Positions 1-49,739 of a DNA stretch of 49,739 bases are shown one piece after another (positions within the stretch are counted from its first letter, which is position 1; the number at the start of each line of letters is the position of its first letter). Under the pieces are notes generated by a model, which saw only the letters and a list, made by a program, of their open reading frames with translations, was not told the DNA's origin and did not search any database. The DNA is taken from positions 1 to 49,739 of the forward strand of contig CAMTPA010000013.1 in NCBI GenBank assembly GCA_947074275.1, written 5' to 3'. Source of the DNA: an uncultured Bacteroides sp. Lineage in GTDB: Bacteria; Bacteroidota; Bacteroidia; Bacteroidales; Bacteroidaceae. The position numbers and the translations under genes were made by a program.

Positions 1-55
1 ACCGTGATCTACACTAATCTTAACACTCTTTCCCTACACGGCGCTCTTCCGATCT
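1..55 (+). other. Illumina TruSeq adapter left in the assembly
   Basis: Bases 23-55 match the 33-base Illumina read-1 adapter ending in GCTCTTCCGATCT, with one mismatch (CACGGCGC for CACGACGC). Bases 1-14 match the flow-cell side (ACCGAGATCTACAC) with one mismatch. Between them, bases 15-22 read TAATCTTA, which I recall as TruSeq HT i5 index D506. This is library sequence, not genome. Genomic sequence starts at base 56. Confidence 0.97.
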
Positions 56-57
56 AA

Positions 58-240
58 TTTGAAGAGGTAGATCCCAATCGCTGGGCAAAGAATATGCTGT
101 GCCCTAAATGCAAAGAAGAGCGTACGGACTTAAATTACTGGTATAGTGGCAATGTCACCTATCAAGGCACTTGCGAAAGATGCGGTTGGTATGATGGAGG
201 AAAATGGAGAGAACACTTAAACAAAGCTCTGACACAATAA
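58..240 (+). CDS. C-terminal end of a zinc-ribbon protein (partial)
   Basis: This open frame runs in from the adapter junction without a start and ends at TAA 238-240, leaving 60 residues. They contain two CxxC pairs, CPKC and CERC, about 23 residues apart, followed by GWYDGGKWREHL. The spacing and aromatic content look like a zinc ribbon. It is not visible on databases from here and I do not recognise the family. It lies immediately upstream of the methyltransferase, whose promoter follows its stop, so a partner role such as a restriction or DNA-binding component is possible but unsupported. The 5' part is lost at the contig end. Confidence 0.5.
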   Translation, partial: FEEVDPNRWAKNMLCPKCKEERTDLNYWYSGNVTYQGTCERCGWYDGGKWREHLNKALTQ

Positions 241-276
241 GATCATCACAACATCTCATCAATCTCTTTTTTTTAA

Positions 277-284
277 TACTTTTG
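277..284 (+). promoter_or_regulatory. -7 promoter element (TACTTTTG) for the methyltransferase
   Basis: This fits the Bacteroidetes -7 consensus TAnnTTTG and lies 48 bp before the ATG at 333. The open frame extends upstream to 204, but this element falls inside that extension, which supports the start at 333. No clear -33 TTTG is seen. Confidence 0.5.
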
Positions 285-332
285 CGCCATGCCAACAGGA
301 CATCGTTGGACAAAAACTATCAGATAAGCGCA

Positions 333-1601
333 ATGGAAGAATCATATTACTCAATAGTTGAAGTGGCAGAACACCTCAACCTATCTCAAAAAACAGTTCG
401 CCGACACATCGCATCGGGCGAACTGCACTCCACCAAAATTGGCAATGTTTACAGAATACCCAAAGAGGCTTTGGAACGTTTTATCAACAAAGAAGAGCCT
501 CGAAAAGAAGACGTTATTGAGTACAATCTATTTGGGGAAGCAATTCGTAAGACTGAGGCAAAACGTAGTAAAACATCTGCCGGCGACAAGGTAAACTGGA
601 TTTCAGTGAAAGATATGTGGGAGAAACCCTCACATACCGATTTGACTTTCGTTGATTTATTTTGCGGAGCAGGAGGCTTGAGCAAAGGATTGGAAATGGC
701 GGGATTCGAGGGAGTATGCGGCTTAGACTGGTTTAAAGAAGCAGGAATGACCTATCGAAGAAACTTCCATCATAAGCACGTGGAGGGCGACATAAAGCAA
801 GAGGATGTGAAGAAATTATTTTATGACACGGTAAAAGCCGAACTAAATGGACGCGAGCTAACCGTAGTGGCAGGCGGTTTTCCATGCCAAGGCTTTAGTA
901 TGGCAGGAAACCGAATTGTGGACGACCCACGAAACTCACTCTACAAAGAGATGCTCGACATTGTGACCACCCTACAACCAATGTATGTGGTGTGCGAAAA
1001 TGTGGTGGGGCTTCGCAATATGCTGCACGGCGGAGTAGAACGAAAGATTATAGAAGACTTTGAGGAGGCAGGCTACAAGATGAATGTGACCACGCTAAGA
1101 GCTGCCAATTATCACGTGCCACAAAAGCGTGACAGGGTTATATTTATCGGCAACCGAATTGATGCTATGAATTATCACCCCGAACCCATCTTAGCTCCCG
1201 CCGATTATAAAACCACCGCCTTTGCTATTGCCGATTTGATGAATCACCCCGAAGACAAAGCATTCAACCACGTGCCCACCAAGCACAAACCCGAAATGGA
1301 AGCACGCTTGCTTGCCGTCCCCGAAGGAAAGAGCCTATACAAAGGCTATTCGGACGCTTGGAAAAAATGTCCGTGGAACGAAGCCTCGTGTACCATAAAA
1401 GAGAATCACGGTGGAGTGAACATCCATCCTAAATTGCCACGTGTGCTCACGGCGCGCGAAATGGCACGCATTCAATCATTCCCCGACAGTTTTATTTTTG
1501 AAGGACCTAAAAACAAACAGCTTGTACAATTGGGCAATGCCGTACCTCCTTTCTTGGCAAAGGCTATCGGGCTGGCTATACGCAAATCATTGAACAAATA
1601 A
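333..1601 (+). CDS. DNA (cytosine-5-)-methyltransferase with N-terminal excisionase-type HTH
   Basis: 422 residues. Residues 1-52 form a MerR/excisionase-like helix-turn-helix (SIVEVAEHLNLSQKTVRRHI, then a short wing ending RIPKEALERF). A charged linker follows to about 100. The catalytic domain is complete: motif I FVDLFCGAGG at 106, catalytic Pro-Cys at 184-185 (GGFPCQGFS), ENV at 222, QKRDR at 264, a target-recognition region of roughly 100 residues, then LTAREMARIQSFP and GNAVPP at 401. It transfers methyl from AdoMet to C5 of cytosine. The start at 333 is chosen because HTH homology begins there and a -7 element lies at 277-284. No restriction enzyme gene is visible beside it, so it may be an orphan or half of a system cut by the contig end. 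The fused HTH could allow autoregulation (inference). Confidence 0.93.
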   Translation: MEESYYSIVEVAEHLNLSQKTVRRHIASGELHSTKIGNVYRIPKEALERFINKEEPRKEDVIEYNLFGEAIRKTEAKRSKTSAGDKVNWISVKDMWEKPSHTDLTFVDLFCGAGGLSKGLEMAGFEGVCGLDWFKEAGMTYRRNFHHKHVEGDIKQEDVKKLFYDTVKAELNGRELTVVAGGFPCQGFSMAGNRIVDDPRNSLYKEMLDIVTTLQPMYVVCENVVGLRNMLHGGVERKIIEDFEEAGYKMNVTTLRAANYHVPQKRDRVIFIGNRIDAMNYHPEPILAPADYKTTAFAIADLMNHPEDKAFNHVPTKHKPEMEARLLAVPEGKSLYKGYSDAWKKCPWNEASCTIKENHGGVNIHPKLPRVLTAREMARIQSFPDSFIFEGPKNKQLVQLGNAVPPFLAKAIGLAIRKSLNK

Positions 1602-1663
1602 GAGTTTTTACTCCTCTATACTTATGCCGTTTGCAACATATAGTAAGCATCCGAGAACGATAT

Positions 1664-1717
1664 AAGAATAATATCCTCTGCCATAATTTTAGACTTATGA
1701 CAGAGGATATTATTCTT
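1664..1717. terminator. Bidirectional terminator hairpin
   Basis: A perfect 17-bp inverted repeat (1664-1680 with 1701-1717; left arm AAGAATAATATCCTCTG) has a 20-nt loop. It lies between the convergent methyltransferase and lipoprotein genes and could end both transcripts. Confidence 0.7.
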
Positions 1718-1812
1718 TAGGCCTTTAGTCGTTATCGTATATCATCTCCTTTGCATCATTACCTAACACACATTCTTAAAAAGCCTACTCACTTCATATT
1801 AACTCTCAACTG

Positions 1813-3783
1813 TTAGAATGGAGTAAAACTAAATGAGAAATACAGATATGCAGTGTGTATTTTTGTACCTATTAGCGAACGATCGGACATATAGAGACAG
1901 TTTGAGTACAACGTATTGGGAACAACGGTGTGCTGCATCCCATTTATATCTTTCCAATAATATCTCGATCCATCTTTATACACTAAGATTCCAGAAGTCC
2001 TAAGCGTTGATGCTGCACTGTTATAGGAAGCTTGCAAATAAGTGCTTGGATTGAGCTCTACACGAACATTGGAGCAGCTGAATAGCTTGTTCCCCACATA
2101 ATCTCCACCACCTTCGATGTATTCCCCGTAAACCGTTTCTTTGTTGCCTATGTATTCTGTGCCATCTTGCATTATAGCGTGAGAAGTGACAGTTACAATA
2201 ATTGGGGATGAATTGCTGTGAGTCTGTATAGTTTCGATGTACATTCCATCCGAATCGACATTATTGAAACTCCATGTAGCTCCTCCTATTCTAAAGCCAG
2301 CTTTTTTAATATTCTGATATCCTCTAACTTGAATTTGCACATTATAGGTCATTCTATAATTATATTTTGTACCGCCGTGAATAAATCCTGTTGAGGAATA
2401 TTGCACGGATTGCACAGTCGGTTTCAGAAGTTCAACAGGAATAACAGCTGGTTCTTTTGCTGTTGTAAACGATTTCACCTCAGAATAAGCATAACCCTTA
2501 CTGTTTAAAGCATAAGCTGCATAACAATAAATCCTACTTCCTTCTAAATCTTCAACTACTTTATTAAAAAAGCCAAGACCACTTCCGCAATTATACTTTG
2601 TTCCTTTATTAATATCAAGCTCCGAAAACAACACCTTTGATACAATGAAGCCTCTTTCGATAACATCAGAACCACCTAAGTTAATTACAACTGCACTTAA
2701 CTCTACAGATGAATTAGTAACATTGGAATGTTCTACATAATCGACCGTAGGTATTGTTGTGGCTTTTGTTGTGTTAAAAGTGCTCACATCTGTATATGAA
2801 ACACCTTTTGCATTTTGAGCGTAAGCTACATAATAATAAGTCGTATTCTCTTCAAGCTCTTCAATTTGCTTAACAAATTCACCTGTACCCGTTCCACAAT
2901 CATAATCCACATCCCAATCGGAGTCAGCGTTGCTTTTAGGAGTTTTAGAGATTTTAAAGCCACGAGCTGTTACATCCAAACCACCATCATTCAATATTGA
3001 AACAAACAACTCGGCTGATGAATCTGTAATATTACGAACATCAGGTTTTGATAGTTCGGGAACAACAACCTCTTTCGATGTTTTGAATGAACATACATCT
3101 GAATAAGTAGTACCTACTTGGTTGCTGACATAAGCTACATAGAAGTATTGTGTATCCGGGGCCATATCATCGATTGTTTGACTAAATTCCGTTGAATCGG
3201 TCGCACAACTATAATCAGTGCCCCATTCGGAGTCAGGATTAGCTGTTGTAGTTTTAGAGATTCTAAAACCACAAGCAGTTACATCCGAACCACCGTTATT
3301 CAATATCGAAGCAAACAATTCTGCTGATGATTCACTGATGTTTCGCACATTAGGCTCTGATAGTTCGGGAGCAACAATTTCTTTCAGTGTTTCGCTTGAC
3401 AATACCGCTGAATAGACAACACCTGCTTGATTGCTGGCATAAGCCACATAAAAGTATTGTGTACTTGGGGTTAAATCAGTTATTGTTTTACTAAACTGCC
3501 CTACACCATCATCGCAACTATAATTGATTCCCCAAGTATGGTCGGGGTTAGAAATCGCGGTTTTCGAAATGAGAAAACCGCGACTAATTACAGAAGATTC
3601 ACCGTCATAAGAGACGTTTGCACTCAATTTGATTGAATTGAAAGTTACCTCAGATACAACCAAGCCAGAAAGTTTTGGTTTGTAAACAACCTTTTCAGAA
3701 GGATTCTCAACAGTAGATGTTTTTTCACAAGAGACCAAAAGCAGTCCAATAATACAAAGAAATAATCCCAGATTCTTTTTCAT
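1813..3783 (-). CDS. Lipoprotein with four tandem FN3-like modules
   Basis: 656 residues with a type II signal peptide; the lipobox ends LLVSC with Cys19 as the predicted lipidated residue. Four modules begin at Pro36, Pro139, Pro242 and Pro345, an exact 103-residue period. Each carries a GF.ISK segment, a [YD]SC or YNCG segment, and a (F/Y)YVAYA.N..G..YS strand typical of FN3-like beta sandwiches. The last ~205 residues are different and contain no motif I recognise. It is likely anchored in the outer membrane with an adhesive or glycan-binding role, but the substrate cannot be told. The GH43 protein at 19557 carries one related module at its N terminus. It is a single gene transcribed toward the methyltransferase. 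Confidence 0.75.
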   Translation of the reverse strand: MKKNLGLFLCIIGLLLVSCEKTSTVENPSEKVVYKPKLSGLVVSEVTFNSIKLSANVSYDGESSVISRGFLISKTAISNPDHTWGINYSCDDGVGQFSKTITDLTPSTQYFYVAYASNQAGVVYSAVLSSETLKEIVAPELSEPNVRNISESSAELFASILNNGGSDVTACGFRISKTTTANPDSEWGTDYSCATDSTEFSQTIDDMAPDTQYFYVAYVSNQVGTTYSDVCSFKTSKEVVVPELSKPDVRNITDSSAELFVSILNDGGLDVTARGFKISKTPKSNADSDWDVDYDCGTGTGEFVKQIEELEENTTYYYVAYAQNAKGVSYTDVSTFNTTKATTIPTVDYVEHSNVTNSSVELSAVVINLGGSDVIERGFIVSKVLFSELDINKGTKYNCGSGLGFFNKVVEDLEGSRIYCYAAYALNSKGYAYSEVKSFTTAKEPAVIPVELLKPTVQSVQYSSTGFIHGGTKYNYRMTYNVQIQVRGYQNIKKAGFRIGGATWSFNNVDSDGMYIETIQTHSNSSPIIVTVTSHAIMQDGTEYIGNKETVYGEYIEGGGDYVGNKLFSCSNVRVELNPSTYLQASYNSAASTLRTSGILVYKDGSRYYWKDINGMQHTVVPNTLYSNCLYMSDRSLIGTKIHTAYLYFSFSFTPF

Positions 3784-3916
3784 AATGATTCATCGTTTTT
3801 TTCAATACTTATATTTTAATCACAAATACAATTACTAAAGAGCCAATACACCATATTGATCTTCAGTAATTTAACATCATATAACAGAGAGCGTTAAATC
3901 AGCACATATATACAAG

Positions 3917-3946
3917 CAAATTTAAAAAAAATACCATTTAGCCAAA
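3917..3946 (-). promoter_or_regulatory. Promoter of the lipoprotein gene
   Basis: On the minus strand a -33 TTTG (3946-3943) and a -7 TAAATTTG (3924-3917) are separated by 18 bp, close to the Bacteroidetes sigma-70 arrangement. The implied 5' UTR is about 125 nt. Confidence 0.55.
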
Positions 3947-4023
3947 ATAAAAAAGAGAGATTTAACTTAAACTCCGCAAGTTCAGCTTGTAAGTTTTGCT
4001 GATGTAGTCTAATTATTCGTTTT

Positions 4024-4041
4024 TATACTTATGTCGTTTGC
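4024..4041 (+). repeat. 18-nt direct repeat, copy 2 (copy 1 at 1617-1634)
   Basis: TATACTTATGTCGTTTGC here and TATACTTATGCCGTTTGC at 1617-1634 differ at one base. They have the same orientation and lie 2407 bp apart, on either side of the lipoprotein gene. Confidence 0.6.
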
Positions 4042-4062
4042 CAAGTATATACATTCAATGCG

Positions 4063-4124
4063 ATAACTGTTCATATTTGAATTGCTAAATATACATATCC
4101 AATAACCCAAATATGAACAGTTAT
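4063..4124. repeat. 17-bp perfect inverted repeat with 28-nt loop
   Basis: Arms 4063-4079 (ATAACTGTTCATATTTG) and 4108-4124 are perfect reverse complements. It lies 3' of aroK but has no T-run on that strand, so a simple terminator is doubtful. A small palindromic element is an alternative. Confidence 0.7.
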
Positions 4125-4173
4125 AAAACGGGGTAAAAAATAGCTTTATTGAAGGGGTATCAAAAAAGAAAAA

Positions 4174-4704
4174 TCACCCAAGAGATAATTGTTGCAAAAG
4201 ACATTCTACCGAACGGTCTATTTGCGAACGGTCTTCCAACTCTTCGGCACCAAACACGTGTTTGGCTTGTGTATAGAAAGGGCGACGACTTGCGAGTGCT
4301 TGCACTATGAACTCCATCAGCTCATCATCGGTTTTATTTTGCAAGATAGGGCGTTGTTGCTTTGCCACTTTCAGTCGCTTGAACAGTGCTTCGGGACGTA
4401 CATCAAGAAACACCGTTTCGCCTTGGCGGTTCATAAAATCCATATTGTCGAAAAAGCAGGGCGCACCTCCACCCGTCGAAATTATTGCATCCTCAAACTC
4501 TGCCACCTCGTGCAGCATTGCACGCTCCAACTCACGAAATCCAGTTTCGCCACGTTCCTTAAACAGTTCGCTTACCGTCTTGTGGTAGCGTTCTTCGATA
4601 TACCAGTCCAAATCGACAAAAGAGAGATTGAGTTTTCGAGCAAGTGCCTTACCGAGGGTGGTTTTTCCTGCACCCATATATCCTGTGAGAAATATTCGTA
4701 TCAT
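4174..4704 (-). CDS. aroK: Shikimate kinase
   Basis: 176 residues, the usual length of the family. It phosphorylates the 3-hydroxyl of shikimate with ATP, the fifth step of the chorismate pathway, in the cytoplasm. The Walker A motif GYMGAGKTT is near the N terminus. DLDWYIEER matches the magnesium/shikimate-binding segment, GFRELE supplies a substrate-binding arginine, and STGGGAP is the glycine-rich shikimate-binding loop. The frame extends to a TTG at 4740, but the ATG at 4704 places the P-loop at the normal distance and a -7 element (4728-4735) lies within that extension. It is divergent from RNase H1 across a 115-bp intergenic region. Confidence 0.95.
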   Translation of the reverse strand: MIRIFLTGYMGAGKTTLGKALARKLNLSFVDLDWYIEERYHKTVSELFKERGETGFRELERAMLHEVAEFEDAIISTGGGAPCFFDNMDFMNRQGETVFLDVRPEALFKRLKVAKQQRPILQNKTDDELMEFIVQALASRRPFYTQAKHVFGAEELEDRSQIDRSVECLLQQLSLG

Positions 4705-4727
4705 AGTAGCGATGATTTGATGCGTGG

Positions 4728-4735
4728 CAAAGATA
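4728..4735 (-). promoter_or_regulatory. -7 element (TATCTTTG) for aroK
   Basis: A perfect TAnnTTTG on the minus strand, 23 bp upstream of the ATG at 4704. It rules against the longer TTG-initiated frame. Confidence 0.55.
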
Positions 4736-4778
4736 AGCAATTGTGTGGGTTGCAGCAGAAAAAATGGGAATTATATCG

Positions 4779-4786
4779 TAACTTTG
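4779..4786 (+). promoter_or_regulatory. -7 element (TAACTTTG) for the RNase H1 gene
   Basis: A perfect TAnnTTTG located 33 bp upstream of the ATG at 4820. No -33 element is obvious. Confidence 0.55.
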
Positions 4787-4819
4787 CCCATCATTAAACC
4801 AATGTAGAGCGATTAAGAT

Positions 4820-5446
4820 ATGGCGAAAGAAAAGTATTATGTAGTGTGGGAAGGGGTGACACCTGGCATTTACAGCACGTGGACTGACTGCCAACTGCAA
4901 ACCAAAGGATACGAGGGAGCGAAATACAAATCGTTTACTACCCGACAGGAAGCTGAACGCGCCTTTGCCAGTTCGCCCTATGCCTATATTGGCAAAAATG
5001 CACCCAAAGCGAAAGTACCCAACAACGGGGTGCTGCCTCCGCAAGTGATAGAAAACAGCTTGGCCGTAGATGCAGCTTGCAGCGGCAACCCCGGTGCGAT
5101 GGAGTACAGAGGAGTATATGTGGGAAACGGACAACAAATGTTTCACTTCGGCCCTACTTTGGGGACCAACAACATAGGCGAGTTTCTGGCTTTGGTACAC
5201 GGGTTGGCATACCTCAAACAGCAAGGTTATGATATGCCCATATACAGCGACAGTAAAATTGCGATGAAGTGGGTGAAAGACAAACAATGCAAAACCAAAC
5301 TGGAACGTACCGCAAAAACGGAAGAGCTTTTTAGCGTAATAGCTCGTGCCGAGAAATGGTTGCGTGAGAACCGCTACTCCACCACTATCCTAAAATGGGA
5401 AACAAAAGAGTGGGGTGAGATTCCTGCTGACTTTGGACGCAAATAG
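4820..5446 (+). CDS. rnhA: Ribonuclease H1 with N-terminal hybrid-binding domain
   Basis: 208 residues. The first ~50 (KYYVVWEGVTPGIYSTWTDC, then YKSFTTRQEAERAF) form the viroplasmin-like domain that binds RNA/DNA hybrids and raises processivity. After a linker, the catalytic RNase H fold begins at about 80: Asp84 in VDAACSGNPG, Glu121 in IGEFLAL and Asp144 in YSDSK are the metal ligands, with a candidate last carboxylate near the C terminus (PADFGRK). It degrades RNA in RNA/DNA hybrids, including R-loops and primers. The first carboxylate motif reads DAACSGNPG rather than DGSC.GNPG, as in other Bacteroidetes members I recall. It is transcribed alone from its own promoter. Confidence 0.93.
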   Translation: MAKEKYYVVWEGVTPGIYSTWTDCQLQTKGYEGAKYKSFTTRQEAERAFASSPYAYIGKNAPKAKVPNNGVLPPQVIENSLAVDAACSGNPGAMEYRGVYVGNGQQMFHFGPTLGTNNIGEFLALVHGLAYLKQQGYDMPIYSDSKIAMKWVKDKQCKTKLERTAKTEELFSVIARAEKWLRENRYSTTILKWETKEWGEIPADFGRK

Positions 5447-5482
5447 GCGACTGACGTTCGGTTGTGCTTGATAAGCATCAGT

Positions 5483-6733
5483 TTATTCGGCGTGTTTTCC
5501 AAACTTTTTGAGCAAGAATGACGGATTGACACGCAGATAAATCCCAATGGTGAAGTTAGTAGAACTATTTCCTTTTTCTCTTCTTCCATCGGCATATCTT
5601 AAATGCCCAGGCATAGAGTGATAGACTTCCAATTTAGCTCCAAGCCCGTAGTGTTTGGCAAAGGTGCGATAATATTCGGCCGTAAGCGAAAGGGTTTGTG
5701 ATTTGTCGAACGTCAACTCATCATCGGTCATAGACACTGCACCAAAATAAGGGCTACCAAAGAGTGAAATAAAATCCTTGCAAACAAAATAGCCTGCATT
5801 TATCAAGAAATCCTCTCGTAGCTCTACCGTAGAGCGAACATATCCCCCAAATCCCTTATTAAAAGGCCATAAATCGCCCGATTGCTGATAATATCCCAGC
5901 GCATCGGCTTCGAAATGAATGGCTTTAAGCCACTTGCGATTGAAAGTACGTGTAGTGCCAATCCCTATTGCACCATTGATTAGTGTAGACACAGGGCGGT
6001 CGTTATCTACCAAGTCTTCCCCACCACGATGTTGCCCCACCACTTGAACAGGCAGGTAGAAATGCCATTTACTGGTAGGAGCGTTCAATAAAGTTTTCGT
6101 AGTTAGCCCCAGCGTAAAAGCCTCCTGATGAGTGTCTTTGGCAAAGATGAAGCTTTCCCAATTGAGCCACAAATCCAAATGAAACCGAGAACGGTCGTAT
6201 AGAATCTGCACACCAGCTTCTGGGTCGGCCGTAAGATTCAATTCGGCATTGTAAAGCGGATCAATCAGTGCGTGATTTTGTCCACCGTAGATATTGCCAA
6301 GCACTATGTTGAAATCGCCAAGCTCTACTTGCGCTCTGACAAAAGGCACTATGTGAGCACCTTTTTGATATTGTGAGCCTTTCCAAAGCACTATATCATT
6401 GTAAGCGTAGTTGGGATATTTGTAAGCTCCTCGGTAGATGATGGCGTGCCCTCCTACCTCCAGTTTTAGATTGGACAAGGGATTGTATACCAACTTGGGT
6501 TGCAACCAAAGCCCTGGCAATGAATAACCTTTCAGAAACTTGCCATCAAACTCGTTGTTCTTAAAAAAGAGCGTCGCATCAAGCTCAATGGCGAGGTCAC
6601 CCTTCTTTTTGGGGTCAATGTGATAATCGTTCAGCAACACTTGGTCGGTCATCTGCGCATATAGCGCAGTGGTAGCCATCAGAAACATCAGGCAAAACAG
6701 CCCTCGAACGAACATCTTTTTATTTGCTTTCAT
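5483..6733 (-). CDS. Predicted outer-membrane beta-barrel protein of unknown function
   Basis: 416 residues with a type I signal peptide ending near LYAQ. The rest is rich in alternating aromatic/hydrophobic strands (LKLEVGGHAIIYRGA, FNIVLGNIYGG, KWHFYLPVQVVG) and ends in a strand-rich segment, the pattern of an outer-membrane barrel. I recognise no named family. It begins 28 nt after the MsbA-like exporter's stop on the same strand and has no promoter of its own that I can see. It is probably co-transcribed, which links it loosely to envelope lipid or glycan export. Confidence 0.65.
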   Translation of the reverse strand: MKANKKMFVRGLFCLMFLMATTALYAQMTDQVLLNDYHIDPKKKGDLAIELDATLFFKNNEFDGKFLKGYSLPGLWLQPKLVYNPLSNLKLEVGGHAIIYRGAYKYPNYAYNDIVLWKGSQYQKGAHIVPFVRAQVELGDFNIVLGNIYGGQNHALIDPLYNAELNLTADPEAGVQILYDRSRFHLDLWLNWESFIFAKDTHQEAFTLGLTTKTLLNAPTSKWHFYLPVQVVGQHRGGEDLVDNDRPVSTLINGAIGIGTTRTFNRKWLKAIHFEADALGYYQQSGDLWPFNKGFGGYVRSTVELREDFLINAGYFVCKDFISLFGSPYFGAVSMTDDELTFDKSQTLSLTAEYYRTFAKHYGLGAKLEVYHSMPGHLRYADGRREKGNSSTNFTIGIYLRVNPSFLLKKFGKHAE

Positions 6734-6761
6734 AGCATTCGGGTAGGTTTAGGTTGGGAGG

Positions 6762-8594
6762 TTATAAAGATTGCATATCGTTCAGACGCTTGTAGTAGCC
6801 ATTCAGCTCCAGCAGTTCATCGTGCTTTCCTCGCTCCACAATTTCCCCTTCGTAGAGCACACAAATCTCATCGGCGTTTTTGATGGTAGACAAGCGGTGA
6901 GCTATGGCAATGGTGGTACGTGTCTTCATCAGTCGTTCTAAAGCCTCTTGCACCAATCTTTCCGATTCGGTGTCGAGTGCAGATGTAGCTTCATCGAGAA
7001 TCAAGATAGGCGGATTCTTCAGTATGGCACGAGCTATGCTGATACGCTGACGTTGCCCTCCCGACAGTTTGCCTCCTCTATCGCCAATGTTGGTATTGTA
7101 TCCTTCGGGTTTCTCCATAATGAAATCGTGCGCATTGGCAATCTTTGCAGCCTCTATCACTTGTTCCATTGTGGCATCCTCTACTCCAAAAGCGATGTTA
7201 TTGAAAAAGGTGTCATTAAACAAAATGGCCTCTTGATTTACATTGCCTATAAGTGTGCGCAAATCATTGATACGCACATCTTTTATGTTTACACCATCAA
7301 TACATATTTCACCCTCTTGCACATCGTGATAGCGTGGAAGCAAATCGACCAAAGTAGATTTGCCCGAACCCGACTGGCCTACCAATGCAATGGTTTTGCC
7401 TTTGGCCACTTTCAGGTTGATGTGTTTCAGCACTTCGCGCTTGCCATCGTAGTTGAAACTAATATTCTTGAAATCAATCTCCTTGTTTAAGCCGGCCAAT
7501 CCTTTGGGGTGTTCCACTTCGGTAATGGTATTCTCGGCTTTCAATATTTTGTCTATTCGCTCCATCGAAGCAAGCCCTTTGGGAATAGCATATCCTGCTT
7601 TCGAGAAATCTTTCAATGGGTTGATAACACTATATAAAATCACCATATAGAATATAAAGGTAGGTGCGTCGATGGTGGCATTGTTGCCCAAGATGAGCGA
7701 ACCACCAAACCACAACACAATAACAATGAGAAGCGTGCCCAAGAACTCACTCATCGGGTGTGCCAATGCCTGACGGGTAGCTACTCGGTTGGAAGCATCG
7801 CGAAGCTCATTGCTGCACGTTGCAAAGCGGTCCACCATACGTTTCTCGGCAGTAAATGCTTTGATAACTCGCAATCCGCCCAAAGTTTCTTCGAGCTGTG
7901 ACATTGTGTCGCTCCATTTGGCTTGTGCTTCGTGCGATTGTCGTTTCAGCTTTTTGCCTACCACACCCATTAACCACCCCATACCGGGCAGCACCAAAAT
8001 GGTGAAAAGTGTGAGTTGCCAGCTGGTGATAATGAGCGTACCAAAATAAAACATTATCAGGATGGGATTCTTTATCAGCATATCGAGCGAACTGGTCACT
8101 GAGTTTTCCACTTCGTTCACATCGCCACTCATACGAGCGATAATATCTCCTTTTCGTTCTTCAGAAAAGAAGCCCAAAGGCAGTGCAAGCACTTTGGAAT
8201 ACACCATAATGCGAATATCGCGCACTACTCCCGTGCGAAGCGGAATCATAATAGCGGAAGAACCAAAGTAACAAGAAGTTTTTAGCAATGTCATCACCGC
8301 AAGAAAAAGCCCCAAGAAAAGAAGCGTGAGCGACGCACCGTAAGTACGAATCAGTTCCGACACATAAAAGTAGAAGTTATTCACCGCCGTCTCCTTCAGT
8401 CCTGCACCAGCGTCCCACGGCATAAACTCGTACAGTGTGTTGTCCATCTCGAACAATATTTGAAGAATTGGAATCAGAAGAGTGAAAGAGAAGATGTTGA
8501 ATACGGCAGATAGGATGTTGAGCACAACTGCACCTGCTACGTATTTCTTGTATGGCGACAGGAATCGTCGCATTAGTTGCAGAAATTCTTTCAT
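6762..8594 (-). CDS. ABC exporter, MsbA-like (fused permease and ATPase)
   Basis: 610 residues, the normal size of a half-transporter exporter that works as a homodimer. The N-terminal ~330 residues hold about six membrane helices (VAGAVVLNILSAVFNIFSF is the first). The nucleotide-binding domain has Walker A GQSGSGKST, Q-loop region GNVNQEAILF, signature LSGGQRQ, Walker B ILILDEATSALD and the H-loop AHRLST. Such proteins flip lipid A-core or other lipids across the inner membrane. The surrounding LPS-type transferase genes favour that role, although drug or lipid export cannot be excluded. It is the first gene of a two-gene unit with the barrel protein downstream. Confidence 0.88.
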   Translation of the reverse strand: MKEFLQLMRRFLSPYKKYVAGAVVLNILSAVFNIFSFTLLIPILQILFEMDNTLYEFMPWDAGAGLKETAVNNFYFYVSELIRTYGASLTLLFLGLFLAVMTLLKTSCYFGSSAIMIPLRTGVVRDIRIMVYSKVLALPLGFFSEERKGDIIARMSGDVNEVENSVTSSLDMLIKNPILIMFYFGTLIITSWQLTLFTILVLPGMGWLMGVVGKKLKRQSHEAQAKWSDTMSQLEETLGGLRVIKAFTAEKRMVDRFATCSNELRDASNRVATRQALAHPMSEFLGTLLIVIVLWFGGSLILGNNATIDAPTFIFYMVILYSVINPLKDFSKAGYAIPKGLASMERIDKILKAENTITEVEHPKGLAGLNKEIDFKNISFNYDGKREVLKHINLKVAKGKTIALVGQSGSGKSTLVDLLPRYHDVQEGEICIDGVNIKDVRINDLRTLIGNVNQEAILFNDTFFNNIAFGVEDATMEQVIEAAKIANAHDFIMEKPEGYNTNIGDRGGKLSGGQRQRISIARAILKNPPILILDEATSALDTESERLVQEALERLMKTRTTIAIAHRLSTIKNADEICVLYEGEIVERGKHDELLELNGYYKRLNDMQSL

Positions 8595-8634
8595 TATAAT
8601 AGTTTGCGATATAAATGTAAACGTTTCAGGGTGA

Positions 8635-8642
8635 CAAAGATA
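8635..8642 (-). promoter_or_regulatory. -7 element (TATCTTTG) for the ABC exporter unit
   Basis: A perfect TAnnTTTG on the minus strand, 40 bp upstream of the ATG at 8594. Confidence 0.5.
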
Positions 8643-8724
8643 TACGAAATAAATCGAAATGTCAGTATAGGAATATGGAAATCAGCAAACTGTTAACACA
8701 AAGAACACTGTTGATTCTTGTTTA

Positions 8725-9660
8725 TCAATGAAGCTTTGAGATGTTAAACACCCTATCGAATGAATAAATAAAAAGAGAACGAAATCTTTTTATTGCGAGT
8801 TGCGGATATAGGTCATACACCCTGTTTGGTAGTTTTACATTTTGCTTTGATGCTTTGTATAAACGCTTGACGACTCGCCCCATCACAACACTACGTTGAT
8901 ATGACGATAGGCTGAGCAGACTTGACACATAGTCGATAACAGCGTAACCTTCTAAAAAATAAAGTCCCTCCTTTTCTGCTGCTGGCGACACCTTGTTGGA
9001 GTGTTGACGAAAAAAGTTAAGCTTTTCATTGATTCGTATCACATCTCCTTGTCGAGCTATTTCAACCCAGAAAAGCCAATCGCCGCAGTATTTAAAATCG
9101 ACGTATTTGCTACTTGCTGCAAAAAAACACTCTTTTTTGAAAACAACCATACTGGCGTTGTATATACCGTTTTTCCAGAGCATTTGTTTTTGCAAAAAAT
9201 CGCCACTTGCAAAAGTTGAAAAAAGAGGGGTATTATTCGAGTATTTGTCCCAATCTAAATCTATCGAACATCCATCTTCATCAACCATCTCCGACCCAGT
9301 AAAAGCAATCACCGAGTTTGGTCTATTTTCCAGCAGTGAAACAGTGCGAAGCAAAAAATTCACATCAGCAAAATCGTCACTCTCGGCAATCCATATATAC
9401 TTACCTGCTGATAATTGCAGCCCTTTTCGCCACTGCTTAAATGTTGACCCACTATTTTGCTCATTAAGTACGATGTGCGATACAAAGGGATTGTCTCGAT
9501 AGCTTTCTAATATTTCACGACTATTGTCAGGCGAACAATCGTCGAGCAGTATTAATTCAAAATTGGTGAAACTTTGATTTAATACGCTATCAATTCTTTT
9601 CTTTAAATATAATTGATGATTGTAATTGGGAATGATAACAGAAACAAGGGGCGCAATCAT
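8725..9660 (-). CDS. Family 2 glycosyltransferase
   Basis: 311 residues. The GT-A nucleotide-sugar fold is clear at the N terminus: VSVIIPNYNH, then LILLDDCSPDNS. WIAESDDFAD near residue 95 supplies the metal-binding DxD equivalent. The C-terminal third carries no hallmark I can assign, so donor and acceptor are unknown. Its ATG overlaps the stop of the upstream glycosyltransferase by 4 nt (ATGA at 9657-9660), indicating translational coupling. It acts in the cytoplasm on a lipid-linked glycan, most likely LPS core or O-antigen, judging by its neighbours. Confidence 0.88.
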   Translation of the reverse strand: MIAPLVSVIIPNYNHQLYLKKRIDSVLNQSFTNFELILLDDCSPDNSREILESYRDNPFVSHIVLNEQNSGSTFKQWRKGLQLSAGKYIWIAESDDFADVNFLLRTVSLLENRPNSVIAFTGSEMVDEDGCSIDLDWDKYSNNTPLFSTFASGDFLQKQMLWKNGIYNASMVVFKKECFFAASSKYVDFKYCGDWLFWVEIARQGDVIRINEKLNFFRQHSNKVSPAAEKEGLYFLEGYAVIDYVSSLLSLSSYQRSVVMGRVVKRLYKASKQNVKLPNRVYDLYPQLAIKRFRSLFIYSFDRVFNISKLH

Positions 9661-10457
9661 TGCAGATACTTATTTATACCATTCTCACATTGTGTCAAAC
9701 GGTTGGCCTTCACTTTGTTCAAAGCATCTATATGGAAATGTTCGCTTTCTCTGCACGATTCACGATGCCACAAATGATATACGATACCACCCATTTTCAA
9801 TGCTTTCTTTTTGACACCCAAAAAGTGAAGCCTATAAGCCATTTCGCTATCCTCGTGTCCCCATTGTTTTAGGTCTTCGTTATATCCATTGACCGAAACT
9901 ATATCGCTGCGCCAAAATGCCAAGTTACACCCACGCATATGGCCTATATCTTTAGCATAACGCTCTGCAAGATAGTTTCGTAGCATTTTTGAACGGACAC
10001 CATTTAAAACAAAAGCGGGTTTGTATTCGAGTATGTTTATTTTTAAGCTAATGTCGGTAAGCAAACGATTGGTCACCAATGGGCCTATCTTTGTTCTGCT
10101 ACCGCAAATGAAATATCCTTTTTGACTTATTTTTATATGGTCTTCAACAAAGTGGCGTTCCATAATCACATCGCCGTCAATTTGAATAATGTAATCACCG
10201 GTAGATTGAGCAATTGCTTTGTTGCGAATAGCACTAAGTCTAAATCCGTCATCCTCTTGCCAAACGTGAATAATAGGGACTGTTATCACTTCTCTAAAGC
10301 TATCAATAAGTTCACGAGTGTCTTCGGTAGAACCATCATCAGCAACAACAATCTCATCGGGCATCACAGTCTGCTGTGAAGCACTCAGCAAGCATAAACG
10401 AAGGGCATCTTTCCAATTGTAGGTAGAGATTAGCAAAGTAACTTTCTTTTTATCCAT
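9657..10457 (-). CDS. Family 2 glycosyltransferase with C-terminal galactosyltransferase-type domain
   Basis: 266 residues. The N-terminal GT-A half has VTLLISTYNW, VVADDGSTEDT and the DxD-type motif QIDGDVIM near residue 97. The C-terminal half contains RGCNLAFWRSD and NGYNEDLKQWGHEDSEMAYR, the pattern of the GT-7C domain found in chondroitin-type and beta-1,4-galactosyltransferase-like enzymes. The substrate is unknown. It is the first gene of a coupled pair with the glycosyltransferase that overlaps its end. Confidence 0.88.
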   Translation of the reverse strand: MDKKKVTLLISTYNWKDALRLCLLSASQQTVMPDEIVVADDGSTEDTRELIDSFREVITVPIIHVWQEDDGFRLSAIRNKAIAQSTGDYIIQIDGDVIMERHFVEDHIKISQKGYFICGSRTKIGPLVTNRLLTDISLKINILEYKPAFVLNGVRSKMLRNYLAERYAKDIGHMRGCNLAFWRSDIVSVNGYNEDLKQWGHEDSEMAYRLHFLGVKKKALKMGGIVYHLWHRESCRESEHFHIDALNKVKANRLTQCENGINKYLQ

Positions 10458-10588
10458 AGTTTATTGCATATAGGATTACAGAAACAGCTTTCATTTTCTC
10501 AGGAAAATAAAGATTGCTTCTTTTTTCTTTGTATAAAATAAGTCTAATTCGTCTTCTAATTCATAGACATTCTTGTCTATAAGTTTTG

Positions 10589-10596
10589 CAAAACTA
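10589..10596 (-). promoter_or_regulatory. -7 element (TAGTTTTG) for the glycosyltransferase pair
   Basis: A perfect TAnnTTTG on the minus strand, about 130 bp upstream of the ATG at 10457. The implied leader contains a small hairpin (ATAGACA/TGTCTAT, 10563-10580). Confidence 0.45.
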
Positions 10597-10639
10597 ATAA
10601 TAAAAAGCTGATTAATTAATCAACAAGTTCATTTCTTTG

Positions 10640-10647
10640 TATATTTG
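10640..10647 (+). promoter_or_regulatory. -7 element (TATATTTG) for the glycosyltransferase at 10679
   Basis: A perfect TAnnTTTG, 31 bp upstream of the ATG at 10679. It sits inside the longer in-frame extension beginning at 10637 and so argues for the shorter protein. Confidence 0.5.
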
Positions 10648-10678
10648 TAAAATCTATTTATATAAAAAAACATTTCAG

Positions 10679-11455
10679 ATGGAAATTTCTATAATTATTA
10701 ACACGTACAATGCTTCAAAGCATCTGCGAGAAGTAGTTAAATCAGCACAGGGTTTTAACGAAACAATCATCTGTGACATGGAAAGCACGGACGACACCGT
10801 AGCGATTGCCAAAGAGTTGGGATGCAAAGTTGTCATATTCCCCAAGAACAATTGCACCATTGTTGAACCAGCTCGGAATTTCGCCATATCACAAGCAAAA
10901 GGGCCTTGGGTGTTGGTTGTAGATGCCGACGAAATTATACCTCCCCAATTAAAAGAGTATTTATATCAAAGAATCAAGCAGCCCAATTGCCCATCAGGGC
11001 TTTATATCCCACGAAAAAACTACTTTATGGGTACCTTTATGAGGTGTTTCTACCCCGATCATCTGCTTCGCTTTTTCAAGAAAGAGGGAACCGTGTGGCC
11101 ACCTATCATACATTCAATACCCCTTGTGCAAGGAGATATTGAACGAATCCCAGCTAAACGCGAGGAGCTGGCATTGATACACCTTGCAGATGATTCTGTA
11201 ACCGAAATTATACGTAAGTTTAATGACTATACCGACAATGAGATAGAAAGAAAGAAGCATAAAAATTATGGAGTTGCAGCTTTGTTTCACCGTCCATTTG
11301 TTCGTTTTTTCAAAGCCTACATAATAAAGGGAGGAATCAAAGATGGAAAAGAAGGCTTTATTCGTGCAATGCTCGATGGTTATTATCAATTTCTAATGGT
11401 GTCTAAAATCATAGAGCAGCGCAAGAAAGACAATAAGAAAAAGCAACTGCAATAA
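10679..11455 (+). CDS. Family 2 glycosyltransferase, WaaE/KdtX-like
   Basis: 258 residues. ISIIINTYNASKHL and IICDMESTDDTVAIA start the GT-A fold. WVLVVDADEIIPPQL holds the DxD motif, and YIPRKNYFMGTFMRCFYPDHLLRFFKK is the segment typical of the WaaE-like branch that adds a beta-linked sugar to LPS core. The Lys/Arg-rich tail (IEQRKKDNKKKQLQ) may contact the membrane. The start at 10679 is favoured over the upstream in-frame ATG at 10637 because the family begins at MEISIIINTYN and a promoter element intervenes. Downstream lies the broken glycosyltransferase gene at 11646. Confidence 0.88.
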   Translation: MEISIIINTYNASKHLREVVKSAQGFNETIICDMESTDDTVAIAKELGCKVVIFPKNNCTIVEPARNFAISQAKGPWVLVVDADEIIPPQLKEYLYQRIKQPNCPSGLYIPRKNYFMGTFMRCFYPDHLLRFFKKEGTVWPPIIHSIPLVQGDIERIPAKREELALIHLADDSVTEIIRKFNDYTDNEIERKKHKNYGVAALFHRPFVRFFKAYIIKGGIKDGKEGFIRAMLDGYYQFLMVSKIIEQRKKDNKKKQLQ

Positions 11456-11789
11456 CAATGTAGCGATTTATCATACCCTTTCCTTTTAAAACATATGCCG
11501 CAAGTGACCCACTTATTTTGCTTATCGATTTATACACTTTAATAAGCCGCTTGTTTGTGTGATGCTGACGCAGCAAGTGACACCTAACTGTATAAATATA
11601 GCAACAAAATGATTTTCTGAGATTGATTCCTAACAAAGCTTACCTATGATTGAGAAAAATATTCTAATTGCGATCCCCCACTTGCCATATCCTATTGATA
11701 GTGGTGGAGCACAATCTTAGTTTATGAAGGGGTTGCCCTGAAGCGTCGTTTTATCCACCATTATCATCCATATTAATTTTTTCAAATAA
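11456..11789. other. 334-bp region with a gene remnant
   Basis: No intact gene is seen. The right half (11646-11776) is the decayed glycosyltransferase described separately. The left half (11456-11645) shows nothing I can assign. Confidence 0.6.
11646..11776 (+). pseudogene. Remnant of a family 4-type glycosyltransferase
   Basis: The ATG at 11646 opens a 24-residue frame, MIEKNILIAIPHLPYPIDSG then GAQS and a TAG at 11718. The P.LPYP.DSGGAQ signature is the N terminus of GT-B family 4 enzymes. Shifting frame just before the stop gives LVYEGVALKRRFIHHYHPY and TAA at 11774, which could be the gene's C terminus. The simplest reading is a large internal deletion joining the two ends. The N-terminal assignment is fairly secure; the C-terminal part is an inference. 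Confidence 0.55.
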
Positions 11790-12578
11790 ATGAAGACCCA
11801 TCAAGTAAAAATTATCACTCCCATACACAAATCCAAACTATCGGTGATGGAGAAGAGCGCACTCTTAAACAATATGAGTACACTGTCTGGCTATCCGCAC
11901 ATTCTATTAAAGCCTATCGGCCTTGACATTACAGATATTATTAGTGAGCTTCCCCCACACGAAGTTGTAGAGGTGAGTGATGAATGGATAGGAAAGAAAA
12001 ACGGAATAGCTGGCTACAACAAGATGATGTTGTCGAAAGAGTTCTACCAGTTGTTCGATGACTCTGAATACATTTTAATATGCCACCTCGATGCTTGGAT
12101 ATTTCGCGATGAACTTAGTGCGTGGTGCAGCAAAGGCTACGACTGCATCGCCCCTACTTGGATTCGACGCAAAGTGTACGATTTGCCACTTCTAAGCACC
12201 TATTTTTCCTTGAAAAAACTACTGACTAAAAAAGATGGTAAAATCATAAAAGAAGATATATATAACAAAGTGGGTAACGGGGGGTTATCGCTGCGAAAGG
12301 TAGATAGTTTTATAAACGGCTGTCAACAGTATAAAAACACTATCGAGCGGTTCATACAAAAACGTCATCATCTGTCGAATGAAGATGTGTTTTGGGCAAT
12401 CGTACCTACTTCTTTTTCTTATCCCACACTCGACGAAGCACTTGCCTTTGGATTTGACACCAACCCCAGCTATTGTTTAAAGCAAACAAATGGGGCACTA
12501 CCATTTGGGTGCCATAGCTGGAACAAACCTCGCTATTATAAATTCTGGAAACAGTATATCAAAACACATGTAGACTAA
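11790..12578 (+). CDS. DUF5672 family protein (glycosyltransferase-like)
   Basis: 262 residues. It has the hallmarks I associate with DUF5672: GYNKMMLSKEFYQLF, YILICHLDAWIFRDEL (aspartate-containing centre), WCSKGYDCIAPTW and VGNGGLSLRKV, followed by SNEDVFW. These resemble GT-A features (a DxD-like HLDAW and a glycine-rich acceptor loop), so sugar transfer is likely, but substrate and linkage are unknown. It lies among polysaccharide genes directly after the broken glycosyltransferase. Its stop codon overlaps the stop of the opposite-strand fucosyltransferase (CTAA, 12575-12578). Confidence 0.8.
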   Translation: MKTHQVKIITPIHKSKLSVMEKSALLNNMSTLSGYPHILLKPIGLDITDIISELPPHEVVEVSDEWIGKKNGIAGYNKMMLSKEFYQLFDDSEYILICHLDAWIFRDELSAWCSKGYDCIAPTWIRRKVYDLPLLSTYFSLKKLLTKKDGKIIKEDIYNKVGNGGLSLRKVDSFINGCQQYKNTIERFIQKRHHLSNEDVFWAIVPTSFSYPTLDEALAFGFDTNPSYCLKQTNGALPFGCHSWNKPRYYKFWKQYIKTHVD

Positions 12579-13387
12579 ACACCCATAAATAAGTCTTCAA
12601 AATAGCGAAAGCTACTCAGCGTGAGCGGCGCATCTTTGTCTTCTAAATGATACAAAGGCACGTGGCGATAGAATGAAGCAACCAACGAAAAAGTGCTTTT
12701 TGCACCAATGATGTAGTCGCACTGCGACAGCAGGTAAAGGTCTTCAATCTCGCTGCCTCTGAACAGATGTATATGAGGTGTGCCCAATGCAGTGCGGTAC
12801 TTCTCCACATCGAGTGCCTTGTCGTTGGTGCAGATAAATACGGATACTTGCTTGTCGTGAAACTGACCCATAAACTCACGGATGTTGCGGATGTAAACGT
12901 CATCATCGAAGAAGTATTTACCACCCAAAAAGCGTGCATAGTCTCCTCGGCGGATGTGTACAGCCAAGCGTATGTCCGATTGCTCGCAAGAGGCAAGGTA
13001 TTTGTCGACTGGAAGTTTGTATTTGGACAGAATGGCAAATTGCTCTCTTATCTCATCTTCGTATTTGAAAAATAGTTCGGGGTGGCGAAAGCCCCAACCG
13101 CTGATGCCTATCAGCTTGTCTTTTTTGAGGGCTTCAACATCTTGTGGTGTCACCTCGTGAGCATATTCCAACCACAAATGCTTTATGGCGTGCGTGTTGA
13201 TGAGCGATTTCGCAAAAAGGTATGAACCCCAGTTGTGATCGCTTCGCTTACACAGTTCAAAATACTGGTATTTGTAAGAGAAACGCATCGAGATTACTTT
13301 TTTCCCGTTTTCGCGTCCCCAAGCATAAATGTGCGCATATTGCAATATATTATTACACATCTGCCCGTATCCTTTAACAAAAATCAT
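12575..13387 (-). CDS. GT11-like alpha-1,2-fucosyltransferase
   Basis: 270 residues. It starts with GQMCNNILQYAHIYAWG, the N-terminal motif of bacterial GT11-type enzymes (G.GNQ.FQYA-like), and contains the GDP-fucose-binding HIRRGDY motif near residue 143. C-terminal peptides SVFICTNDKALD and CDYIIGAKSTFSLVASFY match the donor-binding end of the fold. It would transfer fucose to a surface glycan in the cytoplasm. The first motif is atypical (GQMCNN instead of GLGNQMFQ), so the exact acceptor and linkage are uncertain. It has its own promoter (13487-13494) and converges with the DUF5672 gene. Confidence 0.8.
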   Translation of the reverse strand: MIFVKGYGQMCNNILQYAHIYAWGRENGKKVISMRFSYKYQYFELCKRSDHNWGSYLFAKSLINTHAIKHLWLEYAHEVTPQDVEALKKDKLIGISGWGFRHPELFFKYEDEIREQFAILSKYKLPVDKYLASCEQSDIRLAVHIRRGDYARFLGGKYFFDDDVYIRNIREFMGQFHDKQVSVFICTNDKALDVEKYRTALGTPHIHLFRGSEIEDLYLLSQCDYIIGAKSTFSLVASFYRHVPLYHLEDKDAPLTLSSFRYFEDLFMGV

Positions 13388-13486
13388 TCCATTCGTTTTT
13401 TAGTAGTTCAAAAACAACAAACTGCCACAACACACTCATTATCAATGCACAACAGATGTGACAGCCGACAACCTCAAACAGCAGTG

Positions 13487-13494
13487 CAAATATA
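13487..13494 (-). promoter_or_regulatory. -7 element (TATATTTG) for the fucosyltransferase
   Basis: A perfect TAnnTTTG on the minus strand, 99 bp upstream of the ATG at 13387, in the 126-bp gap before the LtaS-like gene's end. Confidence 0.45.
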
Positions 13495-13513
13495 GTGAAA
13501 TATCATTATAACG

Positions 13514-15445
13514 CTACTCCATCGTCATCCGATCGCCATTCATTCGCTCCATATATTGCTGAACAATCGCTTTCAGCTCCAGTTCCATTTTTTGTTGCTC
13601 ATCTACTTTGCCTAATAGATTTTCTTTGAGCAGCTTGTCGGTTTTGAAGGCATAGATAGCAATCGTTTTTTCACCATCAAATTGCAACATATAGTCGCCC
13701 TTGAAATATTGATAGACACCGTTGTTGTGATTCACAGCAAAATGTTTTTCATCGGGTGTGTTTAGCAAATCGTTCCCAAAGGCCACGTAGGGCATATCAT
13801 AGCCCAAATAGCCCAACACGGTAGGCATTATATCGGCTTGCTGCGCTATGGTTTCTCGCCTACCCTGCAAATCGCCATCGGGGGTATAAAAAATAATGGG
13901 CACAGCATATCTACCTGCATCGGTCATATATTCAGGATAGTGCGACTGGTTGGTGTGATCGGCCGTGAGCACAAAGAGTGTGTTGTCAAACCACGGTTGG
14001 CGAGAAGCATTGTCGAAGAAACGCCTAAGAGCATTGTCGGAATAGAGCACGCACTTATGAATTTCGAGCGGCCCTTCGGGAAATACACCGTTGTAGCGTT
14101 CGGGTATTTTATACGGATGATGCGAAGATGCAGTGAATATGCCTACCGAGAATGGTTGGGGAAATGTGCCTATTTTGTCGGCAAAATATTGCATAAACTC
14201 CTCGTCCCATATAGCCCAATTGCCATCGAAATCGGCATCGTTGTTGTAGTCTTCTCTGCCGAAATATTCGGGATAGCCCACCGCACGGGCATAGGCCTGA
14301 AAGCCCATTGAGCCATTACGCGCGCCGTGAAAGAAAGCGGTGTAATACCCCTTCTTCTTCAATTCGCCACCAATGCCCGACAACTTGTTTAAGGAGGCAG
14401 GGGTCAAGAAAAACGGCTCAACAAATCGTGGGATGCTCGATAGTACAGAGGGTAGCCCATCAATGCTTTGTTGTCCATTGGCAAAAGTATGTTCAAAAGT
14501 CAAACTATGGTTTATCAACGAATCTAAGAATGGGGTGTATCCTTGGTATGTTCCGTCTTCCAAATCTTTGTTGAGCGAACCGAAATACTCTTTGCCAAAA
14601 CTCTCTAAAACAAGCACTACCACATTTTTATCTCGAAAGGGCACACTGTCGTTGGGGTAATGAACGGGAGTAAACACAGCCTCCATTTCGGCTACGCCGC
14701 TAAAATAATTGGGCACCACAAAGGGTTTCTTGCCAAACGTGCGATAGATGGAAAATGGCGTATTGAGCACAATAGCCGTTTCGGCGGGACGATTTACGTA
14801 TTGATTGGCGTTGCTGATGGTAATGGGTCGCACATCGCGCCCTATTCCTCCTCGCATACCAAAAATGGTGAGCGGTGTGCAGATGAGTAAAGCGAGTGTA
14901 TAGATGATATAATATGCCGCCAATTGTCCGTGAGGCTGCACTTTAGGAGTTCGATATAGCTTGAACAACCCATAGGCCAGCAAAGCAGCTATCAGCACCA
15001 AATACCAGTGTTTTATCATTTCAATGCCAAAGATGCCTATCAAGTTGTCTTCATTGGCAAACTGCCCAAACACGGAGGCAGTAGTGCGCCGACCCGAATA
15101 TTGAAAATAGACGGTATCTATCAAGTTCATACAAATGATAATCATATTGGAAACCACAAAAAGCCATTTCAGTACTCGTTGGTAGGCTGGGTTTTCTTTT
15201 AGATGGAAAGGGAAAAGCATCAACACCATATAGAGTATGTTGGTGTAGAAAATGGCAGATGTATCGAAGAGAAGCCCTCCTTTAAACATCTCCACGAAGT
15301 GAGCGAAAGTTAAATCGGGGTAATAGGAGTAATTGACCCACAAAAAAAGAATGCGGCAAAATGAGAAGCAAACAAAAACCATTAGCAGATTGAAAATCAT
15401 CGCTAATGGCCCCATTAATATTGTCTTAAAACGACTGTGATTCAT
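13514..15445 (-). CDS. LtaS/EptA-like membrane phosphotransferase (sulfatase fold)
   Basis: 643 residues. The first ~200 hold about five membrane helices (MIFNLLMVFVCFSFCRILFL is the first). The rest is a periplasmic alkaline-phosphatase-like domain: VVVLVLESFGKEYFG with metal ligand Glu281, ANGQQSIDGLPS with the probable nucleophile Ser327 where Gram-positive LtaS has Thr, and LTADHTNQSHYPE with further Asp/His ligands. Members move phosphoglycerol or phosphoethanolamine from phospholipids to surface glycans. In a Gram-negative Bacteroidales envelope, modification of LPS or another glycolipid is more likely than teichoic acid synthesis. It has its own promoter at 15484-15491. Confidence 0.88.
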   Translation of the reverse strand: MNHSRFKTILMGPLAMIFNLLMVFVCFSFCRILFLWVNYSYYPDLTFAHFVEMFKGGLLFDTSAIFYTNILYMVLMLFPFHLKENPAYQRVLKWLFVVSNMIIICMNLIDTVYFQYSGRRTTASVFGQFANEDNLIGIFGIEMIKHWYLVLIAALLAYGLFKLYRTPKVQPHGQLAAYYIIYTLALLICTPLTIFGMRGGIGRDVRPITISNANQYVNRPAETAIVLNTPFSIYRTFGKKPFVVPNYFSGVAEMEAVFTPVHYPNDSVPFRDKNVVVLVLESFGKEYFGSLNKDLEDGTYQGYTPFLDSLINHSLTFEHTFANGQQSIDGLPSVLSSIPRFVEPFFLTPASLNKLSGIGGELKKKGYYTAFFHGARNGSMGFQAYARAVGYPEYFGREDYNNDADFDGNWAIWDEEFMQYFADKIGTFPQPFSVGIFTASSHHPYKIPERYNGVFPEGPLEIHKCVLYSDNALRRFFDNASRQPWFDNTLFVLTADHTNQSHYPEYMTDAGRYAVPIIFYTPDGDLQGRRETIAQQADIMPTVLGYLGYDMPYVAFGNDLLNTPDEKHFAVNHNNGVYQYFKGDYMLQFDGEKTIAIYAFKTDKLLKENLLGKVDEQQKMELELKAIVQQYMERMNGDRMTME

Positions 15446-15483
15446 ATTTTAATACTATTGTCATTACTATTTAATATAGATGA

Positions 15484-15491
15484 CAAAAGTA
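15484..15491 (-). promoter_or_regulatory. -7 element (TACTTTTG) for the LtaS-like gene
   Basis: A perfect TAnnTTTG on the minus strand, 38 bp upstream of the ATG at 15445. Confidence 0.5.
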
Positions 15492-15560
15492 AGAATAAAA
15501 CCACGATTACAATATGCTTACTACCAAATCTTTGACTTTTTATCAAAGATTTGAGAGGTG

Positions 15561-16508
15561 TCACAATCTGCTAAGTCGCTTTGCTTGCTCTTCTTTTGTA
15601 AACAGCTTGTCGTATTGCTCGCGCGTGCGTTTCCAGCGATTGTGCGACCAAAGCCAATATTGCGGTTTGTCTATGATGCTCTTCTCCAGCATCCTGAAAT
15701 ATTGTTCGGTAATGGAGAATTGCGGACACTCTTTTATCTGATTGGTGACAGGCACAAACCTACACACATAGTAGCCACGTTTGGGTCGAGTGATGTCTAA
15801 ATAGTAGACTGCTGCGTCAATGACTCTCGATATGCGTTCTGCACCAGTAAACACAGGAGTGTCGTGATGTAGAAAATCAGTCCAATAATGCACATTATCA
15901 TACCCCGGCACTTGGTCTGATATATAGCCTATCACACTGCACCTACCTTGACGTTTGGCTCCCACAATGGCACGAAAAGAGTCATCCATCGAAATTGACT
16001 TAGAACCAAAACGATCGCGCATGCGCAAGAACAGTTTATCTGATATGGGATTCTCGAGGGGATGATAGATTTGTCCAAGCAGATCATTTGTACCTTTCAA
16101 ATGAAGCGGAATGGTGCTAATCCACTCCCAGTTGCAATAATGTCCCAAGTAAAGAGATGCCGATTGACCTTTTTCTAATCCTTTGTTTATCAAATCAACA
16201 TCTTCAAACTTCATACGTCGGCGTATCTCATTCTCGCTTATCGAGAAGAACTTTATTGTTTCGGCTATGTAGTCGCAAAAAAAGGAGTAAAAATCCTTCT
16301 CTATCTTGATAATCTCGGTAGGACTCTTTCCGGGAAAAGAGTCGGTAAGATTCTTGCGAACCACGCGTCTGCGATAACGAATGAGATAATACAACAGATA
16401 GTAGGTTGCATCCGAGAAGAAGTAATGGATGCGCAGCGGCAGTAGAGACACCACATACCAAAGACTAAAAAACAAATAATACAAAATGGTATTCAAAACA
16501 TCTTTCAT
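15561..16508 (-). CDS. LpxL/HtrB-type lipid A acyltransferase
   Basis: 315 residues. A single N-terminal membrane anchor (TILYYLFFSLWYVVSLLPLR) precedes the acyltransferase domain with the HX4E catalytic motif in LGHYCNWEW (His123, Glu128). SVIGYISDQVPG and VFTGAERISR match later family blocks, and QYWLWSHNRWKR is the typical C-terminal motif. It adds a secondary acyl chain to lipid A or a related lipid at the inner membrane. The frame runs to a TTG at 16523 inside the upstream gene; the ATG at 16508, four bases after that gene's stop, is preferred. It is the last gene of the DUF4254-GT9-acyltransferase unit. Confidence 0.9.
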   Translation of the reverse strand: MKDVLNTILYYLFFSLWYVVSLLPLRIHYFFSDATYYLLYYLIRYRRRVVRKNLTDSFPGKSPTEIIKIEKDFYSFFCDYIAETIKFFSISENEIRRRMKFEDVDLINKGLEKGQSASLYLGHYCNWEWISTIPLHLKGTNDLLGQIYHPLENPISDKLFLRMRDRFGSKSISMDDSFRAIVGAKRQGRCSVIGYISDQVPGYDNVHYWTDFLHHDTPVFTGAERISRVIDAAVYYLDITRPKRGYYVCRFVPVTNQIKECPQFSITEQYFRMLEKSIIDKPQYWLWSHNRWKRTREQYDKLFTKEEQAKRLSRL

Positions 16509-16512
16509 CACT

Positions 16513-17553
16513 CTATTCACCAATTAAAATCTGTTCTATTTTATCTATAATCAGTTTGGGGGCAATGTTGGTCATACAAGCATAATCTGTGCGCCAACAA
16601 GGCTTTTGTCCATACACCGAGCAGGGGCGGCAAGGCATATTGAGCTGCACCGCATTTTCGGGAGACTGCCCCCACCCCATAAAACCCGCATAGGGGTGTG
16701 TGGCTCCCCACACCGACACCACAGGGGTATTTACCAAAGAGGCTAAGTGCATATTGGCCGAATCCATTGACAGCATCACATCCAAATGGCTCATCAGGTT
16801 TAGCTCCATATCCAGATACAGTTTCCCTGCCATCGAGATGACAGTTGGGTATTTATCTACCCACGATTGAAACACGGCTTTTTCTTTTAGCCCGCCACCA
16901 AACAGAAAGACACGTGTGTTGGGTCGATTTGCGAAATGAGCCACTACTTGTTCCTGTTGTTCCAAAGGGTATATTTTGCCTTGATGCTTGGCAAAAGGTG
17001 CGATGCCTATCCATTTTTCTCCGCCCTGTTTCGCATTCACAATGTCTTGTAGCTTAGAGAAGTCTCCTCGCTCGTTGCCATAGATTGATTCAAAATCGAT
17101 GGTGACGGGGATGTTCAGTTTTCTCAGCACATCGGCATAACGTTCAAAGGATGTTTTCAAAGGCTTGAGCACTTTGTTCTTGGGCTGTGTCAACCGCTTT
17201 TTCTCTTTTCGTTCTTTGTCGATATGCGCCATTGGAATGCCATTGAGCCAAAACCGAAAGCGAAGATATTTGGTGCGAAGCACATCGTGCAAGTCGGCAA
17301 CACAGTCGAACTGCATTGCTTTCAATTCTACATAGAGCGACTTCAATCCGGGAAGCCCTTTGTAGACATTTATAAAATCGACACCCACAAACGACACATT
17401 GCTGGGAAGGTTGGCAAACAAATACTCAAACCCAGAGCGGCTCAGCATCGTGAACTGATGCTGAGGATATTGCACTGCAAGCGAATGGACTACGGGCACT
17501 ACCATAGCTACATCGCCCAATGCTGATAGACGAATAAGTAGGATACGTGCCAT
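16513..17553 (-). CDS. GT9 heptosyltransferase-like protein
   Basis: 346 residues with a GT-B fold. The N terminus RILLIRLSALGDVAMVVPVV is the diagnostic GT9 motif. The donor-binding half contains GIAPFAKHQGKIYPLEQ, VFLFGGGLKEK, and SMDSANMHLASLVNTPVVSVWGATHPY, the family's most conserved block. These enzymes add heptose or another sugar to the LPS inner core. A cysteine cluster (PCRPCSVYGQKPCW) follows, as in many Bacteroidetes homologues I recall. Its ATG abuts the stop of the DUF4254 gene with no intervening base, and its stop is four bases from the acyltransferase start. Confidence 0.92.
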   Translation of the reverse strand: MARILLIRLSALGDVAMVVPVVHSLAVQYPQHQFTMLSRSGFEYLFANLPSNVSFVGVDFINVYKGLPGLKSLYVELKAMQFDCVADLHDVLRTKYLRFRFWLNGIPMAHIDKERKEKKRLTQPKNKVLKPLKTSFERYADVLRKLNIPVTIDFESIYGNERGDFSKLQDIVNAKQGGEKWIGIAPFAKHQGKIYPLEQQEQVVAHFANRPNTRVFLFGGGLKEKAVFQSWVDKYPTVISMAGKLYLDMELNLMSHLDVMLSMDSANMHLASLVNTPVVSVWGATHPYAGFMGWGQSPENAVQLNMPCRPCSVYGQKPCWRTDYACMTNIAPKLIIDKIEQILIGE

Positions 17554-18159
17554 TTATTTTTTTGCGTACAACACGGGGTTGAGTGCAGGGTCGTTGTACA
17601 TCTTCATCTGTTTGTACACTTTCATATACTTTTTGCCCGCTTCGATGTCTTGCAGCAATTGGTCGATAGCCGACGACAAGTCTTCACGCTGTTCGAGCAA
17701 CACGGCCAATTTCTTTTCGCATTGTGCGTGATGTTCGGGAGTGGTGTCGGTGCGTTCCACCTCTTTTTGCATATGATATATTTTCAATGCAAGAATAGAT
17801 AGGCGGTCGATAGCCCAAGCAGGGCTTTCGGTATTGATTACCGCATCTTCGGCAGGAGTAACATCTTTGTATTTATCCAAGAAATAGCTATCTATCAACT
17901 CTACCAAATCGGTGCGATCTTGATTGGAGCTATCAATGCGACGCTTCAATGCCAATGCCTCAACGGGGTCGATATTGGGGTCGCGGATGATGTCTTCAAA
18001 GTGCCACTGCACGGCATCAATCCAGTTTTTCAGATACAGATAATATTCGATGGTTTTAAGCTCGTAGGGATTGTTCATTGCAGCGTCTACGCTGTCTGTG
18101 ATGTGGTAATCATTGGTAGATTTCCAAAAAATATCGTTACTAAAATTACTGAATGTCAT
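17554..18159 (-). CDS. DUF4254 domain protein
   Basis: 201 residues, mostly helical and charged, with no signal peptide or membrane segment, so cytoplasmic. Conserved-looking blocks are NPYELKTIEYYLYLKNWIDA, ALALKRRIDSSNQDRTDLVE, TESPAWAIDRLSILALKIYH and a C-terminal KKYMKVYKQMKMYND. I recognise it as DUF4254, a Bacteroidetes family of unknown function that I recall next to GT9 genes. It leads the unit and its stop touches the GT9 start. Constant pairing with a heptosyltransferase suggests a partner or assembly factor in core synthesis (inference). Confidence 0.82.
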   Translation of the reverse strand: MTFSNFSNDIFWKSTNDYHITDSVDAAMNNPYELKTIEYYLYLKNWIDAVQWHFEDIIRDPNIDPVEALALKRRIDSSNQDRTDLVELIDSYFLDKYKDVTPAEDAVINTESPAWAIDRLSILALKIYHMQKEVERTDTTPEHHAQCEKKLAVLLEQREDLSSAIDQLLQDIEAGKKYMKVYKQMKMYNDPALNPVLYAKK

Positions 18160-18191
18160 AATTAGAAGGCATTAATAAATATACAATAAGG

Positions 18192-18223
18192 CAAAACTAT
18201 ATAATATTTTGCACACGGGCAAC
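18192..18223 (-). promoter_or_regulatory. Promoter of the DUF4254-GT9-acyltransferase unit
   Basis: On the minus strand a TTG (18222-18220) lies 20 bp before a -7 TAGTTTTG (18199-18192). The ATG is at 18159. This promoter is divergent from the pdxB promoter. Confidence 0.5.
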
Positions 18224-18243
18224 CGTTTGTATCTTTTTTGTGA

Positions 18244-18251
18244 TACCTTTG
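18244..18251 (+). promoter_or_regulatory. -7 element (TACCTTTG) for pdxB
   Basis: A perfect TAnnTTTG, 28 bp upstream of the ATG at 18280. A TTTG at 18226-18229 is too close (14 bp) to be a normal -33 element. Confidence 0.5.
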
Positions 18252-18279
18252 TTTAAATCAATTAAAAGGGACAACCACG

Positions 18280-19323
18280 ATGAAAATAATAGTAGACAAT
18301 AAAATACCTTATATACGTGAGGCTCTTCAAAACATCACGCACGAAGTGATTTATGTGGCAGGCAAAGATTTCACCCCTGAGCTTGTGAAAGATGCCGATG
18401 CACTCATCATCCGCACACGCACCTTTTGCGACCGCTCGCTACTCGAAGGCAGTAAGGTGAAGTTTATCGCTACCGCCACCATCGGATTCGACCACATCGA
18501 CACTTCTTATTGCAAAGAGGCAGGCATCGTGTGGACCAATGCGCCGGGGTGCAACGCAGCATCGGTGGCACAATACATTGAGTCGGTTCTGCTTTTGCTC
18601 AAGCTCAAACAAGGCAAAAAGCTTGAGGAGATGACCATCGGCGTGGTGGGTGTGGGCAATGTGGGCAGCAAGGTGGTGGCTGTGGCACAAAGCTATGGGA
18701 TGCGTGTGTTGCAATGCGACCCTCCGCGACAAGATAACGAGCAAAGCGACAAATTTTGTTCGCTAAAAACCATCGCCCAAGAGTGTGACCTCATTACGTT
18801 TCACACACCACTCAACAAGGCAGGTATATACAAAACGTTCCATTTGGCGGACAGTGATTTTTTCACATCGCTTGCACGAAAACCCTACATCATCAACACC
18901 TCGCGCGGCGAGGTGATAGACACACAAGCTATCTACTATGCCCTCAATCAAGGCACTATTGCGCAAGCCATTCTCGATGTGTGGGAGTACGAACCTGATA
19001 TAGACCTGTCACTGTTGGACAAAGTAATGATTGGGACACCTCACATAGCGGGCTACTCGGCCGATGGCAAAGCCAACGCCACTCGTATGTCGCTCGATGC
19101 GCTGTGCCTGTTTTTTTGTATAGAGGCGCACTACAATGTTTCTCCTCCCCCACCCCCGTTTCCTGTGGTAGAAGCCTCATCGACAGACGAAGCCTTGCTC
19201 AACATTTACGACCCACGCACCGACAGCAGCAATCTCAAATCGAACCCCACTCAGTTTGAGGAACTTCGTGGAAACTACCCGTTGCGCAGAGAGAAAGGTG
19301 CTTATACGATTATTGTGGAATAA
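18280..19323 (+). CDS. pdxB: Erythronate-4-phosphate dehydrogenase
   Basis: 347 residues. It oxidises 4-phosphoerythronate in the DXP-dependent route to pyridoxal phosphate. It is a D-2-hydroxyacid dehydrogenase: the N-terminal half has LIIRTRTFCDRSLL and IATATIGFDHID, the Rossmann motif is TIGVVGVGNVGS, and catalytic positions lie in INTSRGEVID (Arg), VWEYEPDID (Glu) and GTPHIAGYSADGK (His). IGFDHID, APGCNA and the GYSADGKANAT segment distinguish PdxB from serA-type relatives. A Pro-rich stretch (SPPPPPFPVV) precedes the C-terminal domain. A -7 element (TACCTTTG) lies at 18244-18251. Confidence 0.93.
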   Translation: MKIIVDNKIPYIREALQNITHEVIYVAGKDFTPELVKDADALIIRTRTFCDRSLLEGSKVKFIATATIGFDHIDTSYCKEAGIVWTNAPGCNAASVAQYIESVLLLLKLKQGKKLEEMTIGVVGVGNVGSKVVAVAQSYGMRVLQCDPPRQDNEQSDKFCSLKTIAQECDLITFHTPLNKAGIYKTFHLADSDFFTSLARKPYIINTSRGEVIDTQAIYYALNQGTIAQAILDVWEYEPDIDLSLLDKVMIGTPHIAGYSADGKANATRMSLDALCLFFCIEAHYNVSPPPPPFPVVEASSTDEALLNIYDPRTDSSNLKSNPTQFEELRGNYPLRREKGAYTIIVE

Positions 19324-19353
19324 CCCACACCATCAAGCAAGCCACAACCATTC

Positions 19354-19445
19354 TTTTTCTCATCCCCTTGAGAACTTTTTCTCACCACGATGAGAAAAAA
19401 TTCTCAAGGGGGAGAGAATTTCTTTTCTCGGGGATGAGAAAAAAA
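19354..19445. repeat. Array of overlapping inverted repeats downstream of pdxB
   Basis: The inner hairpin pairs 19364-19384 with 19391-19411 (arm CCCCTTGAGAA, one mismatch, then TTTTTCTCA) around a 6-nt loop. An alternative outer stem pairs 19354-19367 (TTTTTCTCATCCCC) with 19430-19443. The two share CCCC at 19364-19367, so they exclude each other. Confidence 0.75.
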
Positions 19446-19470
19446 CAAAGCTTCGCCAAAACCACAGACA

Positions 19471-19507
19471 AAAAAAGAGGTTGCGTCTTATCGCAAGACG
19501 CAACCTC
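19471..19507 (-). terminator. Terminator of the minus-strand arabinan operon
   Basis: A perfect 13-bp stem (19477-19489 with 19495-19507, arm GAGGTTGCGTCTT) has a 5-nt loop. Read on the minus strand it is followed by a run of T (complement of 19471-19476), about 50 bp after the GH43 stop. Confidence 0.8.
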
Positions 19508-19556
19508 AACCTAACCTCTTTTAAAAAATTAATCTAAGTAAACGTATCAAATTTTA

Positions 19557-21455
19557 TTATTTGCTTTTCTTTCCCCAATAGGTTTTTGAACCCTGATAAC
19601 CAGCAAAAACAAGGGTGTGTGTGCGTGGCGTACGCTCCCAGTCTACTTCGCGCTGCAAACACAGTTCGATGCCATTGATGGTAAGTGTCTGGTTGCTCTT
19701 GTTGTAAGTCCACGTAGAGCCTTTCCAAATACCTGCTGTCACCTGATTGTTGCTACCCAAGGTAAGCGTGGCAGCTTGTTTTTGTTGTCCATACTGATAA
19801 GAAAGGTCGATACACTCCCAGTTTCCTATCAGTTCGCTTTCGCTAATTTCGATAGCAGGAACAGCTCCATAACGTTGGGGCATCACCACAGGCCACCCAT
19901 CCGAAGTCCAACGGATAGAGCGAATGTGTCCCATCATCACCGCATTGCTGGCATTGATGCCTGAGATATTTTCGGGCAAACGTCCTTGTGAAGCGTAATA
20001 CCAGTTGCCTGCACCATCGTCGAACACCGCACAATGCGAAATTCCTACCCAACCGTGTCCTTCGGAAAATTTGTATGGGTGAGTCACCACGGGATACATC
20101 TCTCCACCACTTGCAGTGAGGTCTCTACCATCAATCCCGTAGTAAGGCCCATCGATGTTTTTAGAACGACACACACGGGTGTTGTAGGGCACTCCCAAAG
20201 CGTCGTAGGCCATAAATAGGTAGTAGTAATCGGTATCGGGGTTGTAGATAATTTCGGGACCTTCCGAACCTTGCCAACGGCTTGCCAAACTACGGCTTAC
20301 AAGCAGTTTACCATAAGGTGCAATCTCTTCGAGCGTTCCCCAAGGTTTTGTCAACTCTTGTATCGGTTTGCCCGTAGAGGGGTTGATTTGCAAGCCCACA
20401 ATTCCGCTATGCCACGAACCGTAGATGAGCCAATGTTCGCCAGCAGGAGTAGCGATGTAGGTAGGGTCGATGGCATTCCATTTGAAGTAGGCTGTTTCCC
20501 AACCACTATTCGCCCAATTTGTACCTTTGTCCGATGACGAGCACACCACGAATCCTTTATCTTCCCATTGATTGGAAGCGGGGTCGGTGGTTTCGGCAAG
20601 TCCTATAAAAGCACGTTCGCCCCACGTATTGTTGCCATCAATGTTATTGTCTATCACAATTGAATAGTACATACGATAGAGTTGGTCGTTGATTTTGCGA
20701 ATAACGGGTGCCCAGTAGCCATAGTTGGGGCTATCGATGCGAGCCAAACCACATTCGGCACGATACTCGTTGAGCATCTCTTTCACCCACGCAGGCGTAG
20801 TAGTCATTGTTGCACCCATATACTCCCAGTTCACCAAGTCGCGCGAACGGCGCATATGAAAGCTACCGTGCCCGGCGTGTGCATTGCCATACGAGGCATC
20901 TGTCTGACACATATAGAAATATCCGTCTGCTGCAAGCATCACCGTAGGGTCGTGTACGTTGGCTAAGTTCCACTGTCCTCTTTGCGACCAAGCTGCAATC
21001 GAAGTGTAATCGTCACTGTAAGTAGGAGGAGCATAGTTGTTCAGCTCGTCCATATTTGTTTTTTCGCCCGTAGTGAATGAAGTTTCGGGCGAATAGATTG
21101 TGTTACCATCATTTAGCATCACATAAGCGCGCGAATAATAGGTAGTATTTTCTGTAAGCCCACTCACAAACACCGTCATGCTCACTCCTGCGGAGTTGTA
21201 CTCGGCCAGCGTGCTGTAAATGGTGGGCGATGTGGTGGTGGCATAGCAAAAACCCTTCTTAATGATGGAAGAGGTGCTGCCGCTGATGGTTGCCGAAAGG
21301 GAAACCGACTCAAAAGTAATGTTTGATACTACGGGTTGTGTCACTGCAATATCAGTTGTCTCGGGTGTGGTTGGCGTTTCGGGTTTGTCGTCGCTACAAG
21401 CCACACCAAGCAAGAGTGTGCTTATGCAAAGAAATAGCCAATTCAATTTTTTCAT
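19557..21455 (-). CDS. Surface GH43 endo-arabinanase lipoprotein
   Basis: 632 residues. The lipobox LLGVAC puts the lipidated Cys at 20. Residues ~38-130 are an FN3-like module related to those of the 1813-3783 lipoprotein. The GH43 five-bladed propeller follows, with catalytic base Asp169 (NVHDPT), pKa-modulating Asp330 (NAIDPT) and acid Glu398 (GSEGPE). A ~90-residue C-terminal beta domain (SELIGNWECIDL to KTYWGKK) is shared with the GH43 at 38425. It is the last gene of the SusCD operon and the lipoprotein signal suggests surface exposure, so it probably makes the first cuts in arabinan. The exact position of cleavage is inferred from family and context. Confidence 0.9.
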   Translation of the reverse strand: MKKLNWLFLCISTLLLGVACSDDKPETPTTPETTDIAVTQPVVSNITFESVSLSATISGSTSSIIKKGFCYATTTSPTIYSTLAEYNSAGVSMTVFVSGLTENTTYYSRAYVMLNDGNTIYSPETSFTTGEKTNMDELNNYAPPTYSDDYTSIAAWSQRGQWNLANVHDPTVMLAADGYFYMCQTDASYGNAHAGHGSFHMRRSRDLVNWEYMGATMTTTPAWVKEMLNEYRAECGLARIDSPNYGYWAPVIRKINDQLYRMYYSIVIDNNIDGNNTWGERAFIGLAETTDPASNQWEDKGFVVCSSSDKGTNWANSGWETAYFKWNAIDPTYIATPAGEHWLIYGSWHSGIVGLQINPSTGKPIQELTKPWGTLEEIAPYGKLLVSRSLASRWQGSEGPEIIYNPDTDYYYLFMAYDALGVPYNTRVCRSKNIDGPYYGIDGRDLTASGGEMYPVVTHPYKFSEGHGWVGISHCAVFDDGAGNWYYASQGRLPENISGINASNAVMMGHIRSIRWTSDGWPVVMPQRYGAVPAIEISESELIGNWECIDLSYQYGQQKQAATLTLGSNNQVTAGIWKGSTWTYNKSNQTLTINGIELCLQREVDWERTPRTHTLVFAGYQGSKTYWGKKSK

Positions 21456-21659
21456 TAGTTATTATAATTAGAGTGTTATAGTCTATCTGCTACCTATTTT
21501 GAAAGTGTCATTCAGAGTGTGTGGGGATGGGTTGAGAAACAACAATCTCCACTTCACAACCAAAAGACTGAGATAGGGTTTCAGTTTTCGTAATTATGAA
21601 ATGGAGATTGTTCTATTTTATTGCTCAATACATTGAAAATATATCTTACTTTAACAAGT
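21456..21659 (-). other. Structured 204-nt spacer inside the operon
   Basis: This lies between the second susD and the GH43 gene, where all other gaps in the operon are 5-22 nt. Arms 21541-21551 (AACAATCTCCA) and 21602-21612 are perfect complements, extended by four more pairs after one mismatch. No T-run and no TAnnTTTG element is seen on the minus strand. Confidence 0.55.
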
Positions 21660-23477
21660 TTACTCCTCGGTAGCACCTGTATCAGCCGACGAATCGTCTT
21701 CGGATGCAGAAAGCTCCCAACCCGGGTTTTGTTTCAAGTTTGGCGCACGCTTCACCTCATCGTCGGGCAATGGGAAGAAGTAATTCTTCGGTGCATTGAA
21801 AGCACGTGTTTGGTGCATCTGAGCGGGATCGTAGCTATAAGAAGGATTGTCAGCATTGGTCACCGTCACACCATACAGATTGTAATACTGTTGGTATAGT
21901 GGCAAGCTTTTTTCGCTGGTTTGTGTGCGGCCTTCAAACAACATCCATCTGCGTTCGTCAAAGAAACGTTGGTCTTCAAAACAAAGTTCAATACGACGTT
22001 CGTTGCGGATACGTTCACGCAACTCTTCTTTGCTCATACCGCTATATGCAGGCATACCTACTCTACCACGAAGTTCGTTGATGTATTGGTAAGCTTGCGC
22101 AGGTCCTTCAGCTTCATTTACCGCCTCAGCAGCGTTGAGCAATACCTCGCCAAAACGGAAGATAGGCCAAGCGTGAGTAGGGCGTGTAGGGTTCTTGTAA
22201 GAGATATTGTTCAAGAACTTCTTTGTGTAATATCCAGTCAGCGTACCACCGTGAAGTTCTTGATAGTCTTTACCATCGGGATAAGACACATCTACCAGAC
22301 GTTCTTCTTCTTGGTCTCTATCACCCCATAGAGCACCGTGGTGCAAGATGGTTTGAGACAAACGTGGGTCGCGGTTTTCGTAAGGTCTTTGAGGGTTGTA
22401 GCTCGGATCTTTATCAATTGGCAAACCATTGATTGTTTCGTAGCAATCTACCAAGTTTTGTGTTGGATTCACACGGCCAGTCGAGTTGACAGTACCACTA
22501 AATCCGCAAGGAGCAAGAAACAAATCGATATCCCAAGTAATCCAAGTAGAGCGTGAAAGAATAAACTCATCGTTGTAAACGGGGTTGGTTACAAAGCATT
22601 CGTAATAGTCGTTTTGTGTGTTGCCAGTGCTATACAAACGATATGGATTTGACTGACGGTTGTTTACCGCAATAAAATCTTTGGCCGCTTGTGCAGCTTC
22701 TTGCCAATACTGAGCGTTTCCGCTTGGATTGTGAAGCTTAGACGCACGATAAAGCAAAGCTTTTGCCTTCAAAGCATAGGCAGCAGCACCGTTCACACGT
22801 CCCCAGTTTTCTGTTTCGTTACTATATCTGAAAGGCAAAACAGCTTTCGCCTCATCACATTGGTCGGCAATCCACTTCAAAGCATCGGCAGCTTTGGTGC
22901 GTTCCATATTCATTGCGCCTGTATTGCTCAAATCGAATACAATAGGAGTTCCATTTTCATCTTCTCCAATAATAGGAGCATCACCAAACCAACTCACCAC
23001 ATCGAAATGGAAAATAGCTCTTAGCAATTTAGCTTCTGCCATATTGCGATCGTATAAACGGTTGTCATCGCCCTCTTTTTCGGCGTTACCAACCACGTTG
23101 GGACGAGCGTTTTTCATAAACTGATTGGCTTTACGAATACCAACCATATTGTTCGACCAGAAGCCCAACAAGGGGTGGTTAACCGCAGAATAACTGTCGG
23201 TTAACACTCCGTGATAGTAATGCACACTCCAAAAAGAGATGGCATTGTCGGTCATACAGTCGCGTGAAGCTCCAAGAAACTGTCCATTGGTATATCCACT
23301 AAATCCATCGGGAAGATTGGTGTAGATATTTGCCAAGAAACCACGCGTATTGTCTTTGTTGTTGAACACCTGTTCTTCAGACATAGACATATCATACTCT
23401 TTGTCTAAGAAATCGCTACAAGCTGTGTTTGCGAAAACCAGCATAGCAGATGCTATATAAGTTATAATCTTTTTCAT
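21660..23477 (-). CDS. SusD-like glycan-binding lipoprotein (second pair)
   Basis: 605 residues. The signal peptide ends FANTACSD, lipidated Cys20. The N-terminal SusD signature FLDKEYDMSMSEEQVF is followed by TPR-like helices; AEAKLLRAIFHFDVVSWFGD and EVLLNAAEAVNEAEG are family blocks, and the C terminus has RNERRIELCFEDQRFFDERR. It caps the partner SusC porin and binds oligosaccharide at the cell surface. It starts 18 nt after the second susC stop. The C-terminal tail is acidic (SEDDSSADTGATEE), which is unusual for the family in my experience. Confidence 0.93.
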   Translation of the reverse strand: MKKIITYIASAMLVFANTACSDFLDKEYDMSMSEEQVFNNKDNTRGFLANIYTNLPDGFSGYTNGQFLGASRDCMTDNAISFWSVHYYHGVLTDSYSAVNHPLLGFWSNNMVGIRKANQFMKNARPNVVGNAEKEGDDNRLYDRNMAEAKLLRAIFHFDVVSWFGDAPIIGEDENGTPIVFDLSNTGAMNMERTKAADALKWIADQCDEAKAVLPFRYSNETENWGRVNGAAAYALKAKALLYRASKLHNPSGNAQYWQEAAQAAKDFIAVNNRQSNPYRLYSTGNTQNDYYECFVTNPVYNDEFILSRSTWITWDIDLFLAPCGFSGTVNSTGRVNPTQNLVDCYETINGLPIDKDPSYNPQRPYENRDPRLSQTILHHGALWGDRDQEEERLVDVSYPDGKDYQELHGGTLTGYYTKKFLNNISYKNPTRPTHAWPIFRFGEVLLNAAEAVNEAEGPAQAYQYINELRGRVGMPAYSGMSKEELRERIRNERRIELCFEDQRFFDERRWMLFEGRTQTSEKSLPLYQQYYNLYGVTVTNADNPSYSYDPAQMHQTRAFNAPKNYFFPLPDDEVKRAPNLKQNPGWELSASEDDSSADTGATEE

Positions 23478-23495
23478 ATATCAAAATCTATTATT

Positions 23496-26400
23496 TTAGA
23501 AACCTACATTCACACCAAACGAGAATGATCTTGTTTTAGGATACCACCAGCAGTAACTCATTGGTTTTTCGGGGTCTACATCCTTAGGCAGGCTGCTCCA
23601 GTTGCACAAGTTGTAACCACTGAAGTAGAAACGAAGCTGTGTCATATGAGCCTTAGAAATGATATGTTTGGGTAGTGAATAACCAACCTCTACGTTGCGC
23701 AAAGAAAGGAAGTTACCATTTCTCACCCAAATGTCATTGTGGTATGTGCCCGAACCACGATCGCTATCAATAGCGTTGAAACTACCATAAACAGGACGTG
23801 GATAAGTAGCGTTGATGTTTCTTTCGTCCGTAGGGTCGTCGTTGTAATAACCCCAAGCTTTTGTCACTTCGTGTGTACCCATATTGCTCCATCCCGAGAA
23901 ACTCATAGCAGGAGACAAGAATACCGAACGGTTCAAGTAGGCAGTGAATACAGCACGTGCATCAATCCCTTTCCACTCGATACCAATATTGATAGATGGC
24001 ACCAATTCAGGAATCATTGTATAGCCCGAAGGAGTCATATCGTTTGAGTCGATAATACGGTCGCCATTCAAGTCTTTAAATACCGCAGTACCCAATGCTT
24101 GATTACCATTAGAAGCCGAGTTGTATGGATACTTCTCAGGGTTGTCGATAGCATCTTGATGACTGGTTGCAATTTTACTTGGATCGCTTGCCCAACCATC
24201 AAATTTATAGATATTCCATCCACCTACGCCGTAAGTGCTTGTGAAAGGCATTTCATATAGTTCCGCAACCGATGTATAATCGAAGATTCTATTGCCTGTT
24301 TTAGCTTGCCAAGGCACATTGGGAGTAAGCTCATCCATCTCTGTAATCTTGTTTTTATTCCAAGTCACCATTGCTTCGATAGAGTATTTGAAATCGCCAA
24401 TGTTGTTGCGATGACCCAACGTCAACTCAAGACCTTTTGTTTCGGCCTTACCATAAGAGTCTTGTGGAGCCAATACACCCAAGATAGTAGGAACAGTAGA
24501 ACGAGTTACAAGGATATTTGAACGCCACTCTTTGAACATATCCAAAGAACCGTATAGTTTGTTATTGAAGAAGTCGAAATCAACTCCAATATTCAACATA
24601 TCCGAGATTTCCCATTTGTTGTTTGGATTGCCCGCTTTGCTTTCGTACACACCCCCAATTACCGATTGTGATGTACCAAACGCATAGCCTCCACCCGTAG
24701 CATACGTGCCTTGATATGGATAGCGACCCGCACCCGTGATGGCCTGTCCAGCACGACCATAAGAAGCGCGCACTTTCAACAAGTTGATATTCGGGTTTTT
24801 CAACCACGACTCTTCAGAAGCAACCCAAGCAGCCGAACCACCAGGGAATGTACCAAAACGTTCGCCAGCCATAAAGTTGTCCGAACCCATACGAGACACA
24901 TTACCCGAAACTACATAACGGTTGGCATACGAGTAGGTTGCTTGTGCATTGTATGACAAATAGCGATTGGAAGACTCTGCACCGTGAACTACATTTTGAT
25001 AAGTACGGATAAATGCACGCGCGCTTACCAAGTGTTTGCCAAAAGCTTGATTATAGCTCAAACCGGCATTAAAGTTAATGTTGTAGTAATACTCACGTGG
25101 AGTAGATGTGGGGTTGGACAAAGCCGAGTAAGTAGAAAAACGAGTGTACTCATAATCCGACACATCGGTCACATTTCTGTTGGTATAGTTGTAGTTGAAA
25201 GAGTTCACATTGTTGCTTTGTTGAGACATAAATGTTTCGTAGGCATCAAAACTGATTGTACCATCTACTTTCAAACCAGGAACCAAGCTACCCAAATCAC
25301 CAGTCAAACGAACTGTACTGTATAAGTTACGACGACGGTTGTTGTTGATACCCGAAGAGGCCAACAAACGACCCGCATTTGAAGCTGTACTTGAAGCGTA
25401 GATTTCACCATTTGGACAGTAAACAGGTTCCATTGGGTTGGCTTCTACCGCACCAAAAGTCACAATATCAAATACACCAGTCAAAGGCTGAGCGATGTTG
25501 TCGATACGACCACCCAAGTCCAACGATACATTCAAGAACTTAGTTACATCAATATCAATATTTGAACGCAAGTTGTAGCGATTCAACGTGTGTTGTGTGC
25601 TAAAACCAGAGTTGTATTCAGTCCACTTGCTATTCCACATACCATCTTGACGAAGATATGAGAATGAAACGAAATAGCGAGCACGATTGTTACCACCACT
25701 CAAAGTCAAGTTGGTTTTATACATCGGAGCCTTGTCGCGATAAAGTTCTTCATACCAATTGGTATCGTAGTAACGGTATCTATCCATACCCGAAAGTTGT
25801 TCACCATTGCTCACACGACGATACATCTCGATTTCATCGTCAGAATACATCGGATCTTGTCCACTCAAATATCTCACTTGATTACGTGTCAACGCCATAT
25901 TGTATGAGTTTTGAGTCTCCATCTTTCCAGTCAATGTTTGGAAACCAATCTCTTGCGTAAAGTTGATGTTTGTTTTACCAGCTTGTCCACGTTTTGTTGT
26001 TACGATGATTGCACCATTTGCACCACGCATACCGTAGATAGCACAAGCAGCAGCATCTTTCAAGATAGTGATGCTTTCAATAGGGTAAGCATCCAAGAAC
26101 GAAAGGTCACGCTCTACATCATCCACAATCACAAGTGGAGTACGCGCATTGGCATTCATCGTACGCAAACCACGAATATACATCGCTGTTTCCGACCATC
26201 CCGGTTCACTTGCCCACTCGTAAGTTTGCACACCAGTCACCGTTGAGGTAAAGGCATTTTGCAACACTGTTACGGGGTGTTTTTGAAGTTCCTCACCAGT
26301 TACTACCGATGTAGATTCAGTCATTAACTTTTTGGGTTTACGACTAAATGGAACAGGAGCTGTATGCTCATAAATATCGGTATCTGGCTCCATTACAATT

Positions 26401-26711
26401 TTAAAGCCATCTTCAAAATCGGCAATAGCAGTGCCATTCAGGTATCCAGCAGCAGTGATGCAAAGCTCATCTGCTGGTTTTACATTTTTCAAGTTGAAAA
26501 AACCATCTTTATCAGTTAGAGCGATGCGGCTTGCTTCTGCCACATTCACCACAGCACCAGGTATCGGACTACCCTCTGGATCTACAACCTGCCCCCTCAA
26601 CACTTGTCCTTGTTGTTGTGCCCAAGAGTAGGTGGCCGTCATCAAAATGACTATCAAGAACAGGATTCTTTTCAATCCCGATATTTTATTTATACTATTA
26701 TTTGTGTACAT
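23496..26711 (-). CDS. SusC-like TonB-dependent transporter (second pair)
   Basis: 1071 residues. A signal peptide (RILFLIVILMTATYSWAQ) precedes a carboxypeptidase-D-like regulatory domain (LRGQVVDPEGSPIPGAVVNV). Then come the plug (LVIVDDVERDLSFLDAYPIE, ILKDAAACAIYGMRGANGAI) and a large C-terminal barrel. It imports oligosaccharides across the outer membrane with TonB energy. The usual EEVVVVGYG TonB-box stretch is replaced by a segment reading VPFSRKPKKLMTESTSVV. It is paired with the SusD downstream and separated from the first pair by only 18 nt. Confidence 0.94.
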   Translation of the reverse strand: MYTNNSINKISGLKRILFLIVILMTATYSWAQQQGQVLRGQVVDPEGSPIPGAVVNVAEASRIALTDKDGFFNLKNVKPADELCITAAGYLNGTAIADFEDGFKIVMEPDTDIYEHTAPVPFSRKPKKLMTESTSVVTGEELQKHPVTVLQNAFTSTVTGVQTYEWASEPGWSETAMYIRGLRTMNANARTPLVIVDDVERDLSFLDAYPIESITILKDAAACAIYGMRGANGAIIVTTKRGQAGKTNINFTQEIGFQTLTGKMETQNSYNMALTRNQVRYLSGQDPMYSDDEIEMYRRVSNGEQLSGMDRYRYYDTNWYEELYRDKAPMYKTNLTLSGGNNRARYFVSFSYLRQDGMWNSKWTEYNSGFSTQHTLNRYNLRSNIDIDVTKFLNVSLDLGGRIDNIAQPLTGVFDIVTFGAVEANPMEPVYCPNGEIYASSTASNAGRLLASSGINNNRRRNLYSTVRLTGDLGSLVPGLKVDGTISFDAYETFMSQQSNNVNSFNYNYTNRNVTDVSDYEYTRFSTYSALSNPTSTPREYYYNINFNAGLSYNQAFGKHLVSARAFIRTYQNVVHGAESSNRYLSYNAQATYSYANRYVVSGNVSRMGSDNFMAGERFGTFPGGSAAWVASEESWLKNPNINLLKVRASYGRAGQAITGAGRYPYQGTYATGGGYAFGTSQSVIGGVYESKAGNPNNKWEISDMLNIGVDFDFFNNKLYGSLDMFKEWRSNILVTRSTVPTILGVLAPQDSYGKAETKGLELTLGHRNNIGDFKYSIEAMVTWNKNKITEMDELTPNVPWQAKTGNRIFDYTSVAELYEMPFTSTYGVGGWNIYKFDGWASDPSKIATSHQDAIDNPEKYPYNSASNGNQALGTAVFKDLNGDRIIDSNDMTPSGYTMIPELVPSINIGIEWKGIDARAVFTAYLNRSVFLSPAMSFSGWSNMGTHEVTKAWGYYNDDPTDERNINATYPRPVYGSFNAIDSDRGSGTYHNDIWVRNGNFLSLRNVEVGYSLPKHIISKAHMTQLRFYFSGYNLCNWSSLPKDVDPEKPMSYCWWYPKTRSFSFGVNVGF

Positions 26712-26729
26712 ACATTATTCGATTTAAGA

Positions 26730-28496
26730 TTACCAACCCGGATTATTCTCAATATTCGTTTTCCAAACCTCAGTTTCCGGAATTGGATACAGATACATTT
26801 TATCAGTAAAGGTGCGTTGTTGAGCTACCTTACGAGTATACACCGCTCTGCCGTCTTGCAATGTCACATCCATACCGTAGATTGGTCTTGCCAAAGCCTC
26901 TACTGCTACATTCCAACGACGAACATCCCATACACGGTGTTCTTCAAAAGCTAACTCTACTGTGCGCTCTTTGCGAATAAAGTTTCTAATTTGCGATTGT
27001 GTTTGCAAGTCGGCACGTTCTGTCAGCAAGGCTGTCATACCCACACGGTCGCGAATAGGTTGCAATGTGTTCAACACCACTTCACGGCTTGCACCTGTTT
27101 CATTCAATGCCTCAGCATAGTTCAGCATAATCTCGGCATAGCGAATGATGCTCCAGTTGCGATAGCTTGTACCAGTATGCACTGCACTCAAGATTGCTTC
27201 TGGAATGTATTTGCGCACATAATAGCCAGTAGGAGTAGCGTTGGCATTGCCCACAGGATTATCTCGTTGGCCAATGATTACATTGATAGCACCATTGCCC
27301 CATTCTACACCGTGGTACAATACGCTTGCAGCCAAACGAGGGTCACGGTTTGCGCAAGGGTTGGTATCGTCATATCCACTACCAGCATTGATTGTAGGAG
27401 CCGCATTTCCATTGTAAACAGGAGCACCCGTTGCATCGTATTGTGCAAATGGAGCTGTACCATCTGCCATATCATACATATCCACCAAGTTTTGCGATGG
27501 ACAAAGACCACCATTACCACCTTCACCTACGGGAGTATCATTAAAGATTGCACCCCAACCTACTTTCACGTCGTTGCGGAACATAATCACCTCTTTGTTA
27601 TTTCCTTCGTAGGAAGTTCTCAAAATTGCATTCGTATAAGCTGTTTTGCCATCCAAATCGGTAAATAGCTCATAGTTGTGACCGTATTTAGTCATAAAGT
27701 TATTGGCAGCATCCACGGCATTTTGCCAAGTCACACCCGATTCGTTTCTGAAACGGTCGCTTGCCATATAAAGCGAAATGCGAGAAATCAAAGCACTTGC
27801 AGTAGGCTGATTGATACGGCCTGCATTGGATGCGTTGATCGACTCTTCATAATCTATCAAGTCGGGTTCGCACTCATTGAGTTCTGTCAAGATGAAATCT
27901 ACCACATACTCTTTCAAAGAAGGACGAGTGGTGTAACCTGTTAGCAAGTCACCGTCTGGATCTAAAACCTCTTTCACGATGGGCACAGGGCCGTAGCGTA
28001 AAAACAATTCCCAATAGAAATAAGCACGGAAGAAACGAGCTTCGGCTTTGTAATTCATCTTTTCTTTCTCGTATTTTTCTTGTGAATCGTCAATCGACTT
28101 TGGCACACCATCTATTCTTTCAAGAAGCATATTGCACTTGCGAATGCCACGATAACGGCTTTCCCAAATCGAAGTCAATTCGGCAGATCCGCTCCACGCA
28201 TAATAGTTTCCGATATTGAAGCTTGAACGTGTTCCGCCAGTCGAATAGCTTGTCTGTCCCAAATCGGATGCTGTATCAAGCCACGATTGATTGACGCGAC
28301 CTGCTCCGTGCAATAAGAAGTTGTAGGTATCTGTGTGGAATTGTCTCATAGTAGTCCACTCGCTAAACACCTGTTCTTCGGTCAGCTCATTACTTGGTTG
28401 TTTGTCCAAGAAACCGCCAAAAGCATCCTCGCAAGAGGTTAAGGTGGCCATTCCCATCCCCAACACAAAGGCTGTATATAATAATTTCTTTCTCAT
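26730..28496 (-). CDS. SusD-like glycan-binding lipoprotein (first pair)
   Basis: 588 residues. The lipobox LTSC gives Cys22, followed by FLDKQPSNELTEEQVFSEW. Family helices include AEARFFRAYFYWELFLRYG and IMLNYAEALNETG, and the C terminus holds RKERTVELAFEEHRVWDVRR. It is the surface lid and binding partner of the SusC encoded 5 nt upstream. Its sequence is clearly different from the second SusD, so the two pairs are not a recent duplication and may handle different arabinan fragments (inference). Confidence 0.93.
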   Translation of the reverse strand: MRKKLLYTAFVLGMGMATLTSCEDAFGGFLDKQPSNELTEEQVFSEWTTMRQFHTDTYNFLLHGAGRVNQSWLDTASDLGQTSYSTGGTRSSFNIGNYYAWSGSAELTSIWESRYRGIRKCNMLLERIDGVPKSIDDSQEKYEKEKMNYKAEARFFRAYFYWELFLRYGPVPIVKEVLDPDGDLLTGYTTRPSLKEYVVDFILTELNECEPDLIDYEESINASNAGRINQPTASALISRISLYMASDRFRNESGVTWQNAVDAANNFMTKYGHNYELFTDLDGKTAYTNAILRTSYEGNNKEVIMFRNDVKVGWGAIFNDTPVGEGGNGGLCPSQNLVDMYDMADGTAPFAQYDATGAPVYNGNAAPTINAGSGYDDTNPCANRDPRLAASVLYHGVEWGNGAINVIIGQRDNPVGNANATPTGYYVRKYIPEAILSAVHTGTSYRNWSIIRYAEIMLNYAEALNETGASREVVLNTLQPIRDRVGMTALLTERADLQTQSQIRNFIRKERTVELAFEEHRVWDVRRWNVAVEALARPIYGMDVTLQDGRAVYTRKVAQQRTFTDKMYLYPIPETEVWKTNIENNPGW

Positions 28497-28501
28497 ACTA
28501 A

Positions 28502-31500
28502 TTAAAATTTAACATTAACACCAAAGTTAACCGATCTCATAATGGGGTAACGGTTTGATCCATTGCTTTCAGGGTCAACCATACCATCCAAATGATCCCA
28601 AGTAATCAGATTGTTAGCGTTTACATAGAAACGGCATTCGCTCATTGCAGCTTTAGAAATCCAACGTTTTGGAAGTGAATATCCCAACTCGATATTCTTC
28701 AAGCGAAGGAAAGAACCGTTTTGCAAGAAGAATGAGTTTTGACGTTGGTTGTGGTCGCCGTTTCCTGCATAGTGCAATCGTGGATAGCGAGCCGAAGCTA
28801 AGTTTTCAGCTTCGCTCAAAGCTGGATTCCAACGTTTCAAGTGATGTTCTTTCACTTTACCACCATTCACGAAAGCATACATCGCTTCTGCATCGTAATA
28901 GCGGCTCACGTTTGTCACACCTTGGAACATCACGCTAAAGCTCCATCCCTTATAGTCGCATCCCAAAGATAGTGCGTAAGTGTTTTCGGGAATATCACTG
29001 AAACCGATGAATGTTTCGTCACGGTCGTCGATAAATCCATCACCATTCATATCGCGATACTTCAAGTCGCCCACCTGCACATTTCCGTAAGTAGATGTTG
29101 GGAAGTTAGGGTTGGCAATATCCGCAGCTGTCACAAAGCCGTCGCACACCAATCCGAAGTATTGGTTGATAGCTTGTCCCTCACGTTTGCGATAACCAGT
29201 TTTTGAACTTGGCTCATCCATATCGATGATTTCATTTTTAGCGTGAGAGAACGTGAATCCTACATTGTAGAAAAAGTCACTTCCAATGTTGTTCATATGG
29301 CGAAGCTCGATTTCATAACCTGAGTTTTTGGTTTTACCCAAGTTTCCTGCTGCCATATTTACACCTACCCAGTCGGGGCGGCTTGCATAGGGAGTAAGGA
29401 TGTTGTTGCGTTTTTCGTAGAAGTAATCTACAACACCACTCAACTTACCATTCCAAAGCGTAAACTCAACACCGGCATTCGATTTGTGAGCACGCTCCCA
29501 AGTTACACCGTAGTTGGGATATTGGCTTTCGAAGATACCTGTCTGGCCGTTTGTTCCAAAATAATAGTCGTTATTGATTTGCGACCAAATAGCTTGATAC
29601 AAGAAACGTTGTTTGACACCATTTACTTGATATACATCATTACCTACTTGTCCGTAAGAAGCACGAATTTTCAAACTGTTCAACCATTCGCTGGTACTCT
29701 TCATAAACTCTTCGTTGTTGATTCTCCAACCCAATGAGAAAGAGGGGAAGAAACCGAAACGTTTGCCACGCATAAAGTTTTCAGAACCGTTGTAACCAAA
29801 GTTCACCTCACCCAAATAGCGATCGTCGTAGCCATAAGTTGCACGACCCACCAAACCTTGATAACGTTCTGCCAAGTTCGATTTATAACGGAAATCGTTT
29901 TGATTGTAAAGCACCATTGCCGAAACATCGTTCTTGCCAAATGTGCGCGACCAATTTACTTGAGCCTCCATATAAAGCTTATAGGTGGTTGCACTAAAAT
30001 CACCTCCATTGCCAGCATACGACAATTCGGTATCAGAGTTAAATTGATTGTAAGCGTCAATCGAGTTGTAGTTATTGCGATCGTTTAGTTCGTAAGTAGC
30101 AAATGTACCTGTGAACTTACGGTTGTAATATGCATCGTAGTCGAAAGAGACCATACCACGTGCTTTCAAGCCGGGAGTCAACCAATCCATCTTATAATCT
30201 AACACGAAGTTGGTTTCGTTGATTGTGTTGGTAGCACGATAGAAACCTGCTTTTGCCAAACGACCTACAATGTTGTTTTGATATTGAGAGCTACCACCAA
30301 ACAACGTTTGTGTTTCATCGCCTTCGCCTACTGTGTAAGCCACGGGAAACAACCATCCCGGTGTATGATTCAATTCGTAGAACACCTCATTATAAACAGA
30401 GTTCTCATTTGTATTCGGGCCTTTACGCTCTTCAAAGCGTGTACCAAAGTTTACCGACATAGTTAAATCGGATGTCAATAGGAAGTCAAGATTGGCACGG
30501 AATGAGTAACGACGGAAACTTGAGTTCGACTTGTTGCCATATTGGTCCATACTGAAGTTGCGATACAAACCCTGTTGATCGTAGAACTCAGCAGAAGCGA
30601 AGTAACGCATACGTTTTGTACCACCTTGAATGTTTACATTGTAGCGTTGCGCTGGAGCCGATTTGCGTAGTACGGTGCCATACCAGTCTACATTTGGATA
30701 AAGCAAAGCATCGATACCACTCAACTGACCAGCAGAAGATTTGCGGAACATCTCAAGATCGGCAGCCGAATATTGCGAAGGCAGACCATCGTTTGCCAAA
30801 GCCTCTTCGAGCAATGACACCGAGTTGTACGAATCCAAATAAGTATCGGTACGAGTAGGCGACTGAATTTGGAAATTGGCAGTCAAGCTTACTGTTGGTT
30901 TTTGCTCGCGACCACGTTTGGTAGTAATCAACATTACACCATTCGCACCACGCACACCATATACAGCCGTAGCCGAAGCATCTTTCAGTGTTGAGATAGA
31001 CTCAATATCATCTGGAGCAATTTGCGAGAAAGCACGCTCTACACCATCTACCAAGATAAGCGGTTGGTTGTCGCCCGCAAACGAAGCACGACCACGGATG
31101 AAGATTTGCATATCGTCCGAACCCGGAGCACCCGATGTTTGTGAAGTAATCACACCGGGAATCTTACCAGCGATGGCTTGCGAGATATTTGCAGCAGGCG
31201 ATTTAAGAAGCTCCTTAGAAGACACTTGTGAGATAGCACCTACCACACTCTCTTTCTTCTGAGCACCATAACCCACTACTACCACCTCTTCGAGTGTTTC
31301 AGAATCTTCGTGCATCAACACGTTGAAAAAGCTTTTTCCACCTACTGTTATGTCTTGTGTTACATAACCCACGTAGCTCACTTGCAGCACGGCGTTATCT
31401 CCCGATACTGTCAATGCGAAATTTCCATCAAAGTCTGATACCGTACCGTTGGTAGTACCTTTTTCGAGCACACTTGCACCGATGATTGTTTCGCCCGATG

Positions 31501-31636
31501 AGTCTTTGACAACACCCGTTACTCTCTTCGATTGTGCCCACATACACTGACAAAGCAGCATAAGTACAAATATCGCAAGCATTCGTGGAGAAAGGTTTCT
31601 CCACAATGCTTTTATAGTTATTTGCTTGTATTCCAT
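28502..31636 (-). CDS. SusC-like TonB-dependent transporter (first pair)
   Basis: 1044 residues. The signal peptide (MLAIFVLMLLCQCMWAQ) follows an N-terminal charged stretch. The regulatory domain reads VTGVVKDSSGETIIGASVLE, the TonB box region is TLEEVVVVGYGAQKK, and the plug has PLILVDGVERAFSQIAPDDI and LKDASATAVYGVRGANGVM. The rest is the 22-strand barrel, ending in an aromatic residue. It imports glycan fragments with its SusD partner. It starts 22 nt after the LamG lipoprotein gene, so all six genes can share one transcript. Confidence 0.95.
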   Translation of the reverse strand: MEYKQITIKALWRNLSPRMLAIFVLMLLCQCMWAQSKRVTGVVKDSSGETIIGASVLEKGTTNGTVSDFDGNFALTVSGDNAVLQVSYVGYVTQDITVGGKSFFNVLMHEDSETLEEVVVVGYGAQKKESVVGAISQVSSKELLKSPAANISQAIAGKIPGVITSQTSGAPGSDDMQIFIRGRASFAGDNQPLILVDGVERAFSQIAPDDIESISTLKDASATAVYGVRGANGVMLITTKRGREQKPTVSLTANFQIQSPTRTDTYLDSYNSVSLLEEALANDGLPSQYSAADLEMFRKSSAGQLSGIDALLYPNVDWYGTVLRKSAPAQRYNVNIQGGTKRMRYFASAEFYDQQGLYRNFSMDQYGNKSNSSFRRYSFRANLDFLLTSDLTMSVNFGTRFEERKGPNTNENSVYNEVFYELNHTPGWLFPVAYTVGEGDETQTLFGGSSQYQNNIVGRLAKAGFYRATNTINETNFVLDYKMDWLTPGLKARGMVSFDYDAYYNRKFTGTFATYELNDRNNYNSIDAYNQFNSDTELSYAGNGGDFSATTYKLYMEAQVNWSRTFGKNDVSAMVLYNQNDFRYKSNLAERYQGLVGRATYGYDDRYLGEVNFGYNGSENFMRGKRFGFFPSFSLGWRINNEEFMKSTSEWLNSLKIRASYGQVGNDVYQVNGVKQRFLYQAIWSQINNDYYFGTNGQTGIFESQYPNYGVTWERAHKSNAGVEFTLWNGKLSGVVDYFYEKRNNILTPYASRPDWVGVNMAAGNLGKTKNSGYEIELRHMNNIGSDFFYNVGFTFSHAKNEIIDMDEPSSKTGYRKREGQAINQYFGLVCDGFVTAADIANPNFPTSTYGNVQVGDLKYRDMNGDGFIDDRDETFIGFSDIPENTYALSLGCDYKGWSFSVMFQGVTNVSRYYDAEAMYAFVNGGKVKEHHLKRWNPALSEAENLASARYPRLHYAGNGDHNQRQNSFFLQNGSFLRLKNIELGYSLPKRWISKAAMSECRFYVNANNLITWDHLDGMVDPESNGSNRYPIMRSVNFGVNVKF

Positions 31637-31658
31637 AGTGTTTTTATATTATTAGATC

Positions 31659-33431
31659 TTAATTACTGGTTGTTAAGTAAGGGTAGTAAGCCACAGTGCG
31701 TACATCGAGGCTCGCCAATTCTACCGTCAAGAACAATCCGATTTCAGGAGTTGAGATTCCTTCGTAATAGAATGTATAGTCGGGAAGTTTAGTGCCATCG
31801 GCAGTAGTCACTTTCGCGGTCATATTCAATCTATTACCAGAGCGTGTCAATATCACCTTGCAATGAGCACCTTGCATCTGTTTCACGTAGTTGTCCCAGT
31901 CGTATCCACTGCTAATAGCCTCGCCGTTGTAGTTGCCATCTCCCCAGCCCCAAGCATCGGCACGAAGCACGAAATATTCTGCATAGTCGTCTTCGCCAAA
32001 CATCTTGCCGTTGGTCATCACAAGCAACCAGTTGTTCCAGTTGGCAGTAGCATTTGTATTATTTATAAATGTATATACAAAAGGTGCAGGAGTGTTGCCC
32101 GATATAACAGATAGTTCCGAGCGATATGTCCACCAAGGAGCAGTACAATCGGCAGGACCTACCAAGTAAGTTCCAGCATCGTAAGCATCGCCCGAGTAAA
32201 CGGTTTCTGGATCGATTTTCAGATAAGCACCTTCACAAGTAAGGAATGCGCCAATTGATTCGCCAAGATCACCATCGTAAGTCACCTTATAAGTATATGT
32301 TTTTTTATCTTCTGTAGTCACGATAGCAGTCACATTGAGTGTAGAGCCGCTACGTTTAATTGTCAAGTCTACATAAGCACCGTTCATATCCGAGGTGAAT
32401 GTATCGAAATTGAAGTCGTGTGTCATATTCTCTACCGAGAAACCTGCGTCACCCCAGCCCCAAGCATCCGAACGAAGAACAAAGTGTTCGGCATATCCAG
32501 CTTCGCCACGGTCTTTGCCATTGGTCACCACAAGCAACCAGTTGTTCCAGTTGGCGTTTCCATTGGTGTAGTTGTAGAACCCGAAGTGAATGGTTTTATC
32601 GCCAGTAGCTGTCACCAAATCCGAGAACGCCGACCACCAAGGAGTAGTACAGTCTTCAGAACCAATAATGATTGAGTTGTCCTCTTCTACCTCGTCTAAA
32701 CTTGGAAGAGCTGTTTCTTTGTCGGTCACCACATTGCGATATACACGAACATCGTCTACCCACATTTGTTGGGCATCCGATCCTGAACCATAACCTAAGT
32801 AAAAGTAAGGAAGTGTAGTGATGTTGTTCACTATCTCGTTAAAGTCGAAAGAGCCATCGGCTGTTTGCTCGTAAGCTTTTTCTCCATCTATATAAATGAA
32901 GAAGCCATCGGTTTTCACACTCAATGCTACATAGTGCCATTCGTCGGCAGTCAAAGCATCGGTAGGTTGCGAAGGGTTGTTTACCTCGAAAGATGCGCCA
33001 GCACCTTGGTATTTCAACCACGCATTGGGAGTAAAGAAAAGCTTTGTTTGCTCCTCTTCATCCATAAAAGAAAAAATTGTAGCAGAAAGATTGTTTGCAG
33101 TAGTCTTTACCCAGAAAGTAACAGATGCGCCTGTTTGAATTTTAACATTGAGCAGAGGGTTTGACACACGCGCAAAGCCGCCATTCAATTGAAGTACATT
33201 TCCTTTCTCGCTATCCGAAACGATTTCGGGAATATTACCTTCGCCATAAGCACTCAAGGTAAACTCTTCAGGTGAAAGTTCGTCTTCGAACTTGTACTCC
33301 CCTTTCAATTCAAGTCGAGGGTAAATCTGATTGCCGGCAGGTGGATCCATTTGACCCCAATCCTGGCACGACCACATACTAAACGTCAGTAGTGTGACTG
33401 TCAATATTGACAACCATTTTGGTGATTTCAT
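31659..33431 (-). CDS. Surface lipoprotein with LamG domain and duplicated Trp-rich module
   Basis: 590 residues. The lipobox FSMWSC gives Cys22. Residues ~45-233 are a LamG/concanavalin-like sandwich (ASVTFWVKTTANNLSATIFSF, DEWHYVALSVKTDGFFIYID, VDDVRVYRNVV). Two copies of a ~160-residue module follow (about 255-412 and 423-580), each with DCT(T/A)PWW, NWNNWLLV(V/M)TNGK and FVLR(S/A)DAWGWGD. The tryptophan-rich pattern suits carbohydrate binding. No catalytic motif is seen. As first gene of the SusCD operon it probably acts as an arabinan-binding surface protein (inference). The two modules are also similar at DNA level, indicating duplication. Confidence 0.8.
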   Translation of the reverse strand: MKSPKWLSILTVTLLTFSMWSCQDWGQMDPPAGNQIYPRLELKGEYKFEDELSPEEFTLSAYGEGNIPEIVSDSEKGNVLQLNGGFARVSNPLLNVKIQTGASVTFWVKTTANNLSATIFSFMDEEEQTKLFFTPNAWLKYQGAGASFEVNNPSQPTDALTADEWHYVALSVKTDGFFIYIDGEKAYEQTADGSFDFNEIVNNITTLPYFYLGYGSGSDAQQMWVDDVRVYRNVVTDKETALPSLDEVEEDNSIIIGSEDCTTPWWSAFSDLVTATGDKTIHFGFYNYTNGNANWNNWLLVVTNGKDRGEAGYAEHFVLRSDAWGWGDAGFSVENMTHDFNFDTFTSDMNGAYVDLTIKRSGSTLNVTAIVTTEDKKTYTYKVTYDGDLGESIGAFLTCEGAYLKIDPETVYSGDAYDAGTYLVGPADCTAPWWTYRSELSVISGNTPAPFVYTFINNTNATANWNNWLLVMTNGKMFGEDDYAEYFVLRADAWGWGDGNYNGEAISSGYDWDNYVKQMQGAHCKVILTRSGNRLNMTAKVTTADGTKLPDYTFYYEGISTPEIGLFLTVELASLDVRTVAYYPYLTTSN

Positions 33432-33482
33432 AATACAGATTTTTATTTGGTTTTTGTTTTTCTTTGTTGTTATACAACGCTA

Positions 33483-33490
33483 CAAAACTA
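33483..33490 (-). promoter_or_regulatory. -7 element (TAGTTTTG) of the arabinan operon
   Basis: A perfect TAnnTTTG on the minus strand, 52 bp upstream of the ATG at 33431. No -33 TTTG precedes it, as expected of an activator-dependent promoter. Confidence 0.6.
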
Positions 33491-33511
33491 CGTTCTATCG
33501 TAAAAACAGAG

Positions 33512-33550
33512 GTGGATAAATGTATTTTTGATGCGGATAAATGTATTTTT
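33512..33550 (-). promoter_or_regulatory. Two direct repeats, probable HTCS operator
   Basis: Two 18-nt repeats (33512-33529 and 33533-33550) differ at one base and are offset by 21 bp. On the minus strand the core reads ACATTTATCC(A/G)C. The proximal copy ends 21 bp before the -7 element. The motif matches the repeats at 38323-38372. Confidence 0.65.
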
Positions 33551-33930
33551 TACACATATTACTTATTGTCTATCATTGGCACAAGCCCTGCAAACGAGGT
33601 TTGAGCTTTCATTGCATATAAAATGTGATGAACCCATTATTACTGCACACCGATATTTTAAACTATGCGAATCAATCAAATCAACTGTTAATATCCAGCG
33701 ATTCAGACATTCATATTTTATCGGATAACTGTGAACAGCTCACAAGCAGTTATTCTGCATCCCATCAGGGGATGCAATCAATGCACAACATCATACGCAA
33801 AAAGATTATTTCCGAAAGATAAAAATGAGTGGATTTGTTTTTGTATCAATCATCAAGTGTTCGTGTTTCATTGTCCAGTTTAGTTTTTCGTGTTTTAAAA
33901 TTCATTTTGTTTCAACTACAGTTTGTGCAA

Positions 33931-34010
33931 GCTATACCTCGCTTGGTAGATAGGCCTTTCCAGCGTGGTAGATAGGCCTTTCCAGCGCGGTAGGTAGGCC
34001 TATCTACCAC
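33931..34010. repeat. Tandem palindromic array, 22-nt period
   Basis: Three units start at 33945, 33967 and 33989. Units 1 and 2 are identical over 21 nt (GGTAGATAGGCCTTTCCAGC plus G). Each is centred on AGGCCT. Unit 3 ends GGCCTATCTACC, the reverse complement of GGTAGATAGGCC. The left flank GCTATACCT (33931-33939) is also found in the array at 43021. It lies seven bases past the regulator's stop codon. Confidence 0.8.
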
Positions 34011-34016
34011 ACCACA

Positions 34017-37000
34017 TTAGTTTATCAAAGAAGAGGGCGTTACTCCAAAGTGTTTCGTAAAGCAGCGAGTAAAGTATTTCGGGTCGTTGAAACCTACCTC
34101 GTAGGCTATTTCCGAAATGTTCAAGCTCTTGGTTTTCGCATTTCTTTGAATCAGCTCGTGTGCTATGCTAAGTCGATAGTTTCTCATAAATTGCCCGGCA
34201 CTTTGCCCCGTCAAGCTTTGCATCTTCTTGTTCAGCAAGCTCTTGCTCACGCCCATTTCTTCGATAAAGTCGGAGACTTCCCAATGAGAGTTCTGAAAAT
34301 TATCTTTCACAATCTGCATTGCTTTATCGATAAACTTCTTATCACCCGAATCCATCTCGATATTGAGTGCATCTACATCCATACTGATAGAGAACTTCTG
34401 CTGCAAGCGTTTCCGGTTATCAATGATGTTTCGGATACGCGTCAACAAAAGGTCTTCGTCGAATGGCTTCATCAAGTACTCGTCTACCCCTTGGCGGAAA
34501 CCTTCGATGCGCGATTCTTCGGATGTTTTTGCCGTAAGCATCAAAAACGGAATGTGCGACAAAGAGAAGTCGGCTTTCACTCGTTTTGAAAGTTCCATTC
34601 CATCCATCACAGGCATCATCAAGTCGCTCACAATGAAATCAATGGGTCGAGTAGTGAGCACACGCATTGCTTCTTCACCCTGCGAAGCCTCCACAACGTC
34701 GTAATATTCTTTCAATACCGACTTGATATAGCTACGCATATCTTTGTTATCTTCTACAACGAGCACAGTTGTCATTTTATTGCTCAACTCGGGCTGTTTA
34801 TCTACATTTCCTCCAGAATCATCGCTCCATTTAGCCTCTTCAATGGGTTGTGAGCTGACAAATTGCAACGGCAGTATAATTCGGAATGAGCAGCCACCCT
34901 GTACATTATTCTTCACCTTTATATCGCCGTTGTGCAGCTGAACAATGCGCCGACAAAGATATAAGCCAATCCCAGTGCCACTTTGTCCCGATACAGCCTC
35001 TTCTTTGTTGTTGCTCGACTGGTAGAAGCGGTTGAACACCTTGTCCAAATCTTGTTCGGGTATCCCCGTTCCCGTATCTTTGACACACAAAAACAACTGA
35101 GGTTTGCCCTGATAATGCACAGTAGAAACGATGATGGAAATGACTCCACCCTTTGGAGTAAACTTCAAAGCATTACCAATCAGGTTGATTACCACCTTTC
35201 GGAGAGCATTATCATCGCACATCACCTGAGATTGCGGCAAGCGATAGTGAGTTTGAATATCGATGCCACGTTCTTGAGCATAGGCTTTGAACGGAAGAGT
35301 TACTTCATCGAAAAAAGTATTCAAGTTATTGGGTGTGCAAACGATTTCCATCTTGCCCGATTCAACTTTCCTAAAGTCCATCAACTGATTGACAAGCGAA
35401 AGCAAGTATTTTGAATTTCGCTCCACGTAGTTCAGCTGCTCTATCACTTGTGGGTTGTAGCTCAACTTCAACGCACGTTCGATAGGGCCGATGATTAGTG
35501 TAAGTGGTGTGCGAAACTCGTGAGTGATATTTGTAAAGAACGCCAATTTGTCGATGGTGAGTGCTTGTACCTTTTTCGACATCTTGAGTAGTTGCTCTTT
35601 TTGCTTCGTTATTTTTTCGTTCTGCTGTTTTAGCAATTCATTTTGCTGAGACAACTCTTCGGCTTGCACTGTGAGTTGCTTCTTTTGTATTTCGAGTTCT
35701 TGTGTGCGCTCCACCACCTTTTGGTTCAAATGCTCTTTTTGCTGCTTCAAAGAGTTGATGCGCCAAGCAAAGGTTTTATAGCCCAATAATAATAGTAGCA
35801 ACGATACGGATATGATAAACCAGTAAGTTTTATAGAAATAGGGCTTTACCTTTATCGTGAGAGTCTCTGTTTGCTCCACCCAATGCTTTCCATCGGGCGC
35901 ATAGCAAAGTTCAAAAGTATAAGTGCCAGCCTTCAGGTTGGTAAAAGTCGCATTTCGTCTATTAGCCGGCACTTTTATCCATTCATCATCAAACCCACGC
36001 AAACGGTAAGAGTAGTTTGCATAATCGGAGTTCAAATAATCTAAGGCTACAAAATCAAGATTGAGCGATTTATCCCGTTCGTGCATATTGAGCACACCGT
36101 CTACGGGATGCACTTCTTCATTGGCTACTTTTATATGTGTAAATGAAATAGGTATCTGCCCTACCTTTTGATGCAAGGTGGCCGACTTGATAACCGAAAG
36201 TCCAGCAAGGCTACCCAAATAGACATCTCCATCGCGGCCTTTGTGAATAGCATTCCAATAATACTGATTGCTTATCAAGCCATCTTTGCGGTTGTAGTTG
36301 GTAAATAGCTTGTTGTCGGGATAGTAGCACGAAACACCATTGACGGTAGAAATCCAGATACGTCCTTCATTGTCTTCGATTACACCACGCACACAGTTGT
36401 CTATCAATCCATCTTCTGTACGCAAAGCGTGAAAAGCGAATTCATTGTCTTCATCTAAAGTCGAATAGTAAACACCGTATCCATTGCTGCCCACCCACAT
36501 TGTGCCATCTTCGGCTTGAGAAATATAAGTCACACGTTCTTTCAGCTTAGAGTCGGGCTTATCCAACTTGTTGCGCCAAAGTTGATATACCAAGCGAGGC
36601 GATTTGAGTGTACGCAAGTCTATTCGGCACAAACCATTGGTAAGCCCCAGCCACAGGTGGTTGTCTTTCGAGATACAAGACCCCACGGTGCCTTCAAGCC
36701 CTCCCATCTTCAAATCTTTGAAAGGCTCACTCACCAATCCACTTTTCAAATCGTACACGTAAATATTTATAGCAGTCACAACCCAAATCGCTTGGTTCAA
36801 TTCATCGTAGCAGATAGCTCCTACAAATCCCCAAGACAAGTCGGGATACTCCTCGGCATAGATGTGATGAAACCGTTTATCGGAAGGGTTTGATTGGTCG
36901 ACCCAACCAATGCCTCCACCCCACGTCCCCATCCAAAGGCGGTTTTGGTTGTCGGCTGTAAAGCAGCTCACTGAGTTGTGCGACAAAAACGACGGAGCAC

Positions 37001-38240
37001 TTGTGGTGTAATGACTAAAAAAAGAACTATCGGCCGACTTCCGGCTAAGACCTCCCTCTACCGTTCCTACCCAAAGAGTTCCGTTCGCATCTTCGTATAT
37101 GGCATTGACTGGATTTTCGGAAATGCTCGTTGGGATTACTGGCGAGTGAACATAATTGTCTACAAACAAACTGCGTCTGCTGGCTTTGTTCAAGCCACCT
37201 ATCTCGGTGCCTATCCACACAATATCTCCATCGGAAAGCATACAGTTGAGAAAGTCGCAATTGAGTGAGTTGACCGTGCGTTGTATGCCACAACTCTGAT
37301 CGGCATCTTTAATGATTCGCTCAAAAGAGTCGGTAGTAGGATTGTAGATATTCAATCCTTTGAGGGTGGCCACAAGGAGTATATGGTCGTCCGTTTCGGC
37401 AAGATAGGTCACAAAGTTCTGAGACAAAGAGGTTTCGTCTGCCGGATTGTGTTGATAGAGCTTTATCGCCTCATCGTTGATATTGTATCTGAACAGCCCC
37501 ATCGAGGTAGCAATCCACATTTCATTGCTTTTCTGATGAAAATCGCCAATTCTTGTGCCCTGCGGAAACCGCAAAGCAAGCGAGACCAGCACTGGTTCTT
37601 GCGCTTTTGCATCATCTATTTTTATGCGAACCACATCGCTGCCACGGTTGAACCAAAGATAATCATCGACCTGACAAATGGCGAATATCTCTCCATCGTC
37701 ATTCAATGTAGCCACATCGGTGGTTGAAAGCAGATTGCCTGCTGCGTCGAGTTGCACTTTAAAAAGATGATTGCCCGAACAAAACCAAAGATTTCCTTTA
37801 TTATCGCAAAACACTTGCTGAACAGAACGATTGCATAAAGAGTCGAAAGCATCATCCGAATGATTCAACTCCTCTTTTTGTAGCGTGTAGATGTTGATAA
37901 CATCCACCCCCAATTCACTCGCTGTCCAAATTCTCCCGAAATGGTCTTCGCAAATGCTACGAACAAAATTGCTACGTAATGGAGCGCAAGGAGTAGCCAT
38001 ATCAAAGGAAACAAAATCGTATCCATCGTAACGAGCAACCCCACTTCCGGGAGTGGCTATCCACAAAAAGCCACGACTATCTTTTATTATATCGTCTACA
38101 AAATTATTGGGTAAACCCTCGTCCATCGTTAAGAAAGTGAAGTTGTAACGATCGCACCAAGTGGCTTTTCCTGCGTGAGCCTGCAGAAATGGTGTATATA
38201 TAATAAGGTGTAATAAAATGAGGAGGATGTGTTTGTACAT
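34017..38240 (-). CDS. Hybrid two-component system regulator (HTCS) for arabinan
   Basis: 1407 residues. It combines a signal peptide (HILLILLHLIIYTPFLQAHA), a periplasmic double propeller of repeated Reg_prop strands (GLPNNFVDDIIKDSRGFLWIAT is one), and a Y_Y_Y domain ending near 795. A membrane helix at ~805-823, a coiled coil, and a histidine kinase with ITHEFRTPL (His ~907) follow, then the ATPase with GTGIPEQDLDKVF. A receiver (VLVVEDNKDM; phospho-Asp in SDLMMP ~1204) and a C-terminal AraC HTH (ISEIAYEVGFNDPKYFTRCF) complete it. It senses oligosaccharide in the periplasm and activates transcription directly. The frame runs to a TTG at 38264, but the ATG at 38240 starts the signal peptide and a -7 element covers the TTG. 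Confidence 0.95.
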   Translation of the reverse strand: MYKHILLILLHLIIYTPFLQAHAGKATWCDRYNFTFLTMDEGLPNNFVDDIIKDSRGFLWIATPGSGVARYDGYDFVSFDMATPCAPLRSNFVRSICEDHFGRIWTASELGVDVINIYTLQKEELNHSDDAFDSLCNRSVQQVFCDNKGNLWFCSGNHLFKVQLDAAGNLLSTTDVATLNDDGEIFAICQVDDYLWFNRGSDVVRIKIDDAKAQEPVLVSLALRFPQGTRIGDFHQKSNEMWIATSMGLFRYNINDEAIKLYQHNPADETSLSQNFVTYLAETDDHILLVATLKGLNIYNPTTDSFERIIKDADQSCGIQRTVNSLNCDFLNCMLSDGDIVWIGTEIGGLNKASRRSLFVDNYVHSPVIPTSISENPVNAIYEDANGTLWVGTVEGGLSRKSADSSFFSHYTTSAPSFLSHNSVSCFTADNQNRLWMGTWGGGIGWVDQSNPSDKRFHHIYAEEYPDLSWGFVGAICYDELNQAIWVVTAINIYVYDLKSGLVSEPFKDLKMGGLEGTVGSCISKDNHLWLGLTNGLCRIDLRTLKSPRLVYQLWRNKLDKPDSKLKERVTYISQAEDGTMWVGSNGYGVYYSTLDEDNEFAFHALRTEDGLIDNCVRGVIEDNEGRIWISTVNGVSCYYPDNKLFTNYNRKDGLISNQYYWNAIHKGRDGDVYLGSLAGLSVIKSATLHQKVGQIPISFTHIKVANEEVHPVDGVLNMHERDKSLNLDFVALDYLNSDYANYSYRLRGFDDEWIKVPANRRNATFTNLKAGTYTFELCYAPDGKHWVEQTETLTIKVKPYFYKTYWFIISVSLLLLLLGYKTFAWRINSLKQQKEHLNQKVVERTQELEIQKKQLTVQAEELSQQNELLKQQNEKITKQKEQLLKMSKKVQALTIDKLAFFTNITHEFRTPLTLIIGPIERALKLSYNPQVIEQLNYVERNSKYLLSLVNQLMDFRKVESGKMEIVCTPNNLNTFFDEVTLPFKAYAQERGIDIQTHYRLPQSQVMCDDNALRKVVINLIGNALKFTPKGGVISIIVSTVHYQGKPQLFLCVKDTGTGIPEQDLDKVFNRFYQSSNNKEEAVSGQSGTGIGLYLCRRIVQLHNGDIKVKNNVQGGCSFRIILPLQFVSSQPIEEAKWSDDSGGNVDKQPELSNKMTTVLVVEDNKDMRSYIKSVLKEYYDVVEASQGEEAMRVLTTRPIDFIVSDLMMPVMDGMELSKRVKADFSLSHIPFLMLTAKTSEESRIEGFRQGVDEYLMKPFDEDLLLTRIRNIIDNRKRLQQKFSISMDVDALNIEMDSGDKKFIDKAMQIVKDNFQNSHWEVSDFIEEMGVSKSLLNKKMQSLTGQSAGQFMRNYRLSIAHELIQRNAKTKSLNISEIAYEVGFNDPKYFTRCFTKHFGVTPSSLIN

Positions 38241-38261
38241 AGCCTGTTTAAATTTGCTCCA

Positions 38262-38269
38262 CAAAGATA
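38262..38269 (-). promoter_or_regulatory. -7 element (TATCTTTG) for the HTCS gene
   Basis: A perfect TAnnTTTG on the minus strand, 21 bp upstream of the ATG at 38240. Confidence 0.5.
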
Positions 38270-38322
38270 GGCTATATAACTGTTAATGAATATAATTTAA
38301 AGATTTATTTCTACAAAACAAA

Positions 38323-38372
38323 ACAATTGTCCACTCCAAAAACACTATTGTCCACCCCACGTTGTCCACTTC
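38323..38372 (+). promoter_or_regulatory. TTGTCCAC repeats, probable HTCS operator
   Basis: Three direct copies of TTGTCCAC start at 38327, 38348 and 38362. The first two are offset by 21 bp within longer matches ACAATTGTCCAC and ACTATTGTCCAC. The second copy ends 22 bp before the -7 element at 38378. Orientation toward the enzyme operon matches that of the repeats before the SusCD operon. Confidence 0.65.
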
Positions 38373-38377
38373 AAAGA

Positions 38378-38385
38378 TATTTTTG
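38378..38385 (+). promoter_or_regulatory. -7 element (TATTTTTG) of the GH43-GH51-GH43 operon
   Basis: A perfect TAnnTTTG, 39 bp upstream of the ATG at 38425. There is no -33 TTTG, and operator-like repeats lie directly upstream. Confidence 0.55.
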
Positions 38386-38424
38386 CAATCGAAATAATAA
38401 CATCTTATACACCATTTTTATACT

Positions 38425-39954
38425 ATGAGAACTGGTCAAACAAAAAGACACTTCATTTTGAATAGAAGCAATACGTCTCTTTTTATGCTACTTTTATGTG
38501 GAACTTTGATAGGCTTTGCATCTTGTCGTTCAACCGAACAATTCGCGCCTCAAGCTTGCGCCAATCCTTGGGCAGACGATTATACTCCTATATCGGGTAT
38601 GGAACACTACAAATCGTGGGGAACATACAATGTTCACGACCCAGCTTGCAAAAAGATTGGTGACACTTATTATATGTATTCTACCGATGCCATATTTGCC
38701 GAGAATCGCGAAGAAGCGAAAGCCAAAAATGTTCCGTTGGGATACATACAGATGCGCAAATCGAAAGACCTCGTGAACTGGGAGTTTATCGGATGGGCAT
38801 TTGCAGACATACCACAGGAGGCTGTAAACTGGGTACACCAACAAGCCAATGGCGAGGGTGCTACCAACATCTGGGCACCCTATTTGGTTCAACACGAAGA
38901 TACTTATCGCCTTTACTATTCGGTATCGGCATTCGGACTCAACACATCATACATTGGTATGGCCGAAGCACCATCACCCGAAGGCCCGTGGACACAAAAA
39001 GGATGCGTAGTAAAAACAGGTGCAGGAGATGCTATGAACGCTATCGACCCATCTATTGTAGAAGACAAAAAGAATGGCAAACTTTGGATGCACTATGGAT
39101 CTTACTTCGGTGGTTTGTTTTGTATGGAGCTTGACTCTGCTACGGGGCTTGCCAAAACTGAAGATGACAAAGGGCACCTCATCGCACGCCGTGCCGATTA
39201 TAAGAAAGACAACCTCGAAGCTCCAGAAATTATGTACAACGAAGAGCTTGATAAATATTACCTGTTTACATCTTACGACCCGTTGATGACTACCTACAAC
39301 GTGCGTGTGGCTTATGCCGACAAACCCGAAGGGCCTTTCTTCGATTTTCACGGAACGGACATAAAAGACACAACCAACAACGTGCCTGTGGTAACAGCTC
39401 CATATAGCTTTAAAAATCATCCCGGATGGGCAGGCCCCGCACACTGTGGCATTATGAACGATGGAGAAGGACGCTACTTTATGGTGCATCAAGGTCGACT
39501 TTCGCCCGACAATCACTTGATGAACTTGCATTTGCGCCAAGTATTCTTCACCGAAGACGGCTGGCCCGTGGTTTCTCCACAAAGATACACAGGCACACCA
39601 GAGCGCAAATTCAGTAAAAGCGAGTTGGCTGGCGAATGGGAAATTATCCGCATCGTAGAGCCTCCGTTGGTGAGAGACCTTAGTGCCGGACAGATTCTTT
39701 GGGGTGAAGGAAGCCTAAAAGAGGGTGAACAAGCACAATCTACCATCATCACTTTCGATGAAAATGGAAAAGCAGGTGAAGCGGATTGGTGCTTCAATCC
39801 TCAAAAACAGCTTTTAAGCATCAAATCGCCAGAGGAAGAGATTAGCAATTTAATTATTTTTGCAGGCCACGACTGGGAAAACGAGCAAAGCACCGTGCTT
39901 CTGACAGGGTTAGATAACAACGGCTACTCGGTGTGGGGCAAGAAAATCAGATAA
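38425..39954 (+). CDS. GH43 arabinan endo-1,5-alpha-L-arabinosidase
   Basis: 509 residues with a lipobox-like signal (TLIGFASC, Cys34). The GH43 propeller has the base Asp72 (NVHDPA), Asp208 (NAIDPS) and acid Glu265 (LEAPE). WAPYLVQHEDTYRLYYSVSA is the second conserved block. The C-terminal ~110 residues (SKSELAGEWEIIRI to NGYSVWGKK) form the beta domain also present in the GH43 at 19557. It cleaves internal alpha-1,5-arabinofuranosyl links or trims oligosaccharides. Whether it faces the periplasm or the surface is uncertain. It is the first gene of the plus-strand operon under the operator-like repeats. Confidence 0.9.
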   Translation: MRTGQTKRHFILNRSNTSLFMLLLCGTLIGFASCRSTEQFAPQACANPWADDYTPISGMEHYKSWGTYNVHDPACKKIGDTYYMYSTDAIFAENREEAKAKNVPLGYIQMRKSKDLVNWEFIGWAFADIPQEAVNWVHQQANGEGATNIWAPYLVQHEDTYRLYYSVSAFGLNTSYIGMAEAPSPEGPWTQKGCVVKTGAGDAMNAIDPSIVEDKKNGKLWMHYGSYFGGLFCMELDSATGLAKTEDDKGHLIARRADYKKDNLEAPEIMYNEELDKYYLFTSYDPLMTTYNVRVAYADKPEGPFFDFHGTDIKDTTNNVPVVTAPYSFKNHPGWAGPAHCGIMNDGEGRYFMVHQGRLSPDNHLMNLHLRQVFFTEDGWPVVSPQRYTGTPERKFSKSELAGEWEIIRIVEPPLVRDLSAGQILWGEGSLKEGEQAQSTIITFDENGKAGEADWCFNPQKQLLSIKSPEEEISNLIIFAGHDWENEQSTVLLTGLDNNGYSVWGKKIR

Positions 39955-39978
39955 ACTCAATATTTATTTTATAATATC

Positions 39979-41961
39979 ATGAAATTACACAAAACACTAC
40001 TGACGGCTGCAGCTATTGCGCTGGGTGCGTCGGCCTATGCACAAACCACGAATGAGCTGGTGGTGCAGACCAACAAGATTGGTGCAGAGATTCAACCTAC
40101 AATGTACGGCTTGTTTTTTGAAGACATTAATTATGCAGCAGATGGCGGTTTGTATGCCGAGCTGATAAAGAACCGTTCGTTCGATTTTCCACAGAACTAT
40201 ATGGGCTGGAGAATCTTTGGTAACGTGAAATTGATGAACGACGGCCCATTCGACCAAAATCCTCACTACGTGCGTCTTAGCAACGCCGGACACGCCCACA
40301 AACATACGGGTGTAGAAAATGAAGGCTTCTTTGGCATTGGTGTGAAAAAAGGCGAAGAATACCGTTTCTCGGTGTGGGCACGTGGCGAAAACCAAAAAAT
40401 CAGCGTGCAACTTGTGAAGAACAACACAATGGAGGAAGGACAAGCTTTCGTATCGCAAGAGATTACAGTCAACTCGAAAGAGTGGAAGCAATACGAAGTG
40501 GTGTTGACCTCGCCAAGAACTGAAGCAAAAGCACACCTCAGAATATTCCTCGAAACTCCCGGAACAGTAGATTTGGAACACATCTCACTTTTCCCTGTCG
40601 ACACGTGGAAGGGACACAAAAATGGCTTGCGCAAAGACTTAGCACAAGCTCTATACGACACAAAACCGGGTGTATTCCGCTTCCCCGGAGGCTGCATTGT
40701 AGAAGGTACCGATTTGGACACTCGCTACGACTGGAAGAAATCGGTAGGCCCAGTAGAAAACCGCCCGTTGAACGAAAACCGCTGGCACTACACTTTCAAA
40801 CACCGCTTCTTCCCCGACTATTTCCAATCATACGGTTTGGGATTCTACGAATATTTCTTGTTGTCGGAAGAGATGAACGCTGAGCCACTTCCTATCCTTA
40901 GCTGCGGTTTGGCTTGCCAATTCCAAAACACCGATCAAGATGCTCACGTAGCTGTGTGCGATTTGGATAGCTACATCCAAGATGCTATCGACTTGATTGA
41001 GTTTGCCAATGGCGACATCACAACTACGTGGGGCAAAGTTCGCGCAGAGATGGGACACCCCGAACCATTCAATATGAAGTTTATCGGTATTGGCAACGAA
41101 CAATGGGGCGAGGAATACCCCGAACGTTTGAAGCCATTTGTTGACGCACTTCGCAAAGCACATCCCGAAATCTTGATTGTGGGTAGCTCTGGTCCCGATT
41201 CGGAAGGCGCACAATTCGACTACCTGTGGCCTGAAATGAAGAAGCTGAAAGCCGACTTGGTAGACGAGCACTTCTATCGCCCCGAAAGCTGGTTTTTGAG
41301 CCAAGGAAGCCGCTACGACAACTACGACCGCAAAGGCCCTAAGGTATTTGCTGGCGAATATGCTTGCCACGGCGCAGGAAAGAAATACAATCATTACAAC
41401 GCTGCATTGCTCGAAGCTGCCTTTATGACTGGATTGGAACGCAATGCCGACATCGTGCATATGGCTACTTATGCGCCTCTGTTCGCTCACGTAGAGGGCT
41501 GGCAGTGGAGACCCGATATGATTTGGTTTGACAACTTAAATTCGGTGCTGACTTGCAGTTATTATGTGCAACAACTTTACGGGCACAACCGTGGCACAAA
41601 CGTAGTGCCTTTGACTATGGACAAAAAGGCCGTGAGCGGACAAGAGGGTCAGAACGGGCTATTTGCAAGTGCTGTATGGGATAGCAACGACAACTGCTAC
41701 ATCGTGAAAGTGGTGAACACATCGGCTACCGCCCAACCTGTATCAATCAACTTTGCAGGCTTAAAGAAAAACCAAAAATTGGCAAATGGTGAGTGCATCT
41801 TATTGACTTCGGACAATCCAGACCTTGAAAACACCATCGAAAACCCATTTGCTATCACCCCACAAGAGAGCAAAGTAAACATCGAAGGCAATGTGTTGAA
41901 CGTGGACATCGCTCCAAACACATTCGCTATTTATAAATTCACGAAAGAAAACAGCAAATAA
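39979..41961 (+). CDS. GH51 alpha-L-arabinofuranosidase
   Basis: 660 residues with a type I signal peptide ending SAYAQ, so periplasmic. A CBM4/9-like sandwich (YRFSVWARGENQKISVQLV, HISLFPVDTWKG) at ~105-207 interrupts the N-terminal part. The (beta/alpha)8 barrel carries acid/base Glu374 in GIGNEQWGEE and nucleophile Glu460 in VFAGEYACHG; FRFPGGCIVEG is another family block. It releases terminal arabinofuranose, including side chains, from arabino-oligosaccharides with retention of configuration. It begins 24 nt after the GH43 stop. Confidence 0.94.
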   Translation: MKLHKTLLTAAAIALGASAYAQTTNELVVQTNKIGAEIQPTMYGLFFEDINYAADGGLYAELIKNRSFDFPQNYMGWRIFGNVKLMNDGPFDQNPHYVRLSNAGHAHKHTGVENEGFFGIGVKKGEEYRFSVWARGENQKISVQLVKNNTMEEGQAFVSQEITVNSKEWKQYEVVLTSPRTEAKAHLRIFLETPGTVDLEHISLFPVDTWKGHKNGLRKDLAQALYDTKPGVFRFPGGCIVEGTDLDTRYDWKKSVGPVENRPLNENRWHYTFKHRFFPDYFQSYGLGFYEYFLLSEEMNAEPLPILSCGLACQFQNTDQDAHVAVCDLDSYIQDAIDLIEFANGDITTTWGKVRAEMGHPEPFNMKFIGIGNEQWGEEYPERLKPFVDALRKAHPEILIVGSSGPDSEGAQFDYLWPEMKKLKADLVDEHFYRPESWFLSQGSRYDNYDRKGPKVFAGEYACHGAGKKYNHYNAALLEAAFMTGLERNADIVHMATYAPLFAHVEGWQWRPDMIWFDNLNSVLTCSYYVQQLYGHNRGTNVVPLTMDKKAVSGQEGQNGLFASAVWDSNDNCYIVKVVNTSATAQPVSINFAGLKKNQKLANGECILLTSDNPDLENTIENPFAITPQESKVNIEGNVLNVDIAPNTFAIYKFTKENSK

Positions 41962-41964
41962 ACG

Positions 41965-42933
41965 ATGAACAACTTATTTAAAACCATACTAATGGGATGT
42001 GCGGCAATGGCTGCACTCCCTGCTACTGCTCAAAAAGACACTACGTTTGTAGCAACTGGCAATCCCATAGCCACGCACAAGTATTTGGCCGATCCAGCCG
42101 CATTGGTTCACGACGGAACACTATACATCTATGCTGGGCACGACGAATGTCCTCCACCCGCTCAACATTACTTAATAAACGAGTGGTGCATCCTATCGAC
42201 CAAAGATATGGTAAACTTCACAGAGCACGCTTACAAACTGCAAGCCAACAGCTTTGAATGGGCAAAAGGCGAAGCGTGGGCAAGCCAAGTGATTGAGCGC
42301 GACGGGAAATTCTACTGGTATGTAACGGTGGAACACAAAACAGTGCCCGGAAAATCGATTGGTGTAGCAGTGGCCGATTCGCCCATAGGACCTTTCAAAG
42401 ATGCGCGTGGCAGTGCCATTATCACCAATGATATGACTACCGAGCATACTTCCATTTCGTGGGACGATATTGACCCTACGGTATTTATCGACGACGACGG
42501 ACAGGCATACTTGATGTGGGGAAACACACAGTGCTATTATGCCAAACTGAAAGATAATATGATAGAATTGGATGGCCCAATCATCCCCGTAGACCTACCA
42601 CGCTTCACCGAAGCACCTTGGCTACACAAACGTGGCGATTGGTATTATCTATCATACGCTTCGGAGTTTCCCGAAAAGATTTGCTATGCAATGAGCAAAA
42701 ACATCAACGGCCCTTGGGAATACAAAGGCATCTTAAATGAGATTGCTGGAAACTCGAACACAAACCACCAAGCCATTTTAGAATACAACGGACAATGGTA
42801 TTTCATCTACCACAACGGTGCTATCAATCACGATGGTGGAAGCTATCGCCGCTCGGTTTGCATCGACAAGCTCGAATACAACCCCGACGGCACAATGAAA
42901 CGCATTGTAATGACTACCGAGGGGGTTCAATAA
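41965..42933 (+). CDS. GH43 exo-acting arabinofuranosidase-type enzyme
   Basis: 322 residues, a single propeller without extra domains. The signal peptide is cleaved near ATAQ. Catalytic candidates are Asp43 (LADPAAL), Asp170 (DDIDPTVF) and Glu216 (RFTEAPWL). The ADPAALVHDGTLYIYAGHDE start and FTEAPWLHKRGDWYYLSYA are typical of the GH43 branch holding arabinofuranosidases and xylosidases. Three bases separate it from the GH51 stop, so they are co-transcribed. Context points to arabinose release in the periplasm. A strong terminator follows at 42963. Confidence 0.88.
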   Translation: MNNLFKTILMGCAAMAALPATAQKDTTFVATGNPIATHKYLADPAALVHDGTLYIYAGHDECPPPAQHYLINEWCILSTKDMVNFTEHAYKLQANSFEWAKGEAWASQVIERDGKFYWYVTVEHKTVPGKSIGVAVADSPIGPFKDARGSAIITNDMTTEHTSISWDDIDPTVFIDDDGQAYLMWGNTQCYYAKLKDNMIELDGPIIPVDLPRFTEAPWLHKRGDWYYLSYASEFPEKICYAMSKNINGPWEYKGILNEIAGNSNTNHQAILEYNGQWYFIYHNGAINHDGGSYRRSVCIDKLEYNPDGTMKRIVMTTEGVQ

Positions 42934-42962
42934 TAGGTTCTCATAGATTGATTAATGTTTGT

Positions 42963-43004
42963 AATAGGCTGAAAGCTCTTTGTCGCTTTCAGCCTATTTT
43001 TATT
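42963..43004 (+). terminator. Terminator of the arabinan enzyme operon
   Basis: A perfect 14-bp stem (42963-42976 with 42985-42998, arm AATAGGCTGAAAGC), an 8-nt loop, and then a T-rich tail. It begins 30 bp after the GH43 stop. Confidence 0.85.
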
Positions 43005-43020
43005 GTCGCATAGTCCGTTT

Positions 43021-43084
43021 GCTGGATAGCTATACCTACCGAGGTGGATATAGCTATCCAGCACGGTAGGTATAGCTACTCAGC
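43021..43084. repeat. Tandem palindromic array related to that at 33931
   Basis: Three units are each centred on TAGCTA (43027, 43051, 43073). GCTGGATAGCTATA (43021-43034) is the exact complement of 43049-43062. TAGCTATACCTACCG (43027-43041) is the exact complement of 43064-43078. The stems share bases and exclude each other. The arms GGTAG(G/A)TA and TCCAGC also bound the units at 33945-34008. Confidence 0.8.
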
Positions 43085-43144
43085 AAAGCCCCCTCACACA
43101 CAGAAAAGTTCGGAGTTAAAACTACATATATCAATTATTTATTC

Positions 43145-43152
43145 TAATTTTG
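43145..43152 (+). promoter_or_regulatory. -7 element (TAATTTTG) for cysS
   Basis: A perfect TAnnTTTG, 35 bp upstream of the ATG at 43188. Confidence 0.5.
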
Positions 43153-43187
43153 CACTTTCTAAATCAACATAATAAAGAGCAAATGTT

Positions 43188-44663
43188 ATGGAACAGCAAC
43201 TGACCGTTTACAACACCCTAAATAGAAAAAAAGAGTTGTTCGTGCCGCTGCACGCGCCCAATGTAGGAATGTACGTGTGCGGACCTACCGTATATGGCGA
43301 CGCGCATTTGGGACACGCCCGACCAGCAATTACCTTCGACGTTCTTTTTCGTTACCTCACTCACATTGGCTACAAGGTGCGCTACGTGCGCAACATCACC
43401 GACGTGGGACACTTGGAACACGATGCCGATGAAGGTGAAGACAAAATCGCTAAAAAAGCTCGCTTAGACCAAGTAGAGCCAATGGAAGTGGTGCAGTATT
43501 ACCTGAACCGCTATCACAAAGCAATGGAGGCACTCAACGTGCTTTCGCCCAGCATAGAACCTCACGCTTCGGGACACATCATTGAGCAAATAGAGCTGGT
43601 TCAGAAGATTTTGGACAATGGCTATGCTTACATTAGCGAAGGTTCGGTTTACTTTGATGTGGCCAAATACGACAAAGACCATAATTATGGAAGATTGTCG
43701 GGTCGCAACCTGGACGATGTGCTAAATACCACGCGCGAACTGGATGGACAGAGCGAAAAACGCAACCCAGCCGACTTTGCATTGTGGAAAAAAGCACAAC
43801 CCGAACACATTATGCGCTGGCCTTCGCCTTGGAGCGATGGTTTCCCCGGCTGGCATGCCGAGTGTACCGCAATGGGACGCAAATATTTGGGCGAACATTT
43901 CGATATTCACGGAGGAGGAATGGATTTGGTTTTCCCTCATCACGAATGCGAAATTGCACAATCGGTGGCTTCGCAAGGCGATGATATGGTGCAATATTGG
44001 ATGCACAACAACATGATTACCATCAACGGAACGAAAATGGGCAAGTCGTTGGGCAATTTCATCACTCTCGAAGAGTTCTTCAAAGGTTCGCATCCACTGC
44101 TCACACAAGCCTACACTGCGATGACCATTCGTTTCTTTATTCTTCAGGCACACTATCGCAGCACGGTAGACTTTAGCAACGAAGCGTTGCAAGCTGCCGA
44201 AAAAGGATTGCTACGCCTCACCGAAGCGATAGATGGATTGGAGAAAATCAAGCCTTCTGCCACATCGGACGTAGAGGTGGCATCGGTGCGCACCAAGTGC
44301 TACGAGGCGATGAACGATGATATGAACACTCCAATGGTGATTGCAGCCCTGTTTGAAGGAGCGAAGATGATAAACAACATCATTGCGGGCAACAACACCA
44401 TATCGGAAGCCGACCTTAAAGAGTTGAAAGAGACTTTCCATCTATTCAGCTACGATGTGTTGGGATTGACAGAAGAAACCGGGTCGTCGGATGGAAGAGA
44501 AGCAGCCTACGGCAAAGTGGTAGATATGCTATTGAAACAACGTGTGAAAGCGAAAGCCAACAAAGACTGGGCTACTTCGGATATGATTCGCAATGAACTA
44601 ACCGCTTTAGGATTTGAGATAAAAGACACCAAAGATGGTTTTGAATGGCGACTGAATAAATAA
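43188..44663 (+). CDS. cysS: Cysteinyl-tRNA synthetase
   Basis: 491 residues, normal for the family. It charges tRNA-Cys in the cytoplasm. The class I HIGH motif appears as HLGH (residues 40-43, in [11 protein letters not shown]). Cys31 in MYVCGPTVY and [10 protein letters not shown] with HHECEIAQS provide the zinc ligands that select cysteine. The KMSKS loop reads KMGKS near residue 282. The C-terminal DALR-type helical domain ends with [20 protein letters not shown]. It is a single gene ended by the hairpin at 44685. Confidence 0.96.
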
Positions 44664-44684
44664 ACAGATCACCCACACGAGATA

Positions 44685-44734
44685 AAAAGAGAAAGGGTAG
44701 ACAATCATTTGAAGTTGTCTACCCTTTCTCTTTT
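44685..44734. terminator. Strong bidirectional terminator
   Basis: A perfect 20-bp stem (44685-44704 with 44715-44734) has a 10-nt loop. It has A-rich and T-rich ends on both strands and lies between the convergent cysS and GH3 genes. Confidence 0.9.
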
Positions 44735-44750
44735 ATTTTGCTTTCATTGC

Positions 44751-46262
44751 TTATTCTTTATTGAGCACAAGCATTTCGTCAATATATTCACGTGTGTTGC
44801 TCAAACGTGGTATCTTGTGCTGCCCCCCTAATTTCCCTTTGCGTGCCAACCAATCGTGAAACAAACCTTTGCGTGCCACTACAACCTCCAAAGGTTGCAA
44901 TGCAATGTTTTTCCAGCGTTTTGCTTCGTAATCGGAATTCACCTCTTTCAACGTATCGTCTAATATAGAGGCAAAGTGATCGATGGAATCGGGAGTTTTT
45001 GCAAATTCGATAATCCATTGATGACGGCATTTGGCATTCTCGTCCATAAACACAGGCGCAGCCGAATATTCGGTAATCAACGCTCCTGTTGCGGCACAAG
45101 CCTTTGCCAGTCCTCTTTCGGCATTATCCACTATCAGTTCTTCGCCAAAGGCATTGATAAAATGTTTGGTGCGTCCTGTTATCACAAACTTATAGGGATA
45201 CTTGCTGGTAAACTTCACGGTGTCGCCTATCATATATCGCCACAATCCACACGATGTAGAGATAACAATGGCGTAGTTTCTACCCAATTCCACCTCTTCC
45301 AAACAATAAGCTTTGGGGTTCTCTTTCTCCACCTCGTCGATGGGAACAAATTCATAGAATACACCATAGTCTATCATCAGCAGCATAGCGGGGTCGAGCA
45401 GATCGCTTTGTGTGCCAAAATAGCCTTCGGAAGCATTGTAGGTTTCTAAATAGTGCATTTTAGACGATTGAATCACTTGCTTGTATTGCTCGCGATAGGG
45501 AGTAAATGCCACACCTCCGTGGAAGAAAACCTCCAAATTTGGCCACACCTCTTCGAGCGTAGTCTTGCCTGTTTTCTCTAAAACTCGCTTGATAAGAACC
45601 AACATCCACGAAGGAACCCCCGAAATGCTGGTGACATTGGTGCGAATGGTGCTGTTGGCTATTGCTTCTATCTTGCTCTCCCACTCGTCCATCAAGGCTA
45701 TCTGCTTGCTTGGCACACGCACGAAATTGATAAGAGGACTAACGTTTTGAATGAGAATAGCCGACAAATCGCCCACCAAACTATGCTTGAAGTTGTGATT
45801 GGGGCGATGACTCCCTCCAAGAATCAAGCCTTTCCCCGAAAACATTTCACTATTGGGATTTTGACGAAAATAGAGTGCTGCCACATCTTTACCACCCATA
45901 TAATGAGTATCTTGCAGCGATTCACGGCTCACAGGCAGAAACTTACTTTTATCATTGGTAGTGCCCGACGATTTTGCAAACCATTGTATCTCGGAGGGCC
46001 AAAGCAGGTTTTGCTCTCCATTGCGCAATCGCTCCACATAGGGTTTCACATCGTCGTAAGTTTGAATAGGGACACGTGATTTGTAATCATCGTAGCTACG
46101 CATAGACCCATAGCCGTATTTAACACCCCACTCCGTATTCGCAGCTTTCGCAAGAAGTTTATTCAAAACACATTGTTGTATCTCTCCGGGACAAATCCCA
46201 TAAAGGTCTATCGCTTTTAGGCGTGAATTGAATAGGGGTTTTATAATCTTGGTTACACTCAT
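44751..46262 (-). CDS. GH3 auxin-responsive family protein (acyl-adenylate type)
   Basis: 503 residues. The ANL-type nucleotide motif WFAKSSGTTNDKSKFLPVS near residue 100 is diagnostic of the plant GH3-like family, whose members adenylate a carboxylate and join it to an amino acid. Later blocks are YNASEGYFGTQ (acid-binding region), YAIVISTSCGLWRYMIGD and VITGRTKHFINAFGEELI (hinge). Bacteroidetes homologues are common but their substrate is not known to me. The frame begins at a TTG (46280); the ATG at 46262 (MSVTKIIKPLF) is preferred. A -7 element lies at 46297-46304. Confidence 0.88.
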   Translation of the reverse strand: MSVTKIIKPLFNSRLKAIDLYGICPGEIQQCVLNKLLAKAANTEWGVKYGYGSMRSYDDYKSRVPIQTYDDVKPYVERLRNGEQNLLWPSEIQWFAKSSGTTNDKSKFLPVSRESLQDTHYMGGKDVAALYFRQNPNSEMFSGKGLILGGSHRPNHNFKHSLVGDLSAILIQNVSPLINFVRVPSKQIALMDEWESKIEAIANSTIRTNVTSISGVPSWMLVLIKRVLEKTGKTTLEEVWPNLEVFFHGGVAFTPYREQYKQVIQSSKMHYLETYNASEGYFGTQSDLLDPAMLLMIDYGVFYEFVPIDEVEKENPKAYCLEEVELGRNYAIVISTSCGLWRYMIGDTVKFTSKYPYKFVITGRTKHFINAFGEELIVDNAERGLAKACAATGALITEYSAAPVFMDENAKCRHQWIIEFAKTPDSIDHFASILDDTLKEVNSDYEAKRWKNIALQPLEVVVARKGLFHDWLARKGKLGGQHKIPRLSNTREYIDEMLVLNKE

Positions 46263-46296
46263 CTCTATTTCTTTCGTCAATAGTATTTTAATTATG

Positions 46297-46304
46297 CAAA
46301 AGTA
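46297..46304 (-). promoter_or_regulatory. -7 element (TACTTTTG) for the GH3 gene
   Basis: A perfect TAnnTTTG on the minus strand, 34 bp upstream of the ATG at 46262. It is divergent from a weaker element, TATCTTTA (46325-46332), before the phosphofructokinase. Confidence 0.5.
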
Positions 46305-46387
46305 AGTTATTTCTCTTTTTTTTCTATCTTTACAACGGAAATAATCGTTAAAAGTTTACGCATTGAGCAGTAAATGCGACATTTAGA

Positions 46388-47410
46388 ATGAAAAAGATGA
46401 GAATAGGTATTTTAACATCGGGTGGCGATTGTCCCGGCATCAATGCTACGATACGTGGTGTGTGCAAAACGGCAATCCATCATTACGGAATGGAAGTGAT
46501 GGGTATTCACAGCGGATTTCAAGGATTACTGAACAAAGATGTGGAGCTATTTAATGATAAATCATTGTCGGGGCTGCTCAATCTGGGTGGTACAGTATTG
46601 GGCACCTCGCGCGAAAAGCCTTTTAAAAAAGGAGGGATGACACCCGACGGCGTGCATAAACCCACTCTCATCAAACAGAATATGGAAGAAATGGGGATGG
46701 ACTGTTTGGTGTGCATTGGAGGCAATGGCACACAGAAGACAGCCGCCAAGTGTGCCGCCTTCGGCATAAACGTGGTTTCGGTGCCCAAGACAATAGACAA
46801 CGATATTTGGGGAACTGATATTTCTTTCGGGTTCGACTCTGCCGTGAGCATAGCCACCGATGCGATAGACCGCCTGCACTCTACTGCAAGTTCGCACAAA
46901 CGGGTGATGGTGATAGAGGTTATGGGGCACAAAGCAGGATGGATAGCTCTCTATTCGGGTATGGCAGGTGGAGGAGACATTATTCTACTACCTGAGATTC
47001 CATACAGTTTTGAGAATATATGTGATGCGATACACCATCGTGCCAAGTGTGGCAAGAGTTATTCGATTGTGGTAGTGGCCGAGGGAGTGCAAACCGATGG
47101 AGTGAAACGTCCTGCCGAATACATCGCCCAAGAGATAGAGCGAATGACTGGATTTGAAACGCGTGAAACGGTGCTGGGCTATATCCAACGTGGTGGTTCA
47201 CCCACACCCTACGACCGCAATCTATCCACTCGTATGGGCGGACACGCTACCGAATTAATAGCCAACGGAATGTTTGGACGAATGGTGGCGATGAAAGGAG
47301 ACGAAATAGAGTCTGTTCCATTAGAAGAGGTAGCAGGACGCTTGAAGTTGGTGACCGAGTCACACGACTTGGTCGTTCAGGGCAGACGTATGGGTATCTG
47401 TTTCGGATAA
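46388..47410 (+). CDS. pfkA: 6-phosphofructokinase family protein with atypical active-site residues
   Basis: 340 residues. It phosphorylates fructose 6-phosphate at C1 in glycolysis. GILTSGGDCPGIN opens the fold and PKTIDND (133-139) holds the catalytic Asp137. TSREKPF and YIQRGGSPTPYDR are sugar-phosphate contacts. Three positions differ from the E. coli ATP enzyme: GGNGT (111-115) replaces GGDGS, so the Mg-binding Asp is Asn; Lys134 replaces Gly in PGTIDND; and MGHKAGW has His where MGR has Arg. Gly114 fits ATP use, while Lys134 is common in pyrophosphate or atypical enzymes, so donor choice is open. The last 51 nt overlap the 3' end of rnc on the other strand. Confidence 0.88.
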   Translation: MKKMRIGILTSGGDCPGINATIRGVCKTAIHHYGMEVMGIHSGFQGLLNKDVELFNDKSLSGLLNLGGTVLGTSREKPFKKGGMTPDGVHKPTLIKQNMEEMGMDCLVCIGGNGTQKTAAKCAAFGINVVSVPKTIDNDIWGTDISFGFDSAVSIATDAIDRLHSTASSHKRVMVIEVMGHKAGWIALYSGMAGGGDIILLPEIPYSFENICDAIHHRAKCGKSYSIVVVAEGVQTDGVKRPAEYIAQEIERMTGFETRETVLGYIQRGGSPTPYDRNLSTRMGGHATELIANGMFGRMVAMKGDEIESVPLEEVAGRLKLVTESHDLVVQGRRMGICFG

Positions 47411-48268
47411 TTCAACGACAGCACCATCTGCATCGTTGTTTTCTATGGTCTCGTCGGTGGGTAGGGTCTCTGTTATTGGCTCTTCAATTACTACGAGTAG
47501 CTTTTGCGCCTTCGCCTCATTGATAGCCTCGCAGAAGGCTGTATCCTTTATGTTCTTCAATGCCAGTCGAGCAGCGTTTTGTTGCGACTCCTTTTTCGAG
47601 TAGCCTGTGCCATTGCCTGCAGCAAGTCCTTCAATGTGTATTTCGGTTTGAAATATCGGATTATTCTCCTTATCATAACTCTGTTCGATAAGCTCAAAAG
47701 AGACCTCCATTTTGTTCTTCTGACTCCACTCTATCAGCTTCGATTTGAAGTTCACCTCCTTATAGGCCACTTTCTCAAGATTGATATGAGGAGTTATGAT
47801 TTTGTTTTCTACGAAATACTTGCAGCAGTCATAGCCTCTGTCGATATAGATAGCACCAATAAATGCTTCAAAGGCATTGCCATACATATAATTGTTGTGC
47901 GACAATGAGCGTGGGGCAGACTTCATCAACTTATCCAATCCTATTTCAATCGCAAGCTTGTTGAGTGTTTCGCGTTGCACTATCTTGGAACGTGTGTTGG
48001 TGAGAAACCCCTCACGTTTGCCCTCAAATCGTTCAAACAGAATATCGGCCACGATTGCATCGAGTATGGCATCGCCCAAAAACTCAAGTCGTTCGTTGTT
48101 GACGATGCGACCTTGCTCAGTGCGTTGAGAAATAGACTTGTGCAAAAGTGCTTGTTCGTACACCTCCACGTGTTTGGGGTAGAAACCCAATATCTTATAA
48201 AAACAAAGGTAAGAGTTCCTATTTTTTTTTAATAGGACTCTTACCTTGTCTATTTGGTTGCGTAACAC
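47360..48268 (-). CDS. rnc: Ribonuclease III
   Basis: 302 residues from the GTG at 48268, five bases after the fabF stop; the frame also runs to a TTG at 48304 inside fabF, which is less likely. The RNase III signature NERLEFLGDAILD (residues 58-70) carries the metal-binding Glu and Asp, with the second acidic pair in GNAFEAFIGAIYID. The dsRNA-binding domain ends GNGTGYSKKESQQNAARLAL. It cleaves double-stranded RNA in rRNA and mRNA processing. A ~60-residue tail rich in Glu, Asp and Thr (PITETLPTDETIENNDADGA) extends beyond the usual domain end and is partly encoded in the overlap with the phosphofructokinase gene. Confidence 0.93.
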   Translation of the reverse strand: MLRNQIDKVRVLLKKNRNSYLCFYKILGFYPKHVEVYEQALLHKSISQRTEQGRIVNNERLEFLGDAILDAIVADILFERFEGKREGFLTNTRSKIVQRETLNKLAIEIGLDKLMKSAPRSLSHNNYMYGNAFEAFIGAIYIDRGYDCCKYFVENKIITPHINLEKVAYKEVNFKSKLIEWSQKNKMEVSFELIEQSYDKENNPIFQTEIHIEGLAAGNGTGYSKKESQQNAARLALKNIKDTAFCEAINEAKAQKLLVVIEEPITETLPTDETIENNDADGAVVELSETDTHTSALNDQVV

Positions 48269-48273
48269 GTTAA

Positions 48274-49536
48274 TTAATCTACGTATTTCTTGAAAATAAC
48301 ACAAGCGTTGTGACCACCAAATCCAAAAGTATTTGATAAGGCAACATTCACTTCACGTTTTTGAGCTTTGTCGAATGTGAAGTTCAGGTTGTAGTCGATG
48401 TTTTCATCGTTATCTCCTTCTTCGTGATTGATAGTTGGAGGCACAATGCCATTTTGAATAGCAAGAATACTTGCGATAGACTCAACAGCACCTGCTGCAC
48501 CCAAAAGGTGGCCAGTCATTGATTTTGTTGAGCTGATGTTAAGCTTATAAGCGTGTTCACCAAACACCTCTTTAATCGCTTTCGTTTCAGAGATGTCACC
48601 TACGGGTGTAGATGTTCCGTGTACGTTGATATAGTCTACCTGTTCGGGGGTCATTTCGGCATCTTCCAATGCGTTCAGCATCACAAGCTTAGCTCCCAAC
48701 CCATCGGGATGAGAAGCGGTGAGATGATGCGCATCACCCGACATTCCTACTCCAGCAACCTCCGCATAAATTTTCGCTCCACGTGCTTTGGCGTGCTCCA
48801 ATTCTTCGAGCACCAAGCAACCACCGCCTTCACCCATCACGAAACCGTCGCGGCTTGCGCTAAACGGACGAGAAGCCCTTGTGGGGTCATCGTTGCGTGT
48901 AGATAGCGCGTGCATCGCGTTGAATCCTCCTACGCCCGGTGCAGCAATCGCAGCTTCCGAACCACCTGTCACTATCGCGTTGCATTTGCCCAAACGAATC
49001 AGGTTGAACGCATCGGCAATGGCATTGGTAGAAGTGGCACAAGCAGAGCAAGTGGCATAGTTGGGGCCGTGAAAGCCATACATAATGGAGATTTGACCAG
49101 CGGCAATATCCGAAATCATCTTAGGGATAAAGAAAGGATTGAATTTGGGACCTTTGTCTTTGTGGGTATAGTAGTTGCCTACCTCTTCCTCAAACGTGCG
49201 AATACCACCGATACCTGCACCAAAGATTACTCCAATTCTGTTCAAATCCTCTTTCTCGACATCCAGACCCGAATCTTCCACAGCTTCTTTAGCTACCGCC
49301 ACGCCATACTGTGTGTACAAGTCCATCTTTCGAGCCTCTTTGCGGTCGATATATTGGGTTGCATCGAAGCCTTTCACTTCACATGCGAACTGTGTTTTGA
49401 ATTGTGAAGCGTCGAAATAAGTAATAGGCCCCGCTCCACTAACTCCGTTCACAAGATTGTCCCAAAACTCTGGAACAGTATTGCCAATGGGGGTAATGGC
49501 GCCAAGACCCGTTACTACAACTCTTTTTAATTCCAT
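48274..49536 (-). CDS. fabF: 3-oxoacyl-ACP synthase II
   Basis: 420 residues, typical of KAS II. It condenses malonyl-ACP with acyl-ACP in fatty acid elongation. The catalytic Cys is in ATCSACATSTNAI, and the two His are in VNVHGTSTPVGD and STKSMTGHLLGAAGAVE; NTFGFGGHNACV closes the fold. It sits 18 nt downstream of acpP and 5 nt upstream of rnc, the common acpP-fabF-rnc order of Bacteroidetes, so fatty acid synthesis genes and rnc are likely co-transcribed. Confidence 0.97.
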   Translation of the reverse strand: MELKRVVVTGLGAITPIGNTVPEFWDNLVNGVSGAGPITYFDASQFKTQFACEVKGFDATQYIDRKEARKMDLYTQYGVAVAKEAVEDSGLDVEKEDLNRIGVIFGAGIGGIRTFEEEVGNYYTHKDKGPKFNPFFIPKMISDIAAGQISIMYGFHGPNYATCSACATSTNAIADAFNLIRLGKCNAIVTGGSEAAIAAPGVGGFNAMHALSTRNDDPTRASRPFSASRDGFVMGEGGGCLVLEELEHAKARGAKIYAEVAGVGMSGDAHHLTASHPDGLGAKLVMLNALEDAEMTPEQVDYINVHGTSTPVGDISETKAIKEVFGEHAYKLNISSTKSMTGHLLGAAGAVESIASILAIQNGIVPPTINHEEGDNDENIDYNLNFTFDKAQKREVNVALSNTFGFGGHNACVIFKKYVD

Positions 49537-49554
49537 AACTGAATAAGTTCGGGA

Positions 49555-49739
49555 TTATTTACTGTGTTCTTCGATGTATGATACAGCGTCACCTACAGTA
49601 GTGATTTTTTCTGCTTGATCGTCTGGAATAGAAATACCAAATTCTTTTTCAAATTCCATAATAAGCTCTACAGTGTCAAGAGAGTCTGCGCCCAAATCAT
49701 TTGTGAAGCTTGCTTCATTTGTAACTTCTGATTCTTCAA
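49555..49739 (-). CDS. acpP: Acyl carrier protein (5' end cut by the window)
   Basis: The last 60 residues are present; about 18 N-terminal residues lie outside. The phosphopantetheine attachment serine is in [19 protein letters not shown], and the protein ends [10 protein letters not shown]. It carries acyl chains as thioesters for fatty acid and lipid A synthesis. It is the first visible gene of the acpP-fabF-rnc unit. Confidence 0.96.

Follow-up and report, generated by a model that had tools for sequence, protein, structure and literature searches.

Conserved 21-bp direct repeats as candidate operators of an HTCS regulator encoded between two arabinan operons of an uncultured Bacteroides sp.

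In the 49,739-nucleotide contig of an uncultured Bacteroides sp. analyzed here (CAMTPA010000013.1; "the window" refers to this whole stretch), a gene for an HTCS regulator lies between two arabinan operons, which raises the question through which DNA sites the regulator acts on its neighbors. Open reading frames and domain searches gave the following layout:

19557..33431, - strand: inferred regulated operon 1 (SGBP-like, SusC, SusD, SusC, SusD, GH43)
34017..38240, - strand: HTCS regulator gene (Reg_prop, Y_Y_Y, HisKA, HATPase, receiver with SHIP motif, AraC-type HTH)
38425..42933, + strand: inferred regulated operon 2 (GH43, GH51, GH43)

The first-pass annotation had called the former a SusCD operon, which is correct in that two SusC/SusD pairs are present, while its first gene, at 31659-33431, encodes a Laminin_G_3 protein that probably binds glycans at the cell surface. 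Sensor propeller, Y_Y_Y, HisKA, HATPase, receiver and AraC-type HTH domains are combined in the one HTCS protein, each above the Pfam cut-off. As its start codon, ATG 38240 is more likely than TTG 38264, which falls within a likely -7 element. The receiver carries SHIP at residues 1236-1239 (numbered from TTG) and thereby the S/CHIP motif that has been tied to phosphorylation-controlled DNA binding of HTCSs (PMC11253607).

Before both operons, the following elements were read from the sequence, and the operators were scored with a matrix described below:

33483..33490, - strand: -7 element of the SGBP/SusC/SusD operon, TAGTTTTG
33512..33544, - strand: candidate Sus-side HTCS operator, ACATTTATCCGC-N9-ACATTTATCCAC, half-sites 21 bp apart, 30.2 bits
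38323..38355, + strand: candidate GH-side HTCS operator, ACAATTGTCCAC-N9-ACTATTGTCCAC, half-sites 21 bp apart, 36.0 bits
38378..38385, + strand: -7 element of the GH43/GH51/GH43 operon, TATTTTTG

Direct reading confirmed two motif copies before each operon, offset by exactly 21 bp from start to start and directed toward the gene. On the Sus side these are ACATTTATCCGC at 33533-33544 and ACATTTATCCAC at 33512-33523 (- strand), and on the GH side ACAATTGTCCAC at 38323-38334 and ACTATTGTCCAC at 38344-38355 (+ strand). The claim that the proximal copies end 21-22 bp before a TAnnTTTG element without a -33 box was likewise borne out, as TAGTTTTG starts 21 bases past the proximal Sus-side half-site and TATTTTTG 22 bases past its GH-side equivalent, and no TTG was seen by eye about 17-23 bp before either TAnnTTTG. 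The region 33400-34020 was also scanned for sigma-70 promoters and terminators, yielding no terminators and six sigma-70-like sites (shuffle mean 2.7), a pattern inapplicable to this type of promoter.

The geometry resembles that of E. coli AraC at araI1-araI2, where direct-repeat half-sites about 21 bp apart adjoin the promoter and the regulator gene and operon are likewise divergent; the regulator is AraC-type in both cases. E. coli AraC, however, is a one-component arabinose sensor that acts through DNA looping, whereas the window encodes a membrane HTCS, has promoters of the TAnnTTTG type and gives no evidence of looping. Among other HTCS operators, that of HTCS_Rgu-1 (BT4111/BT4124), whose regulator and target genes differ from those of the window, has the 12 + 9 + 12 layout too, its two 12-bp sites being separated by 9 bp, and predicted HTCS motifs consist of tandem sites on average 21 bp apart (PMC3878776).

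Single 12-mers with at most two mismatches are about as frequent in the window as expected or rarer (10 against 9.7 expected in one count and 4 against 8.9 in another), and their counts were therefore not used as evidence. The signal lies in how the copies are paired, in their 21-bp offset and in where they stand rather than in single motif copies. Allowing offsets of 19-23 and at most four mismatches in total, the window contains two motif pairs, both at these operators. The operator matrix, trained on 45 sites of related loci with the window excluded, gave the two sites 36.0 and 30.2 bits, while the next best place in the 49.7 kb reached -0.7. In a motif-free test, 42 of the 56 regulatory regions showed the 21-bp offset (mean 8.7 and maximum 15 in 30 shuffles).

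Conservation was assessed in a first set of 28 loci, including the window, and in 24 further held-out loci unused in matrix training, with 15 bits as threshold for counting a side. L019 (gene cut at the contig edge), L035, with a single pair far from the HTCS gene, L089, with no pair, and the loci of lower identity were excluded from the first set. At least one site of at least 15 bits lies beside the HTCS gene in 51 of the 52 loci, and both sides carry one in 40. In the first set, 20 loci have a site on both sides, seven on one side and one (L010) on neither; by side, 26/28 GH and 21/28 Sus regions score. In the held-out set, both figures are 22/24, and the prediction that the repeats recur in orthologous loci has thus been upheld. 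Sus-side sites are missing without a contig-end or distance reason in L007, L010, L014, L015 and L023 of the first set, L007 and L014 having a looser pair with an offset of 22. Many loci have, on the far side of the HTCS gene, an operon other than that of the window, its SusC matching at just 28-37%. The distance to the promoter is also kept: a -7 element lies 21 or 22 bp from all 21 Sus operators of the first set and at 21 bp from 20 of 22 held-out ones, and the exact TAnnTTTG is found 21-22 bp from 19/26 GH operators of the first set and 22/22 of the held-out set.

The first-pass annotation had further suggested that a third motif copy on the GH side may add strength:

38362..38369, + strand: third TTGTCCAC, probably a local extra copy rather than a conserved operator part (91-operator scan)

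This copy sits 14 bp, not 21, past the TTGTCCAC of the second GH-side copy. Among 91 operators scanned (47 of the first set and 44 held-out), the only downstream third copies are that of the window and one AATCCAC on the Sus side of L087. No other GH-side operator has one, so the copy was rejected as a conserved half-site and the suggested contribution is not supported. Upstream extra copies at GH operators are weak in L013 and L014 and loose in L002.

In most loci, the GH-side operator also keeps a nearly constant distance to a second promoter, probably that of the HTCS gene itself:

38262..38269, - strand: likely -7 element of the HTCS gene, TATCTTTG (spacing conserved across loci)

TATCTTTG and the outer edge of the GH-side operator are 53 bp apart. 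This spacing is 52-54 bp in 43 of 48 loci, the window included, as against 22 of 9600 shuffles. When the 48 GH-side spacers were clustered (greedy, 70% identity), 26 of 31 clusters kept it. The two promoter distances, 21-22 bp to the GH -7 box and 52-54 bp to the HTCS -7 box, differ by about 31 bp or three helix turns. The GH-side operator may also serve the promoter of its regulator gene. As a general HTCS feature this divergent layout was rejected, since 57 more distant HTCS loci, many of whose genes may be without a divergent neighbor, showed no recurring distance and just two weak operator candidates.

The repeats might be chance matches, or owe their apparent conservation to recent common ancestry alone, which would fit the chance frequency of single loose 12-mers and the close relationship of some of the loci. 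The gap of about 31 bits in the matrix scan, the offset test, the held-out loci and the retention of the spacing in 26 of 31 spacer clusters largely refute this explanation, and we give it next to no weight.

The encoded HTCS could also bind elsewhere, with the repeats serving another activator, such as the global Crp-like regulator BT4338 or a different HTCS. The genome holds 67 matches to the window HTCS, and full induction in B. thetaiotaomicron depends on BT4338 (PMC5061871). The published Crp-like motif, however, is a palindrome, wwwTATGTTnTAnAACATAwww, and not a direct repeat (PMC3878776), the sites flank the HTCS gene in nearly all loci as given above, and in the genome zero-mismatch matches to the pair pattern occur at the two places of the window only. 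Another activator is thus very unlikely. Extra operators in this genome (92.59% complete) were not found, 18 matches with at most two mismatches comparing with 19 in a backward control. L092, the sole one-mismatch match (17.5 bits), was rejected as a regulon member because TAnnTTTG is absent about 21-22 bp downstream.

The nearest characterized system found is the HTCS_Ara-1/BT0366 regulon of a different species, B. thetaiotaomicron. There the regulator gene likewise separates two operons, one of which has two SusC/SusD pairs and an endo-arabinanase; the HTCS motifs are direct repeats with sites on average 21 bp apart, BT0366 binds both promoter regions, and AraR controls the transport operon. 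The gene layout of the window agrees with the published description of the BT0360-BT0369 locus, and the window HTCS is probably an ortholog of this arabinan sensor. According to PMC5061871, a BT0366 fragment retards both the BT0365 promoter and the region between BT0366 and BT0367 in EMSA, the mRNAs of BT0364 and BT0367 exceed their glucose levels more than 1,500-fold on arabinan, and that of BT0366 is 15-fold higher (on arabinose according to the text, on arabinan according to the figure legend).

At least one HTCS, BT2391, represses its PUL (PMC11253607), and the window HTCS might similarly act as a repressor released by phosphorylation. This is highly improbable, as the operators lie upstream of promoters with a -7 box only and not over them, the consensus SHIP is tied to HTCSs kept off DNA until phosphorylated (PMC11253607), and BT0366 is an activator (PMC5061871). 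Conservation, the AraC-type HTH of the encoded HTCS, the BT0366 gel shifts and the published spacing all support the proposed HTCS binding sites. Very probably, the HTCS whose gene lies between the two repeat pairs uses them as its operators; its binding and the direction of regulation we infer.

On the Sus side, a possible second regulator site was detected:

33537..33559, - strand: AraR-like site, a weak match (AraR matrix) with its core GTGTAAAAAATACAT at 33541-33555; overlaps the distal HTCS half-site

The repeats had been read as HTCS sites only, which is incomplete in view of this overlap and of the possible role of the GH-side operator at the HTCS promoter. AraR (BT0354, NrtR family) recognizes a GTGTA-N5-TACAC semipalindrome (PMC4666351). 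The window copy is a weak match to this type with one mismatch, ending in ACAT instead of ACAC, and it overlaps an HTCS half-site. The bare pattern was uninformative in the genome (109 matches per strand against 113 in the control) and was therefore replaced by a matrix. For this, 16 of 21 matches were used, five one-mismatch matches having been dropped by eye (an overlapping duplicate in L123, and those of L127, L129, L130 and L132); the search for training sites gave no match in L126 and L131. The genome encodes an AraR homolog (375 bits over 224 residues to BtAraR 5bs6) within an ara gene cluster with a sodium:solute symporter, a class II aldolase, AraA and an FGGY kinase. Among Sus operators from the genus draw, AraR was encoded in the genomes of 18/18 with an AraR-like site and 10/11 without, so its presence does not discriminate.

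Across loci, AraR-like sites overlap or abut the operator on 20 of 43 Sus sides and on none of 48 GH sides, and they occur in two registers only, about 10 bp apart. The window site overlaps the distal half-site, in contrast to those of L145, L086 and L084, which lie about 10 bp further upstream. The sites of L145 and L086 resemble the published BT0365 oligo (PMC4666351), and L145, whose HTCS is 50% identical to that of the window, carries a 23-bp core of this oligo directly before its HTCS operator.

The window site might nevertheless be accidental and AraR inactive there. At 15.5 bits it is the highest in the window (next 13.9 and 12.3) but below all 16 training sites (18.3-26.0); without the most similar training site its lead shrinks to 13.5 against 13.2, and at the threshold used an AraR-like site is absent from 23 of the 43 Sus operators. 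Against an accident speak its difference by a single base in 19 from the distal araP-promoter match of the close relative L121 (itself a one-mismatch match), the restriction to two registers and to Sus sides, the stability of the Sus count (20-21/43) when L121 or L120/L121 sites are omitted from training, and the binding of BtAraR to the BT0365 promoter oligo in vitro (PMC4666351). We consider an accidental site unlikely, though with a real chance of being correct. Deletion of araR in B. thetaiotaomicron left BT0364 and BT0367 mRNA unchanged on glucose or arabinose; the sole change, seen for both genes, was in the time course following a shift to arabinan (PMC5061871), and AraR control here may therefore be mild or indirect.

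The HTCS 21-bp direct repeats and the joint control of the BT0365-60 operon by HTCS_Ara-1 and AraR are already published (PMC3878776, PMC5061871). To this picture, the present analysis adds the 52-54 bp spacing to the HTCS promoter, the two-register AraR-like site and the third TTGTCCAC, which lacks a downstream counterpart at other GH-side operators. In the proposed mechanism, phosphorylated HTCS would bind as a tandem dimer with one AraC-type DNA-binding domain per half-site, and the distance of two helix turns would place both domains on one face of the DNA. Bound HTCS, covering an estimated stretch of about -33 to -66, would end just upstream of the would-be -33 box and recruit RNA polymerase to promoters with a -7 box only. 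The GH-side operator, lying further away from the HTCS promoter at about -64 to -97, would probably drive that promoter as well, resulting in autoregulation. In the least certain step, AraR, a repressor responsive to arabinose, may occupy its overlapping site at the distal Sus-side half-site and thereby rival the HTCS until cytoplasmic arabinose builds up.

It is conceivable, at somewhat less than an even chance, that the locus represents a conserved phase-locked switch, in which one operator serves two divergent promoters and the copy at the transport operon is interlocked with a two-register AraR site (in about half of the loci), forming an AND gate at that operon only. If so, periplasmic arabino-oligosaccharide would activate and cytoplasmic arabinose would remove the competitor, and in the register of the window HTCS and AraR would exclude each other. 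HTCSs govern much of the glycan use in gut Bacteroides, and most of their sites in the work cited here are computationally predicted. A matrix that works on held-out loci, together with a constant spacing to the -7 box, provides a rule to find operators and promoters together, and the phase-locked promoter of the regulator gene and the pair of AraR registers lead to specific predictions, competition or co-binding, on how signals from polymer and sugar may be combined at one promoter.

The window contains an arabinan utilisation locus, in which the gene of an AraC-type hybrid two-component regulator (HTCS), likened to BT0366 (HTCS_Ara-1) of B. thetaiotaomicron, lies between two operons:

34017-38240, minus strand: HTCS gene
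38425-42933, plus strand: GH43/GH51/GH43 operon, diverging from the HTCS gene start (GH side)
33431-19557, minus strand: SGBP-SusC-SusD-SusC-SusD-GH43 operon, beyond the HTCS stop (Sus side)

At 33941-34006, in the gap separating the HTCS stop codon from the Sus operon, three tandem copies of a GGTAGATAGGCCTTTCCAGC-type element are found 22 bp apart. With up to three mismatches this element has 129 matches in the own genome (58 and 71 by strand) and none for a backward control; it is a REP-like repeat family.

As described in the first-pass annotation, each operon is preceded by two half-sites 21 bp apart and oriented toward it. The distance from the half-site pair to the -7 promoter element TAnnTTTG is 21 bp on the Sus side and 22 bp on the GH side. 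Single loose 12-mers are not enriched in the window and thus, taken alone, are compatible with chance; the paired half-sites are not chance. The flanks of the HTCS gene (450 bp upstream, at most 1000 bp downstream) were analyzed in a first set of 28 loci, made up of the window's own and those of 27 HTCS relatives whose best segment is 42-62% identical; L019, L035 and L089 were excluded. In a motif-free test for 12-bp direct repeats matching at 9 or more positions, 42 of 56 regions had one at offset 21, versus a mean of 8.7 (sd 2.8, maximum 15) in 30 shuffles; the runner-up offsets were 27 (20 regions) and 15 (17 regions). An operator matrix of 36 positions, built from 45 training sites of first-set loci with the window excluded, scored the two window sites at 36.0 and 30.2 bits; the highest score elsewhere in the 49,739 bases was -0.7. 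The rough consensus is YC(A/T)TTT(A/G)TCCAC-N9-YC(A/G)TTTGTCCACC.

At a threshold of at least 15 bits, the operator was present on 26/28 GH sides (misses L010, L020) and 21/28 Sus sides (misses L002, L017, L007, L010, L014, L015, L023) of the first set, window counted; 20 loci carried it on both sides, seven on one and one (L010) on neither. The Sus site of L002 sits past the 1000-base limit, at 13463, and in L017 the contig ends. In L007 (11298, +) and L014 (11159, +) the Sus side has a looser pair of half-sites, offset by 22 rather than 21; these were excluded from the operator count. A genus-wide search, in which 44 of 119 genomes matched at the cut-off, returned 30 loci, six of them already sampled, including the window's own. 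The second set of 24 loci was absent from matrix training and is held out yet partly dependent, since some of its members are very close to training loci (L147 to L009, L141 to L085). Operators scored 28.5-46.4 bits on 22/24 GH sides (none in L140, which has a short flank without GH43a match, or in L150, where the gene is cut) and 23.7-47.0 bits on 22/24 Sus sides (none in L157 or L158). According to the search, the HTCS ortholog of L163 (genome G025) has one in-frame TGA, and both operators are nonetheless present. Genomes G003, G034, G047 and G068 encode, besides a closer HTCS, a second one 43-45% identical to the window's.

This conservation in the first set and the 24 other loci supports the interpretation of the repeats as very probable HTCS operators; the one part that found no support is the added strength tentatively suggested for a third, half-site-like copy at 38362 on the GH side. 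Judged by SusC, only some first-set loci have an operon like the window's beyond the HTCS gene: SusC is 69-81% identical to the window's in L003, L008, L009 and L021 and 28-37% in many others, so the operator tracks the regulator more closely than its targets.

At the target operons, an exact TAnnTTTG lies 21 or 22 bp past the proximal GH half-site in 19/26 operators of the first set, the remaining seven having none at 21-22 bp, and in 22/22 of the second. On the Sus side it is found at 21 or 22 bp in 21/21 first-set operators and at 21 bp in 20/22 second-set operators, the exceptions being L140 and L156 (masked there). By this fixed distance, the operator ends approximately where a -33 box would start (-7 and -33 consensus from passages of PMC7366714), as expected for an activator abutting polymerase.

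On the opposite side of the GH operator, 43/48 loci (21/26 and 22/22) have a TAnnTTTG directed toward the HTCS gene at 52-54 bp from the operator edge, a range reached by 22 of 9600 shuffles. Exceptions are 43 (L015), 50 (L022), 63 (L083), 82 (L021) and 140 bp (L023), two of them one helix turn off. When GH-side spacers were clustered at 70% identity, 26 of 31 clusters had a member keeping 52-54 bp, which argues against recent ancestry as the sole cause of the conserved spacing. Independently of the matrix, the divergent TAnnTTTG boxes are 107 or 108 apart in 15/28 loci, and no repeated distance was seen among 57 more distant HTCS loci. In the window, this box is:

38262-38269, minus strand: TATCTTTG, likely -7 element of the HTCS promoter, followed by the start codon ATG (38240)

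The ORF tool lists a TTG at 38264 as the HTCS start, but this codon falls within the -7 box and is an unlikely start. In B. thetaiotaomicron, BT0366 mRNA rises 15-fold and BT0364/BT0367 mRNA more than 1,500-fold (passages of PMC5061871), a difference that would fit a stronger effect of the operator from an adjacent position. An alignment of 26 cluster representatives shows the 52-54 bp spacer to be diverged except for a recurring A-tract (AAAA) on the HTCS strand, about 13-18 bp outside the GH operator (e.g. L084, L143, L151); it is perhaps an UP-like or bending element.

The own genome also encodes a homolog of the arabinose-responsive repressor AraR (375 bits to BtAraR of B. thetaiotaomicron, PDB 5bs6), flanked by a sodium:solute symporter on one side and a class II aldolase, AraA and an FGGY kinase on the other, in the order araP-R-D-A-B by our naming; two AraR-like sites precede this cluster. 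With an AraR matrix of 23 positions (16 sites from the own genome and relatives, training scores 18.3-26.0), the best site in the window is 33537-33559 (-), which overlaps the distal Sus half-site and scores 15.5 bits; positions elsewhere follow at 13.9 and 12.3. When the training site most like it is left out, it ranks first at 13.5 versus 13.2. The case from the window alone is therefore weak. Across loci it is stronger: with a threshold of at least 8 bits, chosen after the first set had been inspected, an AraR-like site lies within 60 bp of the operator start on 20/43 Sus sides (6/21 and 14/22), on 0/48 GH sides and in 39/4550 shuffles. Relative to the distal half-site, the sites are centred in two registers about 10 bp, or one helix turn, apart across relatives: -16 to -14 in 13 loci and -6 to -4 in 7 loci, the window among them. 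Of the 23 Sus sides without such a site, 11 belong to the genus-wide draw, and AraR is encoded in 10 of these 11 genomes. In L145, a 23-bp core of an oligo bound in vitro by BtAraR (a passage of PMC4666351) stands directly before the HTCS operator.

Predicted HTCS motifs have been described as direct repeats averaging 21 bp apart, with BT0365-60 under dual AraR and HTCS_Ara-1 control (passages of PMC3878776), and EMSA showed a shift of both promoter regions by BT0366 (passages of PMC5061871); the operator pair presented here would be another example of this known kind of site. Neither the fixed divergent spacing nor the two AraR registers were found in the passages, titles and abstract beginnings searched, and published figures of predicted sites (Additional file 2, Fig. 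S3) may already show the AraR/HTCS adjacency for B. thetaiotaomicron. Around the operators presented here, the promoter architecture is better defined.
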